Below are positions 1 to 64,000 of a stretch of DNA of 64,000 nucleotides, one piece after another. A program made the translations under genes and the position numbers. The notes beneath the pieces are model-generated. The model saw only the letters and a program-made list of their open reading frames with translations. It did not search any database and was not told the DNA's origin. Every line of letters begins with the position of its first letter. Within the stretch, counting starts at the first letter, position 1. The stretch comes from Marinobacter sediminum (GTDB lineage: Bacteria > Pseudomonadota > Gammaproteobacteria > Pseudomonadales > Oleiphilaceae): contig NZ_JAEMQH010000001.1 of assembly GCF_016820575.1 (NCBI RefSeq), positions 620,001 through 684,000 of the forward strand, read 5' to 3'.

Positions 1-644
1 GCCAGCACAATGTGGACAATGTTTTCGGTCAGGTCGTGGTCACCGGAAGAAATGAAAATCTTGGTGCCGGTGAGCTTGAAGCTGCCATCGGCCTGGGGCT
101 CGGCCTTGGTTTTCACCTGGCCCAGGTCGGTGCCGCATTGCGGCTCGGTCAGGCACATGGTGCCGCCCCAGCGGCCCTCGGTCAGGGGCGTCAGATAGGT
201 GTGCTTCTGGTCGTCGCTGCCGTGCAGAAAAATGGTGTTCATGGCGCCCAGGGACAGGCCCGGGTACATGGAGAACGACCAGTTGGCGGTGCCCATCATT
301 TCCTGCTTCAGCAGGCCCATGGACGCGGGCAGGCCCTGGCCACCAAATTCCTCGGGCGCCGACAGGCCCTGCCAGCCGCCCTGGGCGTACTGGTCATAGG
401 CAGCCTTGTACCCGGCAGGAGTGGTTACTTCACCATCGGTCAGGGTGCAGCCCTGTTCGTCGCCGCTCTGGTACAGCGGGCTCAGGACTTCTTCACAGAA
501 CCGGCCGCATTCGGTAAGAATGGCGTCCACAATATCGGGGCTGGCGTTGGCACCGCTGGCGAGGCGCTGGTAATGCCCGGGATAGTCAAACACTTCATTA
601 AGCAGGAATTTCATGTCGCGCAATGGCGCTTTATAAACCGGCAT
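1..644 (-). CDS. Acyl-CoA dehydrogenase, 5' part (truncated by window start)
   Basis: Reading the minus strand from an ATG at 642-644 gives an open frame to the window edge (about 214 residues), beginning MPVYKAPLRDMKFLLNEVFD. Upstream AGGAAC on the minus strand is a fair ribosome binding site. Visible family motifs are CLTEPQCGTDLG and the GTKIFISSGDHDLTEN segment of the middle beta domain that contacts FAD and substrate. The N-terminal extension resembles the long (about 600-residue) acyl-CoA dehydrogenases with an extra C-terminal domain, used in fatty acid beta-oxidation. The catalytic glutamate region lies outside the window, so activity cannot be judged. A DnaA-box-like 9-mer lies in the gap upstream at 668-676. 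Confidence 0.88.
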   Translation of the reverse strand, partial: MPVYKAPLRDMKFLLNEVFDYPGHYQRLASGANASPDIVDAILTECGRFCEEVLSPLYQSGDEQGCTLTDGEVTTPAGYKAAYDQYAQGGWQGLSAPEEFGGQGLPASMGLLKQEMMGTANWSFSMYPGLSLGAMNTIFLHGSDDQKHTYLTPLTEGRWGGTMCLTEPQCGTDLGQVKTKAEPQADGSFKLTGTKIFISSGDHDLTENIVHIVL

Positions 645-886
645 AACGGTTCCTCGTAATCCTTGGCTGTGGATAAGTCATCGTTGGGATGAGCCCATTT
701 CTACTGTTGTACGGTATTCCCCCGGCGCTGCCATTGACGAAAACCACCCCCGGTCCTGTCAGAAAAGACAATTGGCCGAAATGACGGGGTTTTCCACAGG
801 CCCCTGATTGTTGATCGGGCATAACCAACAGCGCGTATCTTGTACACAGATCATTCATCCACCTTTTGCCTGCGAGTGTAAAAATC

Positions 887-1447
887 ATGCAAAGCCCCTC
901 GGTAAGCGTCTTTGTTGCTGGCCCCGTTCGTCTACTCTGGTTATTGTTTGCGGTGTGGTTGTTGGCAGGGTGCGCCGGAGCTTCCCTGGACGATTACGCC
1001 GATCGTGAGCCCGCGCTGATCCCGGCCCAGTTTTTTACCGGTGAACTCTCGGCCCGGGGTGTGGTCAAGGACTACGCCGGTGAGGCCATTCGCACTTTCG
1101 ATGCGGACATCAGCGCCTCCTGGGATAACGACGGTAACGGCACTCTGGACGAGGTTTTCCGCTTCGACGACGGTGAAGTTCAGACTCGGACCTGGACCCT
1201 TACCCCGGTGGACGACGGCTATCGGGCCACCGCCGGCGATGTGGTTGAGCCAGGGCTGATGCAATGGCGTGGTAATGCCATTCACATGAATTACGTGCTG
1301 CGGCTGGCGTACGGGGACGGCACCCTGGATGTGCGCATGGACGACTGGATGTACCTGGTGACCCCGGACACCCTGATCAACGAAACTACCCTGAGCAAAT
1401 GGGGTATCGATGTTGGGGAGATTGTACTGGTGATCCAGAAACGATAA
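887..1447 (+). CDS. DUF3833-type lipoprotein
   Basis: A 186-residue protein if it starts at the ATG at 887. A TTG seven codons upstream (866) is possible but less attractive, because 887 places a short polar start directly before the hydrophobic stretch LLWLLFAVWLLAGC. LAGC is a lipobox, so export and lipidation at the cysteine are predicted. The rest is a compact, charged, probably beta-rich domain with WDNDGNGTLDEVFRF and a conserved-looking C-terminus (LSKWGIDVGEIVLVIQKR), resembling the DUF3833 family of unknown function. It lies 38 bases before the RND adaptor gene on the same strand and could be cotranscribed, but nothing links it to efflux. Confidence 0.75.
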   Translation: MQSPSVSVFVAGPVRLLWLLFAVWLLAGCAGASLDDYADREPALIPAQFFTGELSARGVVKDYAGEAIRTFDADISASWDNDGNGTLDEVFRFDDGEVQTRTWTLTPVDDGYRATAGDVVEPGLMQWRGNAIHMNYVLRLAYGDGTLDVRMDDWMYLVTPDTLINETTLSKWGIDVGEIVLVIQKR

Positions 1448-1485
1448 ACGAACCCGACGACGTTCACTGATTTTGGAAACTGTGT

Positions 1486-2580
1486 ATGTGGAAGCAATGG
1501 CTGGTGGCACTGGGCTTTGTGGTTGTAGCCGCCGGGGCTGCAGTAGGCTATCTGAATCTAGGGTCCGGTGAGCAGGCGCAGAGCGGTCGTGAACGTCCGC
1601 CATCGGCCGTCAACACTCGGCTACCCGAGCGGGATACGGTGCGCGATGTCGTCAAGTCAGTGGGTAACCTTGAGGCCCTGAACTCGGTGGAAGTGACCAG
1701 CGAAGTCAGTGGCCGGGTGGTGTCGCTGCAGCTGCAGAGTGGCACCCGGGTGGATCAGGGCACGGTCCTGCTGCAACTGGATGATCGCCAGGCCCGGGCG
1801 GACCTCCAGGTCATCGAATCCCAGCTCGCCGATGCCCGCCGCCAATACCAGCGCGCCCAGCAATTGCGTTCTAACAACAGTGTTTCCCAGGCCGAAGTCG
1901 ATGCCTTGCGCACCGCGGTCAGTGTGGCCGAAGCCCAGCGTGAGGCGGCCCGGGTCCGGCTGGAAAACCACCGTATTGAAGCGCCCTTTGCCGGGGTGCT
2001 TGGGCTCAGTGACATCGACATTGGCGCCTATGTGAGCGCTGGGACCCCCGTCGCTACCCTGGACGCTACCGACCGGATGGAACTGAATTTTGCCATTCCT
2101 GAACGCTTCCTGGGCGAGGTTAGCCTGGGCCAAAGTGTGGCTGGCCTGTCGCCGGCCTACCCAGAAGACCGCTTTACCGGTGAACTGGTGGAACTCGGTA
2201 CCCGCATCAACCCACTCAGCCGCACCCTGCCAGTACGGGCTTTGATCGATAACTCGGACGGCAAGCTGCGGCCTGGCCAGTTCATGTCCGCCACTTTGAT
2301 CCTCAGGGAGCGGGTGGCCTTGGTGATTCCCGAACAGGCGGTGATGATCCGCGGCGATGAGCAGTATGTCTTTGTCGCCGAGGACGGCGTGGCCCGCCGG
2401 ACCCCGGTGACTTTGGGTTCCCGAATGCCGGGCCGGGTTGAAGTGTCTGAAGGCCTCGATTTGGAGGATGCGGTGATCGTTACCGGTCAGGACCGGATCA
2501 GCAATGGCGACCGGATTCGGGTCCAGGACGCTGACAACGCGATTCCGGAGAATCGCTTCGTTCAGTCCATGGAGTCCTGA
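1486..2580 (+). CDS. RND efflux periplasmic adaptor (membrane fusion protein)
   Basis: 364 residues. An N-terminal hydrophobic segment (about residues 4-22) anchors or exports the protein. The barrel-sandwich/lipoyl half VTSEVSGRVVSLQLQSG sits near residue 70, followed by an alpha-helical hairpin (about 95-160, rich in Q, A and R) and the second lipoyl half HRIEAPFAGVLG. Beta-barrel and membrane-proximal domains follow (PGQFMSATLILRERVALVIP). Such adaptors bridge the inner-membrane RND pump to an outer-membrane TolC-like channel. The stop codon is two bases before the permease start at 2583, so the two genes form a tight operon. No outer-membrane channel gene is nearby, so the pump probably uses a TolC encoded elsewhere. 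The exported substrate cannot be told from sequence. Confidence 0.93.
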   Translation: MWKQWLVALGFVVVAAGAAVGYLNLGSGEQAQSGRERPPSAVNTRLPERDTVRDVVKSVGNLEALNSVEVTSEVSGRVVSLQLQSGTRVDQGTVLLQLDDRQARADLQVIESQLADARRQYQRAQQLRSNNSVSQAEVDALRTAVSVAEAQREAARVRLENHRIEAPFAGVLGLSDIDIGAYVSAGTPVATLDATDRMELNFAIPERFLGEVSLGQSVAGLSPAYPEDRFTGELVELGTRINPLSRTLPVRALIDNSDGKLRPGQFMSATLILRERVALVIPEQAVMIRGDEQYVFVAEDGVARRTPVTLGSRMPGRVEVSEGLDLEDAVIVTGQDRISNGDRIRVQDADNAIPENRFVQSMES

Positions 2581-2582
2581 GC

Positions 2583-5500
2583 GTGGTTTTGTCCGATGTT
2601 TCTATTAAACGACCGGTGTTTGCCACCGTCATCAGTCTGCTGATCGTGGTCTTTGGTCTGGCGGCGTTACTGGGTCTGCCGGTGCGGGAGTATCCGGACA
2701 TTGATCCACCGGAGGTCTCGATCTCCACCGACTACACCGGCGCCGCCGCCGAGGTGGTGGACACGCAGATTACCCAAGTGATCGAGGGTGCGATCAGCGG
2801 CATCGAAGGCATCCGCTCGATCGAATCGTCAACCGAACAGGGCGAGTCTCGCACCAGCATCGAGTTTTCCACAGACCGGGATGTGGATATCGCCGCCAAT
2901 GACGTCCGGGACGCGGTGTCCCGGGTTGCTAACCAGTTGCCCGAGGAAGCCGATCCGTCAGTGGTGCGGAAAGCCGATTCTGACGCCCGGCCGATGATGT
3001 GGGTGACGCTCCGCAGTAACGTCTGGGACAGTGCCGAACTCAGTGATTTTGCTGACCGGGCCCTGGCCGACCGATTGTCGGTGCTGGATGGTGTTGCCGA
3101 TGTCTTCATCGGTGGTGAACGCCGTTACGCCATCCGGGTCTGGCTCGACCGGGAGCGGCTGGCGGCCCGGAATATCACCGTGGCGGAAGTCGAAGCGGCG
3201 CTGCGGTCCAACAACGTGGAACTGCCGGCCGGCTCGGTGGATTCTTCCACCCGTAACTTCACGGTCCGGGCCGAGGGCCGAGTGTCGACGGTGGAGGAAT
3301 TCCAGCGCCTGGTCATCCGGCGCGACGGCAATGACCTGCTGCGGCTGGGCGAGGTTGCCAATGTCGAGATGGGCGTGGAATCCGATGTTGGTCGTTTGCG
3401 CGCCAACGGTCAAACCGCCATTGGCATGGGCATTATCCGTCAGTCCAAGGCCAATACCGTGGCGGTGTCCGATGCGGTTCAGGCCGAACTCGAGAACATT
3501 CGGGAAACCCTGCCCCCGGAAGTCACCATCGCCGAGAGCTACGATGAATCGATCTTTATCCGCGCCTCCATTAAGGAGGTAGTGATCACCCTGGCTATTG
3601 CCGTCTCCCTGGTGATCCTGGTGATTTTCCTGTTCCTGCGTTCCTGGCGGGCCACCCTGATTCCGGCGGTGACCATTCCGGTGGCCGTGATTGGCGCCTT
3701 TATCGGCCTCGGTTTCCTGGGCTTTTCCATCAACGTGCTGACCCTGCTGGCGGTGATTCTTGCCATCGGCCTGGTGGTGGACGATGCCATCGTCATGCTC
3801 GAGAACATCCAGCGCCGCATCGATAACGGCGAGCCGCCGCTGCTGGCGTCTTACCGGGGCGCGAAACAGGTGGCCTTCGCCGTGATTGCCACCACCCTCA
3901 CGTTAGTCGCGGTGTTTGTGCCCATCTCGTTCATGGGCGGCAATGTCGGCCGGCTGTTCGCCGAGTTTGGTTTCACCCTGGCGGCTGCCGTAGTGGTGTC
4001 CAGCGTGGTAGCGCTCACCCTGGCACCGATGCTCTGTTCCAAGTGGCTGCGCCACAGCCCGGAAACCGCCGAGGGCCACCGCTTGTGGGCGGCCAGTGAG
4101 AAGGTGCTCGATGGCCTGACCCACGGTTACCAGCGCCTGTTGCGGTTCGCCCTGAACCAGCCGGGGCTGTTGCTGGGATTGGGGCTGGCCGGGATGATCC
4201 TGGCTGCGGTGGTGTACCCGCAATTGCCTCAGGAACTGGCGCCGACCGAGGACCGGGGTATCATCATCATGCCGACCAGTGCACCGCGGGGCTCAACCGT
4301 GGAATTCACTGATCACTATGTACGTCAGGCCGAGGCCGAGCTGCTGCCTTACCTGGAATCCGGTGCGGCTGACCGCTTGCTGTCGATCGTTGGCTTTCGG
4401 GATGAGGAAGACAACGCCTTCATGATCATGGGCCTGGCGCCCTGGGAAGAACGGAGTACCAAGCAACAACAGATCACCAGTGAGTTGCGGGGCAAGCTGA
4501 GCCAGATCTCGGGTATCCGGACGGTGGCGGTGAACCCGCCGGGGCTGGGCCAACGGGGCTTCAACCAGGAGGTTCAGTTTGTCGTGGCCGGTCCGGATTA
4601 CGAATCGGTCCAGGCCTGGAGCGACGAGTTGGTGGAGCGGGCCAAGGACAACCCCAACCTGCTCAATCTGGACACGGATTTTGAACTGACCCGTCCGGAA
4701 TTGCGGGTGTCGATTGATCGCGAGCGCGCCGCCGACCTGGACATTACCATCGAGGATGTCGGTCTCACCCTGCAGACCATGCTCGCGTCACGCCAGGTGA
4801 CCACCTATCTGGATCGCGGTCGCGAGTACGACGTGATTGTGCAGGCAGCGGATGCCGATAGGGCGACCCCGGCGGACCTGGGCCAGATTTTCCTGCGCCC
4901 CCGCGAGGGCGGCGCTCTGATTCCCATGCAGGCCCTGGTGTCGATCAAGGAAACCGGTGCCAATCCGGATTTGCGTCGCATTGACCGGCTGCCGGCGGTG
5001 GTGATCAGTGCGTCTTTGGCCGATGGTTACGATCTGGGCTCGGCCCTGAACTATCTGAATAACCTGGCTGTGGATAACTTGCCTCCGGAGGCGCGGGTTA
5101 GCTACCAGGGCCTGTCCCGGGAATTCCAGGAATCGTCCGCTGCCATCTATCTGACCTTCGGGTTGGCCTTCGTGATTGTGTTCCTGGTGCTGGCTGCCCA
5201 GTTTGAAAGCTGGATCCACCCGTTGATCATTATGCTGTCAGTACCGCTGGCGGTGACCGGCGCTTTGCTGGCGCTCTGGTGGTCGGGCATCAGCCTGAAC
5301 ATCTACAGTCAGATTGGCATCATCATGCTGCTCGGCCTCATGGCCAAGAATGGCATCTTGATTGTCGAGTTTGCCAATCAGATGCGGGACCGGGGCTACG
5401 CCGTCAAAGACGCCATTCTGGAAGGAGCCAGCCTGCGTTTTCGGCCGGTACTGATGACCACCATTTCCACCGTGTTTGGGGCTGTGCCCCTGGTGATTGC

Positions 5501-5729
5501 CACCGGAGCCGGCGCCGAAAGCCGTGCGGCGATTGGTGTGGTCATCCTGGGTGGGTTGGTGTTCGCGACCACGCTGACCCTGTTCATCATCCCGGTGCTG
5601 TACAACCTGCTGGCGCGCTTTGCCAAATCGGCCAATGCGGTGGAGAAGGAGTTGGAACGTCAGGCCGGTGGACCGGCCGGGGGCTCTGTTACCTCAGCCG
5701 CACCGCAAATGCGGGCCGACGATTTCTGA
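2583..5729 (+). CDS. RND family efflux permease (HAE1/AcrB-like)
   Basis: 1048 residues, the usual length for hydrophobe/amphiphile efflux pumps. The GTG start at 2583 follows the adaptor stop at once. The family N-terminus SDVSIKRPVFATVISLLIVV is present, and the two large periplasmic loops interrupt two sets of six membrane helices. The proton-relay pair is visible in TM4 (AIGLVVDDAIVMLENIQRR) and the partner lysine in TM10 (LLGLMAKNGILIVEFANQ), so proton-coupled transport should be intact. The C-terminal tail is short and hydrophilic. Together with the adaptor it would export toxic compounds or lipophilic molecules from the periplasm or inner leaflet. The gene converges on the EAL gene with only about 40 bases between stops. 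Confidence 0.95.
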   Translation: MVLSDVSIKRPVFATVISLLIVVFGLAALLGLPVREYPDIDPPEVSISTDYTGAAAEVVDTQITQVIEGAISGIEGIRSIESSTEQGESRTSIEFSTDRDVDIAANDVRDAVSRVANQLPEEADPSVVRKADSDARPMMWVTLRSNVWDSAELSDFADRALADRLSVLDGVADVFIGGERRYAIRVWLDRERLAARNITVAEVEAALRSNNVELPAGSVDSSTRNFTVRAEGRVSTVEEFQRLVIRRDGNDLLRLGEVANVEMGVESDVGRLRANGQTAIGMGIIRQSKANTVAVSDAVQAELENIRETLPPEVTIAESYDESIFIRASIKEVVITLAIAVSLVILVIFLFLRSWRATLIPAVTIPVAVIGAFIGLGFLGFSINVLTLLAVILAIGLVVDDAIVMLENIQRRIDNGEPPLLASYRGAKQVAFAVIATTLTLVAVFVPISFMGGNVGRLFAEFGFTLAAAVVVSSVVALTLAPMLCSKWLRHSPETAEGHRLWAASEKVLDGLTHGYQRLLRFALNQPGLLLGLGLAGMILAAVVYPQLPQELAPTEDRGIIIMPTSAPRGSTVEFTDHYVRQAEAELLPYLESGAADRLLSIVGFRDEEDNAFMIMGLAPWEERSTKQQQITSELRGKLSQISGIRTVAVNPPGLGQRGFNQEVQFVVAGPDYESVQAWSDELVERAKDNPNLLNLDTDFELTRPELRVSIDRERAADLDITIEDVGLTLQTMLASRQVTTYLDRGREYDVIVQAADADRATPADLGQIFLRPREGGALIPMQALVSIKETGANPDLRRIDRLPAVVISASLADGYDLGSALNYLNNLAVDNLPPEARVSYQGLSREFQESSAAIYLTFGLAFVIVFLVLAAQFESWIHPLIIMLSVPLAVTGALLALWWSGISLNIYSQIGIIMLLGLMAKNGILIVEFANQMRDRGYAVKDAILEGASLRFRPVLMTTISTVFGAVPLVIATGAGAESRAAIGVVILGGLVFATTLTLFIIPVLYNLLARFAKSANAVEKELERQAGGPAGGSVTSAAPQMRADDF

Positions 5730-5768
5730 CCTCGACCGCGGGTTCAGTGGTCGAGCCAGCCCGCAGAG

Positions 5769-7037
5769 TCACAGAGTCGATGGGAATGACATCTGGCCCG
5801 AGAATACTTCGTCGGGGTGGATGTCCACGCAGAAGACCTGGGCCCCGGCCCCGCTATACAGGCTTGTGGATAAGGTGATGGTGCGTTTGGCGTCGGGTAG
5901 GCCGACGTACGGCCGCGAGCTACTGATCTGTTGAGGCCGCTCAAGGGCATTGCGGAAATACTCGCGATGCTCCCAACGAGCGCCGGCCGAGTGGTACAGA
6001 GGGTTGAACCGGCGGCGATTCCTATCACTGTCGGTGTGAGCAAGGTTGCCCAGCTGTACGCCGTTGGCATCCAGGACAAAGCAACGTTTTACACCGCTTT
6101 GCTCTAACAGGCGCTGGCAGGCTTCCCGGAAATCATGGCCGCGAGCCAGTCCATGGCAGGCATCCATGATTTCAAACCGCAACAGCCGGAGGTAGCTCTC
6201 CTGGTTTTGATGGTCCTGCAGGGACCATTCATCGGAGTGGACCAGGACATCATGGAGTCGGGACTCAGACTTATCCACAACGCTATGGGTGATACACTCA
6301 GGCCTGCCGAGCAGAAATCCCTGTAACAGATCGGCTTCCGTTGCCAGTGCAATTCTGGCTTGCGCTGTGTTCTCGATACCTTCCAGCAGCACCAGACTGC
6401 CGCTTTCTCGGATCATCCGGACCAGGCTTTCCAACAACAATCGGGCCCGGTTGTTCTTTTCGGCATTGACCAGCAGGCTGCGATCCAGTTTTACAATCAG
6501 GGGGTTTATTTGCCACAGCCGTTCGAAGTTCGAGTCCCCCATCCCGAAGTCATCAATCGCGATCTGAAAACCCAACGTCTTGGCCTTGTGGATAAACACC
6601 ATCAACGCTTCGGGGTTGTCCGAGGCTGTCTCCACCAACTCCAGGACTACCCTGTCCGGTTCGATACCGGCGCCATGGCAGTGTGCGGCCAGTCGCTCCA
6701 GCGAGGCATCGGGATGCACGCAGGTGTCAGGATTGATGTTCAGGAATAACCAGACCGGACTTTCACCGGCGGCGAAGTTCGCCAGGTGCAGATGCAGCAG
6801 GTGCCGATCCAGCTCGGGGGTCTGGTCCAGAGTGGCGGCCTGCTCGAACAGGCTGAGGGGAGAAACCGGCTGATCGTGTTGGCTGACCCGGACCAATGCT
6901 TCAAAGCCCACCAGTTTCTGGTGGGTCGGACTCAGGATCGGTTGATACACCGATCTGAAATCGTAGTTGTGGATAATGTCTGGCTCGGAGTGAGCACGGG
7001 CATGGCTTCGGCGGGAAAGTCGGACTACGCTGCTCAT
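5769..7037 (-). CDS. EAL-domain protein (putative c-di-GMP phosphodiesterase) with C-terminal sensory-like region
   Basis: 422 residues. The EAL domain comes first (about residues 25-255). The signature FEALVR, the Asn-bearing FLNINPDT, ELVETA, IDDFGMG, VKLDRS, LLEGIE and LLQGFLLG are all present, so the metal and catalytic residues of an active cyclic-di-GMP phosphodiesterase appear kept. The C-terminal part (about 290-422) carries FVLDANGVQLGNLAH and a downstream DIHPDEVF, resembling a PDC/Cache-like fold, though no membrane segment flanks it, so it may be a cytoplasmic ligand domain. The EAL-first order is less common than sensor-first. It is transcribed alone, opposite to its neighbours. 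Several perfect DnaA-box 9-mers fall inside the coding region. Confidence 0.88.
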   Translation of the reverse strand: MSSVVRLSRRSHARAHSEPDIIHNYDFRSVYQPILSPTHQKLVGFEALVRVSQHDQPVSPLSLFEQAATLDQTPELDRHLLHLHLANFAAGESPVWLFLNINPDTCVHPDASLERLAAHCHGAGIEPDRVVLELVETASDNPEALMVFIHKAKTLGFQIAIDDFGMGDSNFERLWQINPLIVKLDRSLLVNAEKNNRARLLLESLVRMIRESGSLVLLEGIENTAQARIALATEADLLQGFLLGRPECITHSVVDKSESRLHDVLVHSDEWSLQDHQNQESYLRLLRFEIMDACHGLARGHDFREACQRLLEQSGVKRCFVLDANGVQLGNLAHTDSDRNRRRFNPLYHSAGARWEHREYFRNALERPQQISSSRPYVGLPDAKRTITLSTSLYSGAGAQVFCVDIHPDEVFSGQMSFPSTL

Positions 7038-7263
7038 TCAGCAACCTCGAACCTTGCTGTGGTTGTAGCCGTCCTGGCCGTGGATTGAACGCATTAAAAT
7101 ACACCTAACATGCGGATTTCGTGCCAAAATTAACGAGTGACGGTCAGGCCTGCGGCGACTGGCAGGCAACCGGATGCAACACGAATCAACTCGACGGATT
7201 TGCACGACCTCGGTGCGCCCCGGGGTATTATCGACCGCGTTGTGCACTAAAACAGGATGATTC

Positions 7264-8562
7264 ATGGAGCCACAAAGCCAGTTCCGATTGCTGGGGCAAC
7301 AGCGGTTTTTGCCGTTCTACCTGACGCAGTTCTCCGGCGCCTTTAACGATAATCTCTACAAGAACGCCCTGTTGCTGCTGATCACTTTCAGCGCCGGTGG
7401 TCTGATGGGCTTGTCGGTCAATGTCGTGGTCAATCTGGCGGCGTTTCTGTTCATCCTGCCGTTTTTCCTGTTCTCCGGGATTGCCGGGCAACTGGCGGAC
7501 AACTACGAAAAGGCGCGGATCATTCGCACCGTCAAACTGGCGGAAATTGTCATCATGGCGCTGGCGGCCATCGGCCTGTGGTTTGGCTGGTATGAGCTGC
7601 TGCTGGTGTTGCTGTTCCTGATGGGTACCCAGTCCACCTTCTTCGGGCCTGTGAAATACGCGATCCTGCCCCAGGTGCTGGCGGATGAGGAACTGGTCGG
7701 CGGCAATGGACTGGTCAGCATGGGCACCTTCGTCGCTATCCTGCTCGGTACCATCGTCGCCGGGCTACTGATGGGCTATGACCTGGCTGCGAAACTGACC
7801 GCCGTGGCGGTACTGCTTATGGCGGTACTGGGCTATGTTGCCGCCCGCCAGGTGCCGCCAACCGGCGATCGGAACCTGGCCGGCGCGATTCGGTTTCGAC
7901 CGGTACAGGAGACCTGGCAGTTGATGGTCATTGCCGCCGAGCGCCGCCGGGTGCTGTTGGCGGTGCTGGCCATTTCCTGGTTCTGGTTCCTCGGCGCTGC
8001 TTACCTGACTCAGTTTCCGAATTTTGCCCGCACCAGCCTCCTTGGGGACGAAACCGTAGTCACCCTCTTGCTGTCGACGTTTATTGTCGGGATATCAACC
8101 GGTGCCATGCTCTGTGAGCGACTGACTCGGCACCAAATTTCCCTGGTACCGGTGCCTTGGGGCGCTCTGGGACTGACATTGCTGGGCATCGATCTGTTCT
8201 TTGCGGTGCCGGAATCGCCGATGCAATCGACCTGGCTAACCCTGCTGACGGACCCGGTGTACCTGCGGGTGCTGTTTGATCTGGTAGGCATTGGCGTTTG
8301 CGGTGGCTTGTTCATTGTCCCCTTGTACGCCTTCATTCAGCACGAAACACCGGATCACAAGCGTGCCCGCATCATTGCCGCTCTCAATGTGATTAATGCC
8401 CTGTTCATGGTGGTCAGTGCCCTGGTGGGCATTCTGGTGCTTGGCGTACTGGAAGTGACTATTCCCGGATTTTTCCTGTTGTTATCACTGCTTAACGCTT
8501 CGGTCTGGCTGGTGGTGTGGCGCCTGCGGCGTTCAGAGTCGGCGAAATCTGTGGATAATTAA
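7264..8562 (+). CDS. MFS transporter, LplT-like (lysophospholipid flippase family)
   Basis: 432 residues with about 12 hydrophobic helices. The N-terminus FLPFYLTQFSGAFNDNLYKN and the loop GQLADNYEKARIIR are typical of the MFS branch that includes LplT and the transporter half of the fused LplT/acyltransferase/acyl-ACP synthetase proteins. Here the protein stops after the transporter domain, so no acyltransferase activity is attached. LplT members flip lysophospholipids across the inner membrane for re-acylation; that role here is an inference. The final codons (..SVDN) overlap a perfect DnaA box at 8550-8558. Confidence 0.82.
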   Translation: MEPQSQFRLLGQQRFLPFYLTQFSGAFNDNLYKNALLLLITFSAGGLMGLSVNVVVNLAAFLFILPFFLFSGIAGQLADNYEKARIIRTVKLAEIVIMALAAIGLWFGWYELLLVLLFLMGTQSTFFGPVKYAILPQVLADEELVGGNGLVSMGTFVAILLGTIVAGLLMGYDLAAKLTAVAVLLMAVLGYVAARQVPPTGDRNLAGAIRFRPVQETWQLMVIAAERRRVLLAVLAISWFWFLGAAYLTQFPNFARTSLLGDETVVTLLLSTFIVGISTGAMLCERLTRHQISLVPVPWGALGLTLLGIDLFFAVPESPMQSTWLTLLTDPVYLRVLFDLVGIGVCGGLFIVPLYAFIQHETPDHKRARIIAALNVINALFMVVSALVGILVLGVLEVTIPGFFLLLSLLNASVWLVVWRLRRSESAKSVDN

Positions 8563-8752
8563 TTGAATAAACGTCGGAAAACCTCTGGACGCATTTTAAT
8601 AAAAATAACAAAAACAATATTTTAAGTGCAATTTTAGGGCAGTTAACCCTTGCTTGAAAATGTGGATAACTGTCTTAAAAACTTTTTTAAGAAGAGCTGT
8701 ACAAGCGTTTGAAAAGCCGGTGTATTTCGGTTATCCACTACCGTCATCCACA
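8550..8752. other. Candidate replication origin or DnaA-binding region upstream of mnmG
   Basis: The gap between the MFS gene and mnmG (8563-8903) has no gene. It holds two perfect DnaA boxes (TGTGGATAA at 8550-8558 and 8661-8669) and two with one mismatch (TTATCCACT at 8731-8739, TCATCCACA at 8744-8752). Between the first two lies a strongly AT-rich stretch (about 8556-8640, many A/T runs) that could be a DNA unwinding element. The downstream order mnmG-rsmG-parA-parB-atp is the conserved origin-proximal arrangement of many bacteria, and in enteric bacteria oriC itself lies just upstream of mnmG. Some relatives instead use an origin next to dnaA, which is not in this window, so origin function is an inference. 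Confidence 0.55.
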
Positions 8753-8903
8753 GGAAAAGGGCGGGTTTTTCCGCGGCCTGATGCGTTGTCGGCTTTCAAC
8801 ACCGCTCGGCTCTGGTTAAAATTTGCACATTCCAACTGCAATTCGGCGGCCGAGGCGTTATACTCGCCGCCCTGTTTTTATCCCCCGATTTCCGAGGTGA
8901 ACT

Positions 8904-10790
8904 GTGGATTTTCCAACCCGTTTCGATGTCATTGTCATTGGTGGTGGTCATGCCGGCACTGAAGCCGCGCTGGCCGCGGCGCGCATGGGCTCTCAGACCC
9001 TGCTGCTGACCCATAACATCGAGACCCTGGGCCAGATGTCCTGTAACCCGGCCATCGGCGGTATCGGCAAAAGCCACCTGGTGAAAGAAATCGATGCCCT
9101 TGGCGGTGCCATGGCCACGGCGACTGACCGGGCCGGGATCCAGTTCCGGGTACTTAACAGTCGCAAGGGGCCGGCTGTGCGCGCGACCCGCGCTCAGGCT
9201 GACCGGGTGTTGTACAAGGCGGCAATCCGGGAAGTGCTGGAAAGTCAGCCCAACCTGACCCTGTTCCAGCAGGCAGCTGATGATCTGATTGTGGAAAACG
9301 ATCAGGTCACCGGGGTGGTGAGCCAGACCGGGATCCGGTTCAACGCCAAGACCGTGGTCCTGACCACCGGCACCTTCCTGGGCGGAGTTATCCACATCGG
9401 TATGCAGCACCATTCCGGCGGCCGTGCCGGTGATGCCCCGGCCAACGCCTTGGCCCAGCGCCTGCGGGAACTGCCGTTCAATGTTGGTCGGTTGAAAACG
9501 GGTACGCCGCCGCGGATTGATGCCCGCAGCGTGGACTTCTCGGTGATGGAACAGCAATGGGGCGACAATCCGGCCCCGGTGATGTCGTTCACCGGCAGCC
9601 GAGCTCAGCACCCGGAGCAGATCTGCTGTTACGTAACCCGAACCACCGAGCGCACCCACGACATCATCCGCAGCGGCTTTGACCGCTCGCCGATGTTCGC
9701 CGGCAGCATCGAAGGCGTTGGACCGCGCTATTGCCCGTCTATCGAGGACAAGGTCAACCGTTTCGCCGACAAGGATTCGCACCAGATCTTTGTCGAGCCC
9801 GAAGGTCTGACCACCAACGAGCTTTACCCCAACGGCATCTCCACAAGCCTGCCTTTTGACATCCAGTTGCAGGCGGTACGGTCGATTCCGGGTTTTGAGA
9901 ATGCCCACATCACGCGCCCGGGCTACGCCATCGAGTACGATTACCTGAATCCGCAGGACCTGCGCCACACCCTGGAAACCAAGTTTATCCAGGGCCTGTA
10001 CTTTGCCGGCCAGATCAACGGTACCACCGGGTATGAAGAAGCCGGCGCCCAGGGATTGCTCGCGGGCATCAACGCCGCGTTGCGGGCTCAGGACAAAGAG
10101 GCGTGGTACCCGCGCCGGGACGAGGCTTACCTGGGTGTACTGGTGGATGATCTGATCACGATGGGGACCAGTGAGCCCTACCGTATGTTCACCAGCCGCG
10201 CTGAATACCGGTTGATCCTGCGCGAGGACAACGCCGATCTGCGCCTGACCGAAACCGGCCGCGAGCTGGGCCTGGTGGATGATCATCGCTGGCAGGTGTT
10301 CAACGACAAGCGCGAGGGCATCACCCAGGAGCGCCGTCGGCTGGAAACCACCCGGATTCACCCGAATACCGACGCCGGGGAGCGGGCCAACGGTTTCCTC
10401 AAGCAGCCGATGACCCGGGACCAGTCCCTGGCCGAGCTGCTGCGCCGGCCGGAGATCGCGTACAGCCACATTGCCGACATCGGTGCCGACAGCGCCGACG
10501 ATCCGAACGTTGCCGATCAGGTGGAGATCGAGATCAAGTACGAGGGCTACATCTCCCGTCAGGCGGATGAGATTGAACGCCTGCGCCGCAATGAGAACAC
10601 CGAATTGCCGGTGGATCTGGATTACGACGTCATTGGTGGCCTGTCTAACGAAATCAAGCAGAAGCTCAAGGAAGTGCGCCCGGAAACCGTCGCTCAGGCG
10701 TCCCGGGTTCAGGGCGTGACCCCGGCTGCGGTCAGTCAGATCCTGGTGCACCTGAAAAAGCGTGATCTGCTGCGTAAACAGAGTGCCTGA
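8904..10790 (+). CDS. mnmG: tRNA uridine-5-carboxymethylaminomethyl synthesis enzyme MnmG
   Basis: 628 residues, full length. The GTG start at 8904 is supported by GAGGTG just upstream and by the family N-terminus [20 protein letters not shown], where GGGHAG is the FAD-binding Rossmann loop. Other signatures are [36 protein letters not shown] and [14 protein letters not shown]. With MnmE it installs the carboxymethylaminomethyl group on U34 of tRNAs reading codons that end in A or G. It heads the mnmG-rsmG-parA-parB gene run; rsmG begins nine bases after the stop. The DnaA-box cluster upstream may also influence its transcription. Confidence 0.98.
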
Positions 10791-10799
10791 CCTGATTCT

Positions 10800-11444
10800 A
10801 TGACTAACGCACTTTGGCAGCGCCAGCTCCGGGACGGGCTGGTGGCGATGGATGTGTCCCTGAGCGAGGCCCAGCAACAGCAGTTGCTAGCCTTCCTGAA
10901 CCTGCTCAATAAATGGAATCGGGCCTACAACCTGACCGCGGTTCGCGACGAGCGCGAGATGGTGTCTCGGCAACTGCTCGACAGCCTCAGTATTCTGCCC
11001 AATGTTACTACCGAGCATCTGCTGGATGTGGGTGCTGGTGGCGGCCTGCCTGGCATCCCCCTAGCCATTGCCCTGCCGGAGCGCCGATTCACCCTGCTCG
11101 ACAGCAATGGCAAGAAAACCCGGTTTCTGAATCAATGCGTGCTTGAGCTTGGGCTGGGCAATGTCGAGGTTATCCACGGCCGGGCTGAAGCCTGTACGCC
11201 GGAGCAGCCGTTCACCCAGATCAGTAGCCGGGCTTTCACTGCGCTCGAGAACCTGGTTACCTGGTGCGGTGATTTGCTGGCAAATGGCGGCGAGTTCCTT
11301 GCCATGAAAGGTCAGTTTCCGGATGATGAGGTGGCTGCGCTTCCGGCCGGCTGGCAGGTAAAATCCAGCCATTCCCTGGAAGTCCCCGGAGCCGATGGCG
11401 ACCGTCACCTGCTGGTGGTCACCCGAGCCGATCATTCCCAGTAA
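10800..11444 (+). CDS. rsmG: 16S rRNA (guanine527-N7)-methyltransferase RsmG
   Basis: 214 residues, normal for the family. The S-adenosylmethionine site is seen in LLDVGAGGGLPGIPLAI, preceded by the family helix FLNLLNKWNRAYNLTAVRD. It methylates N7 of G527 in the 530 loop of 16S rRNA. It starts nine bases after mnmG, and parA follows 21 bases after its stop, consistent with one transcript. Confidence 0.97.
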   Translation: MTNALWQRQLRDGLVAMDVSLSEAQQQQLLAFLNLLNKWNRAYNLTAVRDEREMVSRQLLDSLSILPNVTTEHLLDVGAGGGLPGIPLAIALPERRFTLLDSNGKKTRFLNQCVLELGLGNVEVIHGRAEACTPEQPFTQISSRAFTALENLVTWCGDLLANGGEFLAMKGQFPDDEVAALPAGWQVKSSHSLEVPGADGDRHLLVVTRADHSQ

Positions 11445-11465
11445 CCCGCAAACAGGAGGCGAGAC

Positions 11466-12260
11466 ATGGCGCGCGTGATTGCAGTGACCAATCAAAAAGG
11501 CGGTGTGGGGAAAACCACCACCTGCGTCAACCTTGCTGCGTCTCTGGCCGCCACCAAGCGCCGGGTTCTGTTGGTGGATATGGATCCCCAGGGCAACGCC
11601 ACCATGGGTAGTGGTGTGGATAAAAACGCCCTGGAGCTGTCTGGCTACGATTTACTGACTAAGCGCGCCACTGCCGCCGAAGTCACGTTTCTGGCGGAAG
11701 CCTCCGGCTTTGATATCCTGCCGGCCAACGGCGACCTGACCGCGGCCGAGGTCGAATTGATGAACGAGATCGGCCGTGAGCATCGGTTGCGTCTGGCCCT
11801 GAACACGGTTCGGGATAACTACGATTACATCCTCATCGACTGCCCGCCCTCGCTCAGCCTGCTCACTGTAAACGCGCTATCCTCAGCCGATTCCGTGCTG
11901 ATTCCCATGCAGTGCGAGTATTACGCGCTGGAAGGCCTGGCGGCGTTGATGAACACGGTTGAACAGATCCAGGAGACGGTGAACCCGAATCTGCAGTTGG
12001 AGGGCATACTGCGCACCATGTATGACCCGCGCAACAGCCTGACCCTGGACGTGTCCGGTCAGCTCAGCGAGTATTTCGGCGACAAGGTCTACCGGGCGGT
12101 CATCCCTCGTAATGTCCGGCTTGCTGAGGCGCCCAGTTACGGTATGCCGGCGCTGAAATACGACCGTGCCTCGAAGGGAGCGATAGCTTACCTGGCCCTG
12201 GCCGGTGAAATGGTCAGGCGTCACGGCTCAAAAAAGACATCCGCGCCGGTGGCGGTGTAA
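11466..12260 (+). CDS. parA: Chromosome-partitioning ATPase ParA (Soj)
   Basis: 264 residues. The deviant Walker A motif of the ParA/MinD family is at the N-terminus (NQKGGVGKTTTCVNLAASL, residues 8-26), with the conserved LVDMDPQGNATMGSG and the Walker B-like YILIDCPPSLSLLTVNAL. ATP-bound ParA dimers coat the nucleoid and move ParB-parS complexes after replication. AGGAGGCG before the ATG is a strong ribosome binding site. It pairs with parB 48 bases downstream. The short length, with no N-terminal DNA-binding domain, marks it as chromosomal rather than plasmid type Ia. Confidence 0.97.
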   Translation: MARVIAVTNQKGGVGKTTTCVNLAASLAATKRRVLLVDMDPQGNATMGSGVDKNALELSGYDLLTKRATAAEVTFLAEASGFDILPANGDLTAAEVELMNEIGREHRLRLALNTVRDNYDYILIDCPPSLSLLTVNALSSADSVLIPMQCEYYALEGLAALMNTVEQIQETVNPNLQLEGILRTMYDPRNSLTLDVSGQLSEYFGDKVYRAVIPRNVRLAEAPSYGMPALKYDRASKGAIAYLALAGEMVRRHGSKKTSAPVAV

Positions 12261-12308
12261 CATACCGCCCTGTCACTCAATAACGCACAACGAATTTCAA
12301 CGGGAAGA

Positions 12309-13196
12309 ATGACTGACACCATGGCGGCGAAGAAACGAGGATTGGGCGAGCGTGGCCTGGGTGCCCTGCTGGCAGGCTCCAAGGTCAATCTCGACCAGGA
12401 ACTGAAGGATCACGATGGCGAACTGCGGGAGGTTCCCATCGACCTCATCCAGCGTGGCCGCTTCCAGCCACGCCGGGACATGGACCCGGCAGCACTCCAG
12501 GAACTGGCGGACTCCATCCGTCAGCAAGGGGTGATGCAGCCAGTCGTGGTGCGTCCCATCGCCGAAGGTCGTTACGAGCTGATTGCCGGTGAGCGCCGTT
12601 GGCGCGCCACCCAGATGGCTGAGCTCGACAGCATTCCCGCGATCATTCGGGATGTGCCCGATGAAGCGGCCATTGCCATGGCGCTCATCGAGAATATCCA
12701 GCGCGAAAATCTGAACCCGATCGAAGAGGCCTTCGCTCTCCAGCGTCTGCAGGACGAATTTGGCCTGACCCAGGCTCAGGTCGCAGAGGCTGTGGGTAAG
12801 TCCCGTACCACCATCACCAACCTGCTGCGCCTGATTGGCCTGACCGAAGACGTTCGCCTGATGCTCGAGCATGGCGACCTGGAAATGGGCCATGGCCGTG
12901 CCATGTTGACCCTGCCGCCGGAACAGCAGATGCAGGTCGCCAAGCAGGTGGTCGCCAAATCTCTGTCTGTGCGCCAGACCGAGGCGCTGGTGCGCCGGGT
13001 TCAGCAGGAAACGCCGGACCAGAAGTCCGGCCGCGAGGCCTCGGTCGATCCCAACATTCGCGCGCTGCAGGATGACCTGGCTGAGCGCCTCGGAGCCCGG
13101 GTCTCCATAGCCCACGGTCAACGTGGCAAGGGCAAGCTGGTGATTGAATACAGTTCACTGGATGAGCTTGACGGAATATTGGGCCATATCCGTTAA
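12309..13196 (+). CDS. parB: Chromosome-partitioning protein ParB (Spo0J)
   Basis: 295 residues from the ATG at 12309. An ATG four codons later (12321) would give the common MAAKKRGLGERGLGALL start and is equally plausible. It has the ParB CTPase domain with LIAGERRWRATQMAEL, a helix-turn-helix region (FGLTQAQVAEAVGKSRTTI) that would bind parS, and a C-terminal dimerisation tail. It loads on parS and spreads as a CTP-dependent clamp, acting with ParA. I did not find a clear parS palindrome (TGTTTCACGTGAAACA or a close variant) in the window, so its site may lie outside. Confidence 0.96.
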   Translation: MTDTMAAKKRGLGERGLGALLAGSKVNLDQELKDHDGELREVPIDLIQRGRFQPRRDMDPAALQELADSIRQQGVMQPVVVRPIAEGRYELIAGERRWRATQMAELDSIPAIIRDVPDEAAIAMALIENIQRENLNPIEEAFALQRLQDEFGLTQAQVAEAVGKSRTTITNLLRLIGLTEDVRLMLEHGDLEMGHGRAMLTLPPEQQMQVAKQVVAKSLSVRQTEALVRRVQQETPDQKSGREASVDPNIRALQDDLAERLGARVSIAHGQRGKGKLVIEYSSLDELDGILGHIR

Positions 13197-13238
13197 CGTT
13201 TTAGAGAAATCCTCTCGAAACACGTTTTATTCCGAAAT

Positions 13239-13375
13239 CCACCACATGTCGTGACTTTGGTGGTATGAAAACACAACTTGTGTGAAAGCGATGGGATTTG
13301 ACGGCAGAACTGGTTAATTTACCACCACATTTTCGCGTCGGTTCTGTTGAACACCTATTGGTTAACACATATAAT
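13239..13375 (+). promoter_or_regulatory. sigma70 promoter of the ATP synthase operon, with upstream repeats
   Basis: TTGAAC at 13347-13352 and a perfect TATAAT at 13370-13375 are separated by 17 bases, an excellent sigma70 promoter, predicting transcription from about 13382. Upstream, CCACCACAT occurs twice (13239-13247 and 13322-13330), and TGGTGGTA at 13258-13265 is an inverted copy. These could be regulator sites or simply an imperfect hairpin; no known operator was recognised. Confidence 0.7.
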
Positions 13376-13404
13376 TTCGCGCGCTTGGAGTGACAGTAGG
13401 CGGT

Positions 13405-13797
13405 ATGAATTCTAATCGGTCAAGAATCATCCGCCTGCCGCTGGCCCGTTGGTTCGCCATAGAGTTTTCGGCGATTGTCATTTTGAGCTTGTTGTGGAGT
13501 TTAGAGAGTCGTTTGGCTGGTTATTCCGCGTTTGTCGGCGGTCTTATATTTATTGTGCCAAACGCGTATTTCGCTCACCGGATGTTCCGGTTTCAAGGCG
13601 CGCAAAGTGCGCGTCTGATGGTGGGCACCATGTTCAGGGCGGAAAGTACCAAGATCGCCCTTACCGCAGTGTTTTTTGCGGCCGTTTTCATCTTAATGGA
13701 GCCAGTACACGTACCGGCTCTGTTATTCACTTTTGCTGTGATGGTTGTGATGAGTGGCGTGTTGCGCTTCTTTATCCGGCCGCAACCACGGCGATGA
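13405..13797 (+). CDS. atpI: ATP synthase subunit I (AtpI)
   Basis: 130 residues from the ATG at 13405, with about four hydrophobic helices (for example FAIEFSAIVILSLLWSL and FIVPNAYFAHRMFRFQGA). A GTG at 13390 would add five residues but lies only a few bases from the predicted transcription start, so 13405, preceded by AGTAGGCGG, is preferred. AtpI is a small membrane protein that helps assemble the c-ring and is not part of the final enzyme. First gene of atpIBEFHAGDC; atpB starts 15 bases downstream. Confidence 0.88.
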   Translation: MNSNRSRIIRLPLARWFAIEFSAIVILSLLWSLESRLAGYSAFVGGLIFIVPNAYFAHRMFRFQGAQSARLMVGTMFRAESTKIALTAVFFAAVFILMEPVHVPALLFTFAVMVVMSGVLRFFIRPQPRR

Positions 13798-14667
<870 letters not shown>

Positions 14668-14695
14668 TTAAACGCTCTAATACACAAACCCTTAA

Positions 14696-14950
<255 letters not shown>

Positions 14951-14965
14951 TTCAGCCGAAAGAGT

Positions 14966-14999
14966 CGTGCGCGGTGTCACTTCAGTGAAACCGCGCACG
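14966..14999 (+). terminator. Intercistronic hairpin between atpE and atpF
   Basis: CGTGCGCGGTGTCAC at 14966-14980 pairs with 14985-14999 over 15 positions with one mismatch, loop TTCA, followed by GTTTTCC. It lacks a long T-run, so it is more likely a partial attenuator or an mRNA-stabilising 3' end for atpE than a full terminator. This would help subunit c be made in excess. Confidence 0.6.
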
Positions 15000-15045
15000 G
15001 TTTTCCGGACACCAGGACGCAACGAATAGCAAGAGGTACTGTGCC

Positions 15046-15516
15046 GTGAATATAAACCTTACGTTAATAGGGCAATCAATTGCCTTCGCTATTTTCGTCT
15101 GGTTCTGCGTCAAATATGTATGGCCGCCGATTACGGCAGCCATGGAAGCGCGCCAGAAGAAAATTGCCGACGGCCTTTCTGCCGCAGATCGCGCGTCCCG
15201 CGATCTTGAACTTGCGCAGGAAAAAGCCTCCAAGGAAATGCACAAGGCGAAAGAAGAAGCTGCAGCTCTGGTTGATCAGGCTAACAAGCGCGCCGCCCAG
15301 ATTGTTGAGGCGTCCAAAGACGATGCCCGCAAGGAAGGCGAGCGTTTGATTGAGCAGGCCAGAGCTGAAATTCAACAGGAGCGTGTTCAGGCTCGTGACG
15401 CACTGAGGGCCGAAGTGGCAGCACTCGCCGTGGCCGGTGCCGAGAAAATCCTGGAAACCTCTGTAGATGCCAAAGCTCACAGCGAGATGCTGGAAAAGCT
15501 GGCCGCAGAACTCTAA
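15046..15516 (+). CDS. atpF: ATP synthase F0 subunit b
   Basis: 156 residues from the GTG at 15046, giving the family start [20 protein letters not shown]. One N-terminal membrane helix is followed by a long charged coiled coil (about residues 30-150, rich in A, E, K and R) that forms the peripheral stalk. AAGAGG upstream serves as ribosome binding site. The stop lies 12 bases before atpH. Confidence 0.96.
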
Positions 15517-15528
15517 AAGAGGGTCACC

Positions 15529-16065
15529 ATGGCAGAACTGACTACGTTAGCCCGACCCTACGCGAAAGCCGTTTTCGCTGCCGCGCAAGACCAGAATGCT
15601 GTTGATCAGTGGGATCAGGCGCTGGCTTTCGCTGCTCAGGTAGCGGCTGACCAAGAGGTAAAGAACATCCTGGCCAATCCCGGCCTGTCTGAGCAACGCA
15701 AGGCGGAACTCTTCGCAGATTGTTTCGAAGAGCCGCTGCCTGAAGCACTCAGAAATTTCCTGTTGATTCTCGCTGAAAGCAAGCGTCTGGTTTTGTTGCC
15801 GGAAATTTCAGCCCTGTTCAACCTGTACCGGGCCGATCTTGAGCGTACGGTGAGCCTGAAGGTGAGCACGGCTTACGAGATGACCGCCGAGCAACAGCAG
15901 CAACTGATCGACGCACTGTCCAAAAAGCTGGAGCGCAAGGTTTCCCTGGAAGCCGCGACAGATCAGTCCCTGATCGGTGGTGTAGTGGTTCACACAGGCG
16001 ACCTGGTTATTGACGCTTCAGTCCGAGGCAAACTGGCCAGAATGGCAAAGGCTCTGGGCTCCTGA
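15529..16065 (+). CDS. atpH: ATP synthase F1 subunit delta
   Basis: 178 residues, family N-terminus [19 protein letters not shown] and C-terminal [25 protein letters not shown] (the conserved GG..I..GD..D.S...L pattern). It links the peripheral stalk to the top of F1. It sits between atpF and atpA in the standard order. Confidence 0.97.
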
Positions 16066-16093
16066 TTTCAGCACAAGGTTTGAGGACAAAGGC

Positions 16094-17638
16094 ATGCAGC
16101 AACTGAATCCATCCGAGATCAGTGACATCATCAAGAAGAGAATCGAGAAGCTCGACATCTCTTCCGAAGCAAAAAACGAAGGTACGATCCTGTCGGTTTC
16201 TGACGGTATCGTACTGATTCACGGTCTGGCCGACGTTATGTACGGCGAGATGATTGAATTTGCCAATGGCACGTTCGGTATGGCGCTGAACTTGGAGCGC
16301 GATTCCGTTGGTGCGGTTGTGCTGGGCGACTACGAAGATCTGGCCGAAGGTCAGAAGGTTCGTTGTACTGGCCGTATCCTGGAAGTTCCGGTTGGTCCGG
16401 AACTGATGGGTCGTGTAGTTGACGGTTTGGGTAACCCGATCGACGGCAAGGGCGAGCTGGGGACCTCCCAGACTTCACCGGTCGAGAAAGTTGCACCGGG
16501 CGTTATCGCCCGTCAGTCCGTCGACGAGCCTGTACAGACTGGTCTGAAAGCGATCGATACCATGGTCCCCATCGGCCGTGGCCAGCGTGAGTTGATCATC
16601 GGCGACCGTCAGATCGGTAAGACTGCGGTTGCGATCGACGCGATCATCAACCAGAAGAACACCGGTATCAAGTGTATCTATGTTGCGGTGGGCCAGAAGC
16701 AGTCTTCCATTGCTGCGGTAGTCCGCAAGCTGGAAGAGCACGGTGCCATGGATCACACCATTGTGGTTGCAGCTGGTGCGGCCGATCCGGCGGCGATGCA
16801 GTTCCTCGCTCCGTACTCCGGCACCTCCATGGGTGAATACTTCCGCGATCGCGGCGAAGACGCCCTGATCATCTACGATGACCTGTCCAAACAGGCCGTA
16901 GCGTACCGCCAGATTTCCCTGCTGCTGCGTCGTCCGCCGGGCCGCGAAGCATTCCCGGGTGACGTTTTCTACCTGCACTCCCGTCTTCTGGAGCGTGCTT
17001 CCCGGGTCAATGCTGATCACGTCGAGCAGATGACCAATGGTGAAGTGAAAGGCAAGACCGGTTCTTTGACCGCTCTGCCGATTATCGAGACCCAGGCCGG
17101 TGACGTTTCCGCATTCGTACCGACCAACGTTATCTCCATCACCGATGGTCAGATCTTCCTGGAAACCAACCTGTTCAACTCCGGCATTCGTCCGGCGATG
17201 AACGCCGGTGTGTCGGTATCCCGGGTTGGTGGCTCTGCCCAGACCAAGATCATGAAGAAGCTTGGCGGTAACATTCGTCTGGCCCTCGCCCAGTACCGTG
17301 AGCTGGCGGCTTTCGCTCAGTTCGCGTCCGATCTGGACGAAGCCACCCGTAAGCAGTTGGAGCACGGGCAGCGCGTTACTGAGCTGATGAAGCAAAATCA
17401 GTACAGCCCGATGTCGGTTGCCGAGATGGGTACCGTTCTGTATGCAGCTAACGAAGGCTTTCTGGACGACGTAGAGGTCAACGCTGTGGTCAAGTTCGAA
17501 GCACAGCTGATCGACTGGATGCGCGCGGAACAGAAGGACCTGCTCGACAAGATCGGTGCAGAAGGTAATTTCAACGACGAAATTATCGCCGGCCTGAAAG
17601 CTGCTTTGGAGAAATTCAAGACCACTCAAAGCTGGTAA
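16094..17638 (+). CDS. atpA: ATP synthase F1 subunit alpha
   Basis: 514 residues from the ATG at 16094 ([20 protein letters not shown]), the normal length. An upstream in-frame start at 16010 would overlap atpH and add a non-conserved stretch. Walker A-type GDRQIGKTA and the signature region [20 protein letters not shown] are present. It carries the non-catalytic nucleotide site. TTTGAGGACAAAGGC upstream holds the ribosome binding site. The long minus-strand open frame over this gene is an artefact of its codon use. Confidence 0.98.
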
Positions 17639-17643
17639 GCCCG

Positions 17644-17663
17644 GAGCCCGCTGCGGCGGGCTC
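17644..17663 (+). terminator. Intercistronic hairpin between atpA and atpG
   Basis: GAGCCCGC (17644-17651) pairs with GCGGGCTC (17656-17663), a perfect 8-bp GC-rich stem with a four-base loop, right after the atpA stop. No T-run follows, so read-through into atpG is expected; it may adjust mRNA decay within the operon. Confidence 0.5.
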
Positions 17664-17704
17664 ATTGGTCTACATGAGTGTCTAACTTGAAAAGGCAGTG
17701 ACTT

Positions 17705-20015
<2,311 letters not shown>

Positions 20016-20052
20016 ACCTTTTCTTCACTTTCTGACCCAAGAGGCGTAAGAA

Positions 20053-20475
20053 ATGGCTATGACCGTACATTGTGACGTCGTAAGTGCCGAGGATAAAATC
20101 TTCTCCGGGCTGGTAGAGACACTGACTGCTACCGGCACCGAGGGTGAGATGGGTATTCAGTACGGCCACGCTCCGTTGCTGACCGCGCTTAAGCCCGGTG
20201 CAGTGCGGATCGTAAAACAAGGTGGTACAGAGGAAGTGCTGTACGTTTCCGGAGGATATCTGGAAGTACAGCCCAACCTGATCACCTTGATGGCTGATAC
20301 GGCGCTACGCGCGAAGGATGTCGACGAAGCAGCGGCACTGGAAGCCCAGCGCGAAGCCGAGAAGGCACTGGCAAACAAAACTGGCGAATTCGAGTACTCT
20401 CGTGCCGCAGCCGAGCTGGCAGAAGCTGCAGCTCAGTTGCGTACGATCCAGAAACTGCGCAAGACCTTTCGCTAA
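20053..20475 (+). CDS. atpC: ATP synthase F1 subunit epsilon
   Basis: 140 residues: N-terminal beta sandwich ([20 protein letters not shown], then [20 protein letters not shown]) and C-terminal two-helix hairpin ([20 protein letters not shown]) that can inhibit ATP hydrolysis. Last gene of the atp operon. Confidence 0.96.
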
Positions 20476-20506
20476 TCGCGTTAGTGTCTAGAGTTCGCTT
20501 GATCTG

Positions 20507-20596
20507 AAGCCGCATCCTGACGCGGATTGCAGGTTACTCTCCCGTTCATTAGATGTGGAGGGCGGCCAGTGGTTCGTTAGGGAAGCGGCTTTTTTT
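20507..20596 (+). terminator. Possible atp operon terminator
   Basis: GCGGCTT followed by a run of seven T (20585-20596) could pair with AAGCCGC at 20507-20513, closing a large (about 70-base) loop. The long spacing makes this a weak candidate. No compact hairpin with a T-run was seen between atpC and glmU, so partial read-through into glmU is possible. Confidence 0.3.
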
Positions 20597-20641
20597 ATTT
20601 GGAAATAAACTGCCCGACCATTGATCCGGGGATCTATTGTT

Positions 20642-22009
20642 ATGAGCCCGCTACACGTTGTAATTCTGGCCGCTGGTCAGGGATCGAGAATGAAATCCGC
20701 TCTGCCCAAGGTTCTGCACGCAGTGGCCGGACGGCCGATGTTGCATCACGTGATTGGAACAGCCAAGCAGCTTGGCGCAGAAACGATTCACACGGTGATT
20801 GGCCATGGCGCGGATCAGGTAAAGGCCGTTACTCCGGAAGCCTCGGTGAACTGGGTCGTGCAAAGTGAACAGCTGGGCACGGGTCACGCGGTTGCCCAGG
20901 CGCTGCCGGATCTGCCGGACGAAGCCCGGGTGCTGGTGCTATATGGTGATGTGCCACTGACCCGGGTGGAAACCCTGGAAGCCATGGTGGCGGAACTGGA
21001 TGAACAGAGTCTGGGACTGCTCACGGTGACTCTGGACGACCCCTCCGGCTACGGCCGAATTGTTCGCAACAGCGACGGTCAGGTTACCTCCATCGTGGAG
21101 CAGAAAGACGCTTCCGAGACCGAGCTCGCAATAAATGAGGTCAACACCGGCATCCTGGCAGTATCTGCCAAGCACCTCAAGAGCTGGCTGCCAACGCTGT
21201 CCAACGCGAATGCCCAGGGCGAATACTACCTGACGGACATCATCGCCATGGCGGTGGATCATGGTTTGTCCATTTCCGTAGCCCAGCCTGGTGATGCGTT
21301 TGAGGTTCAGGGGGTTAATAACCGGTTACAGCTCGCTGAGCTGGAGCGCTGGTACCAGCGCCGGGAAGCCGATCGGCTGATGACCGAAGGCGCTACTCTG
21401 GCCGACCCGGCACGGATCGATGTCCGGGGCGACCTGACCATCGGTAACGACATCCTGATTGACGTCAACGTGGTATTTGAAGGCAAGGTATCGATTGGCA
21501 GTGGCGTGTCCATCGGCCCGGGCTGCGTAATCAAGGATGCGCGGATTGCCGACGGTGCCCAGATCCACGCCCATAGCGTGATCGAGGGCGCCAGTGTTGG
21601 CGCCAATGCCCAGATCGGGCCGTTTGCCCGTCTGCGCCCGGGCACCGAACTGGCCGCCGACACCAAGGTTGGCAACTTTGTGGAAACCAAGAAGGCAGTA
21701 GTAGGCCAGGGCAGCAAGATCAATCACCTCAGTTACGTGGGTGACGCCTCACTGGGCCGTAATGTGAATGTGGGTGCAGGCACCATCACCTGCAACTATG
21801 ATGGGGTTAACAAGTTCAGGACCGAGATTGGCGACGGTGTCTTTGTCGGTTCCAATACCTCACTGGTTGCTCCAGTCAGGATCTCGGCAGACGCCACCAT
21901 CGGTGCCGGGTCGACCATTACCCGTGATGTCGCAGGCAGTGAGCTGGCCGTGGCGCGCGGGCGCCAACGCAACGTTTCTGGCTGGGAACGGCCGAAGAAA
22001 TCTGATTAA
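20642..22009 (+). CDS. glmU: Bifunctional UDP-GlcNAc pyrophosphorylase / GlcN-1-P acetyltransferase
   Basis: 455 residues from the ATG at 20642 ([17 protein letters not shown]). A start seven codons upstream is unlikely. The N-terminal nucleotidyltransferase shows [18 protein letters not shown] and QLGTGHAV. The C-terminal left-handed beta-helix shows hexapeptide repeats and [20 protein letters not shown] with the catalytic histidine/asparagine region. It makes UDP-N-acetylglucosamine for peptidoglycan and lipopolysaccharide in two steps. It is followed 27 bases later by glmS, which supplies the precursor pathway. Confidence 0.98.
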
Positions 22010-22036
22010 TAGTATTACAGGACAGGTGATAGCAGC

Positions 22037-23869
22037 ATGTGTGGCATTGTAGGTGCGGTTTCGGAACGGGACGTTCAGGGCATTCTTCTGGAGGGCCTGC
22101 GCCGTCTGGAATATCGGGGGTATGATTCCGCCGGTATGGCAGTCATTGATGGCGGCAGTGTCACCCATCGCGCCCGTGAGGTTGGCAAGGTGGCGTCGCT
22201 GGCCGAGACCATTGAAACCAACCCGTTGACCGGTCATCTGGGTATTGCCCACACCCGCTGGGCTACCCATGGCGAGCCGTCCAAGATCAATGCCCACCCC
22301 CACATGTCCGGGGATCGCCTGGCCATTGTCCACAATGGCATTATTGAGAATTATCAGGAACTGCGGGACGAGCTGAAGGCCGATGGCTTTGAGTTTACCT
22401 CCCAGACCGACACCGAAGTGGTCGCCCACCTGATCGAGCAGTATTACCGCAAGCACAGCAATCTGTACGACGCTGTGAAAGCTGCCATCGTCCGTCTGCG
22501 CGGCGCCTTCGCATTGGCCGTGGTGCATGCGGATGAGCCGGATCACCTGGTGGTGTGCCGGGAAGGCAGCCCGTTGGTGATTGGCGTGGGTATCGGTGAG
22601 AACTTCATCGCCTCTGATCAGCTGGCGCTGCTGCCGGTGACCGACCGCTTCATGTTTCTCGAAGAAGGCGATATCGCCGACATCCGTCGCGACGCGGTGA
22701 CCATCCATGACCGCGAAGGCACCCCGGTCGAGCGCAAGATCATCCGTTTCGAGCACGGTTCAGATTCGGCCGACAAGGGCGAATACCGCCACTTCATGCT
22801 CAAGGAAATCTACGAGCAGCCGAGGGTGATCAAAGCCACCATGGAAGGCCGGATTACCGATAGCCGGGTACTGGAGCAAGCGCTGGGCACCGATGCGGCC
22901 AACCTGTTGCAGGACGTCAATCACGTCCAGATCATTGCCTGCGGCACCAGTTACCACGCCGGTATGGTTGCCCGTTATTGGATTGAGGAGCTGGCTGCCG
23001 TTCCCTGTTCGGTCGAGGTCGCCTCGGAATTCCGTTACCGCAAGCACGTGATCCAGCGTGACACCCTGTTCCTGTGCATTTCCCAGTCCGGCGAGACCGC
23101 CGATACCCTGGCTGCCCTGCGACAGGCCAAACAGGCCGGTTTCCGGGCCGCGCTAGCCATTTGCAACGTACCCGGCAGCTCCCTGGTTCGTGAATCCGAC
23201 CTGGTGATCATGACTCAGGCTGGACCCGAGATTGGCGTAGCCTCCACCAAGGCCTTCACCACCCAGCTGACGGCGCTGCTGATCTTCACCCTGGCTCTGG
23301 CCCGTCACAATGGCCTCACTGAGGAGCGGGAAGCGGAGATCGTCAAGGCTATCCACCAGTTGCCGGGTCAGGTCGACCAGGTGCTGGCACTGGATGCCGA
23401 CATCGCCGAGATGTCCAAGGCCTTCATGGATAAAAACCACAGCCTGTTCCTGGGCCGGGGCTCACAATTCCCGGTGGCGCTGGAGGGTGCCCTCAAGCTT
23501 AAGGAAATTTCCTACATCCACGCCGAAGCCTATCCGGCCGGTGAGCTGAAGCATGGCCCGTTGGCACTGGTTGATAGCGAGATGCCGGTGGTCACTGTGG
23601 CGCCTAACAACGCCTTGGTGGAAAAACTTAAATCCAACCTGGAGGAAGTCCGGGCCCGGGGTGGTGAGTTGTTTGTCTTTGCCGACAGCGCCGCCGACGT
23701 GAAAGCGGAAGAGGGCATCCACGTGATGCAGCTGCCCTCGGTGCATGAGATCACCGCACCCATCGTGTACACGGTGCCGCTGCAGCTGCTGTCCTACCAT
23801 GTGGCGGTGTTGAAGGGCACCGATGTGGATCAGCCGCGCAATCTGGCCAAGAGTGTGACCGTCGAATAG
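22037..23869 (+). CDS. glmS: Glutamine-fructose-6-phosphate aminotransferase
   Basis: 610 residues. Cys1 of the N-terminal glutamine amidotransferase is kept in [12 protein letters not shown], with [14 protein letters not shown] and [18 protein letters not shown]. Two SIS domains follow ([24 protein letters not shown]) and the C-terminus ends [13 protein letters not shown]. It makes glucosamine-6-phosphate, the first step to UDP-GlcNAc. I did not see a glmS ribozyme, which is a Gram-positive feature. Confidence 0.98.
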
Positions 23870-23905
23870 TGCTGACGGTTTAATTCCTTACCCTTGCAGA
23901 CCGGA

Positions 23906-23936
23906 GTGGATAGGCGTCTTATGACCGCCTATCCAC
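23906..23936. terminator. Hairpin between convergent glmS and chemoreceptor genes
   Basis: GTGGATAGGCG at 23906-23916 pairs perfectly with CGCCTATCCAC at 23926-23936 (11 bp, nine-base loop). It lies between two convergent genes, a typical place for a terminator used from both sides, although neither flank has a strong T-run. Confidence 0.6.
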
Positions 23937-23945
23937 CCGCCTGAA

Positions 23946-25613
23946 TCAGCTGGTCTTGAACCGTCCTACCAACTGCGCCAGGGCGTCGGCATTGGACAGC
24001 AGGGTCTGCGCGGAAACATTGCTTTCCCGGCCCTTCTCAGCGGTCTGAGCAGACTTGTCAGAGATGGTCACCAGGCGCTCGGTAATGTCTTCACAGACGC
24101 TGCTTTGTTCTTCCGAAGCAGACGCTACCTGTTCGTTCATTTCGTTAATTTCCCCAATCGCCGTCACTATCCGTTCAATGGATTCAACCGCTTGGGCGTT
24201 CGCCTGCAGCGCCCTGTCACTGCGTTGGCTCGACGTCCGAATCGACTCAACGGCAGCGGCCGCTTTCTTTTTGAGATCGGTAATCATCTTGTCGATCTCC
24301 TCAGTGCTGTGGGTAGTCTTCTGGGCCAGGTTGCGCACCTCATCAGCCACCACCGAGAAACCACGGCCATGTTCACCGGCTCGGGCAGCCTCAATCGCGG
24401 CATTAAGGGCAAGCAGGTTGGTTTGCTCGGCAATGGCGTTGATCACGGCAAGCACCGAGTTGATGCTGTCGACGCCTTTACCCAGCTCTTCCACTTCGTA
24501 GGCCGACGCCCCGACGTCATTGTTCAGTGCATTCATTTCAGCCGCCGCGTTAGCAATGATCTCTTTCGATTTGGCGGTGTCGCGGTTGGCTTCGACGGCG
24601 GAGGTTGCGGCACTGGCCGCGCTTTGGCTGATCTGATTGGCGGCTGTAGTCATTTCGGTGACAGCGGTGGCAACTTGCTCGGTTTCTGCTCCTTGTTCAT
24701 TTACCAGGGCTGAGAGGTGGCTCGTGTGTTGGTTAATCGATTCGGCGTTCTCATGGGTGCGCTCGGCATTGGCTTTGGTATCACGAATTAGATCAGAGAG
24801 GGTGCCGATAAAGGTGTTCATGTGGCCAGCGAGACTGCCCAGCTCGAACCGGTCGTTGACCTCCACCCTGGCAGTGAGGTCCGCATCACCAGCGGACAGG
24901 TTTTCCACTGACCTGGAAATGCTTGCGATAGGGCGACTGATGGTAAGGCTGATGCTGTACCCGACAATGCCGGCCAGCAGGACGGTAATCGCTGCAATGC
25001 CAGCAAAAACCGCCTGGCTTGCGTCCAGCTCCTGTTCCCCAGCGTTTTCCAGTTTGGTAAGCACGGTGGCTACGTCATCGAAGTAGAATCCGGTGCCCAG
25101 CATGATGTCCCAGCGATCCAGATAGATTGCATAGCCCTGCTTCGGAGACGGCTCAGTCTCGCCCGGCCGGGGAAACCAGTAGGTATAGTAGCCTTCACCG
25201 CTCTTGCCGGCGCGGATCAGGCCCCGCACCAGATACTCGCCTTTCTTGTCCTTCAGATCCCAGAAATTGTCACCCAACCCCTTGTCTGACTGGCCCAGGA
25301 GAACCCGATCGCCCCGTTCGGTGTAGCCAAAAACGTAACCGTCGTCCCCGTATTTGAGGTTTTTCAGAATCGGCAGCGCCTCTTCAAACGACCCCCCATT
25401 CTCATAAATATGCTGGATCGAGGTGTAGGCCATGTCCATATAGTGTTTGAGCTCGTCGCTTTTGATGTCATTGACGCTTTGCTCAACGGTCGTCATCTGC
25501 TTATCCACCAGACCGGAGGTTTCGGCGGTGAACGTCAGAAATAGTGCGGCCGCGAGCAGCAAGACAGGAACAAGCGCAAGAATAAGAAGGCGGTTACGTA
25601 TGGAGATGGGCAT
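23946..25613 (-). CDS. Methyl-accepting chemotaxis protein with single Cache sensor
   Basis: 555 residues. TM1 ([20 protein letters not shown]) is followed by a periplasmic single-Cache-2-like domain (about 35-190; [20 protein letters not shown] and [13 protein letters not shown] are typical), TM2 (about 200-222), a HAMP linker ([22 protein letters not shown]) and the cytoplasmic signalling hairpin with tip [20 protein letters not shown]. Cache-2 receptors of this type often sense small carboxylic acids, but the ligand cannot be told here. The C-terminus lacks a CheR-docking pentapeptide. Single gene, convergent with glmS. Confidence 0.95.
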
Positions 25614-25923
25614 GATTAAGTCGTTCCGGGAAATCAGATTGGATTTACGATCAATGGGGAGCGTTCATCAACCTGGGTTAGGTCGATGCCAACTGGGCAC
25701 GGCAGCAAGCCATTGTAGTTCTTATATAATCGGCTGAAACGGCACAATCTTTAACAGCTCAAATGTTATAAATCGTAACGGTTTTAGCTATTAGCAGTGT
25801 TGTCAAAACCTGTATTTGCAGTATTACTAATGGGGGCGTAGGCTTTAATTCTTTCCTGGCACGCGATGTGCCTCAATGAATCACTGTGATTTACTAGCAG
25901 CAATCTAACGGGGTGAGTCACTT
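25614..25923. other. Intergenic region between divergent chemoreceptor and PAS/GGDEF/EAL genes
   Basis: About 310 bases with no gene. It must hold the two divergent promoters. I see AT-rich tracts around 25735-25830 but no operator, RNA gene or repeat that I can name. Confidence 0.5.
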
Positions 25924-28900
25924 TTGTTTCCGCTTCACGAAGTCTCTGCCAAACACGCCTATCACCGTTTTATCCTCATTGCGTTTATCTCAGGTTTATT
26001 GCCGCTATTGAGTTTGTTAGCGGGCGGAGCCTACCTCTACCAAAGTGCACTCCAAAATCAGATTGGCTTTCTGCAAGACGAAGTGAACAACCTATCGCGG
26101 GTATTGGACGAGTTCGGAAATCGGGCAGAGATGCGGCGGGCTCTTCAAAGTCTGGATCTGGCGCCAGGGTTGGGTAAGACCGGTGAAATTCTGGTCGCTG
26201 CAGAAACTGATGGACGGCTGAATTTTCTGGTTGCCCAGCAGTTTGAAGGCTCGCTTAACGAGATGACCATTCCTAGAAATGCCAAGCTGGCCGAGCCAAT
26301 GCAACAGGCGCTCTCTGGTTCTACTGGCTGGATGACCGGACTTGACTACGAAGGTAATGACGTGCTGGCGGCTTATGCGCCGGCTCGAAACGGTGAGCTT
26401 GGTGTGGTCGCTAAAATCGACCAGAGTGAATTTCTCGAACCCTATTGGGTTGCCCTGAGCGTTATCGGTTTATTGGCCATTCCTCTGATTTTGGCTAGCT
26501 CGCTCTGGGTGGTGCGTACTGGCAAATCGGTAGCAGCTGAACTGCGCAGAAAACAAAGGTCGTTGGAACTTCTGTTGGGTAATGTTCCAGGGGTAGTTTA
26601 CCGGATATCCGACCGACCTGAGGGAGAGCTCGTTTATGTAAGCGACGGGGTAGAAGCCTTTCTTGGTGTCGGACCAAAAGAAGTTTTGGCGTCTAATCTC
26701 AGATTCTGGGACGTCATTGAAGACCAGGAGCAGGTGAGGAGGGACATTCAAAGCCAATTGCGCCATGACAAGGTCTATGACGTGCATTACCGCTTACGGT
26801 TGCCTGAAGGAAACCTGTGCTGGGTTCGCGACCAAGGGCGCTCGGTCAAGTCAGAGAACGGTCGGTATATTGAAGGTTTCATTACGGATATAGATGAGAC
26901 CCGGCGTGCGCTGGACAATGTCGTCCGGAATGAGCAGCGCTACAGAGCAGTTTTCGACAATGCCAATGATGGCATTTTCCTGATGGATGGGATGCACTTC
27001 CTCGAGTGTAACTCCCGCACGGGCGAACTTTTTGGCGTCTCTCCCCGGAATCTTATTGGCTCCTCTCCCATCGATCTCTCCCCAGAGCTCCAACCCGACG
27101 GAGCGTCCAGCGAGGAACGTGCGAAAACATTGTTACAGCGCGTTGATGAATGCAATTCCCTGCGATTTGAGTGGCGTCACAAGAAGGCCGACGGTCAGCA
27201 GTTTGATGCTGAGGTCAGTCTTTCCAAGGTGACCATTGATGGTCAGAAATTCTTGCTGGCGATTGTCCGAGATATCTCTGCACAGAAGGCGCTGGCACAA
27301 GAAAGCGCGGCCCGCCACGCCATTCTGCAAAGTATCTTTGAGAACACCACCGACGCCGTGTTCGTGAAAGATCAGTCCGGTCGCTATCTCTACGTAAATC
27401 AGGCTGTGAGCGATATGACCGGCTTGCCCCTGGACACCTATATAGGCCGTCGTGACCGGGATATCTGGGACGATGAAGAAATCTGGCGGGCGATCGAGCG
27501 GCAGGACAAGGCGGTGCTCGACGCTGGAGAATCCTCGACCATCGAAGAAGTTCACCCGAACCGTCCCGGTCGTAGCCTGCTCACTACCAAAGGCGTTGTT
27601 GTGAATGAGAGCGGGGAGCAAATTGGCGTGTTCGGCATTGCCGGCGATATCACCGATTGGAAGAACACCAATCAACGCCTCGGATTTCTGTCTCAGGCAT
27701 TGGATCAAGCAGAAGACATCGTATTTGTGACGGACGCCGAAGGCCGCCTTGTGTATGTTAATGGCGCCTTTGAACGTATGACCGGATACTCCGCCGCGGA
27801 AGCAGTCGGCCAGCATGCCAAGCTTCTGAAATCCGGCCAACATGATGCCGAGTTCTACCAGAAATTCTGGCGAACCCTAACGAGAGGCAAGAGTTTCAGC
27901 GATATCTTTATCAATCGCCGAAAGAATGGCGAACTGTTCCACAACCACCAAACCGTGACGCCGGTACTTGGTAGCACTGGTGAGACCCAGTATTACCTTG
28001 CGGTTGGGAAAGACCTGTCCGAGCGCCTCGAACTGGAAGAAAAACTGCATCGAGCGTCGTATTTCGATCTTTTGACCAAGGGGCCCAATCGTCAGCTGCT
28101 GTGCGAGGAATTACAAACCGCGATCGAGCGACGTGAAAGCACCCACAGTGTGGCTTTCCTGACCATTGACCTTCACCGATTCCAGCGAGTGAACGACAGT
28201 TTCGGCACCGAAATCGGCGATCAGGTACTGAGAGAATCCTTTGAGCGCATCCGGCGAGTGACACGTGAAAATGCGATCGTCGGTCGGGTTGGTTCAGACG
28301 AGTTTGGTGTGGTTCTGCCCGAGGCCGGGACCCCGGTTGAGTTGACCCACTTGGCGCAAAAAGTTCAAAAGATCTTCCTGGACCCCTTCGACATCAACGG
28401 ACAGCAGATTTTTACTCGCGTGAATATCGGCATCGCCTTGGCACCCGGTGACGGTGATTGTGCTGAGGACCTGTTGTTCAGCGCTGACTCGGCAATGACG
28501 GACGCCAAGCAGACCAGGCCCGGGAGCTATCGTTTTTTCTCCAGCGAAATACGAAATCGAACCTCTCGCCTTTTGACGATCGAGAGTGGATTACGCGAAG
28601 CGTTGGCGGAAGGTCAGTTCGAGTTAAGCTACCAACCCAAGGTGAATGCACAAAACGGGGTGACGGTGGGAGCCGAGGCGCTGCTGAGGTGGCGTCATCC
28701 GATCATGGGTACGGTGTCGCCGGGAGAGTTTATTCCGGTTGCCGAAGAAACCGGGCTTATTGTGGAAATCGGTTATTGGGTAATCCGTGAAGCCTGTCAA
28801 ATGGCCGCTCGCTTGGAGAATCAGGGGTATAAAATCCCTATTGCCATCAACTTGTCTCCGAAGCAGTTTGACGACCCTCATCTTGGTCAGATCATAAGCG

Positions 28901-29340
28901 CGGAACTGCAATTAGCGAACATCCCGGCCGATAGCCTGGAATGCGAGATTACAGAAAGCACTTTTATTTCTAATGCAGAAGTCTTCAGCAATAACATAAG
29001 AGCCGTGCGTGATATTGGCGTGACGCTGGCCATTGATGATTTTGGCACCGGATATTCGTCATTGAGCTACTTGAAGCGTTTGCCAGTTTCGGTTCTCAAG
29101 ATTGATCGGTCCTTCATCACCGACATCGCCCAGTCGGAGGACGATCAAGCCTTGGTGCGGTCGATGATTGCGATTGCTGAAAGTCTCTCACTCCGCATTG
29201 TGGTCGAGGGTGTTGAGGATAAGGAGCAGCTGGCTGTTATTACACAGCTGGGGTGTGAGATTGTTCAGGGGTTTTATTTCAGTCGAGGCTTGCCTGAGCG
29301 GGCCTTGCTTGAGTGGCTGAAGGCGCCTTCGCACCGGTAG
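25924..29340 (+). CDS. Membrane sensor with multiple PAS, GGDEF (degenerate) and EAL domains
   Basis: 1138 residues. The TTG start at 25924 is supported by GGGGTGAG seven bases upstream. Order: TM1 (about 17-38), a periplasmic Cache-like region (about 40-175, LGKTGEILVAAETDG), TM2 (about 178-200), four PAS-type modules (about 215-700; YLYVNQAVSDMTGL and LVYVNGAFERMTGYS are clear), GGDEF (about 715-870) and EAL (about 885-1130). The GGDEF site reads RVGSDEFGV, so the second glycine is serine and cyclase activity is doubtful. The EAL site looks intact: EALLRW, INLSPKQF, EITEST, AIDDFGTGYSS, KIDRSF, VVEGVE. Net activity is therefore probably c-di-GMP hydrolysis tuned by the sensor and GTP binding. 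Confidence 0.92.
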   Translation: MFPLHEVSAKHAYHRFILIAFISGLLPLLSLLAGGAYLYQSALQNQIGFLQDEVNNLSRVLDEFGNRAEMRRALQSLDLAPGLGKTGEILVAAETDGRLNFLVAQQFEGSLNEMTIPRNAKLAEPMQQALSGSTGWMTGLDYEGNDVLAAYAPARNGELGVVAKIDQSEFLEPYWVALSVIGLLAIPLILASSLWVVRTGKSVAAELRRKQRSLELLLGNVPGVVYRISDRPEGELVYVSDGVEAFLGVGPKEVLASNLRFWDVIEDQEQVRRDIQSQLRHDKVYDVHYRLRLPEGNLCWVRDQGRSVKSENGRYIEGFITDIDETRRALDNVVRNEQRYRAVFDNANDGIFLMDGMHFLECNSRTGELFGVSPRNLIGSSPIDLSPELQPDGASSEERAKTLLQRVDECNSLRFEWRHKKADGQQFDAEVSLSKVTIDGQKFLLAIVRDISAQKALAQESAARHAILQSIFENTTDAVFVKDQSGRYLYVNQAVSDMTGLPLDTYIGRRDRDIWDDEEIWRAIERQDKAVLDAGESSTIEEVHPNRPGRSLLTTKGVVVNESGEQIGVFGIAGDITDWKNTNQRLGFLSQALDQAEDIVFVTDAEGRLVYVNGAFERMTGYSAAEAVGQHAKLLKSGQHDAEFYQKFWRTLTRGKSFSDIFINRRKNGELFHNHQTVTPVLGSTGETQYYLAVGKDLSERLELEEKLHRASYFDLLTKGPNRQLLCEELQTAIERRESTHSVAFLTIDLHRFQRVNDSFGTEIGDQVLRESFERIRRVTRENAIVGRVGSDEFGVVLPEAGTPVELTHLAQKVQKIFLDPFDINGQQIFTRVNIGIALAPGDGDCAEDLLFSADSAMTDAKQTRPGSYRFFSSEIRNRTSRLLTIESGLREALAEGQFELSYQPKVNAQNGVTVGAEALLRWRHPIMGTVSPGEFIPVAEETGLIVEIGYWVIREACQMAARLENQGYKIPIAINLSPKQFDDPHLGQIISAELQLANIPADSLECEITESTFISNAEVFSNNIRAVRDIGVTLAIDDFGTGYSSLSYLKRLPVSVLKIDRSFITDIAQSEDDQALVRSMIAIAESLSLRIVVEGVEDKEQLAVITQLGCEIVQGFYFSRGLPERALLEWLKAPSHR

Positions 29341-29426
29341 AGCCATGGTGGCATCCACATAAAGGTTTTTTGCGCAGTGTAAATTTGCTATTTTGCAGAC
29401 CAGGTTGGCGATAATCGCCGATCTGA

Positions 29427-29637
29427 CATGCTAGCGGGAGAGACCGTGTCGCACTCCCGTGTGGCCGGCGCCGAAGGAGCAACTGCCCCGGAAACTCTCA
29501 GGCAAACGGACCGCTAGCATGAATACTTTCCGAAGAGCTGCCGACGTCCGCGTCCGTTGGCACACCGAAGGAGCAAGCCGCTGATTCCAAGGAATTGGCG
29601 CGTGAATCTCTCAGGTACCGTGACGGAAGGGGTGCTT
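29427..29637 (+). promoter_or_regulatory. Tandem glycine riboswitch
   Basis: Two glycine aptamers in series. Aptamer 1 (about 29427-29520) is closed by GCTAGCGG/CCGCTAGC and holds GCCGAAGGAGCAACTGCC and AACTCTCAGGCAAA. Aptamer 2 (about 29530-29637) holds ACCGAAGGAGCAAGCCGC and ATCTCTCAGGTACCGTGACG. These conserved pieces are the hallmark of the gcvT-type glycine riboswitch. The downstream stretch 29640-29700 with CTGTACACAGAATGCTGTG could be the expression platform. It lies upstream of the DadA-family gene, so glycine probably turns on its own or D-amino-acid oxidation. Confidence 0.93.
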
Positions 29638-29714
29638 TCTACCATGCTGTACACAGAATGCTGTGTTAACAGGCTGTGGGGAAAGGGAACCCTGGACGCC
29701 TCTTGGAGAGTTCT

Positions 29715-30959
29715 ATGAAGCGAATTGCAGTTATCGGCGGTGGTATTACCGGTATTACCACGGCTTACACCCTGGCCAAGCGCGGCCTGGATGTCACCGT
29801 TTACGAGAAACACCGCTATGCGGCGATGGAAACGTCCTTCGCCAACGGTGGCCAGTTGTCGGCGTCCAACGCCGAGGTCTGGAACAACTGGCAGACCGTC
29901 ATCAAAGGCATGAAGTGGATGATGCACAGCGATGCCCCGCTGCTGGTCAATCCCAAGCCGTCCTGGCACAAGCTCAGCTGGTTCGCCGAGTTCATCGCCG
30001 CCATTCCCCAGTACGAGAAGAACACCACTGAAACCGCCCGCCTGGCCATTGCGGCCCGTGAACACCTGTTCCAGTGGGCGCAGGACGAAGGCATCGATTT
30101 CGATCTGAAGAAGCAGGGCATCCTGCACATCTACCGCGACAAGGCTGGATTTGACCACGCCTCGAACGTGTCCAAGCTGCTGGCAGCGGGCGGCCTCGAG
30201 CGTCGGCCGGTGACTCCCGAGGAAATGAAATCAATCGAGCCCACGCTGGCCGGCACCTACTACGGCGGTTTCTACACCGAGAGCGATTCCACCGGAGATA
30301 TCCACAAGTTCACCAACGGCCTGGCTGACGCGATCCAGCGCCGTGGTGTTAAGACCAACTACGGCCACACCGTTACCGAACTGAGCGCGGATGCCTCCAG
30401 CGCCTGGGTTACCTCCTTCGACGGCAAAGAGCAGTCCCGCGAAACCTACGACGGCGTGGTGATCTGTGCCGGCGTTGGCAGTCGCGCTCTGGCGGCCAAG
30501 TTGGGTGACCGGGTCAACATCTATCCGGTGAAAGGCTATTCCATCACCGTGGAGCTGGACGACGAGGCCTCTCAGCAAGCCGCGCCGACCGTCAGCCTGC
30601 TGGACGATGCCACCAAGCTGGTCACCAGTCGTCTGGGTGATGACCGTTTCCGGGTTGCCGGTACCGCCGAGTTCAACGGCTACAACCGCAACATCCGCGA
30701 CGACCGCATCAAGCCGCTGACACGCTGGGTGGAGGAATGCTTCCCCGGGGTCAGCACCCGCCGCGTGGTGCCTTGGGCCGGTCTGCGTCCCATGTTGCCG
30801 AACATGATGCCGCGAGTCGGCCCCGGCCGCCTGCCCACGGTGTTCTACAACACCGGTCACGGCCACCTGGGCTGGACGCTCTCCGCCATCACCGCCGAGT
30901 TGCTGGCGGATGCGGTTGATACCGCGCCCTCAGGCGCAACCGTGAGCACGGCGCGCTAG
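29715..30959 (+). CDS. dadA: D-amino acid dehydrogenase family (DadA-like), glycine-riboswitch controlled
   Basis: 414 residues from the ATG at 29715, preceded by TTGGAGAG. A longer frame from 29676 would begin inside the leader. The FAD-binding motif IAVIGGGITGITTAYTLAKR is at the N-terminus, followed by the DadA-like METSFANGGQLSASNAEVW. The C-terminus has PNMMPRVGPGRLPTVFYNTGHGHLGWTLS, a DAO-family FAD contact. DadA enzymes are membrane-associated and oxidise D-alanine and other D-amino acids, passing electrons to the respiratory chain. The glycine riboswitch suggests that glycine, or D-amino acids met with it, is a physiological substrate. That substrate choice is an inference. Confidence 0.82.
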   Translation: MKRIAVIGGGITGITTAYTLAKRGLDVTVYEKHRYAAMETSFANGGQLSASNAEVWNNWQTVIKGMKWMMHSDAPLLVNPKPSWHKLSWFAEFIAAIPQYEKNTTETARLAIAAREHLFQWAQDEGIDFDLKKQGILHIYRDKAGFDHASNVSKLLAAGGLERRPVTPEEMKSIEPTLAGTYYGGFYTESDSTGDIHKFTNGLADAIQRRGVKTNYGHTVTELSADASSAWVTSFDGKEQSRETYDGVVICAGVGSRALAAKLGDRVNIYPVKGYSITVELDDEASQQAAPTVSLLDDATKLVTSRLGDDRFRVAGTAEFNGYNRNIRDDRIKPLTRWVEECFPGVSTRRVVPWAGLRPMLPNMMPRVGPGRLPTVFYNTGHGHLGWTLSAITAELLADAVDTAPSGATVSTAR

Positions 30960-30961
30960 GC

Positions 30962-31846
30962 TCAGTCAGACCCTGACGTTCCCAGCGACTCGACAAGGAA
31001 GTCGAGCAGCATCCGGACTTTCGGAGACAGGTGACGGGTTTGGGGATAGACCGCCCAGATACCGTCATCATCCTCTCGGTAATCTGTCAGCAGCGGCAGC
31101 AACTGGCCCGAATCCAGTGCCGTTTGCACGTAATAATCCGGTAACTGAACAATACCAATTCCCTTCAATGCTGCATCCAGCAACGCCCTGCCACTATCGC
31201 ATCGGATGTTTCCGCTGATTCGGACATTGCGAGGTTGGCCCTGTTCCTGGAAACGCCAGTAATCCAGGTTGCCCTGCAGACAGTTGTGCTGCGCCAGTTC
31301 CGCGAGCTCATGGGGCGTGCCCCGCGCCGCGAGGTACTGGGGCGATGCGCACACATACAGGGTCCGTGATGACAGGCGCCGGGCCATCATGCTGGAGTCC
31401 TCCAGCTTGCCGAGCCGTACGGCTAAATCATAACCTCCGCCCACCAGATCCAGTTTCTGGTTGGTCAGGTTCATTTCGACGTCCAGTTCCGGATACCGCA
31501 ACACAAACTCGTTCACCAGGGGCGCAATCCTCTTCTCACCGTAAGTAATTGGTGCGGTCAGCCTGAGCTTGCCCCTTGGGGATAACTGCAGGTTGGTGAT
31601 GGAGCGCTCGGCATCGTCCAGCGCATCCAGGACCTGCCGGCAATGCTGGTAGTAAATCCGACCTGCCTCCGTGACCGATACCCGCCGCGTTGTCCGGTAG
31701 AAGAGCCGGGTGGCCAGCCGGGTTTCCAGCGCACTGACCTGCCGGCTCACCTGAGCGGTCGAGACGTCGAGTCTTCTGGCTGCCTGGGTAAAGCTTTCGG
31801 TTTCGGCGACCGCAACAAACTCGTTCACTCCCTCCCAGCGATACAT
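30962..31846 (-). CDS. LysR-family transcriptional regulator
   Basis: 294 residues from the ATG at 31844-31846, which has GGAGAG seven bases upstream; a GTG at 31861 overlaps that ribosome binding site. The N-terminal winged helix-turn-helix reads FVAVAETESFTQAARRLDVS then TAQVSRQVSALETRL. The C-terminal effector-binding domain contains PELDVEMNLTNQKLDLVGGG and resembles the CrgA/DmlR-like subgroup. Divergent from the formaldehyde dehydrogenase gene with a shared gap (31847-32004), so it may regulate that gene, though distance and orientation are the only support. It converges on the DadA gene with two bases between stops. Confidence 0.93.
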   Translation of the reverse strand: MYRWEGVNEFVAVAETESFTQAARRLDVSTAQVSRQVSALETRLATRLFYRTTRRVSVTEAGRIYYQHCRQVLDALDDAERSITNLQLSPRGKLRLTAPITYGEKRIAPLVNEFVLRYPELDVEMNLTNQKLDLVGGGYDLAVRLGKLEDSSMMARRLSSRTLYVCASPQYLAARGTPHELAELAQHNCLQGNLDYWRFQEQGQPRNVRISGNIRCDSGRALLDAALKGIGIVQLPDYYVQTALDSGQLLPLLTDYREDDDGIWAVYPQTRHLSPKVRMLLDFLVESLGTSGSD

Positions 31847-31902
31847 GCCCGTTCTCTCCACGTCTGCCAGATCTGGTGATTGTTACAGCACAGTAAAAGT
31901 AA

Positions 31903-33132
<1,230 letters not shown>

Positions 33133-33285
33133 TCCCTTCAGCAAACTCTCCAGCAACTCCTGCGGCCGTGGGTCCTGCCGGGCCCCGCTCGCATGCCGGT
33201 CCACTTTCAGCTAGTTGACAGCCTCCAAGGTATCGTTCAAAACCTTTGGACGGACTCATCCCTTAATAAGGCTTTGGAGGCGGTA

Positions 33286-34062
33286 ATGACTTACAACAAT
33301 ATCTTGCTAGAGCGCCATGACCCGGTTGCGTTAATCCGGCTGAATCGTCCTAAGGTTCTCAATGCTCTGAACAGTGAACTGATGTCGGAGCTTTCCGATC
33401 TGCTCAAAGATCTGGAACAGGACGACGAGGTCAGGGCAATCGTTATTACCGGTAACGAAAAGGCGTTCGCCGCCGGCGCAGACATCTCCGAGATGCAGGC
33501 GATGGATTTTTCCCGGGCCTATCGGGAGCAATTCATTTCCTCGAACTGGGAGCAGGTCACGCGGTGCCGGAAACCAGTCATTGCCGCGGTCGCCGGTGTT
33601 GCACTGGGTGGCGGCTGTGAACTGGCGATGATGTGCGATGTGATTATTGCCGCCGATTCGGCCCGCTTTGGTCAGCCGGAAGTGAAGCTGGGAATTTTGC
33701 CAGGAGCCGGTGGAACCCAGCGCCTGACCCGGGCCATCGGCAAGGCCAAGGCGATGGATCTGTGCCTGACCGGGCGCATGATGGATGCCGAGGAGGCCGA
33801 GCGCAGCGGCTTGGTGTGTCGCATTGTTCCGGCGGCAACGCTGGTGGACGAAGCCCTCGCCATGGCCGGTCAGATTGCCCAAAACTCCCTGATGGCCACG
33901 ATGCTTAATAAAGAGGCCGTTAACCAGGCGTTTGAGACGTCACTGGGGACGGGTGTGGATTACGAACGCCGTCTGTTCTGGGCGAGTCTGGACACCGAAG
34001 ATCGAAAGGAAGGCATGGCGGCTTTTCTGGAGAAGCGCAGTCCGGACTGGAAGCATCGTTAA
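33286..34062 (+). CDS. Enoyl-CoA hydratase / crotonase family
   Basis: 258 residues from the ATG at 33286 (GGAGG upstream). The oxyanion-hole residues are in [11 protein letters not shown] and [15 protein letters not shown]. The two catalytic glutamates of true hydratases are present, in GGGCELAM and [17 protein letters not shown]. It adds water to 2-enoyl-CoA in fatty acid or phenylacetate-type degradation. It stands alone with its own hairpin terminator, so the pathway cannot be assigned from context. Confidence 0.92.
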
Positions 34063-34094
34063 GATGAATTTGTAATATTTTTTCACCAAGTGCC

Positions 34095-34124
34095 CGCATT
34101 ACCCGAGAAATCGGGTAAAATGCG
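34095..34124 (+). terminator. Terminator hairpin after enoyl-CoA hydratase gene
   Basis: CGCATTACCCGA (34095-34106) pairs with TCGGGTAAAATGCG (34111-34124), loop GAAA, with one bulge. A stable GNRA-like loop hairpin a short distance after the stop. The T-rich tail is weak. Confidence 0.6.
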
Positions 34125-34260
34125 GTCACTTATTCTTCATATTTTAGTAATAATACGAAAATAATTAGCTTGGTCGACGCATTGACCCCTTTTGATTGCG
34201 ATCAGCCACGAATAACTACGAAAAAATTCCAATAAACCGTGCTCTCAGAAGACTTTCGCC

Positions 34261-35766
34261 ATGCCCAATACCGTTATTTCCGGCTTTACCCACAATTTTC
34301 TTGGTAAGGCTCCGGTCTGGTACAAGCAGGTCATCCTGCTGTTCCTGCTTGTTAATCCGATTGTCATGTATCTGTTGGGGCCGGCCGCGGCGGGCTGGCT
34401 ATTGATTGCCGAGTTTATCTTTACCCTGGCTATGGCCCTGAAGTGCTACCCGTTGTTGCCCGGCGGGCTGCTGGCGGTGGAAGCCCTGTTGATTGGCCTG
34501 ACCACACCCGATGCCGTGTACCTGGAAGTGCTGACCAACTTCCCGGTGATCCTGCTGCTGATGTTCATGGTAGCCGGGATCTACTTCATGAAGGAGCTGT
34601 TGCTGGTCACCTTCACCCAGATCTTAGTAGGCGTGCGTTCCAAGTCTGCACTGTCACTGCTGTTTTGTGGCGCCGCCGCAGTGTTGTCGGCGTTTCTGGA
34701 TGCCCTGACGGTAACGGCGGTGATCATCAGTGTCGCGGTCGGCTTTTACTCGGTGTATCACAAGGTTGCCTCCGGTAAGGGCTATCACCACAACGATCAC
34801 AACGCGGGCAGTGATGAAGAGGTGGTCGAACTGCACCGGGAAGACCTGGAAAATTTCCGTGCCTTCATGCGCAGCCTGCTGATGCACGGCGCCATCGGTA
34901 CCGCCCTCGGTGGCGTGTCCACCATGGTGGGTGAGCCGCAAAACCTGTTGATTGCGAAAGTAGTGGGCTGGGATTTTGCCGATTTCTTTCTGACGATGGC
35001 GCCGGTAAGCATGCCGGTGCTCTTTGCCGGTTTGTTCACCTGCTGGGCGCTGGAGAAGCTGCGCTGGTTTGGCTATGGCGGGCGCCTGCCCAAGCCAGTT
35101 CGCCGGGTATTGGAAGAGTTCGCTGAAAATGAGCGTTCCAAGCGCACCAAGGCCGACCAGGCCGCGCTCTGGATTCAGGCTTTGGCCGCCGCCATTCTGG
35201 TGATTGGCCTGGCGTTTCACCTGGCCGAAGTGGGCTTGATCGGTCTGCTGGTGATTATCCTGATCACGTCGTTCACCGGCATCACCGATGAGCACCAGAT
35301 TGGCAAGGCGTTCCAGGAGTCGTTGCCGTTCACCTCACTGCTGGTGGTGTTCTTTGCGGTGGTCGCGGTGATCCATGAGCAGCATCTGTTCAAGCCGATT
35401 ATCGACTTGGTGCTGAGCCTGCCGGAAAGCAGCCAGCCGGGTTGGTTCTTTGTTGCTAACGGCATCCTGTCGATGATCAGTGACAATGTATTCGTAGCTA
35501 CGGTTTACATCAGTGAGGTCAAGCAGGCGCTGGACGCCGGTAGCATCAGTTACCCCCATTTCCAGGCACTCGCTGTCGCCATCAACACCGGAACCAACCT
35601 GCCAAGTGTGGCAACTCCCAATGGCCAGGCGGCGTTCCTGTTCCTGCTTACCTCAGCCATTGCGCCGCTGGTTCGGCTGTCTTATGGGCGTATGGTGATT
35701 ATGGCCTTCCCCTACACCCTGGTGATGGGTGGGGTTGGTCTATACATGGTGATTAACCACGTTTGA
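34261..35766 (+). CDS. nhaB: Na+/H+ antiporter NhaB
   Basis: 501 residues with about 12 membrane helices. It matches NhaB in length and in stretches such as [20 protein letters not shown] near the N-terminus, [20 protein letters not shown] and [20 protein letters not shown], which hold conserved polar residues of the ion path. NhaB exchanges sodium for protons and helps in salt and pH homeostasis, fitting a marine host. The region 34063-34260 ahead of it is AT-rich and carries only the terminator of the previous gene. Confidence 0.95.
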
Positions 35767-35856
35767 TAAACGGTTCGAAAAAGATCAAAACCAGTCAGTG
35801 CAGTTTGCTGCGGGTCTGTTAAGCTCTAGCGAAAATTGATTATAAAAAAATACTCA

Positions 35857-36687
35857 ATGAACCATCGCAGTAACCGGCACACCCGCACTGATTGGTCCCG
35901 CGCCGTGGTCCACGGTTTTTGGCTGATGTTGTTTGCCTTGTTGGCGGCCACCCCTGCCGTAGGCGAAGAAACGACCGCCAAGACGCTGCGCATTGCCTAC
36001 GTGGAATTCCCACCGATCACCTTTCGCAATGACGATGGCGACGTTGACGGCGAGCTGATCGACATCACCCGGAAGGTGGTTCGGGAAGCCGGTTACGTTC
36101 CCGATTTCGTTCATTTGCCGATCAGTCGGGTTTACCTGTACCTGAAAAACGGCCAGATCGATGTCTGGCCCGGCCTGACCAACATCCCGATTCTCAACGG
36201 TGAAGTGCTGGAAAGCTGGGTCAGCCCGATGCCAGTCCAGCTGAGTGTCTGGTATCACAAGGACAGGGGGCATCCACTCGAGCATTTCGATCAGCTTAGT
36301 GGCAAGCGCGTTATCGTGGTTGCCGGCTACACCTACGCTGGCCTGATTAACTGGCTGAACCAGGCCGAGGACATCCGCATTACCGAGGCGCCCAATCACC
36401 GTGCGGCCATCAATATGCTCAAGCGCAACCGCGGCGATTACGTGCTCGATTACCGCCAACCCATTGAGCAGATCCTGACTCAACCGTCCGATAATCACAT
36501 AGTTCAATCGGAAGTGCGCACCCGCAATGCTGCCTGGCTGTTCTCATTGGCCCACCCTCGGGCGACGATCTTGCGGGAGGAATTTGACGATGCCTACCTG
36601 CGACTGGTCGAGGCCGGCGAAGTCCCGCCGGTGCGCGAGTTATCCCCAGGATTTGTTATTCCCGGGTTCCCCGAGCAATACCGCTAA
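35857..36687 (+). CDS. Periplasmic solute-binding protein family 3 (orphan)
   Basis: 276 residues from the ATG at 35857; a TTG at 35836 is less likely. Signal peptide: HGFWLMLFALLAATPAVG, with predicted cleavage near AVGEE. The mature part begins with a family 3 pattern (TLRIAYVEFPPITFRND, then GELIDITRKVVREAGY) and has the second lobe GKRVIVVAGYTYAGLI. There is no ABC permease or ATPase next to it, so it is either an orphan binding protein or a stand-alone periplasmic sensor. Ligand unknown. Confidence 0.82.
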   Translation: MNHRSNRHTRTDWSRAVVHGFWLMLFALLAATPAVGEETTAKTLRIAYVEFPPITFRNDDGDVDGELIDITRKVVREAGYVPDFVHLPISRVYLYLKNGQIDVWPGLTNIPILNGEVLESWVSPMPVQLSVWYHKDRGHPLEHFDQLSGKRVIVVAGYTYAGLINWLNQAEDIRITEAPNHRAAINMLKRNRGDYVLDYRQPIEQILTQPSDNHIVQSEVRTRNAAWLFSLAHPRATILREEFDDAYLRLVEAGEVPPVRELSPGFVIPGFPEQYR

Positions 36688-36699
36688 CGCCTTGCCCCT

Positions 36700-37437
36700 T
36701 TAAGGCGACAGGCTGATATCGCCGTACCAGGCAGTGGCAGATTCGCCGGTGTTGTCGGAATCCGACATGATGGCAATGCCCACCAGCGGTGGCGGCGCCT
36801 CGCCAAAGGCCTGGCGGTAATCTGCGACAATATCCCGCTCCACGGTGACCCACTCGCCGGCCTGTGCGTTGCCGGAATTAACCGCCACCATCATCGTGCT
36901 GTCGGTATAGGGGTTGGGCACAATGTCACCTACGGGTACCTCATTGGCCCAGATGTAGTTCAGGGCATTGCCGGGCAGGGACTCTCCAAACACCACTTCC
37001 ACTGCCTTGCGTTTGGCCCGTTCGAAGAACCCGGCCTTATCTGGTTGGAATTTGAACGCCACATAGATCCGGGCCGGGTAGTCGTCGCCGGACTTTTCCC
37101 GGGCGTTGCCCTTCTCAAACACGTTCGATACCTTCCAGCGCCAGCGCAGAATCAGCGAGTCGGTCGGTTGCAAGTCGAGCCGGGCAATCAGACCCGAGGC
37201 ACCGCCGTTGGTCTGGGCGCGAACCACCTTCATACCCTCATCAGTCACCAGCTCATACCGAGAGTGCTGGTCAATCTTTGGGAACTCCAAAGGTTCCCAG
37301 CCGGAGTCTTGGTCCAGGGATGTCAAGCTTGAAAAGGCCGGCAGGCTGGCACCGTCAGCCATTGCCAGCGGTGTCAGCCAGGGGCTGGTGGCCAGCACCA
37401 GTGCAGAAATCAGGGATGTCAGAGCACTCAGACGCAC
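36700..37437 (-). CDS. DUF3047 exported protein
   Basis: 245 residues. An N-terminal signal peptide (LISALVLATSPWLTPLAMA) is followed by an all-beta-looking domain with SLILRWRWKVSNVFEKGNAR, YPARIYVAFKFQPDK and LNYIWANEVPVGDIVPNPYT, the pattern of DUF3047. Function is unknown for the family; a carbohydrate- or ligand-binding jelly roll is a guess. Convergent with the solute-binding gene, the stops being 12 bases apart. Confidence 0.8.
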   Translation of the reverse strand: MRLSALTSLISALVLATSPWLTPLAMADGASLPAFSSLTSLDQDSGWEPLEFPKIDQHSRYELVTDEGMKVVRAQTNGGASGLIARLDLQPTDSLILRWRWKVSNVFEKGNAREKSGDDYPARIYVAFKFQPDKAGFFERAKRKAVEVVFGESLPGNALNYIWANEVPVGDIVPNPYTDSTMMVAVNSGNAQAGEWVTVERDIVADYRQAFGEAPPPLVGIAIMSDSDNTGESATAWYGDISLSP

Positions 37438-37511
37438 AAATGCCTCCTTTGCAGGAATCGTGTGGGATTACGGGGGTGACAGTCTATGCGCTGAAAAGTG
37501 CCTGACGATGA

Positions 37512-38417
37512 TTATTGCGTGGCCAGCAGACGGATAGCGCCGGCGGCGGCCGCTGTCCGGTTTTCCACGCCCAGCTTCCGGAACACTTGCTCCAGATGCT
37601 TGTTCACCGTGCGCGGACTCATATCCAGAATCTGCCCGATTTCCCGATTGGTTTTGCCATTGGCAATCCACAATAGCACGTCCGATTCCCGCAGGGTCAG
37701 TTGGAAACGCTCCCTGAGCGCCGCCGCGGCACTGTTCTGGTTCTGGGGTGTCTTCAGCCGCAGCAGGTATTCGCGGCCGTCCACCAGGGCCAGGTATTCC
37801 ACCGATCGCGGCGTATCCATGATCCTCAGGGGCATGCTGTGTCCGGGCTCAAGGTTATGGCCGAGCCATTCCTCGATTTGTGCTTTCACTTCGAGAAATT
37901 CCGGGTGATTGTTGTCCGGCAGACACCGACTTACCTGCGGAGTAGCCCACAGAAGATGGCCTTCTCGATCCACGGCAAACAGATTCTGTCCGGCTGTATC
38001 AAGAGCGCAGCGGGCACTCCTCGTCATCCGGGCATTGGTCAGGTGCACGTCCATTCGCGCCAGCAATTCTGTGGTGTTAATCGGCTTGTTGACGTAGTCG
38101 ACGCCACCCGCGCTCAGCCCCATGACCACATGCTCGGTGTCGCTTAGCCCGGTCATGAAAATGATGGGGATGTCGGCAAAGGCCGGATTTTCCTTCAGTC
38201 GGCGGCAGGTTTCGAAGCCATCCATGTGCGGCATGAGCGCATCCATAAGCACCACGTCCGGGGTGATGTTGCGGCTGATGGTCAGTGCCTGGTTGCCTTC
38301 AAGGGCCACCAGGACCGTCATGCCGGCCTCTTCCAAAGCGTCGTTTATCATTCGAATTGAGTCGACTGCGTCATCCACGACCATCACAATGGTTTTCTGA
38401 TCATCATGGAGCTTCAT
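37512..38417 (-). CDS. Response regulator, receiver plus LuxR-type helix-turn-helix
   Basis: 301 residues. The receiver domain begins TIVMVVDDAVDSIRMINDAL, has the phospho-acceptor aspartate in DVVLMDALMPHMDGFE and the switch/lysine region YVNKPINTTELLARM. A middle linker of about 80 residues is followed by a C-terminal LuxR/NarL helix-turn-helix (LTLRESDVLLWIANGKTNRE, then MSPRTVNKHLEQVFRKLG). Its start overlaps the end of the hybrid kinase gene by 14 bases, so the two are translationally coupled and form a two-component pair. The likely target is the divergent amide-uptake operon beginning at 42099; that is inferred from position. Confidence 0.93.
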   Translation of the reverse strand: MKLHDDQKTIVMVVDDAVDSIRMINDALEEAGMTVLVALEGNQALTISRNITPDVVLMDALMPHMDGFETCRRLKENPAFADIPIIFMTGLSDTEHVVMGLSAGGVDYVNKPINTTELLARMDVHLTNARMTRSARCALDTAGQNLFAVDREGHLLWATPQVSRCLPDNNHPEFLEVKAQIEEWLGHNLEPGHSMPLRIMDTPRSVEYLALVDGREYLLRLKTPQNQNSAAAALRERFQLTLRESDVLLWIANGKTNREIGQILDMSPRTVNKHLEQVFRKLGVENRTAAAAGAIRLLATQ

Positions 38418-41400
38418 GTTCGGCTACCTCAAGTAATTCAAGAATTTTTTCAAACTGAAAATCGTTGGTGAGTTGGGTCAGTTCTTCGGTAAAGCGCTCC
38501 ATCGCCTCGCCTTGGTGCTTTAGATCGTGCAGTTCCTCCAGCAGTCCTTTGCGGTGGCCGATGCGGGCGAGGTCGGCCAGCGACCGTCGATGCACCACGT
38601 CCGGCAGCGGCAGATCGCCGGTTGCCGGCATTGGGATGGCCGCCAGCGGTTCGGCGCTCTTCTCGAACCGCCATTCGAGGTCCAGTACCCGAGCGATGGT
38701 GTCCAGCAGCAGGTTCAGGCGCACCGGCTTGATGATGTAATCATCATGCAGGCGCGGCGAATCGGCGCCATAGTGACCTTCGTTGGCGTCGGCAGACACC
38801 ATCACCACCGGCATTGCTTGTTTGTCGGCGCGCAGTCTCTGAAGCACCTCCCATCCGGTTCGCCCGGGCATCGAAACATCCAGCAGCACCAGGTCCGGTC
38901 GTTCGGTCTGTACTGTTGCCTCCACCTCCAGGGCATTGTCTATGTCGGTGATTTCGAACCCTAGTGGCGACAGCATGGCGCGGACCACCTGGCGATGGGA
39001 TATGTCGTCGTCCACCAGCAGCACCTTTTGACGGCGGCCGTGATAGCCGTAGATCCGGCGGGCTGGCGCGGAAATCGAACGCGGGCTGGAACTGTGAAGA
39101 CTCGATAGCATGAGGCTGACCTTGAAGGTGCTGCCCTTGCCGGGTTCGCTTTCCACGCTGATGTCACCGCCCATGATTTCGGTAAGCAGACGGGTGATGG
39201 TCAGGCCCAGACCCGTCCCGATGCGACTCTGTCCAGGCAGACTAATCCGCTCGAAGGGCCGGAAGATTCGGTCGATGTTTTCTTCGGCAATGCCCTCGCC
39301 GGAATCCCGTACTGTGAATTCCGCCACCTGGCTGCGGTAACGCAGGGTCAGGGAAACTCCGCCCCGGTCGGTGTATTTGATGGCATTGGAGAGCAAATTG
39401 ATCAGGATCTGGCGCAGGCGCTTCTCGTCGGTGGTCACCATTTCCGGAAGCGGATTCGGGCAATGGTAATCAAAGGCCAGCCCTTTCTCCTCGGCTTGCA
39501 GTCGGAACATGGTCACCAGCTGTTCCATCAACAGTTCGATGCGCACCTGATCACGGTGCAGATCCAGTCGGCCGGCTTCAATCTTGGAGATATCCAGCAG
39601 CCCTTCAATCAGATCGGCCAAGTATTCGCTGCTGCGGCGAATAACTCCCAGGGCCTCTTTACGGTGGTTGGGTATCGAGTCATCGTTTTCCATGAGCTGG
39701 GCATAACCGAGAATGGCATTGAGCGGTGATCGCAGTTCGTGGCTAATTCCGGTCAGATAGCGACTTTTCGCACCATTGGCCGCTTCTGCCTGCTCCTTGG
39801 CCTGTTGCAGTGCCTGATCGGTCCTTTCGTGCGCAACGATTTCCTCCATTAACAGCCGGGTCTGACGTCCGGACTCTTCCTCCGCGACTACGCGACTTTC
39901 ATGGGCCAGCACAAACAGCCAGCAGATTACCCCGGTGACAATCAGGAGGATAAAGAAAACCTTCCACAAGGTGACCGACAGCAGCAGTGCTTCGGGCGCC
40001 GAGGCGACGGGGGTCTTGTAATGGATCAGGGACAAAAGCAGGCCGGACAAGCCGTTGATCAGAACCAGCAGCGTCAGGAAGTGGCCAAGCCGGGAGTGCA
40101 GACGGCTCAGTATGGTTTGCGGAATCAGCTTGCCGAGAAACTGCTGCAGTTGTTCCTGATAACCGGCGCCGGGTTTGCAGGCGTCGCCGCACCGGGCGTC
40201 GAGGGAGCAGCACAGGGAACAGATGGTGCCGTCGTAGGCCGGGCAGGTGGTGACGTCCTCCGGCTCGAATTTGTGCTCGCAGATGGTGCACTGGACCAGT
40301 TGATGGTCCGTGGCCAGGGGCACGAAAGGCCGGGCAGTGTAGAACCGACCGCCGGTCTTCCAGGCAATCAAGGGCGCCGCTATCAATGCCACGCCCAGGG
40401 CAATAAAGTGGGACAGTGCCTGGGCGTAGTCGCCCAGCGTGCCTGTGTGGCACACGATGCCTACCACCGAGGCGGCCAGCATGGCACCGACACCCACCGG
40501 GTTAATGTCGTAAAGATGGGCCCGTTTGAACTCTATGTGCCGAGGGCTCAGTCCGAGTGGCTTGTTGATCACCAGGTCGGCCACCAGGGCACCGACCCAG
40601 GCGATGGCGATAATACCGTAAAAGCCGAGCGTTTCCTCCAGCGCCCGGTAGACACCGAGTTCCATCACCAGCAAGGCGATCGCCACGTTGAAGAACAGCC
40701 AGACCACACGCCCGGGGTGGCTGTGGGTCAAGCGGGAGAAAAAGTTGGACCATGCGATAGAGCCGGCGTAGGCGTTGGTTACGTTGATCTTGAGCTGGCA
40801 CAGGATGACAAAAATGCCGGCCATCGCCAGAGATATTTCCGGGGAGTGGGTGATGTAGCTGAACGCTACCAAGTACATTTGGGTCGGATCTGCCGCCTCT
40901 GAGGCCGAAATACCCTGATTCAGGGCCAGCACCGCCAGGAAGGAGCCGGCCAGTATTTTCAGCATGCCAATCACAATCCAGCCGGGTCCGCCGGACATAA
41001 CTGCCAGCCACCACCGGCGTTGTTCCGCCCGGTTCTGGGGTTCCGGAATGAAGCGCAGAAAATCCACCTGCTCGCCAATTTGGGCAATAAGCGAGAACAC
41101 CACCGCCGCGGCGGCACCAAACATCACCACATTGAGGCCCTGTCCGGTGTTCACACCCAGACCTTCAAATTGAGTCCAGTCACTAATGGAGGAGGCATCG
41201 GCATAGATGATGAACACAAAGGGGGCTAGCTGCAGCAGGATCCACACCGGCTGCGTCCAGACCTGGAACCGGCTGATGGTGGTAATGCCGTGGGTAACCA
41301 GCGGGATGATCACCACGGCGCAGATTAGGTAGCCGAGCACCAGGGGAATATCGAACAGCATCTCCAGGGCCATGGCCATAATCGCCGCCTCAATGGCGAA

Positions 41401-41787
41401 GAAGATGAAAGTGAACGAGGCATATATCAGCGAGGTAATGGTGGAGCCGATGTAGCCAAAGCCCGCGCCCCGGGTTAACAGATCAATATCTACGCCGTAG
41501 CGGGCGGCGTAGAAGCTGATCGGTATCGCGGTCAGGAAGATCACCAGACTGACCATCAGAATGGCGGCCACCGCATTATCAAAGCCGTAATGTAGGGTGA
41601 TTGATCCGCCAATGGCTTCCATGGCCAGAAATGAGATTGCCCCCAGAGCGGTGTTGCTCACCCGCGCGGCGGACCAGCGACGGGCGCTCTTGGCGGTAAA
41701 CCTCAGGGCATAGTCTTCGAGCGTCTGGTTGGCGACCCACTGATTGTAACTACGCCGAACCCGGAAAATGTTCTGTCGTGCGGCCAT
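38404..41787 (-). CDS. Hybrid histidine kinase with N-terminal NCS1-like transporter module
   Basis: 1127 residues from the ATG at 41785-41787; a frame 33 codons longer has a start that looks unconserved. Order: an NCS1/purine-cytosine-permease-like transporter domain of about 12 helices (residues 1-480; RWSAARVSNTALGAISFLAM near the start), a cysteine cluster (CTICEHKFEP, CPAYDGTICSLCC, CGDACKPG) likely binding zinc, two more helices, a coiled coil, the histidine kinase core (ISHELRSPLNAILGYAQLM; NLLSNAIKYTDRGG; GTGLGLTITRLL), a receiver (PDLVLLDVSMPGRTGWE) and a helical tail. A transporter fused to a kinase suggests sensing of a nucleobase- or amide-like compound during binding or transport. 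Divergent from the amide operon. Confidence 0.9.
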   Translation of the reverse strand: MAARQNIFRVRRSYNQWVANQTLEDYALRFTAKSARRWSAARVSNTALGAISFLAMEAIGGSITLHYGFDNAVAAILMVSLVIFLTAIPISFYAARYGVDIDLLTRGAGFGYIGSTITSLIYASFTFIFFAIEAAIMAMALEMLFDIPLVLGYLICAVVIIPLVTHGITTISRFQVWTQPVWILLQLAPFVFIIYADASSISDWTQFEGLGVNTGQGLNVVMFGAAAAVVFSLIAQIGEQVDFLRFIPEPQNRAEQRRWWLAVMSGGPGWIVIGMLKILAGSFLAVLALNQGISASEAADPTQMYLVAFSYITHSPEISLAMAGIFVILCQLKINVTNAYAGSIAWSNFFSRLTHSHPGRVVWLFFNVAIALLVMELGVYRALEETLGFYGIIAIAWVGALVADLVINKPLGLSPRHIEFKRAHLYDINPVGVGAMLAASVVGIVCHTGTLGDYAQALSHFIALGVALIAAPLIAWKTGGRFYTARPFVPLATDHQLVQCTICEHKFEPEDVTTCPAYDGTICSLCCSLDARCGDACKPGAGYQEQLQQFLGKLIPQTILSRLHSRLGHFLTLLVLINGLSGLLLSLIHYKTPVASAPEALLLSVTLWKVFFILLIVTGVICWLFVLAHESRVVAEEESGRQTRLLMEEIVAHERTDQALQQAKEQAEAANGAKSRYLTGISHELRSPLNAILGYAQLMENDDSIPNHRKEALGVIRRSSEYLADLIEGLLDISKIEAGRLDLHRDQVRIELLMEQLVTMFRLQAEEKGLAFDYHCPNPLPEMVTTDEKRLRQILINLLSNAIKYTDRGGVSLTLRYRSQVAEFTVRDSGEGIAEENIDRIFRPFERISLPGQSRIGTGLGLTITRLLTEIMGGDISVESEPGKGSTFKVSLMLSSLHSSSPRSISAPARRIYGYHGRRQKVLLVDDDISHRQVVRAMLSPLGFEITDIDNALEVEATVQTERPDLVLLDVSMPGRTGWEVLQRLRADKQAMPVVMVSADANEGHYGADSPRLHDDYIIKPVRLNLLLDTIARVLDLEWRFEKSAEPLAAIPMPATGDLPLPDVVHRRSLADLARIGHRKGLLEELHDLKHQGEAMERFTEELTQLTNDFQFEKILELLEVAEHEAP

Positions 41788-42098
41788 CGATGCTCTGCCT
41801 GTGTGACTTGGGAAGAGTGCCCAATTTTGGTGCGGTTTTGTGGTTCGGTGTACCGGACTTGAAAGCAGCATCAAGTTCCGTGCCATAGCCCGGTGCGCCA
41901 GTAAAAGCGGTCACCTTCAAATCGTGTACCCGCGTTTTAGCTTTTGTGGCCGGGGACAGGAATGCGTCAAATGACGTAGTGCGCTGGGGTGATTGGCGAA
42001 TGGGCACCTTTGGTGGGGGCGAGCAGAATGTTTGACGTGGGCGCTGTGCTTTCGCAAGGAAGCGCGGTACCGGCTTTCAAACACTGCGAGGAATCACC
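41788..42098. other. Divergent promoter region between transporter-kinase and amide operon
   Basis: About 310 bases without a convincing gene. It must hold the promoters of the two-component pair (leftward) and of the urt/ami/fmd operon (rightward). I looked for a sigma54 element (GG-N10-GC) near the operon start and found none I would defend. A response-regulator operator would be expected here but is not recognised. Confidence 0.5.
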
Positions 42099-43370
42099 AT
42101 GGGTACGACAGAGACAACCGCCAGCGGGCGGTCCTTAAGCAAGGGACTGGGGTTTAGAAAGAGCCTGATGACACTGGCAGCGTCCGTCATGCTGGCAACT
42201 TCCGCTCAAGCGGCCATGCCGAGTACGGCTGAGGTCAACACCACCGGCCTGGCGGTGACGGATGACAGCGTCACGGTCGGCATCCTGCATTCTATTACCG
42301 GCACTATGGCCATCAGTGAGATCGGCTCGGTGCAGGCGGAGAAGCTGGCCATCGATCAGATCAACGCCTCTGGCGGGGTTTTGGGTCGCCAGATCAAGTT
42401 TGTTCAGGAAGACGGCGCCAGTGACTGGCCGACGTTTGCTGAGAAATCCCGTAAGTTGCTGCGTCAGGACAATGTGGCAGCCATTTTCGGTGCCTGGACC
42501 TCGGCCTCCCGAAAAGCAGTACTGCCGGTCATGGAGCAGTACAACGGCATGCTCTACTACCCGACCTTCTACGAGGGGCTTGAGCAGTCGCCAAACGTAG
42601 TTTACACCGGCCAGGAAGCGACTCAGCAAATCCTTGCCAGTCTTAACTGGGCGGCCGAAACGAAGGGCGCGAAAAGCTTCTATCTGCTCGGATCGGACTA
42701 CATCTGGCCGCGCACCTCCAACAAAATCGCCCGTAAGCACATTGAGGACAAGCTCGGCCTCAAGGTCTCCGGGGAGGAGTACTACCCACTGGGCCACACC
42801 CAGTTCAACTCGGTTATCAACAAGATCAAGTTGAAGAAGCCCGACGTCATCTTTGCTTCGGTCGTAGGTGGCTCCAACGTGGCCTTCTACAAGCAGATGA
42901 AAGCGGCCGGTATCGATTTCACTGACGAGAAGCCACTACTGCTGACCATCTCCGTCACCGAGGACGAAATCCGCGGTATCGGTGGTGAGAACGTAGACGG
43001 TATCTACGCCTCCATGAAGTACTTCCAGAGTTTGGACAACGACAACAACCAGGAATTCGTGGCGGCGTTCAAGGACGCTTACGGCGATGACATGGTTATC
43101 GGCGACGTCACCCAGGCGGCATACCTCGGCCCATGGTTGTGGAAAGCAGCGGTTGAGAAAGCCGGCTCCTTCGATATCGACAAGATCCGCGAAGAGTTCG
43201 CAGGCATCGAGTTCACCAAAGCGCCAGAAGGTTACGTGCGCATCCACGAAAACCATCACCTGTGGTCCAAGACCCGCATCGGTCAAGCTCAACCTGACGG
43301 CCAGTACAAGGTTGTCTACGAGACCGAAGAACTGATGGAACCGGACCCGTTCCCCGAAGGGTACCAATAA
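42099..43370 (+). CDS. urtA: ABC transporter substrate-binding protein, urea/short-chain amide type
   Basis: 423 residues. A long N-region precedes a hydrophobic signal (LMTLAASVMLATSAQA), with cleavage likely after AQA. The mature protein shows the UrtA/AmiC-like pattern VTVGILHSITGTMAISE, GGVLGRQIKFVQEDGASDWP, GAWTSASRKAVLPVMEQ and GSDYIWPRTSNKIARKHIED. This family binds urea or short amides such as formamide and acetamide. Next to amidase and formamidase, amides are the more likely ligand, as in the fmdDEF systems. The following hairpin and a gap of 100 bases fit the usual excess of binding protein over permease. Confidence 0.92.
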   Translation: MGTTETTASGRSLSKGLGFRKSLMTLAASVMLATSAQAAMPSTAEVNTTGLAVTDDSVTVGILHSITGTMAISEIGSVQAEKLAIDQINASGGVLGRQIKFVQEDGASDWPTFAEKSRKLLRQDNVAAIFGAWTSASRKAVLPVMEQYNGMLYYPTFYEGLEQSPNVVYTGQEATQQILASLNWAAETKGAKSFYLLGSDYIWPRTSNKIARKHIEDKLGLKVSGEEYYPLGHTQFNSVINKIKLKKPDVIFASVVGGSNVAFYKQMKAAGIDFTDEKPLLLTISVTEDEIRGIGGENVDGIYASMKYFQSLDNDNNQEFVAAFKDAYGDDMVIGDVTQAAYLGPWLWKAAVEKAGSFDIDKIREEFAGIEFTKAPEGYVRIHENHHLWSKTRIGQAQPDGQYKVVYETEELMEPDPFPEGYQ

Positions 43371-43378
43371 GCCCGGAC

Positions 43379-43403
43379 TGCTGGCGCCCCCCGGGCGCCA
43401 GCA
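43379..43403 (+). terminator. Intercistronic hairpin after the substrate-binding gene
   Basis: TGCTGGCGCCC (43379-43389) pairs perfectly with GGGCGCCAGCA (43393-43403), three-base loop, eight bases after the stop. No T-run. It probably protects the mRNA of the highly expressed binding protein or partly ends transcription before the permease genes. Confidence 0.6.
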
Positions 43404-43470
43404 TCCGTTGCCTCTGCAACACGAGATTAAGGGTTTGAAGGGTAAGTTGGTCTAAAGGGGAGTAAGGGTC

Positions 43471-44397
43471 ATGTTTGATGGCTACACCAGCAGTGAATTG
43501 ATGTCGATATTTGCCATGCAGGGGTTTGCCGGGCTCTCCCTGTTTTCAGTGTTCGTACTGATGGCATTGGGCCTGGCCATCATCTTTGGTCAGATGGGGG
43601 TGATCAATATGGCCCACGGGGAGTTCATGATCCTCGGCGCCTACACAACCTACCTGACCTCCGGTTTTTTCCAGTCCTATCTGCCGAGCCTGTTCGGCGG
43701 TTACTTCTTCGTCGCCATGGTTCTGGCTTTCCTGATTTGTGCTGCCCTGGGGGCATTCGTTGAATGGCTCATGATACGGCGACTCTATCACCGACCACTG
43801 GATACCCTCCTGGCCACCTGGGGTCTGAGCCTGATCATGCAGCAGGCTTACCGATCCATCTTTGGCGCCCGGGAAGTGGGTGTGGATCTGCCCGAGTGGA
43901 TGATGGGGGCGATCCAGGTGACTGACCTGGTGGAGCTGCCCATCAACGGCTTGTTCGTCATGATCATCGCGCTGTCCATTGCCGTGGGCGTGTATTTCCT
44001 GATGTACCGATCCGGCTATGGCAAGAAAGTGCGGGCGGTGGTTCAGAATCGACCCATGGCTGAAGCTGTCGGCATCAACAGTGCCGGTATCGACCGAGCC
44101 ACCTTTGCCCTCGGGTGTGGCATCGCCGGCGTCGCTGGTGCTGCCTTCACCATGATCGGTTCCACCGGTCCGTCCTCTGGTCAGGCATATATCGTCGATA
44201 CCTTCCTGGTGGTGGTGTTTGGCGGAGCCCAGAGCCTGATCGGCACCATTGTGTCCGCCTTCGGTATATCCCAGGCCCAGTCCACCATGGAGTTCTTCCT
44301 CAGTGGTTCCATGGCCAAGGTGCTTACCCTGCTGGTCGTCGTCGGCATCCTGATGCTGCGTCCAGAAGGACTCATGGCCCTCAAGGTCCGTCGCTAG
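43471..44397 (+). CDS. urtB: ABC transporter permease, UrtB-like
   Basis: 308 residues with about eight helices, LivH/UrtB family: FVLMALGLAIIFGQMGVINMAHGEFMILGAYT region near the N-terminus, the EVGVDLPEWM loop typical of the Urt/Fmd branch, and the coupling segment NRPMAEAVGINSAGIDRATF. Shorter than cyanobacterial UrtB, which have an N-terminal extension. GGGGAGTAAGGGTC precedes the ATG. It pairs with UrtC to form the membrane channel. Confidence 0.93.
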   Translation: MFDGYTSSELMSIFAMQGFAGLSLFSVFVLMALGLAIIFGQMGVINMAHGEFMILGAYTTYLTSGFFQSYLPSLFGGYFFVAMVLAFLICAALGAFVEWLMIRRLYHRPLDTLLATWGLSLIMQQAYRSIFGAREVGVDLPEWMMGAIQVTDLVELPINGLFVMIIALSIAVGVYFLMYRSGYGKKVRAVVQNRPMAEAVGINSAGIDRATFALGCGIAGVAGAAFTMIGSTGPSSGQAYIVDTFLVVVFGGAQSLIGTIVSAFGISQAQSTMEFFLSGSMAKVLTLLVVVGILMLRPEGLMALKVRR

Positions 44398-44406
44398 GAG
44401 ATTGTC

Positions 44407-45615
44407 ATGAACAGTTCATCCCCATTGAAATGGTTTGCCACCCGCGAGGGACTGTATTACGTCGCACTGGCCGTGTTGCTGGTGGTGCTTTTGCCACTGG
44501 CGCTGGACCCATTCCGCCTGAACATGGTGGGCAAGTACCTGACCTACGCCTTTGTCGCCATTGGCCTGGTTATGTGCTGGGGTAAGGCCGGCATTCTCAG
44601 CCTGGGCCAGGGTGTGTTCTTTGGCCTTGGCGGCTACTGCATGGCCATGTTCCTGAAGCTGGAGGCCTCCACTCCGGAGGCCACCGCCATTCAGTCCACC
44701 CCCGGCATCCCGGATTTCATGGACTGGAACCAGCTCACCGAGCTGCCCTGGTTCTGGGAACCGTTCCACAGCTTCTCCTTTACCTTGCTGGCGGTGATCG
44801 GTGTGCCGGTTCTGCTAGCGTTCGTTATCGGCTTCGCCATGTTTACCCGGCGCGTGGGGGGCGTGTACTTCGCCATCATCACCCAGGCCATCGCCGCAAT
44901 CCTGACGATTCTGATTATCGGACAGCAGGGCTATACCGGCGGTGTGAACGGCATTACCGATCTGCAGACCCTGAACGGCTGGGACATCCGCACCGATGAA
45001 GCCCGGACCATCCTGTACTTTGTCTGTGTTGGCATGCTGTTCCTCTGCCTGTTTGTGGCGCGCCTTGTCCAGAACCGGAAGCTGGGCCGCATCCTGGTGG
45101 CCATGAACGCCCAGGAAAACCGAGTGCGTTTTTCTGGCTATGACGTTGCCGCCTTCAAGATCTTCGTGTTCTGCCTGGCAGCGGCCTTTGCCGGCGTCGG
45201 TGGTGCCTTGTTCACCCTGATCGTCGGCTTCATGTCGCCGTCGTTCATCGGCATCGTCGCTTCCATCGAGATGGTCATTTTCTGTGCTTTGGGTGGCCGG
45301 TTGTCCATCCTCGGCGCGGTCTACGGTGCCTTGCTGGTGAACGCCGCCAAGAGTGGCTTCTCAGAATCCTTCCCGGAACTCTGGCCGTTTGCCATGGGTG
45401 CGTTGTTTATCGGTGTCGTACTGGCCTTCCCGAACGGTCTGGCCGGCCTTTACCAGACCTACGTCATGCCCCTGGAAGACAAGATCTTCAAGCGCAACAA
45501 GGGTGCAAAGCTGGAGGCCAAGCCCGCGGAAAAAGCCGCAGAGCCAAAGCCGACCGCTGAGAAGACTCCTGATTACGATCCGATGATCGATTCCTACAGC
45601 CCGGAGAAATCGTGA
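44407..45615 (+). CDS. urtC: ABC transporter permease, UrtC-like
   Basis: 402 residues, LivM/UrtC family: GLVMCWGKAGILSLGQGVFF, GVYFAIITQAIAAILTILII and the coupling helix VAMNAQENRVRFSGYDVAAF. The C-terminal tail after the last helix is long, lysine- and proline-rich (about 45 residues) and hydrophilic. It begins nine bases after urtB, and its stop overlaps the urtD start region. Confidence 0.93.
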   Translation: MNSSSPLKWFATREGLYYVALAVLLVVLLPLALDPFRLNMVGKYLTYAFVAIGLVMCWGKAGILSLGQGVFFGLGGYCMAMFLKLEASTPEATAIQSTPGIPDFMDWNQLTELPWFWEPFHSFSFTLLAVIGVPVLLAFVIGFAMFTRRVGGVYFAIITQAIAAILTILIIGQQGYTGGVNGITDLQTLNGWDIRTDEARTILYFVCVGMLFLCLFVARLVQNRKLGRILVAMNAQENRVRFSGYDVAAFKIFVFCLAAAFAGVGGALFTLIVGFMSPSFIGIVASIEMVIFCALGGRLSILGAVYGALLVNAAKSGFSESFPELWPFAMGALFIGVVLAFPNGLAGLYQTYVMPLEDKIFKRNKGAKLEAKPAEKAAEPKPTAEKTPDYDPMIDSYSPEKS

Positions 45616-46373
45616 TGAATGCAGCCAAAAGCAAAAGTGGGGATTTCCTGCTGGCGGTCGAAGGCCTGACCGTGTCATTCGATGGTTTCAAGGCCGTGGA
45701 TGATCTGTCCTTCTACCTCGATCCCAAGGAAATCCGGGTCATCATCGGCCCCAACGGTGCCGGTAAAACCACGGTTCTGGACCTGATCTGCGGCAAGACC
45801 AAGGCCACCTCCGGCTCCATCAAGTTTGACGGTAAGGAGCTGACCAAGCTCAAGGAGCACCAGATTGTTCACTCGGGTGTGGGCCGGAAGTTCCAGACCC
45901 CGTCAGTGTTCGAGGACCTGACCGTCTTCGAAAACCTTGAAGTGTCCTACCCAAAGGGACACAGCGTGATGGGCGCCCTGGGATTCAAGCGCGACGCGGA
46001 GGTCATCCAGGCTGTAGAGGAAGTGGCTGAAACCATCTTCCTGACCGAGGCCCTGAATGAGCCGGCTGCTTCGTTGAGCCATGGCCAGAAGCAGTGGCTG
46101 GAGATCGGCATGCTGCTGATCCAGAAACCGGACCTTCTGATGCTGGATGAGCCGGTGGCCGGGATGTCCGTTACCGAGCGCAAGAAAACCGCCGAGCTGC
46201 TGAGGGTGATTACCAGGGACCATACGGTGCTGGTGATCGAGCACGACATGCAGTTTGTCGGCGATATCGCTGATCGGGTCACGGTCATGCATCAGGGCAA
46301 AGTTCTTTCCGAGGGGTCAATCGAGCACGTGAAGTCGGACCCGAAAGTCATCGAAGTCTATCTGGGGCACTGA
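45615..46373 (+). CDS. urtD: ABC transporter ATP-binding protein, UrtD-like
   Basis: 252 residues from the ATG at 45615, which overlaps the urtC stop by one base (TGATG); a GTG one codon earlier is possible. Walker A GPNGAGKTTVLDLICGKT, a degenerate signature SLSHGQKQWLEIGMLLI and Walker B LLMLDEPVAGMS fit the LivG/UrtD branch. Energises uptake with UrtE. Confidence 0.94.
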   Translation: MNAAKSKSGDFLLAVEGLTVSFDGFKAVDDLSFYLDPKEIRVIIGPNGAGKTTVLDLICGKTKATSGSIKFDGKELTKLKEHQIVHSGVGRKFQTPSVFEDLTVFENLEVSYPKGHSVMGALGFKRDAEVIQAVEEVAETIFLTEALNEPAASLSHGQKQWLEIGMLLIQKPDLLMLDEPVAGMSVTERKKTAELLRVITRDHTVLVIEHDMQFVGDIADRVTVMHQGKVLSEGSIEHVKSDPKVIEVYLGH

Positions 46374-46375
46374 TC

Positions 46376-47065
46376 ATGCTGAGCATCAAACATCATTCGG
46401 TGGCCTACGGCCAAAGCACCATCATCGACGACCTCAACCTCGACGTGGCAAAGAACGAAATCGTCGCCGTGGTGGGGCGTAACGGCATGGGCAAGACCAC
46501 GCTGATGAAATCCCTGGTGGGCATGACGCCCACGCGAGGCGGTGAGGTCAGTCTGGATGGTAACGACCTTTCCGGCCTGAAGAGCTTCCAGCGTGTGCGC
46601 GCCGGAATCGGTTTCGTGCCGCAGGGGCGGATGATCTTTCCGACCCTGACGGTACGGGAGAATATCGAGACCGGCCTGGCCGCCGTGGGCGAGAAGAAGG
46701 TACCCGAGGACCTTTACGAGATGTTCCCGGTACTGAAGGAAATGCAGAACCGGCGTGGTGGCAACCTCTCCGGCGGCCAGCAACAGCAGCTGGCTATTGC
46801 CCGGGCGCTGGCCACCCGGCCCAAAGTGCTGCTGCTGGACGAACCCACGGAAGGTATCCAGCCCAACATTATCAAGGAGATCGCGCAGACCCTTCGGCGC
46901 ATCCGCGATGAGCGGGGCCTGTCGATTGTGGTGTCGGAGCAGGTATTGAGCTTCGTGATGGATGCGGCAGACCGGATCCTGGTGATTGAAAAGGGCGCGA
47001 TTGTGCACGAAGAGAGCCGGGAAGAAGCGGATCAGGACAAGATTGCGAGCTATCTGGCGGTTTAA
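46376..47065 (+). CDS. urtE: ABC transporter ATP-binding protein, UrtE-like
   Basis: 229 residues. Walker [17 protein letters not shown], signature [15 protein letters not shown], Walker [15 protein letters not shown], typical of the LivF/UrtE branch. Two bases separate it from urtD and 14 from amiE, so the importer and amidase are cotranscribed. Confidence 0.95.
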
Positions 47066-47079
47066 CGAGGAGAAGAGCA

Positions 47080-48126
47080 ATGAGACACGGTGATATTTCC
47101 AGTAGTAGCGATACCGTTGGTGTGGCGGTGGTGAATTACAAGATGCCTCGGCTGCACACCAAGGCCGAGGTGTTGGACAACGCCCGCAAGATAGCCGACA
47201 TGATCAAGGGTATGAAGGTGGGGCTGCCGGGCATGGACCTAGTGGTGTTCCCGGAATACAGCACCATGGGCATCATGTACGACAATGACGAGATGATGGC
47301 AACCGCCGCCACCATTCCCGGTGACGAAACCGCCATCTTCTCCGCTGCCTGTCGCGAGGCCAATACTTGGGGTATTTTCTCCCTGACCGGCGAGCGTCAT
47401 GAGGAGCACCCCCACAAGGCTCCTTATAACACCTTGATTTTGATCAACAACGAAGGCGAGATTGTACAGAAGTACCGCAAATGCATCCCCTGGTGCCCCA
47501 TTGAAGGCTGGTATCCCGGTGACACCACCTATGTGACCGAAGGCCCCAAGGGCATGAAGATCAGCCTGATCATCTGTGACGACGGCAACTACCCGGAAAT
47601 CTGGCGGGACTGCGCCATGAAGGGCGCCGAATTGATTGTGCGCTGCCAGGGCTATATGTATCCGGCCAAAGAACAGCAGGTGATGATGTCCAAGAGCATG
47701 GCCTGGGCCAACAACTGTTACGTGGCGGTGGCGAACGCTGCTGGTTTTGACGGCGTTTACTCCTACTTTGGCCATTCCGCCATCATCGGTTTTGACGGCC
47801 GTACACTGGGGGAATGCGGCGAGGAAGACATGGGTATCCAATACGCACAGCTGTCGGTCAGCCAGATTCGCGATGCCCGCCAGAACGACCAGTCCCAGAA
47901 TCATCTGTTCAAGCTGCTGCACCGAGGTTACACCGGCATGCACGACTCGGGAGATGGTGACAAGGGCGTGGCGGATTGCCCGTTCGAGTTCTATCGCACC
48001 TGGGTGATGGATGCCCAGAAGGCCCAGGAAAACGTCGAAGCCATGACTCGCAAAACCGTGGGCACCGCCGAGTGCCCGGTGGGGGAGCTGCCGTTCGACG
48101 GGAAAGAAAAAACAGCAGGGGCTTAA
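47080..48126 (+). CDS. amiE: Aliphatic amidase AmiE
   Basis: 348 residues. From the N-terminus [20 protein letters not shown] it resembles Pseudomonas AmiE throughout. The nitrilase-fold catalytic triad is visible: glutamate in [13 protein letters not shown], lysine in [18 protein letters not shown] and the nucleophile cysteine in [16 protein letters not shown]. It hydrolyses short aliphatic amides (acetamide, propionamide) to the acid and ammonia. AACGAGGAGAAGAGCA upstream is a strong ribosome binding site. It is cotranscribed with the importer, supplying nitrogen and carbon from amides. Confidence 0.97.
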
Positions 48127-48141
48127 GCCCGGGAGGCACTG

Positions 48142-49185
48142 ATGCCGTTTATCAACGAACGGCTGGAAGCCAATCGGGAGTCCATTGAACAGGACCGGGC
48201 CGCCTCAGGCCCGGTTCGTGTTTCCCGGTTCCGCTTCGAGCCCGAGGCCGTAATGGCCCGTCTGCGGAATAACATCGTGGGCCAGGATGATGCCCTGGCC
48301 GCCATGGAATCCATGCTGGTGCGAGTGAAAGCCGACATCGGCGAGGACCACCGGCCGCTGGCGGTTTACCTGTTCCTTGGTCCTACCGGTGTGGGCAAAA
48401 CCGAAACCGTACGCCTGATCGCCGAGGCCATTCATGGTAACCGGGATGGCCTGTGCCGCATTGATATGAACACACTGGTTCAGGAACACTACGCCGCCGC
48501 GCTCACCGGCGCACCGCCGGGCTATGTCGGCAGCAAGGAAGGTCACAGCCTGTTCGATCTGGACAAGGTTCAGGGGTCGTTCAGCAAACCCGGTATTGTG
48601 CTGTTCGACGAAATCGAGAAAGCCAGCAAGGAGGTGGTGCGCACGCTTCTGAACGTGTTGGACACTGGCCGGCTGGTGTTCCCCTCCGGCAACCGGGAGA
48701 TCGACTTCCGCAACACCCTGATCTTTATGACCAGCAACGCCGGTGCTTTGGAGGCGGAGGCGCACGAACAGTGTTTCCGGCAAGGCTGGCGGCGCTGGCT
48801 CGGGTTGTCTCCGGGCAAGGGCGAGGCCATTCGCGATACCGCCCTGCGCCGGCATTTCGACCCGGAATTCCTCAACCGAATCGATCAGATCCTTACCTTC
48901 AAACGGCTTACCAACAACTGGCTGGAGGCCCTGCTGGACATTGAGTTGGCGGGGCTCAATCGCCGGTTGTCACGAAAACACGCGAAGCTGTCGTTGTCGC
49001 TCGATGTGCGGGCGGAGCTGTGCCGTGGTTACGACGCCCGCTACGGCGCGAGGGAAATGCTGAGAGCCTTTCGCCAGCGCTTGGAGCCGGCGGTCGCCAG
49101 GGCGCTGCTGGCGAATCCGGACGCCCTCCGGTTCGAGGCCAGTCTCGAAAACAGAGAAGTTACGGTACACCAATACGTCGAATAA
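48142..49185 (+). CDS. amiB: AmiB-like AAA+ ATPase (ClpA/B-type second module)
   Basis: 347 residues. A single AAA+ module resembling the second module of ClpA/ClpB: FLGPTGVGKTETVRLIAEA (Walker A), CRIDMNTLVQEHYAAALTGA, PPGYVGSKEGHSLFD, GIVLFDEIEKASKEVVRTLL (Walker B), and sensor regions FMTSNAG and DPEFLNRIDQILTF. The same place, directly after amiE, is taken by amiB in the Pseudomonas amiEBCRS operon, where a chaperone-like role has been suggested. With no ClpP-binding loop apparent, a remodelling role in amidase assembly is likelier than proteolysis; this is inferred. Confidence 0.87.
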   Translation: MPFINERLEANRESIEQDRAASGPVRVSRFRFEPEAVMARLRNNIVGQDDALAAMESMLVRVKADIGEDHRPLAVYLFLGPTGVGKTETVRLIAEAIHGNRDGLCRIDMNTLVQEHYAAALTGAPPGYVGSKEGHSLFDLDKVQGSFSKPGIVLFDEIEKASKEVVRTLLNVLDTGRLVFPSGNREIDFRNTLIFMTSNAGALEAEAHEQCFRQGWRRWLGLSPGKGEAIRDTALRRHFDPEFLNRIDQILTFKRLTNNWLEALLDIELAGLNRRLSRKHAKLSLSLDVRAELCRGYDARYGAREMLRAFRQRLEPAVARALLANPDALRFEASLENREVTVHQYVE

Positions 49186-49289
49186 CGTAGGCACCGGGGG
49201 CATTTCGCGAATACCTCCCCGGGGCCGGATTTCGGATAGTGAAGTTGTTACTTCAACGTATCCGCCAATAATACCAAGGAGCCTCCGAT

Positions 49290-50522
49290 ATGGCTGAAAC
49301 CATTATCAAGATCGATCTGAACAAGTCGGCCTACGAGAACGACAAAATTCACAACCGCTGGCACCCAGACATCCCTCTGGTGGCCACCGTTAAGCCCGGC
49401 GACGATTTCATCGTCGAGTGCTATGACTGGACCGGCGGCCAGATCAAGAACGATGACAACGCCGACGATGTGCGCGATGTGGATCTCAGCCAGGTGCATT
49501 TCCTGTCCGGCCCAATTGGTGTGGAAGGCGCGGAGCCGGGTGACCTGCTGGAAGTGGACATTCTGGACATCGGCACTTTTGAAGAAAGCCAGTGGGGTTT
49601 TAACGGCTTCTTTTCCAAGCAGAACGGTGGCGGGTTTCTGACTGAGCACTTCCCGGATGCGCAGAAGTCCATTTGGGACTTTAATGGCATGTTCACCAAA
49701 TCCCGCCACATCCCCAATGTAGAATTTGCCGGTCTGATTCATCCGGGTCTGATCGGTTGCCTGCCCTCCAAGGACCTGCTGGAGACCTGGAACACCCGTG
49801 AAGCCGGGTTGGTCGCGACCGATCCGGAGCGGGTGCCGGAATTGGCCACCCTGCCTAACGGCGAGACCGCCCACATGGGGCAGATGCGCGGTGAAGCCGC
49901 CAAAGCCGCCGGCGCCGAAGCAGCCCGAACCGTGCCACCCCGTGAGCACGGTGGTAACTGCGACATCAAAGACTTGTCCCGGGGCTCAAAGGTCTATTTC
50001 CCAGTGTACGTGGACGGTGCCGGTCTGTCGGTCGGTGACCTTCACTTCAGTCAGGGCGACGGTGAAATCACCTTCTGTGGCGCCATTGAGATGGCCGGCT
50101 GGATCCATCTGCGGGTCAACCTGATCAAGGATGGTGTCAGGAAATACGGCATCAAGAACCCGGTGTTCAAGCCCAGCCCAATCAAACCTCGTTATGACGA
50201 CTACGTGATCTTCGAAGGCATCTCGGTGGATGAGGATGGCGGCCAGCATTACCTGGACGTTCACGTGGCCTATCGCCAGGCGTGTCTGAACGCCATCGAG
50301 TACATGACCAAGTTCGGCTACACCAAGGCTCAGGCCTACGCGATTCTGGGTTGTGCGCCGGTGGAAGGGCACATCAGCGGTGTGGTGGATATCCCTAATG
50401 CCTGCGCCACCCTTTGGTTGCCAACGGGCATCTTCGACTTCGATATCAACCCGTCCGCCGACGGACCGCAGAAGATGGTCAGCGGGGGTATGGACGTACC
50501 TCTGTCGAAAGATAAGGAGTAA
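49290..50522 (+). CDS. fmdA: Formamidase FmdA
   Basis: 410 residues, full length for the FmdA/AmdA acetamidase-formamidase family: KIHNRWHPDIPLVATVKPGD, FIVECYDWTGGQIKNDDNAD, SGPIGVEGAEPGDLLEVDI, PREHGGNCDIKDLSRGSKVY and GDGEITFCGAIEMAGWI. It hydrolyses formamide to formate and ammonia. AAGGAGCCTCCGAT gives a strong ribosome binding site. Together with AmiE it lets the cell use both one-carbon and longer amides brought in by the importer. Confidence 0.96.
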   Translation: MAETIIKIDLNKSAYENDKIHNRWHPDIPLVATVKPGDDFIVECYDWTGGQIKNDDNADDVRDVDLSQVHFLSGPIGVEGAEPGDLLEVDILDIGTFEESQWGFNGFFSKQNGGGFLTEHFPDAQKSIWDFNGMFTKSRHIPNVEFAGLIHPGLIGCLPSKDLLETWNTREAGLVATDPERVPELATLPNGETAHMGQMRGEAAKAAGAEAARTVPPREHGGNCDIKDLSRGSKVYFPVYVDGAGLSVGDLHFSQGDGEITFCGAIEMAGWIHLRVNLIKDGVRKYGIKNPVFKPSPIKPRYDDYVIFEGISVDEDGGQHYLDVHVAYRQACLNAIEYMTKFGYTKAQAYAILGCAPVEGHISGVVDIPNACATLWLPTGIFDFDINPSADGPQKMVSGGMDVPLSKDKE

Positions 50523-50527
50523 GCGCC

Positions 50528-50881
50528 ATGCCTGTGTATGACTACAAGTGCCGGGAGCACGGCCTGTTCAATACCCTGGCCACCATGGACGACGCCGCCA
50601 AGCCGGCCCAGTGTCCGACCTGTCAGACCCTGTCGCCACGGGTGATTGTGCTGCCACCACACATTGCGGCCATGGACCCGGCAAAAAAGGCGGCTCAGGA
50701 AAGGAACGAAAAATCCCGGCATGAACCGGTGTTTTCCACCGTCGACCGACGGGCGAACGATCAGGAGCACAGCCGCAGCTGTGGCTGTGGCTCGCCCAAA
50801 CCCGGCAAGTCGATGCTGTTCTACACCGCCGATGGCAAGAAAATGTTCCCCTCCATGCGGCCTTGGATGATCAGCCACTGA
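50528..50881 (+). CDS. fmdB: FmdB-family zinc-ribbon protein
   Basis: 117 residues. Starts MPVYDYKCREHGLFN with a CPTC pair further on (PAQCPTCQTLSPRVIVLPP), the FmdB/regulatory zinc-ribbon pattern. A later CGCGSPKPGKSM may be a second metal site, and the C-terminus ends MFPSMRPWMISH. In methylotrophs the homologue next to formamidase is thought to regulate amide genes. It lies six bases after fmdA and is the last gene of the operon before a strong terminator. Confidence 0.9.
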   Translation: MPVYDYKCREHGLFNTLATMDDAAKPAQCPTCQTLSPRVIVLPPHIAAMDPAKKAAQERNEKSRHEPVFSTVDRRANDQEHSRSCGCGSPKPGKSMLFYTADGKKMFPSMRPWMISH

Positions 50882-50909
50882 TGTTCAGTGCCGAGTCAGT
50901 CACGTGTTT

Positions 50910-50931
50910 GGCCCCTTAGGGGGCCTTTTTT
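50910..50931 (+). terminator. Rho-independent terminator of the amide operon
   Basis: GGCCCC (50910-50915), loop TTA, then GGGGGCC and six T. A textbook terminator about 30 bases after the fmdB stop. Confidence 0.9.
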
Positions 50932-51004
50932 GAGCCTCGCCTTGTCCCATCGCAATATCGTGTATATAGTGTTCGAATCCTTGGTCAAATACCATATGTT
51001 GATT

Positions 51005-51175
51005 TTTTGAGCATCGTGGTATCGGGAATCCGGTGAGAATCCGGAACTGACGCGCAGCGGTATTGGAGAACGAGCGTGGCATAAAGACACTGGTGCAAGC
51101 CGGGAAGTCGCCACGCGAGGCCGAATCAAACGATTCCTGCTCCTGAGTCCGAAGACCTGCCAGGGAGGTGCTGTT
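51005..51175 (+). promoter_or_regulatory. Cobalamin riboswitch upstream of nrdA
   Basis: The stretch holds the known cobalamin-aptamer pieces in order: GGGAATCCGGTGAGAATCC near 51024, GACGCGCAGCGGTA near 51050 (a diverged form of the usual GCCCCCGCAACGG), AAGCCGGGAAGTCGCC near 51098, and GAGTCCGAAGACCTGCCAGG near 51145. The 3' part 51175-51350 would be the expression platform. Such switches normally lower expression when adenosylcobalamin is plentiful. Here it would control class Ia ribonucleotide reductase, which does not need B12. The exact ends are uncertain. Confidence 0.85.
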
Positions 51176-51354
51176 GTCCACCACATTGGAGAACAGCGCG
51201 ACTGCACCTTCGCGACTCAGGCGCCTGCATACGGCCCGATTAAGGTGAGCAGCAAACGGACAGGGACGTTCCGCCAGGTCTTGGCGAGCGCCCCCCGCTC
51301 CGTCCTGCGTACGCGAAGGTTATGGAATTCAACGCGTATTCAGGAGAACACAGC

Positions 51355-54138
51355 ATGTCCACCTCAGCTCTGGCCGAACCCCAGCCCACGGCCCCGGCCA
51401 ACACCGAATCCCTTCAGGTTATTAAACGCAACGGCACCCTCGTTGGCTTCAATCCGTCCAAGATCAGTGTTGCGGTAACCAAAGCGTTCCTCGCCGTGGA
51501 GGGCGACAAGGCCGCCGGTTCCGCCCGTATCAACGACGCCGTGCACCGGGTTACCGAACAGGTGGTGCACGCCATTGGCCGGCGCCTGAAAGCCGGTGGC
51601 AAGGTCCATATCGAAGACATCCAGGACCAGGTGGAACTGGCGCTGATGCGCGCCGAAGAGCAGCGGGTGGCCCGGGCTTATGTTCTGTACCGGGAAGAAC
51701 ACGCCCGCGAACGCGCCCTTCATGCGCCGGTAGAAGCCCATCCACACCTGACCGTGAAGAAAGCGAGTGGCGAGACCGCACCCCTGGACCTGGGCCTGAT
51801 GAAACTGCAGGTGGAGCAGGCGGCCGCTGGTCTGGAAGGCATCGATGGCGACACGTTGGTAGAGGATGCCCTGTCCAACCTGTACGACGGCATTGCCGAG
51901 GCAGACGTGCTCTCGGCCCTGGTGATGACCGCCCGCAGCCGAATTGAACGGGAGCCAGACTACAGCGCCGTCACCGCTCGCTTGTTGCTGGAGCAACTGC
52001 GGCTGCAAACCGTTTCGGCGCTGGATTTATCCACAGAAGTGCCGTTGGCGGAGATTTATCCACAGGCTCTGAGTGCTTTCATTCACGCCGGTATCCGCTA
52101 CGAACTGCTGGACGAAGCCCTGGCCGCCTTTGACCTGGAACGCCTGGGCGCGGCCCTGAAGCCGGAGCGCGACCGCCAGTTCGGCTTCCTCGGCTTGCAG
52201 ACCCTGTACGACCGCTACTTCCTGCACTGGAACAAGGCCCGCCTGGAACTGCCTCAGGTGTTCTTCATGCGCGTGGCCATGGGCCTGGCCCTGCGCGAGG
52301 ACGACCCCAACACCCGCGCCATCGAATTCTATGAGCTGCTGTCCAGCTTCGATTACATGGCCTCCACGCCAACCCTGTTCAACAGCGGTACCCGCCATTC
52401 CCAGTTGTCGTCCTGCTACCTGACCACCGTGGGCGACGACCTGGAAGACATCTACGGCGCCATCCGCGACAACGCCATGCTCTCGAAATGGGCCGGCGGT
52501 CTGGGCAACGATTGGACCCCGGTCCGCTCATTGGGCGCGCACATCAAGGGTACCAATGGCCAGAGCCAGGGTGTGGTGCCGTTTCTGAAAGTGGTGAACG
52601 ACACCGCGGTGGCAGTGAACCAGGGCGGCAAGCGCAAGGGCGCGGTGTGCGCCTATCTGGAAAGCTGGCACCTGGATATCGAAGAGTTCCTGGAACTGCG
52701 CAAGAACACCGGTGACGAGCGCCGCCGCACCCACGACATGAACACCGCGAACTGGGTGCCGGACCTGCTGATCGAACGCATGCGCGAAGACCGGGACTGG
52801 ACCCTGTTCTCACCCAGCGACGTGCCCGATCTGCACGACCTGTACGGCAACGAGTTCCGCAGCCGCTACGAGCACTATGAGGCGCTGGCGGAGCAGGGCA
52901 AGATCGCCCTGTTCAAGAAGATCCCCGCCAAGCAGCTGTGGCGCAAGATGCTGACCGTGCTGTTCGAGACCGGCCACCCCTGGATCACCTTCAAAGACCC
53001 GTGCAACCTGCGCTCGCCCCAGCAACATCGGGGCGTGGTGCACAGCTCCAACCTGTGCACCGAAATCACCCTGAACACCAATGCCGACGAGATCGCGGTG
53101 TGCAACCTGGGTTCGGTGAACCTGGCCGCTCACATCGCCAATGGCGAGCTGGACGTTCAGCGCCTGGAGCGCACCGTTAACACCGCCGTACGCATGCTCG
53201 ACAATGTTATCGACATCAACTTCTATGCTGTGCCTCAGGCCCGCAATTCCAACCTCCAGCACCGCCCGGTCGGCCTGGGCCTGATGGGCTTCCAGGACGC
53301 CCTGTACCAGCTCGGCCTGCCGTACGCCAGCGCCGAGGCGGTGGAGTTCGCGGACCTGGCTATGGAACAGCTCAGCTATTTCGCCATTCGCGCCTCCGCC
53401 ACCCTGGCCGGCGAGCGCGGTGCCTACGACAGCTACGACGGCTCCCTGTGGCACCAGGGCATTCTGCCCATCGATTCCATCAGCTTGCTGAAAGAGGCAC
53501 GACGGGAAGGGGACTTCTCGGTGAACACCGAGGCTCGCCTGGACTGGGCCCCGATTCGCGAGCTGATTGCACAGCACGGCATGCGCAACAGCAACGTGAT
53601 GGCGATCGCGCCCACGGCCACCATCTCCAACATCGTGGGCGTGTCGCAGTCCATCGAGCCGGCGTACCAGAACCTGTTCGTGAAATCGAACCTGTCCGGC
53701 GAGTTCACCGTGGTGAATCCCGCGCTGGTGCGGGACCTGAAGGCCGAAGGCCTGTGGGACAACGTGATGGTCAACGACCTGAAATACTTCGACGGCTCGG
53801 TGCAGCAGATTGACCGTATTCCTACCGAACTCAAGGCCCGCTACGCCACCGCCTTCGAGATCGACGCCCGCTGGTTGGTGGAAGCCGCCGCCCGCCGGCA
53901 GAAATGGCTGGACCAGGCCCAGAGCCTGAACCTGTACATGGCCGAGCCCAGCGGCAAGAAGCTGGATGCCCTGTATCAGCTGGCCTGGGAACGGGGCCTG
54001 AAAACCACCTATTACCTGCGTTCGCTCGGGGCTACCGGGGCAGAAAAGACCGCATCAGCCGCCGCACCGGCGCCAGAGATGGCGCCCCAGCCTCAGGTAT
54101 GCAGCATCGACGACCCAGACTGCGAAGCCTGTCAGTAA
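51355..54138 (+). CDS. nrdA: Ribonucleoside-diphosphate reductase class Ia, alpha subunit
   Basis: 927 residues from the ATG at 51355, which has AGGAGA eight bases upstream; an ATG at 51322 would add 11 residues. An N-terminal ATP-cone (VIKRNGTLVGFNPSKISVAV) gives allosteric activity control. Catalytic cysteines are in QLSSCYLTTVGDD, SSNLCTEITLNTN and IAVCNLGSVNLA, and the C-terminal redox pair is in DDPDCEACQ. It reduces ribonucleoside diphosphates to deoxy forms with NrdB. Two perfect DnaA-box 9-mers lie within the gene (52027-52035 and 52056-52064). The upstream cobalamin riboswitch is an unusual control (see findings). Confidence 0.97.
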   Translation: MSTSALAEPQPTAPANTESLQVIKRNGTLVGFNPSKISVAVTKAFLAVEGDKAAGSARINDAVHRVTEQVVHAIGRRLKAGGKVHIEDIQDQVELALMRAEEQRVARAYVLYREEHARERALHAPVEAHPHLTVKKASGETAPLDLGLMKLQVEQAAAGLEGIDGDTLVEDALSNLYDGIAEADVLSALVMTARSRIEREPDYSAVTARLLLEQLRLQTVSALDLSTEVPLAEIYPQALSAFIHAGIRYELLDEALAAFDLERLGAALKPERDRQFGFLGLQTLYDRYFLHWNKARLELPQVFFMRVAMGLALREDDPNTRAIEFYELLSSFDYMASTPTLFNSGTRHSQLSSCYLTTVGDDLEDIYGAIRDNAMLSKWAGGLGNDWTPVRSLGAHIKGTNGQSQGVVPFLKVVNDTAVAVNQGGKRKGAVCAYLESWHLDIEEFLELRKNTGDERRRTHDMNTANWVPDLLIERMREDRDWTLFSPSDVPDLHDLYGNEFRSRYEHYEALAEQGKIALFKKIPAKQLWRKMLTVLFETGHPWITFKDPCNLRSPQQHRGVVHSSNLCTEITLNTNADEIAVCNLGSVNLAAHIANGELDVQRLERTVNTAVRMLDNVIDINFYAVPQARNSNLQHRPVGLGLMGFQDALYQLGLPYASAEAVEFADLAMEQLSYFAIRASATLAGERGAYDSYDGSLWHQGILPIDSISLLKEARREGDFSVNTEARLDWAPIRELIAQHGMRNSNVMAIAPTATISNIVGVSQSIEPAYQNLFVKSNLSGEFTVVNPALVRDLKAEGLWDNVMVNDLKYFDGSVQQIDRIPTELKARYATAFEIDARWLVEAAARRQKWLDQAQSLNLYMAEPSGKKLDALYQLAWERGLKTTYYLRSLGATGAEKTASAAAPAPEMAPQPQVCSIDDPDCEACQ

Positions 54139-54168
54139 CCACTTACTTATTTTTCAGGAGGCAACATC

Positions 54169-55233
54169 ATGCTCGACTGGGACGACGAACCCAAAACCCA
54201 GGCCACAGCCAGCGCCGGTGACCGCACCGGCCCGGCGCCGGTGAACGTGGACGACAAGCGCGTGATCAACGGCGACACCGACGTTAACCAGTTGGCGCCG
54301 TTCAAGTACCCCTGGGCCTGGGAGTACTTCATGAACGCCAACAAGAACCACTGGACGCCGCTGGACGTGAACATGGCGCAAGACGTTCACGACTACCACC
54401 ACCGGCTGACCGCCCCGGAGAAGCACGTGTACGAGAACGTGCTGGCCTACCTCACCACCTCCGACATCCTGGCCATGCGCAACATCGGCCTGGCGGTGAT
54501 GGAGAAGATGAGCGCGCCGGAGCTGCAAATCTACCAGGCCCGGCAGGTGTATGAGGAGGCCATGCACACCTGGGCCTATCAGCACTGCATCGAAACCCTG
54601 AACCTGGATCAGAGCGAGATCTACAACCGCTACCGGGTGGTGCCGGCGATCAACGGCAAGATCCAGATTGCCAACCGCCGGCTGGACGCCGCCATGCGCC
54701 CGGACATGAACTTGCGTAACCGCGACGACCTGCAGGAATTCATCATGTCCTACCTGTTCTTTGCGGCGGTGTTCGAGGGCACCTGGTTCTACAACGGCTT
54801 CAGCCCGATCTTCGCCCTCCAGCGCCGCGGCCTGATGCGCGGCACCGGCGAGCAGCTGCAGTACATCTTGCGGGACGAGGCCATGCACTTCTCCTTCGGC
54901 CTGAAGGTGGTGAACCAGATCGTGGAGGAGGAGAACATCACCTTCGACCCGAAAGCCGTACGCGAGATGTGGGACGAATCGGAGGCCGCCGAAAGCGCCT
55001 ACGCCAAGTACATCCTGCGCGACCCCATCCTCGGCTACTCCGCGGAGTACCACAGCGAGCAGTTCCGCTTCGTGGCCAACCGTCGCGCCCGCACAGTCGG
55101 CCTGGACGAGCCCTTCCCGGGCGCGAGGAATGTCTCGCCCTGGCTGGACGAGCAGGCCACCATGCGCAAGGAGAAGAACTTCTTCGAGACCCGGGTGATT
55201 GAGTATCAGACTGGGGCTCAGTTGGAGTGGTAA
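54169..55233 (+). CDS. nrdB: Ribonucleoside-diphosphate reductase class Ia, beta subunit
   Basis: 354 residues. Iron ligands and the radical tyrosine are arranged as in class Ia NrdB (YEEAMHTWAYQHCIETL: Glu, His three on, Tyr four further), with more ligands in FAAVFEGTWF and LRDEAMHFSFGLK. The tyrosine is present, so a classic diferric-tyrosyl radical enzyme is expected. CAGGAGGCAACATC is a strong ribosome binding site. The gene ends at a hairpin, after which the cassette array begins. Confidence 0.97.
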   Translation: MLDWDDEPKTQATASAGDRTGPAPVNVDDKRVINGDTDVNQLAPFKYPWAWEYFMNANKNHWTPLDVNMAQDVHDYHHRLTAPEKHVYENVLAYLTTSDILAMRNIGLAVMEKMSAPELQIYQARQVYEEAMHTWAYQHCIETLNLDQSEIYNRYRVVPAINGKIQIANRRLDAAMRPDMNLRNRDDLQEFIMSYLFFAAVFEGTWFYNGFSPIFALQRRGLMRGTGEQLQYILRDEAMHFSFGLKVVNQIVEEENITFDPKAVREMWDESEAAESAYAKYILRDPILGYSAEYHSEQFRFVANRRARTVGLDEPFPGARNVSPWLDEQATMRKEKNFFETRVIEYQTGAQLEW

Positions 55234-55241
55234 ATGCCGAA

Positions 55242-55281
55242 GGCCCGGAGTTCAGCGACAAATGACGCAAAACTCCGGGCC
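55242..55281 (+). terminator. Hairpin terminator of nrdAB
   Basis: GGCCCGGAGTT (55242-55252) pairs perfectly with AACTCCGGGCC (55271-55281) eight bases after the nrdB stop. The 18-base loop is long and the T-run is missing, but position and stem strength suggest the end of the nrd transcript. Confidence 0.6.
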
Positions 55282-55282
55282 T

Positions 55283-55507
55283 GAATCATTAACCTACTGA
55301 AATTATGCGAATTTTTTACTGATTTATTAGGAATAGACGTCACGCCTATCTTGGAAATAAGCGGCAAGTGACGCTTATTTCCACTTCCCCGCATTGTGAG
55401 CTATGCTGCAATGCATTGATTTTTATATATTTAAGATAGGAAGAGATGAAAACCTGCTGGGGAATAGGCGCGGCGGGGATATACGTCATTTGTCGTTGAA
55501 TTAGCTG
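55283..55507. other. Left boundary of the cassette array, with hairpin
   Basis: No gene. AT-rich. GGAAATAAGCG (55353-55363) and CGCTTATTTCC (55372-55382) form a perfect 11-bp hairpin with an 8-base loop. The region ends in GCTGTTAAAAC, whose GTTAAAA (55507-55513) matches the attC R' core GTTRRRY and is the likely left end of the first cassette. In a complete integron, attI and a divergent integrase gene would be here; neither is recognisable. Confidence 0.5.
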
Positions 55508-55532
55508 TTAAAACGAGAAGGAAGAGGTATCA

Positions 55533-56486
55533 GTGAACGAGCCGAACAATTTTGTTAGGACTCTCATCGTACTCTTTGCTGTTGCACTAGCAGCAATGGT
55601 ATTCGTTAGCTTTTCGTTCTCTGAGCCCCCGTATGAGATCTCAGGCGGCATTCTAACTGTTCTTTTTTTGATCGCTATTCTGGTGCTGTCAGAGTCTTTT
55701 AATAACTTGAGTCTTGGGAAGGTGCTGAGCCTTAGCCGGGAAGTCGAGAAGAAGCAGTCCGAGAACACCAGAGTAAAAGAAGAGAATAAAGAGTTAAGGC
55801 ATGAACTCTTTAAAATTGTTTCAAATGTTCAACAGTCTCAAGTTAACAATACCTACAATGCCCCATCCGATGAGTGGCTTAAGCTGCTGGGCGTGGTTAA
55901 GGCGAAAGACTCTGAGCCCGACGAGGATCAAAAGGAGCAAGAGGAAAATCAGCAAGTTGTTAATTATGTTGCTGAGCAAGCCCGCAGGAGGGAGCAGAAT
56001 CAGGCTAGGCACAAGCGCTGGAAAGTTTCGGAGGATCTGGCGATTGAAAAGTATGCAGAAAGTCTGTCAGTCCCAGATTCAGAAGTAATTAAAGGAGCTG
56101 TTTTCTCACAAGCTTTTGATGAGATTGATCCGATCATGAGCCGAAGGATAAATTTTGACGGCTATATCAAAGGCGCCAACCTTGAAAGGTTCATCGAAGT
56201 TCGCCCTAAATCTTCATTTTCTCCGATGTTCCAGGAGAGATTATATGTAATGCTCAACAAAATATTCCTTTACAGGAAAGCCAAAGGAATTTCTGCAGAG
56301 CTTATATTGCTGATCGTTGAGTTTGAGGGCGATGAAGAGGATCAGCATCAGACTTGGAGGCTGGAGAAATTTTACGAGTATTTTCAACCGGCTATATCAA
56401 ACCGGCTCTTGAAGGTTGAGCATTTAAAATTGACAGAGGAAGAGGTGGTCGAGGCTGAGAGTCGTGGCCAACAGAGGCTGTTTTAA
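55533..56486 (+). CDS. Cassette 1: membrane-anchored coiled-coil protein of unknown function
   Basis: 317 residues from a GTG with GGAAGAGG upstream. Two membrane helices (about 9-29 and 38-56), then a charged coiled coil (about 65-105, KQSENTRVKEENKELRHEL), an acidic/glutamine-rich linker (about 125-155), and a C-terminal globular domain (about 170-317). The last contains FDGYIKGANLERFIEVRPK, an Asp then Glu-X-Arg spacing faintly like a PD-(D/E)XK nuclease core, with EEDQHQTWRLEKFYEYFQ after it. I do not recognise the family; the nuclease idea is tentative. The stop codon merges with the R'' box of attC1. Confidence 0.75.
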   Translation: MNEPNNFVRTLIVLFAVALAAMVFVSFSFSEPPYEISGGILTVLFLIAILVLSESFNNLSLGKVLSLSREVEKKQSENTRVKEENKELRHELFKIVSNVQQSQVNNTYNAPSDEWLKLLGVVKAKDSEPDEDQKEQEENQQVVNYVAEQARRREQNQARHKRWKVSEDLAIEKYAESLSVPDSEVIKGAVFSQAFDEIDPIMSRRINFDGYIKGANLERFIEVRPKSSFSPMFQERLYVMLNKIFLYRKAKGISAELILLIVEFEGDEEDQHQTWRLEKFYEYFQPAISNRLLKVEHLKLTEEEVVEAESRGQQRLF

Positions 56487-56565
56487 CAAGGCCAGTCACG
56501 GCGACGTCTACTACATTGCGGCTTCGCCTTCATTTCGTAGACGCGCGTGCTGAGCGGCGTTATAA
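56481..56565 (+). repeat. attC1
   Basis: R'' TTTTAAC at 56481-56487 (overlapping the stop of cassette 1) and R' GTTATAA at 56559-56565. Inner arms GTCTAC/GTAGAC and GGCTTCGCC form the imperfect hairpin. It closely resembles attC4 (shared GCGACGNCTAC-T-CATTGCG core). Confidence 0.85.
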
Positions 56566-56942
56566 GCCAAGGCTCCGGTAATTTTTTGGTGGTTGGGTGC
56601 ACGGGCCTTGGCGGAAAATTAGGTGATAATTTCTGGTTTCGCGTCATGGCCAAGGCCAGCAAACTCGCCGTCCAATCTGGAAGCCAGTATTGGCTTCTTT
56701 CGGGTTATCGGCAGCGTGCCCAGGTTGTGGGGCTGTTCGCCGAAAGTTTGGAGTAAGCGGGGTAGGTTGGTGGTGTGTATCGGTGCCGGACCGCGAGCAG
56801 GTGCGGGGCTTCTTTGGAGTACGCATGGAAGTTGTGGAGTTGATCGGAGACCACCGGGTGACCGGCTTCTAACCAATGCATTAAATACGTTCCGGGCCGA
56901 TGGCCCTCCACCGGACGGCTTTTAGCCGCCGTTTATGCAGGC
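56559..56942 (+). other. Cassette 2: apparently ORF-less
   Basis: About 384 bases between the R' boxes of attC1 and attC2. No convincing gene on either strand: a plus-strand frame from a GTG inside attC1 to 56756, or its shorter version from the ATG at 56646 (36 codons), lacks a ribosome binding site, and the opposite frame shows repetitive proline/arginine composition. It shares three short blocks with the cassette at 59984-60267 (see findings). It could hold a small RNA or promoter, or be a decayed gene. Confidence 0.55.
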
Positions 56943-56949
56943 GTTAAAA
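56867..56949 (+). repeat. attC2
   Basis: R'' TTCTAAC at 56867-56873, R' GTTAAAA at 56943-56949. Centre GTTCCGGGCCGATGGCCC then CCACCGGACGG, with arms GCATTAAA/TTTATGC. Same subfamily as attC6, attC7 and attC9. Confidence 0.88.
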
Positions 56950-56965
56950 GGAGAAACATGCGCTC

Positions 56966-57361
56966 ATGAGAGATTTCGGCGATGAACAGGTGAAAGGAAT
57001 GGATCGCTTCATTCCCACCCGCCGGAGCGCTGTGTTGCTGGTGGCTTTGATCACCGCGCCTCCGTCCCTTTTCGCATTCTTAGTGCAAAAACATGACTTT
57101 GTTTTGGGCGATCTTACGGAGGCCTCCCGGCTTCCAACTATAGCTGCTGTCACGCTGGGCCTTGCCTTAGTTATCGCCGTTACACTTTGCGTTGAGTTGG
57201 CAGTTGCGCTGAATCATTCGAAACACCGGAAAATTAAGCATGTCAGCAACGAGCACTCGCAAATGTCGTTTAAGTGGCTTGTCAGCAACGCTTCCACTCG
57301 ACATTACCTGTTTATCGCTGCGGTATTCACGCTGGGGGCGGCTCTTGGTCACTACTTTTAA
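56966..57361 (+). CDS. Cassette 3: small membrane protein of unknown function
   Basis: 131 residues. About three helices (23-42 SAVLLVALITAPPSLFAFLV; 58-80; 112-130) with a basic loop KHRKIKHVSNEHSQM between the second and third. AAAAGGAGAAAC upstream is placed best for an ATG at 56958, which encodes only Met-Arg-Ser before a stop that overlaps this start (ATGA). The tripeptide reading frame may help ribosomes re-start at 56966. No family recognised. Confidence 0.65.
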   Translation: MRDFGDEQVKGMDRFIPTRRSAVLLVALITAPPSLFAFLVQKHDFVLGDLTEASRLPTIAAVTLGLALVIAVTLCVELAVALNHSKHRKIKHVSNEHSQMSFKWLVSNASTRHYLFIAAVFTLGAALGHYF

Positions 57362-57433
57362 CAATTCGCGTCAGTACGCGGCCTTTGGCCGCCGGACGTC
57401 CCTGACGGGCCGCCGCTGCGCTTCGCGTTAGTG
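57356..57433 (+). repeat. attC3
   Basis: R'' TTTTAAC at 57356-57362 (overlapping the stop of cassette 3), R' GTTAGTG at 57427-57433. Centre GTACGCGGCCTTTGGCCGCC then GGACG. Same subfamily as attC8. Confidence 0.85.
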
Positions 57434-57457
57434 ATCGGGGTTTTACAGGAGCTCTGG

Positions 57458-57931
57458 ATGAGCCGCTATGTTCTGTCAAAAAAAGCAACCCAAAAGGCTT
57501 CGAACTCACTGAAGCCTCTTTTTTCATTTGTTTTTATAGTGTTGATGCTGCTTTTGATGTTTATCAGGTCTGGCTCAGAAGATTGGGGTGAATATTCAAA
57601 CTGGCAGACAATGGTTGTAGATGGAAAAAGAAGGACGCCGCAAGGTTCTTTCTATATTGATAGTGATGGCACTGATTACCCTATCGCTCTTCCCAATTCG
57701 AATGCGAGAACGTTTTGGTACCAAGTGGATTATTTTGATGAAGTTCAGGTACGTTTAACAGAGGGCAGAAGAATAGCCGCGCTCAGGTTCAGAGAAGAAG
57801 AAATATATGGTATCGATGAGTTTGAGGAAGCTGCGGAGCGGACGTATTCAGCCCTGACCGACAAGATGATTCAGATTTCGATTATTTACTCAATAATAAT
57901 GATTTTTTTGATAGTTAAAGAGCGCAGGTAG
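57458..57931 (+). CDS. Cassette 4: membrane protein of unknown function
   Basis: 157 residues from the ATG at 57458 (ACAGGAGCTCTGG upstream); a GTG at 57431 would overlap attC3. One helix near the start (FSFVFIVLMLLLMFI), a central soluble domain of about 95 residues with WGEYSNWQTMVVDGKRRTPQ and FWYQVDYFDEVQVRL, and a second helix at the C-terminal end (IISIIYSIIMIFLI-like). This layout suggests a periplasmic domain held by two helices. No family recognised. Confidence 0.65.
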   Translation: MSRYVLSKKATQKASNSLKPLFSFVFIVLMLLLMFIRSGSEDWGEYSNWQTMVVDGKRRTPQGSFYIDSDGTDYPIALPNSNARTFWYQVDYFDEVQVRLTEGRRIAALRFREEEIYGIDEFEEAAERTYSALTDKMIQISIIYSIIMIFLIVKERR

Positions 57932-57995
57932 GTGTTTTTAGCGTTTAAGCTGCCGGAGCAATCGGTGCCATGGGTAAGGCCTACTTACAGCCTAC

Positions 57996-58079
57996 CACTA
58001 ACCAGTGCAGGCACAGCGACGCCTACTTCATTGCGCCTTCGGCTCCATTCCGCAGGCGCGCATGCTGCAAGCGTTATGC
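57996..58079 (+). repeat. attC4
   Basis: R'' ACTAAC ending at 58002, R' GTTATGC at 58073-58079. Centre GCGACGCCTACTTCATTGCG and CGCAGGCGCGC, close to attC1. Confidence 0.85.
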
Positions 58080-58102
58080 ACTACAGATCAAGGTTTTAAT
58101 AA

Positions 58103-59083
58103 ATGCCAACAATAACAAAGTGTCTATATAAGTCTCATGTGATAGATGTCGAACGAGCACTAGGGATCAAGAAAGATTCACTAGAGTCTGGGAGTTCGGA
58201 TGCTGATTTCACTTGTATTGAGTGTGGGGCTCCAGTTAGGCCTCACCGTGACGGAGGCCATGCCTCTGCTCATTTTGAGCATTTGGCAAGAAACCCTGAA
58301 TGCTCGCTAAGTCATCGAGGGAAGGGAGCAGACGAACAAGCTGCGCTAGAGCCTGTTGAATCCATTAATGAAGCACAAGTCAACGCTCAAGCCTTTTCTG
58401 GGGTTGGAAAGGCAGCAAAAACAGTAGCAAGCGAAAATTTCAATCGCTTTTTCCACTGGTATTATTTCCCGGAGTTGGATCTATTCGCGCCGAGTAAATT
58501 TATTGGATACAAGAACACCAATCTTGATAATTACCAAGGAAACGGAACGGGAACTGAGACTCAAAGGGTCCTTGGTCAATGGTTTTCCAAAGTTGAAGCA
58601 GGCACAGAGAGGCATAAAGAGCTGTTTCGCAAGCTAACTGACTTCGCTGAAAGCATCGGTAAAACTATAAGTAAGAAAACGTTTGAAGGAACAGGAGGAA
58701 TTTACATCCTTTCTGGTAAATATGCGGACCAGGACTTTCCTGATGAAATTGCGAAAAGTTCCTTTAAAGAGGGTGCCACTAAGCAAGTGAGGGTCAATGC
58801 TTACGAGCGAAGCAATCAAGCACGTGCGGAATGTATTGAATATTATGGGGCAAAGTGTTGCGTCTGTGATTTTGAATTCCAGTCCCTCTATGGCAAGGAT
58901 TTAGGCGCTGGTTTCATACATGTACATCATTTGGTCGACATTTCGCAAATTGGCAAGGAGTACGAGGTAGACCCAATCGCTGACCTCAGACCTGTTTGCC
59001 CCAATTGCCATGCGATGCTCCATAAAAGAAAACCGGCCATGCACCCTGAGGAACTCCGTAAAATTGTTAAAGAAGGTGCATAA
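58103..59083 (+). CDS. Cassette 5: HNH endonuclease (McrA-like) with N-terminal zinc-finger-like region
   Basis: 326 residues. The C-terminal HNH nuclease (about 240-310) has KCCVCDFEF (zinc pair 1), HVHHLVDIS (catalytic histidines about 275-276), and DLRPVCPNCHAMLH (zinc pair 2 with the HNH asparagine about 301). An N-terminal cluster, CIECGAPVRPH with downstream H, H and C (38-67), looks like another metal-binding module. The middle (about 110-235) is unassigned. HNH proteins of this kind are often modification-dependent restriction enzymes or anti-phage nucleases, so a defence role is plausible but unproven. It is visibly AT-rich. The ATG lacks a strong ribosome binding site. Confidence 0.85.
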   Translation: MPTITKCLYKSHVIDVERALGIKKDSLESGSSDADFTCIECGAPVRPHRDGGHASAHFEHLARNPECSLSHRGKGADEQAALEPVESINEAQVNAQAFSGVGKAAKTVASENFNRFFHWYYFPELDLFAPSKFIGYKNTNLDNYQGNGTGTETQRVLGQWFSKVEAGTERHKELFRKLTDFAESIGKTISKKTFEGTGGIYILSGKYADQDFPDEIAKSSFKEGATKQVRVNAYERSNQARAECIEYYGAKCCVCDFEFQSLYGKDLGAGFIHVHHLVDISQIGKEYEVDPIADLRPVCPNCHAMLHKRKPAMHPEELRKIVKEGA

Positions 59084-59153
59084 CCAATGGCGTCAGTCGG
59101 ACTGGTTTGTTCCACTCCGTTCCACAAACCAGCCGCTGCGCCCAGCGTTACAA
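59078..59153 (+). repeat. attC5
   Basis: R'' GCATAAC at 59078-59084 (overlapping the HNH stop), R' GTTACAA at 59147-59153. Inner arms CTGGTTTGTTCCA and TCCACAAACCAG give a strong hairpin. It differs in sequence from all other sites in the array. Confidence 0.85.
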
Positions 59154-59175
59154 GGCCAACTGAAAGGGAGTTCAA

Positions 59176-59481
59176 GTGGTTACCTGCTACCTAAAGTACG
59201 TCATAGATCCCTATAAAGCCGCCGAGTTCGAGCGCTATTCCAAGATGTGGATACCTCTGGTCCAGAGGTTCGGCGGTCAGCACCATGGGTATTTCTTGCC
59301 TTCTGAGGGCGCCAACAATATCGCCGTCGCACTATTCACGTTTGAGTCTCTGGCCGCTTATGAAAAGTACCGTGAGGCCTCGTTCAAAGACTCGGATTGC
59401 CAGGCCGCCTTCAAATACGCTGAAGAAACTCGTTGTGTACTAAGCTGTGAACGCAGTTTTATGAGGCCAGTATTTGAGTGA
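59176..59481 (+). CDS. Cassette 6: NIPSNAP family protein
   Basis: 101 residues from a GTG (AAAGGGAG upstream). MVTCYLKYVIDPYKAAEFER, WIPLVQRFGGQHHGYFLPSE, GANNIAVALFTFESLAAYEK and TRCVLSCERSFMRPV follow the bacterial NIPSNAP pattern, a dimeric alpha-beta barrel (ferredoxin-like) fold. Biochemical role unknown. Homologues are also common as ordinary chromosomal genes, suggesting capture of a host gene into a cassette. Codon use is closer to the core than in its neighbours. Confidence 0.85.
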   Translation: MVTCYLKYVIDPYKAAEFERYSKMWIPLVQRFGGQHHGYFLPSEGANNIAVALFTFESLAAYEKYREASFKDSDCQAAFKYAEETRCVLSCERSFMRPVFE

Positions 59482-59483
59482 GC

Positions 59484-59568
59484 TTGTAACAAGTGCATTA
59501 AGTCTGTTCCGGCCCGATGGGCCTCCACCGGACGCCCTGGTCGGGCGCCGCTTATGCAAGCGTTAAGT
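59484..59568 (+). repeat. attC6
   Basis: R'' TTGTAAC ending at 59490, R' GTTAAGT at 59562-59568. Arms GTGCATTAA and CTTATGCA; centre GTTCCGGCCCGATGGGCC then CCACCGGACG. Confidence 0.88.
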
Positions 59569-59578
59569 GTGATTTGCC

Positions 59579-59890
59579 ATGAAAGTAGTCGATCATGAAG
59601 ATCAGATGTGGTTTCTTTTTGAGTACCAAGGAGCCTTGTTTTTAGATGCCAGCTGTAATCATAGCTTTCTAGGCTACACCTATATGATTGAGCTAAATGA
59701 GCAGGAGTTGACTGCCTACGAAAGCGGTGGTCATCGGTACCTTTCGGAGCTCGCGCACGATATTCATTACTCGGCTCCAATAGTCAAAGGCAGCAACTCG
59801 ATTTATAAGGGTCGTGACGTTACTAAGCAGTACTCGGAGCTTGTGAGTGCAGCTGTTCAGCAATGGCGAGAGCAGCGAAGTGGCCATTAA
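59579..59890 (+). CDS. Cassette 7: small soluble protein of unknown function
   Basis: 103 residues, no membrane segment. WFLFEYQGALFLDASCNHSF at the start looks like beta strands, followed by an acidic middle (IELNEQELTAYESGG) and a helical C-terminus (YSELVSAAVQQWREQR). Family not recognised; small acidic proteins like this are common in cassettes. The stop lies just before attC7. Confidence 0.65.
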   Translation: MKVVDHEDQMWFLFEYQGALFLDASCNHSFLGYTYMIELNEQELTAYESGGHRYLSELAHDIHYSAPIVKGSNSIYKGRDVTKQYSELVSAAVQQWREQRSGH

Positions 59891-59892
59891 AC

Positions 59893-59990
59893 ACTTAACA
59901 AACTGTTGTAGTTCGTTCCGGGCCTGCGGCCCTACACCGGACGCCCATTTCGCTGCGCTGCATGGCCGCCGCTAAACAAGGGCGTTAATG
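59893..59990 (+). repeat. attC7
   Basis: R'' ACTTAAC at 59893-59899, R' GTTAATG at 59984-59990. The longest site in the array (about 98 bases), with an extra CATTTCGCTGCGCTGCATGG segment in its centre. Confidence 0.82.
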
Positions 59991-60267
59991 GCCAAGGCTT
60001 CAGAAGGATTTAGGCAGTAGAGCAGGGAGTTGCTCGCGAATTATCACTCCAGTTCAACTCTTCTCCCCGCAAAACACTGCAAAATCCGCGAGTTTCGTGT
60101 TCTGGTTCCTCGCGCCATGGGCTAGGTTGGGTGCAAGCTTCACCGCAAAGGGCATTTGAGTTCGGGTGCCAGGGATAAACCGCCGGGTAACCGGCCACTA
60201 ACAAGTCGCAGCAGTACGCGGGCCGATGGCCGCCGGACGCCCCGGTCGGGGCGCCGCTGTGCTTAGC
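59984..60267 (+). other. Cassette 8: apparently ORF-less
   Basis: About 285 bases between the R' boxes of attC7 and attC8. No plus-strand frame of useful length. The minus-strand frame over it (60010-60381) runs through attC8 into the next gene and is not credible. It shares blocks with the cassette at 56559-56942. Confidence 0.6.
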
Positions 60268-60274
60268 GTTATGT
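60196..60274 (+). repeat. attC8
   Basis: R'' CACTAAC at 60196-60202, R' GTTATGT at 60268-60274. Centre GTACGCGGGCCGATGGCCGC, then GGACGCCCCGGTCGGGGCGC. Same subfamily as attC3. Confidence 0.87.
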
Positions 60275-60287
60275 GTAAGGAGTTCTA

Positions 60288-60989
60288 ATGGACGGCCCTT
60301 GGTCGGAAGGCCCCAAAGAATTGCTCCAACACGCGGTTGATCATTTGTCGCTGGATGGCGACTTTGACCGGCGGATTGCAATGATCAGTATCGACAATGC
60401 CGTAGAGCTCATGATCAAAACTTATCTCGGACTTCCGAAGCGAAAAATTAAAGGCGACCGCCCATCAAGGAAGGAGCTCGAAGATTCGAGCAATTCTTTT
60501 CCTGGTTTGCTCGATCTCATTGAGAAATATGCGGAGGAAAAGCTTACCGGCGTGAGTTTGGACGAGATCGAGTGGTATCACAGAATTCGAAACCAGTTAT
60601 ATCACTCGGGGAACGGAATCACTGTCGAAGCCGCCCGGGTGCAAACGTACCTCTCTCTTGCAAAGACGCTGTTTCAAAATCTTTTTGAATCCGAGATCGA
60701 ACTGTCTGCTGAGAGCCAAATACAGCAGAAGCTGGGCATTTTCCTTGGCAAGTGGGGTATGTTTGAAAAGGAGCTCATGGAGAAAGCGCATGAGATGGAT
60801 CTCCCTGATCGAAGAGCTCCGGCACTGTTCTTTTACAAGGGCGACCGAGCCGCTAAGGAGCTTTGGCAGGCCACCCGTGCTTTTAGAAATACCGCAGTAC
60901 ACAAGCTTGAAACATTGAAGGCAGGGGATTTCAATCAACCGATCAAGGACATTGATACCTTGATGAGCTATGCCCGAAGTTACACATAA
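60288..60989 (+). CDS. Cassette 9: protein with two HEPN-like RX4H motifs
   Basis: 233 residues, largely alpha-helical, AAGGAG before the ATG. Two copies of the HEPN active-site pattern R-X4-H: RNQLYH (101-106, in YHRIRNQLYHSG) and RNTAVH (200-205, in RAFRNTAVHKLE). The first half (FDRRIAMISIDNAVELMIKT) is typical of HEPN helices that pack around the site. HEPN proteins are often RNases of toxin-antitoxin or abortive-infection systems, though some act only as dimer scaffolds. No antitoxin (MNT) partner is in the cassette. Lies directly before the CBASS cassette. Confidence 0.7.
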   Translation: MDGPWSEGPKELLQHAVDHLSLDGDFDRRIAMISIDNAVELMIKTYLGLPKRKIKGDRPSRKELEDSSNSFPGLLDLIEKYAEEKLTGVSLDEIEWYHRIRNQLYHSGNGITVEAARVQTYLSLAKTLFQNLFESEIELSAESQIQQKLGIFLGKWGMFEKELMEKAHEMDLPDRRAPALFFYKGDRAAKELWQATRAFRNTAVHKLETLKAGDFNQPIKDIDTLMSYARSYT

Positions 60990-61067
60990 CCAGGCCATTA
61001 AGTTTGTTCCCGGCCTAGCGGCCGTCCACCGGACGGCTTTCAGCCGCCGCTTATGGCAGCGTTATGA
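60984..61067 (+). repeat. attC9
   Basis: R'' ACATAAC at 60984-60990 (overlapping the stop of cassette 9), R' GTTATGA at 61061-61067. Centre GTTCCCGGCCTAGCGGCCG, then CCACCGGACGG, arms GCCATTAAG and CTTATGGC. This is the left border of the CBASS cassette. Confidence 0.88.
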
Positions 61068-61110
61068 GTACTTGTAAGCAGAGTAAGTGATTACAAAAGG
61101 AGAATAGTTA

Positions 61111-61707
61111 ATGCATGATTATGCGATATTTGGCCATGATCGCGCTGGTATAGGTCGTTGGCTCGGATTGATAGCCATACTTGTTGCAGGCGGTGTGGCT
61201 CAACTTGCCAGCCTGTTGTCTAGCATGACTGGATGGGAAGCTTTTACGAAAGGTTCAGTTACTGTCGGCGTAGTATATTTTGGATTGCATTGGCTCTTTA
61301 ATAAATGGATTTGGAAAGTTCAGTTTTTCAATATTCCTGACTTGAACGGCGTGTGGAAAGTTGATGGCCGCACTCTGGATGAGGAAGGAAACAATAAATA
61401 CGAGTGGCCAGCTGAGTTAGATATAGAACAAAACTGGAAGCAAATTTCTATAAATATAAAAACTAGTAAGAGCCAGAGTGAAAGTTACACTGCAACTCTT
61501 TTCAAAAGAAGCGGAGTTCGTGGTGGTTGGGTTTTGAGTTATAGCTACAAGAATGAGCCTAATCTAGATCAGTCGCATGAATTAAGCTCCCACAAAGGCT
61601 TTTGCGAAATTGAATTTGATAATGCCCTAAAGTCTGCGGAAGGTACATATTTTAATAGTGGCGGAAGAAAAACCTACGGTTTGATGAGTCTTGAGAGAGG
61701 ACAATAA
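61111..61707 (+). CDS. cap15: CBASS effector, Cap15-like (2TM plus beta-barrel)
   Basis: 198 residues. Two N-terminal membrane helices (about 16-37 and 47-66; IGRWLGLIAILVAGGVAQLA, VTVGVVYFGLHWLFNKW) are followed by a beta-rich domain (about 72-198) that starts IPDLNGVWKVDGRTLDE and runs through IEQNWKQISINIKTSKSQSE, SGVRGGWVLSYSYKNEP and ends GGRKTYGLMSLERG. This is the layout of the SMODS-associated 2TM beta-strand-rich effector, Cap15. In studied cases it binds the cyclic nucleotide in the barrel, oligomerises and breaks the inner membrane, killing infected cells. AAAAGGAGAATAGTTA gives a strong ribosome binding site. The TAA stop shares its last base with the start of the cyclase gene (TAATG), so translation is coupled. 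Confidence 0.85.
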   Translation: MHDYAIFGHDRAGIGRWLGLIAILVAGGVAQLASLLSSMTGWEAFTKGSVTVGVVYFGLHWLFNKWIWKVQFFNIPDLNGVWKVDGRTLDEEGNNKYEWPAELDIEQNWKQISINIKTSKSQSESYTATLFKRSGVRGGWVLSYSYKNEPNLDQSHELSSHKGFCEIEFDNALKSAEGTYFNSGGRKTYGLMSLERGQ

Positions 61708-62810
61708 TGATCAATTTCGATGCGAGGCTTAAAAGGCTTAAAGACAGACGCCAAGGTACAAGAGAGTTAGTTCTTTTAGAGAAAGGTTTTCATTCTTGGG
61801 ATACAGGAGACTACCGGATTAGAGAGTCCTATGAGGAGCTTTCGGAGAGTCCTGGAGTTCGTTATGCCATTGGGTCAATGTCCGCTGTAAACCCTGAATC
61901 CACAAAAGTTTCCATCAATGAAGGAAATCGCGTTTCAGATACATTGATAAGCATGTTAAAAACAGAAGGAATTGGCGCTACCAAAAGAATTCAGGGATCG
62001 GTAGCGCTAGACATTCATATTGAAGGTCATTCTGATGTGGATATGCTTATAATTTGTGAAGACACTATTCTGGTGCAAACACCAAAACTTGATGGGTCTA
62101 CTTGCTACGCTGCAGACAACCGTCCCATGGTTGAGATAATTGCAGAGCTGAGGAATAAATCAGAGCAGAAATTAACAACCAGATATTATGAGGCAGATGT
62201 TGATTGTACAAACAGCAAATCAATTTCCCTTGTGGGTGGAAGTTTAAAGCGTAAAGTGGATGTAGTGCCAAGTTGTTGGTATCACACGCATGACTATCAA
62301 AGGAGCCGCCAAGAACGAGATATTGGCATAAAGATATATCACAAGAAAGAGCATCGTTTATTAGGAAACTTTCCATTCAAACACATTGCCAGGGTGAACG
62401 ATAAAGATACTCAGTACTCGGGCAATCTAAAAAAAGTAATTAGGTTGCTGAAAAACTTGGTGGCTGACATGCCCGATTATAAAAAAGGGAAAGCAAAGAA
62501 GCTGACGAGCTATGATCTAGCGGGGATTGCTTATCATATGGACCAGAGACTGAATGTTCCTAGCTATATGTCACTGGCACTTGTAGAGCAAACAAGAGAC
62601 TTTCTTAGTTTACTAAATGCTTCTGAAACCTACCGGAATACTCTTACGGTTCCAGACGACACAAGAAAGATTTTTGATGATGAATCAAAAACAGAAGCTC
62701 TAGAAATTATAACTAAGGAGGTTGAGGATTTGGCTTATTCGATTTTCAGAGAGTTACGTCCTCTATCACAGGTCTACGATGGAAGTGTAATTAAATCTAA
62801 GGTCATATAA
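61707..62810 (+). CDS. CBASS nucleotidyltransferase (CD-NTase)
   Basis: 367 residues. The polymerase-beta-type site is visible: GS at 97-98 in RIQGSVALDIHIEGHSDVDM, the metal-binding aspartates D110 and D112 in that motif, and a third aspartate D185 in LKRKVDVVPSCW. Helical segments follow (KKVIRLLKNLVADMPDYKKG and on), as in the OAS-like/SMODS fold. All catalytic residues appear present. It would make a cyclic oligonucleotide on phage infection to switch on the Cap15 protein encoded just upstream. The product and clade (CdnE-like is my guess) cannot be read from the sequence. No Cap2/Cap3 or HORMA/TRIP13 genes accompany it, so this is a minimal type I CBASS. Confidence 0.85.
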   Translation: MINFDARLKRLKDRRQGTRELVLLEKGFHSWDTGDYRIRESYEELSESPGVRYAIGSMSAVNPESTKVSINEGNRVSDTLISMLKTEGIGATKRIQGSVALDIHIEGHSDVDMLIICEDTILVQTPKLDGSTCYAADNRPMVEIIAELRNKSEQKLTTRYYEADVDCTNSKSISLVGGSLKRKVDVVPSCWYHTHDYQRSRQERDIGIKIYHKKEHRLLGNFPFKHIARVNDKDTQYSGNLKKVIRLLKNLVADMPDYKKGKAKKLTSYDLAGIAYHMDQRLNVPSYMSLALVEQTRDFLSLLNASETYRNTLTVPDDTRKIFDDESKTEALEIITKEVEDLAYSIFRELRPLSQVYDGSVIKSKVI

Positions 62811-62823
62811 TGTGTCAGGCCAC

Positions 62824-62865
62824 TCATAACAATTCAAAGCACTCGGACGTCGCTACGCTCCGCTG
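62824..62865 (+). repeat. attC10, truncated
   Basis: R'' TCATAAC at 62824-62830, followed by AATTCAAAGC and the arm GGACGTCGCTACGCTCCGC typical of an attC left half. The right half and R' box are missing: the sequence departs at about 62865. Confidence 0.75.
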
Positions 62866-62904
62866 ATCTTGCACCACTTTAGTGGACGGTCATTTACCGG
62901 ACAC

Positions 62905-62965
62905 TGGACTTACCCCGGTCTACTAGACACTCCTAGCCTATGATTAGAGCATAGGAGGAACTGTC
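62905..62965. mobile_element. Possible IS3-family end remnant
   Basis: TGGACTTACCCCGGTCTAC followed by TAGACACTCC and then, about 20 bases on, AGGAGGAACTGTCATG resembles the left terminal repeat plus the orfA leader of IS3-family elements. No transposase follows. The inverted pair CCTATG/CATAGG (62937-62942, 62950-62955) sits inside. A remnant that truncated attC10 is the simplest reading; identification is by pattern only. Confidence 0.35.
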
Positions 62966-62984
62966 ATGTGGGCATTTCCAGCAT

Positions 62985-63113
62985 GTGAGGCACAATCCGC
63001 CCTGGCAGAATCGACCTTGGGTGGAGAAGTTAGAAACACGGAATGAAATGCTCGGACATCTTCTTGACTGCAAGAAGTGCGAAGAAGGCGCTCCGCCAGA
63101 TGAGAAAGTTTAA
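62985..63113 (+). CDS. Possible small cysteine-containing protein (42 residues)
   Basis: A short frame from the GTG at 62985 reads MRHNPPWQNRPWVEKLETRN then EMLGHLLDCKKCEEGAPPDE and ends in KV. The CKKC pair, the WVEKLETRNEMLGHLL helix and the acidic end look protein-like. The best ribosome binding site (GGAGG at 62954-62958) serves an ATG at 62966 in another frame that ends after 26 codons, so a frameshift or loss of the original start is likely. The 42-codon frame stays open upstream to 62955 without an ATG. Confidence 0.3.
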   Translation: MRHNPPWQNRPWVEKLETRNEMLGHLLDCKKCEEGAPPDEKV

Positions 63114-63172
63114 ATTAGGCTGTAGCGGGTCATGTCCGCCTAACAAAGGTCGGCAGAGGGAATCGTGGGGGC
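63114..63172. other. Right boundary of the array, possible degenerate att box
   Basis: GCCTAAC at 63137-63143 is a canonical R'' box, and TTAGGC at about 63115-63120 is its inverted partner, giving TTAGGC...GCCTAA around GCGGGTCATGTCCGC. This may be a worn attC or simply a hairpin terminator for the leftward gene at 63173. Confidence 0.35.
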
Positions 63173-64000
63173 TTAAAAAATCGGCTCGCCGGTCGCTTTA
63201 ACCGCATAGAACAGGCAGTCACTCTTCGCAATCACTGGGTTGGTGGTAATCATAAAGGCCTTGATGGCTTGTGCGGGGTAGATCTGGCCATCCTTCACTC
63301 GCAGAATCTGCTCCATGGTTTCGGCCCGGTTGTGGCCGATCGCGGTGAGTATGCTGAGACCTTTTTTCCCCACCCAACCCAGGGGTTCATCCGGGGACAC
63401 AGTTCCGAAATTCCGCCGTTCGATGTCGGGAGGAAAGGTGAGGTCGGCCTGGCCGGTGGGCGCCAGGCGGTATTCGATGGTCGCGTCCGGCGCCAGTTCC
63501 ACCCGAATCGGATTGCGCAGTACGTTAACGTCCCACTCCGCTTTCTCCAGTGACAACACATCGGCTTTTGAGGTGTACCGCACGAGTCCCTCGTAGGCCA
63601 GTTGGTGCGCCTGTTCTTCCTGGGAGCCGCCACACTCGATGGTTACCGTGGGTACCTCCTGTTCTGAATACTCCATCAACGCACCCAGGCGAAGGTCCGT
63701 CATCACGAGCCTATTGGTGAACAGGGAGGCCAGCGCCTGGTGAGCGGCGTCGCTGGTGATGGTGACGGCGAAGGCCGGGCCGGTGCCTGAGGTGTTGTGC
63801 ACGTCCAGCAGACATTCCGGTTTTACTCTCTGAAGCTCGGCCAGCAGGGCCTGGGCAATAGCCCCTTCCTCGCCCTTGAAGGGTTGCCGGAAGCACCGGT
63901 TGAGGTCGAGCCCGTGCGGTAGCTGGCGGTGTGACAGCGCGGGAGGGATTTTCGCAGGATAGACGCCGCCGAGGAGAAACAGCATGTTCACCTCCGGCGT
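63173..64000 (-). CDS. AstE/AspA-type M14 zinc hydrolase (truncated at window end)
   Basis: The minus-strand frame is open to the window edge (about 275 residues visible), so the N-terminus lies outside. A GTG at 63991 is not taken as the start because the usual zinc-binding H-X-X-E motif should lie upstream. Visible pieces are LDLNRCFRQPF, ECLLDVHNTSGTGPAFAVTI (third zinc histidine in DVHN) and PTVTIECGGSQEEQAH (catalytic glutamate). This pattern fits the succinylglutamate desuccinylase/aspartoacylase family. Substrate unknown. It is core-like in composition and marks the right flank of the cassette array. Confidence 0.8.
   Translation of the reverse strand, partial: TPEVNMLFLLGGVYPAKIPPALSHRQLPHGLDLNRCFRQPFKGEEGAIAQALLAELQRVKPECLLDVHNTSGTGPAFAVTITSDAAHQALASLFTNRLVMTDLRLGALMEYSEQEVPTVTIECGGSQEEQAHQLAYEGLVRYTSKADVLSLEKAEWDVNVLRNPIRVELAPDATIEYRLAPTGQADLTFPPDIERRNFGTVSPDEPLGWVGKKGLSILTAIGHNRAETMEQILRVKDGQIYPAQAIKAFMITTNPVIAKSDCLFYAVKATGEPIF

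Follow-up and report, generated by a model that had tools for sequence, protein, structure and literature searches.

A gene at positions 60288–60989 (+ strand) of the window, the whole stretch of 64,000 nucleotides of Marinobacter sediminum DNA analysed here, encodes a protein of 233 aa in which, judging by its sequence, two HEPN domains of different ancestry appear to be joined in one chain. We hold with moderate confidence that it is a mobile cassette for a stand-alone two-HEPN ribonuclease of mixed ancestry, whose two motifs would meet in a composite site and whose RNA cutting would be triggered by phage.

Two conserved motifs in an all-helical protein

What identifies this protein? Its open reading frame and translation, aligned here among 29 members, start five bases downstream of a ribosome-binding-like AAGGAG read from the sequence (60277–60282, +). 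The protein contains exactly two RX4H motifs, R101-N-Q-L-Y-H106 (60588–60605, +) and R200-N-T-A-V-H205 (60885–60902, +), both of the form RNx3H; the pair had been reported by the first-pass annotation and proves conserved across the alignment. At least two RX4H arise by chance in 4.2% of 20,000 shuffles of the protein and at least two RNx3H in 0.01%, and the main evidence that the motifs are real is, at the level of sequence, their conservation among members rather than these odds. Counting the window protein and spanning bacteria and archaea, R101, N102, H106 and R200 are invariant in 29 of 29 aligned members, as are Y105 within the first motif and, elsewhere, D36, N37, E40, E95, W96, H98, N109, G110 and T112; H205 is found in 28 and N201 in 27. 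The polar residue that the HEPN superfamily has right after the arginine, mostly N, D or H, is accordingly represented by N102 (29/29) and N201 (27/29). One member, at locus L019, has lost the N and H of the second motif, with L in place of H, and keeps the first. At that locus (L019:4995–6008) the degenerate second motif is followed by a C-terminal extension with a CPLCGQPI motif, and the Rad50 zinc hook model is matched by one aligned member, which we take to be this one.

The two halves differ in how fast they change. Mean column identity is 67% in the N-terminal domain (29 sequences) versus 30% in the C-terminal domain (27 sequences); the 27-member alignment, which also served for the C-terminal model and scans, leaves out L019, which lacks the motif H, and L026. 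In it, R200 and H205 are the only invariant columns, and among 26 members below 80% identity the same two lead, followed by N201, E160 and W156 in a tie. In five distant members that were measured, identity in the C-terminal domain is 20–27%. For L002 and L003, the sole pair unsaturated at synonymous sites, dN/dS is 0.044; the five other pairs tried were all saturated there.

An AlphaFold2 model built with 23 sequences is confident and all-helical (mean pLDDT 89.9), in agreement with the helical 233-residue protein first proposed, and its pTM of 0.82 suggests a defined packing of the two predicted domains. The motif helices, 91–106 and 187–205, are topologically equivalent in the model; each ends with its motif and is followed by a further helix (115–133 and 212–231). 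The two domains fill the 233 aa, with no room in the model for a guide-binding lobe or a third domain.

The N-terminal HEPN domain

From the predicted model, the N-terminal domain (about residues 1–136; 60288–60695, +), delimited by AlphaFold2 and by its VIA-align matches, is a HEPN-like fold with the full motif set, E40-x3-K44 and R101-N-x3-H106. It consists of helices 4–22, 25–48, 91–106 and 115–133 and an insert at 61–81. In the HEPN plan, many families, though not all, carry an acidic residue on helix 2, typically as Ex3[KR] (PMC3710099), and the domain matches this plan in its insert between helices 2 and 3, in the Ex3K motif E40–K44 on helix 2 (60405–60419, +; E40 in 29/29 and K44 in 27/29 members) and in the RX4H motif that ends helix 3. 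The best VIA-align match was 2hsb (AF0298; Z 13.0, rmsd 2.9, 119 residues), followed by HepT 6m6u (Z 11.5, rmsd 2.5, 116 residues), Csm6 6tug (Z 10.2, rmsd 3.2, 129 residues) and YutE 1ylm (Z 9.9, rmsd 3.5, 121 residues). HEPN proteins (2hsb, HepT, YutE and five Csm6 entries) make up eight of the 13 listed rows with Z of at least 8, the remainder being unrelated or undetermined; as chance alone can give helical bundles a Z of 13, this run of HEPN names outweighs the Z value. The top match, 2hsb, belongs to a HEPN family usually devoid of the motif H (PMC3710099).

Sequence models reach this domain faintly. No Pfam HEPN model matched it in any of the 29 members; ExoD (Pfam) was weakly matched by seven of 29 (best E 0.0068), and the window protein weakly matches the NCBIfam Csm6 model over residues 61–133 (E 0.002) and a CARF-HEPN model over residues 32–134 (E 0.013). 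Foldseek returned no match for the full-length model at E 0.001 in PDB or BFVD. By hhalign, the N-terminal profile has relatives in the tails of GHKL-ATPase proteins (97%) and in the L046 group (98%), and the GHKL relative at L033 carries HATPase_c_3 (E 2.5e-7). A GHKL/HATPase protein carries this N-terminal HEPN type at its C-terminus at L033:1510–3102, where the protein was scanned, and, by sequence inspection, at L053:850–1884.

The C-terminal HEPN domain

By family profile, the fast-evolving C-terminal half (residues 137–233; 60696–60986, +) is a trimmed HepT/DUF4145-like HEPN domain. In hhalign comparisons, its profile matched four HepT proteins at 96% (E 1.6e-9 for the HepT pair), a fifth HepT at 82%, a HEPN domain fused to an AHJR-type REase at 97% and a Swt1-HEPN protein, in its C-part, at 98%. 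Three stretches without known HEPN scored 0.3–1.0% and a stretch with Swt1-type HEPN 2.1%; the same profile reached 26% with the N-type HEPN of the GHKL group and 8% with that of the L046 group. These test proteins, L035, L040, L041 and L056 among them, came from the family-profile searches themselves; the HEPN labels of L034, L037, L038, L050, L052 and L055 are independent, via Pfam. At E up to 0.1, DUF4145 was matched by 14 of the 27 C-terminal domains (best 1.5e-4), RiboL-PSP-HEPN by 12 (best 2.5e-6) and HepT-like by 11 (best 1.2e-4). At the same threshold the window's C-terminal half alone matched no HEPN model, and the whole window protein matched DUF4145 at E 0.14, below threshold. L037:592–1893 and L038:1273–2697 present another tandem arrangement, a single chain in which a HepT-like stretch comes after a Swt1-like HEPN.

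Structure adds less here. Folded alone, residues 137–233 give a pLDDT of 91.8, with three long helices and one short one. HepT fits this model with Z 7.4, rmsd 3.4 and 94 of 97 residues, in a range where designed bundles reach 8.1, and since the alignment begins at HepT residue 31, the domain apparently has no counterpart of the first HEPN core helix and, in the model, seems trimmed. The conserved acidic residue E160 (60765–60767, +) lies on the first helix of the domain and is kept in 27 of 29 members (24 of 26 non-redundant); four residues after it the window protein has M, not the K/R of Ex3[KR]. A plain Foldseek search with the C-terminal model found no significant match at E 0.001, and the family-profile search of the PDB gave rows at chance level, HepT 6m6w standing second (E 0.39, over 156–222).

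The proposal of a two-domain HEPN protein is thus borne out for the N-terminal half by fold and for the C-terminal half by family profile, while the C-terminal fold match is tied with unrelated bundles. Of the two observations that the first-pass annotation had named as speaking against it, a missing four-helix HEPN core and RX4H residues that are not conserved, neither was made. Since the halves fall in different HEPN subfamilies, they appear to be two unlike HEPN domains joined. They have no likeness beyond the motif region by profile comparison. An internal duplication was considered and rejected; the N- and C-terminal profiles align over 30 columns with probabilities of 3.3% and 5.7%.

An integron cassette beside CBASS

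Judged from the DNA, the gene is an integron cassette, its reading frame bounded by attC-like sites within an array. The site 5′ of the gene (60197–60277, −) and the site 3′ of it, which overlaps the stop codon (60985–61070, −), were found by site alignment and score 70.7 and 77 bits, both belonging to the training set of the model. Nine such sites in one orientation, with an invariant TAACGC, punctuate 56.4–61.1 kb. As single-stranded DNA, two of the four sites folded beat their shuffles (60985, z −3.9; 59485, z −2.5), and two do not stand out (60197, z −1.1; 59893, z −1.4). The nine window sites served to train the attC model, whose matches elsewhere are therefore the independent ones; it also finds sites in L004 and L018. 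A plain GTTRRRY scan gave no excess (84 matches versus a shuffle average of 103). None of the genome's seven TIGR02249 matches lies in the window, which thus has no intI; the sole match over the cut-off, at 426 bits, is on another contig (G000:C4:1349213). The stretch 56484–61070 can be described as a cassette array without an integrase of its own. The GC content of the gene is 0.489, against 0.629 for the reading frame at 51322–54138, taken from its sequence as the large ribonucleotide reductase subunit. Elsewhere in the array, 58103–59083 is an HNH endonuclease cassette (PF01844; CoiA_N weak, below cut-off) and 59176–59481 a NIPSNAP-domain cassette.

The direct neighbours of the gene in the window are a 103-aa reading frame without a family match and Cap15. 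Cap15 (61111–61707; PF18153, E 1.1e-38) and a CD-NTase (61707–62810; PADLOC cyclase, E 9.9e-137) form a CBASS cassette (61111–62810, +), which follows directly, as had been noted beforehand. We rejected a functional CBASS link as a general feature: when Cap15 and part of the CD-NTase gene were compared with the flanking reading frames of L002–L028 and L030–L035, no relative of either flanked the other loci. From these comparisons, the adjoining CBASS reflects array order, not a recurrent link. There is no MNT gene beside the HEPN gene in the window. Among the best 20 of 53 direct-repeat families in 55200–63200, the attC-like sites are the sole regular repeat, with no CRISPR-like array, and 55000–64000 has no Rfam match up to E 1; a structured RNA partner was not found there.

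A sparse and mobile family

Where else does the gene occur? Relatives were found on 23 genome contigs, four Leptospira plasmids, whose copies are annotated as hypothetical, and two viral contigs; the 23 genome-contig loci were retrieved with exact peptide seeds and are hence close relatives. By record title they come from Beta- and Gammaproteobacteria, deltaproteobacteria, Desulfobulbaceae, Bacteroidota, Brocadia, Nitrospira, Anaerolineaceae, Patescibacteria (partial, at a contig end), archaea and the Leptospira plasmids, many of them as MAGs, so that the family spans about eight to ten phyla by these titles, several from MAGs; two nearly identical archaeal MAG sequences (L009 and L011) may reflect a binning error. 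Whole-genome searches gave matches in 7 of 398 genomes of the window's own phylum (four full-length, its own included). In the phylum of L005, 8 of 395 genomes matched, with the seed as the sole full-length case, and in that of L010 13 of 294, with two full-length cases counting the seed; the remaining matches span just one half of the protein. The gene is absent from all 36 other genomes of the same genus, and tblastn found no match in 50,697 phage genome records.

Several features indicate, at the level of sequence, that the gene is mobile: its place in an integron, attC sites beside the L004 and L018 copies, plasmids and viral contigs. The attC matches flank the gene at 4916–4989 (E 2e-4) and 5698–5781 (only E 0.33) in L004, and at 4878–4966 (E 9e-4) and 5710–5798 (E 0.005) in L018. 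An intI over the cut-off is present in the L018 genome, on another contig, and absent from the L004 genome. DNA similarity to the three closest relatives, L002–L004, sets in no more than 22 bases from the start codon and ends by the stop codon, one attC-like stretch excepted. A tyrosine recombinase lies 1.2 kb (L005) and 0.8 kb (L006) upstream of the gene; it need not be an integron integrase, because it falls below the IntI cut-off and like matches occur in all 14 control genomes. A truncated family gene (L024:4980–5351) lies ~1.4 kb from a TniQ gene; beside it lies what looks like a HipA/HipB-type pair.

The survey of gene neighbourhoods that had been proposed leaves the gene standing by itself, without a recurrent partner, and the CBASS adjacency did not recur. 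Among L002–L028 and L030–L035, with compared flanks of about 1.5 to 8 kb ending at contig ends, no cluster of flanking reading frames is common to more than two loci, and neither an MNT gene nor any widely shared neighbour was found, in keeping with the view that the usual MNT antitoxin is missing. The longer flanks of L057–L059 have an AAA gene beside the family gene in three loci. Neighbours chosen by eye, not sampled, include a SIR2-TPR protein (L009), a Schlafen AlbA_2 protein (L028) and HepT (L010), as well as a phage-type integrase and AAA_25 at L020, a locus that we read from its sequence as a satellite-like island. The cassette before L018 encodes a protein matching PD-T7-4 (E 1.6e-8). 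The defence context of these neighbours is suggestive, as far as sequence goes. Related DUF4145 proteins adjoin the family gene in two unrelated genomes, at L018:4163–4879, the one that matches PD-T7-4, and at L008:5732–6358. On a Leptospira plasmid, an annotated Shedu SduA-domain protein (L026:15401–16225) lies ~7 kb from the family gene.

An exchange slot between AAA ATPase and DUF6638 genes

Of seven genomes in one genus, two carry the family gene flanked on one side by an AAA ATPase gene and on the other by a DUF6638 gene. The other five slots hold putAbiC (E 9e-14), an RNase_T-BRCT protein that is also PADLOC candidate PDC-S48 (E 2e-31), an HNH protein, a protein related to it but shorter, and one whose only match is a sub-threshold PDDEXK_7 hit. 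In the 33 loci that have both flanking genes, these lie −4 to 1289 bases apart; the family gene occupies three of these slots (L057, L068 and L072, all chosen beforehand as carriers) and putAbiC-like genes three (one by Pfam, two at 43–45% identity to it), and none of the 25 slot loci from other genera holds the family gene. Along 116 residues, the HNH slot protein of L073 shares 46% identity with the C-terminal part of the window HNH cassette; as both the family gene and HNH occur in the slot, two cassettes of the window array have relatives in the same remote place. The loci L068–L074, L078–L104 and L057 together present a variable cargo slot in which HEPN, putAbiC, RNase_T-BRCT, HNH and other genes replace one another. 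From these sequences, the slot may be an undescribed defence hotspot.

Comparison with known HEPN systems

HEPN RNases typically pair as two chains, and Cas13 is the best-known one-chain case. Like Cas13, whose HEPN pair is intramolecular (PMC12165695), the window protein has two HEPN domains in one chain, here both with RX4H. It differs in size (233 aa versus 429–577 for Cas13an) and in the unlikeness of its halves (3–6% profile probability), whereas a fusion of two closely related HEPN genes has been proposed as the origin of Cas13 (PMC12165695); neither a CRISPR array (among the best 20 of 53 repeat families) nor a guide-binding lobe was found here. That study also counts twelve AlphaFold-database clusters, as yet uncharacterised, that contain an intramolecular HEPN dimer; two are Cas13an, and our family may be one of the ten others. 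HEPN dyads within one protein are further described for Csx1/MJ1666 and Swt1, the latter listed as inactive (PMC3710099). In Csx1 the dyad is accompanied by a Rossmann-fold domain and in Swt1 by a PIN domain; the window protein lacks any third domain and retains both motifs. In CoCoNuT type III-A, CnuE likewise has two HEPN domains in one effector, but belongs to a multi-gene GTPase system with wHTH and has RxH as its second motif, as against two full RX4H here (PMC11090510). One-chain HEPN pairs are therefore already known from Cas13, the Csx1/Swt1 dyads and CnuE.

The single domains have their own relatives. The N-terminal HEPN is close to Csm6/Csx1 in fold and weakly so in sequence (the 6tug and NCBIfam matches given above); unlike these, the window protein lacks a CARF sensor domain, and the best 20 of 53 repeat families include none that is CRISPR-like. 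HepT is a profile relative of the C-terminal domain (96%), and its fold resembles that of the N-terminal domain (Z 11.5). In MNT-HepT there is an MNT partner and a Tyr after the motif His; the window protein has neither, and two HEPN domains per chain. That tyrosine, two residues after the motif histidine, is the AMPylation site of HepT; in the family alignments it is absent from both motifs. Vpc_cass2 (3jrt), like our protein, is a HEPN-type protein encoded as an integron cassette (PMC3710099, PMC3548836), but is a single four-helix bundle with a crystal dimer and a helix 4 disrupted by a loop (PMC3548836). Neither phmmer nor the family profile matched 3jrt in PDB at E up to 10; the absence of 3jrt and Cas13 from the VIA-align match lists excludes nothing.

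Among HEPN proteins in defence, Tha is the nearest tested analogue in behaviour that we found. It is an anti-phage HEPN RNase of S. aureus prophages, activated by phage tail proteins (PMC11087260), and shares with the window protein an RNx3H motif and a place on mobile DNA; Tha shows Abi-like defence. Tha-1, at 301 aa, has a single C-terminal HEPN and an unrecognised N-terminal part, as against two HEPN domains here. The C-terminal profile hits Tha-1 and Tha-2 weakly (14.9 and 16.3 bits in a seven-protein set; hhalign 7% and 3%, not significant). In the DefensePredictor study, HEPN domains occur in four of 31 validated systems (PMC13092281); one, DS-11 (CBS + HEPN), is a one-protein HEPN defence system whose CBS domain is absent from the window protein, and the NCBIfam DS11 model was matched by one of 23 members, at E 0.098 only. 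Integron-cassette HEPN proteins have been proposed as dormancy-inducing RNases (PMC3710099).

As first suspected, the family is not yet named: no Pfam, NCBIfam or PADLOC model covers it. Among the titles and abstract openings listed for the literature on HEPN, DUF4145, integron cassettes and anti-phage defence (for two HEPN domains, the best 20 of 127) we found no description of it, the family having no name to search by.

Proposed mechanism and alternatives

How might such a protein act? In the reading we favour, the two motifs would form one composite, metal-independent RNase site within the chain, as those of Cas13 or HEPN homodimers do; a single intrachain site fits because E, R, N and H are kept in both halves while the second half drifts. 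The enzyme would be inactive in the uninfected cell, and phage infection would switch it on, possibly via the fast-evolving C-terminal half. It would then cut cellular RNA, perhaps a conserved species such as tRNA or rRNA, which would suit the frozen N-terminal half, and the cutting would stop growth and phage spread without a separate antitoxin. The slow half might thus correspond to a fixed RNA target, and the drifting half to a phage-facing sensor. The putative abortive-infection role is read from context: the family is sparse, its carriers are mobile, and its exchange slot otherwise holds putAbiC, the RNase_T-BRCT/PADLOC candidate and HNH. Against defence counts that the N-terminal half is, by sequence, unusually conserved for a defence toxin.

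Would the N-terminal domain suffice? A homodimer through this domain, in the manner of Csm6, could make the RNase site, leaving the C-terminal domain as a regulator or RNA-binding part. We judge this unlikely but the strongest of the competitors: the N-terminal domain is complete in its motifs, is far better conserved (67% versus 30% mean column identity) and resembles Csm6, and L019 lost the second motif and kept the first. Hard to explain without catalysis, however, is the retention of R200 in 29 and H205 in 28 of 29 members while C-terminal identity falls to 20–27% in the five distant members measured. Further from our expectations lies a HEPN pair without catalytic function, binding RNA or nucleotides and serving as a regulator outside defence. 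Some motif-less HEPN domains probably act as non-catalytic RNA binders (PMC3710099), and the extreme conservation of the N-terminal domain would suit such a role; the persistence of R, the following N, H and the acidic E in both domains argues the other way, and we give this reading very little chance.

The gene could also encode the toxin of a toxin-antitoxin system with an unrecognised antitoxin (a protein, an RNA or an antisense gene), whose role would be to stabilise cassettes or plasmids, not to defend against phage. Integron arrays often hold toxin-antitoxin cassettes, a point in its favour, HEPN domains are essential parts of many such systems (PMC3710099), and Tha has an overlapping antisense inhibitor gene (PMC11087260). 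This we think improbable, given that the compared loci share no widespread neighbour, that DNA similarity to L002–L004 is confined to the gene and one attC-like stretch, that the HepT-type tyrosine is absent from both motifs and that no Rfam match was found in 55000–64000 up to E 1. A Tha-like antisense inhibitor was rejected as a candidate: the 133-aa antisense reading frame of the window is closed in five relatives checked, where its longest stretch is 26–73 codons.

Returning to the composite-site ribonuclease, we offer a bolder version tentatively, and doubt it more than we trust it: a guide-less Cas13-like core made of two unlike HEPN domains would act as a one-gene, antitoxin-free Abi system, spread through bacteria and archaea by integrons, plasmids, satellites and exchange slots and among the smallest self-contained heterodimeric HEPN enzymes, with the N-terminal half fixing the RNA target and the C-terminal half completing the site and sensing infection. 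If both half-sites are present, the 233-aa protein would offer a very small system for testing an intramolecular HEPN site, and possibly a compact RNase tool. Its pairing of a slow half with a fast one yields a clear prediction as to which half would meet the cell and which the phage.
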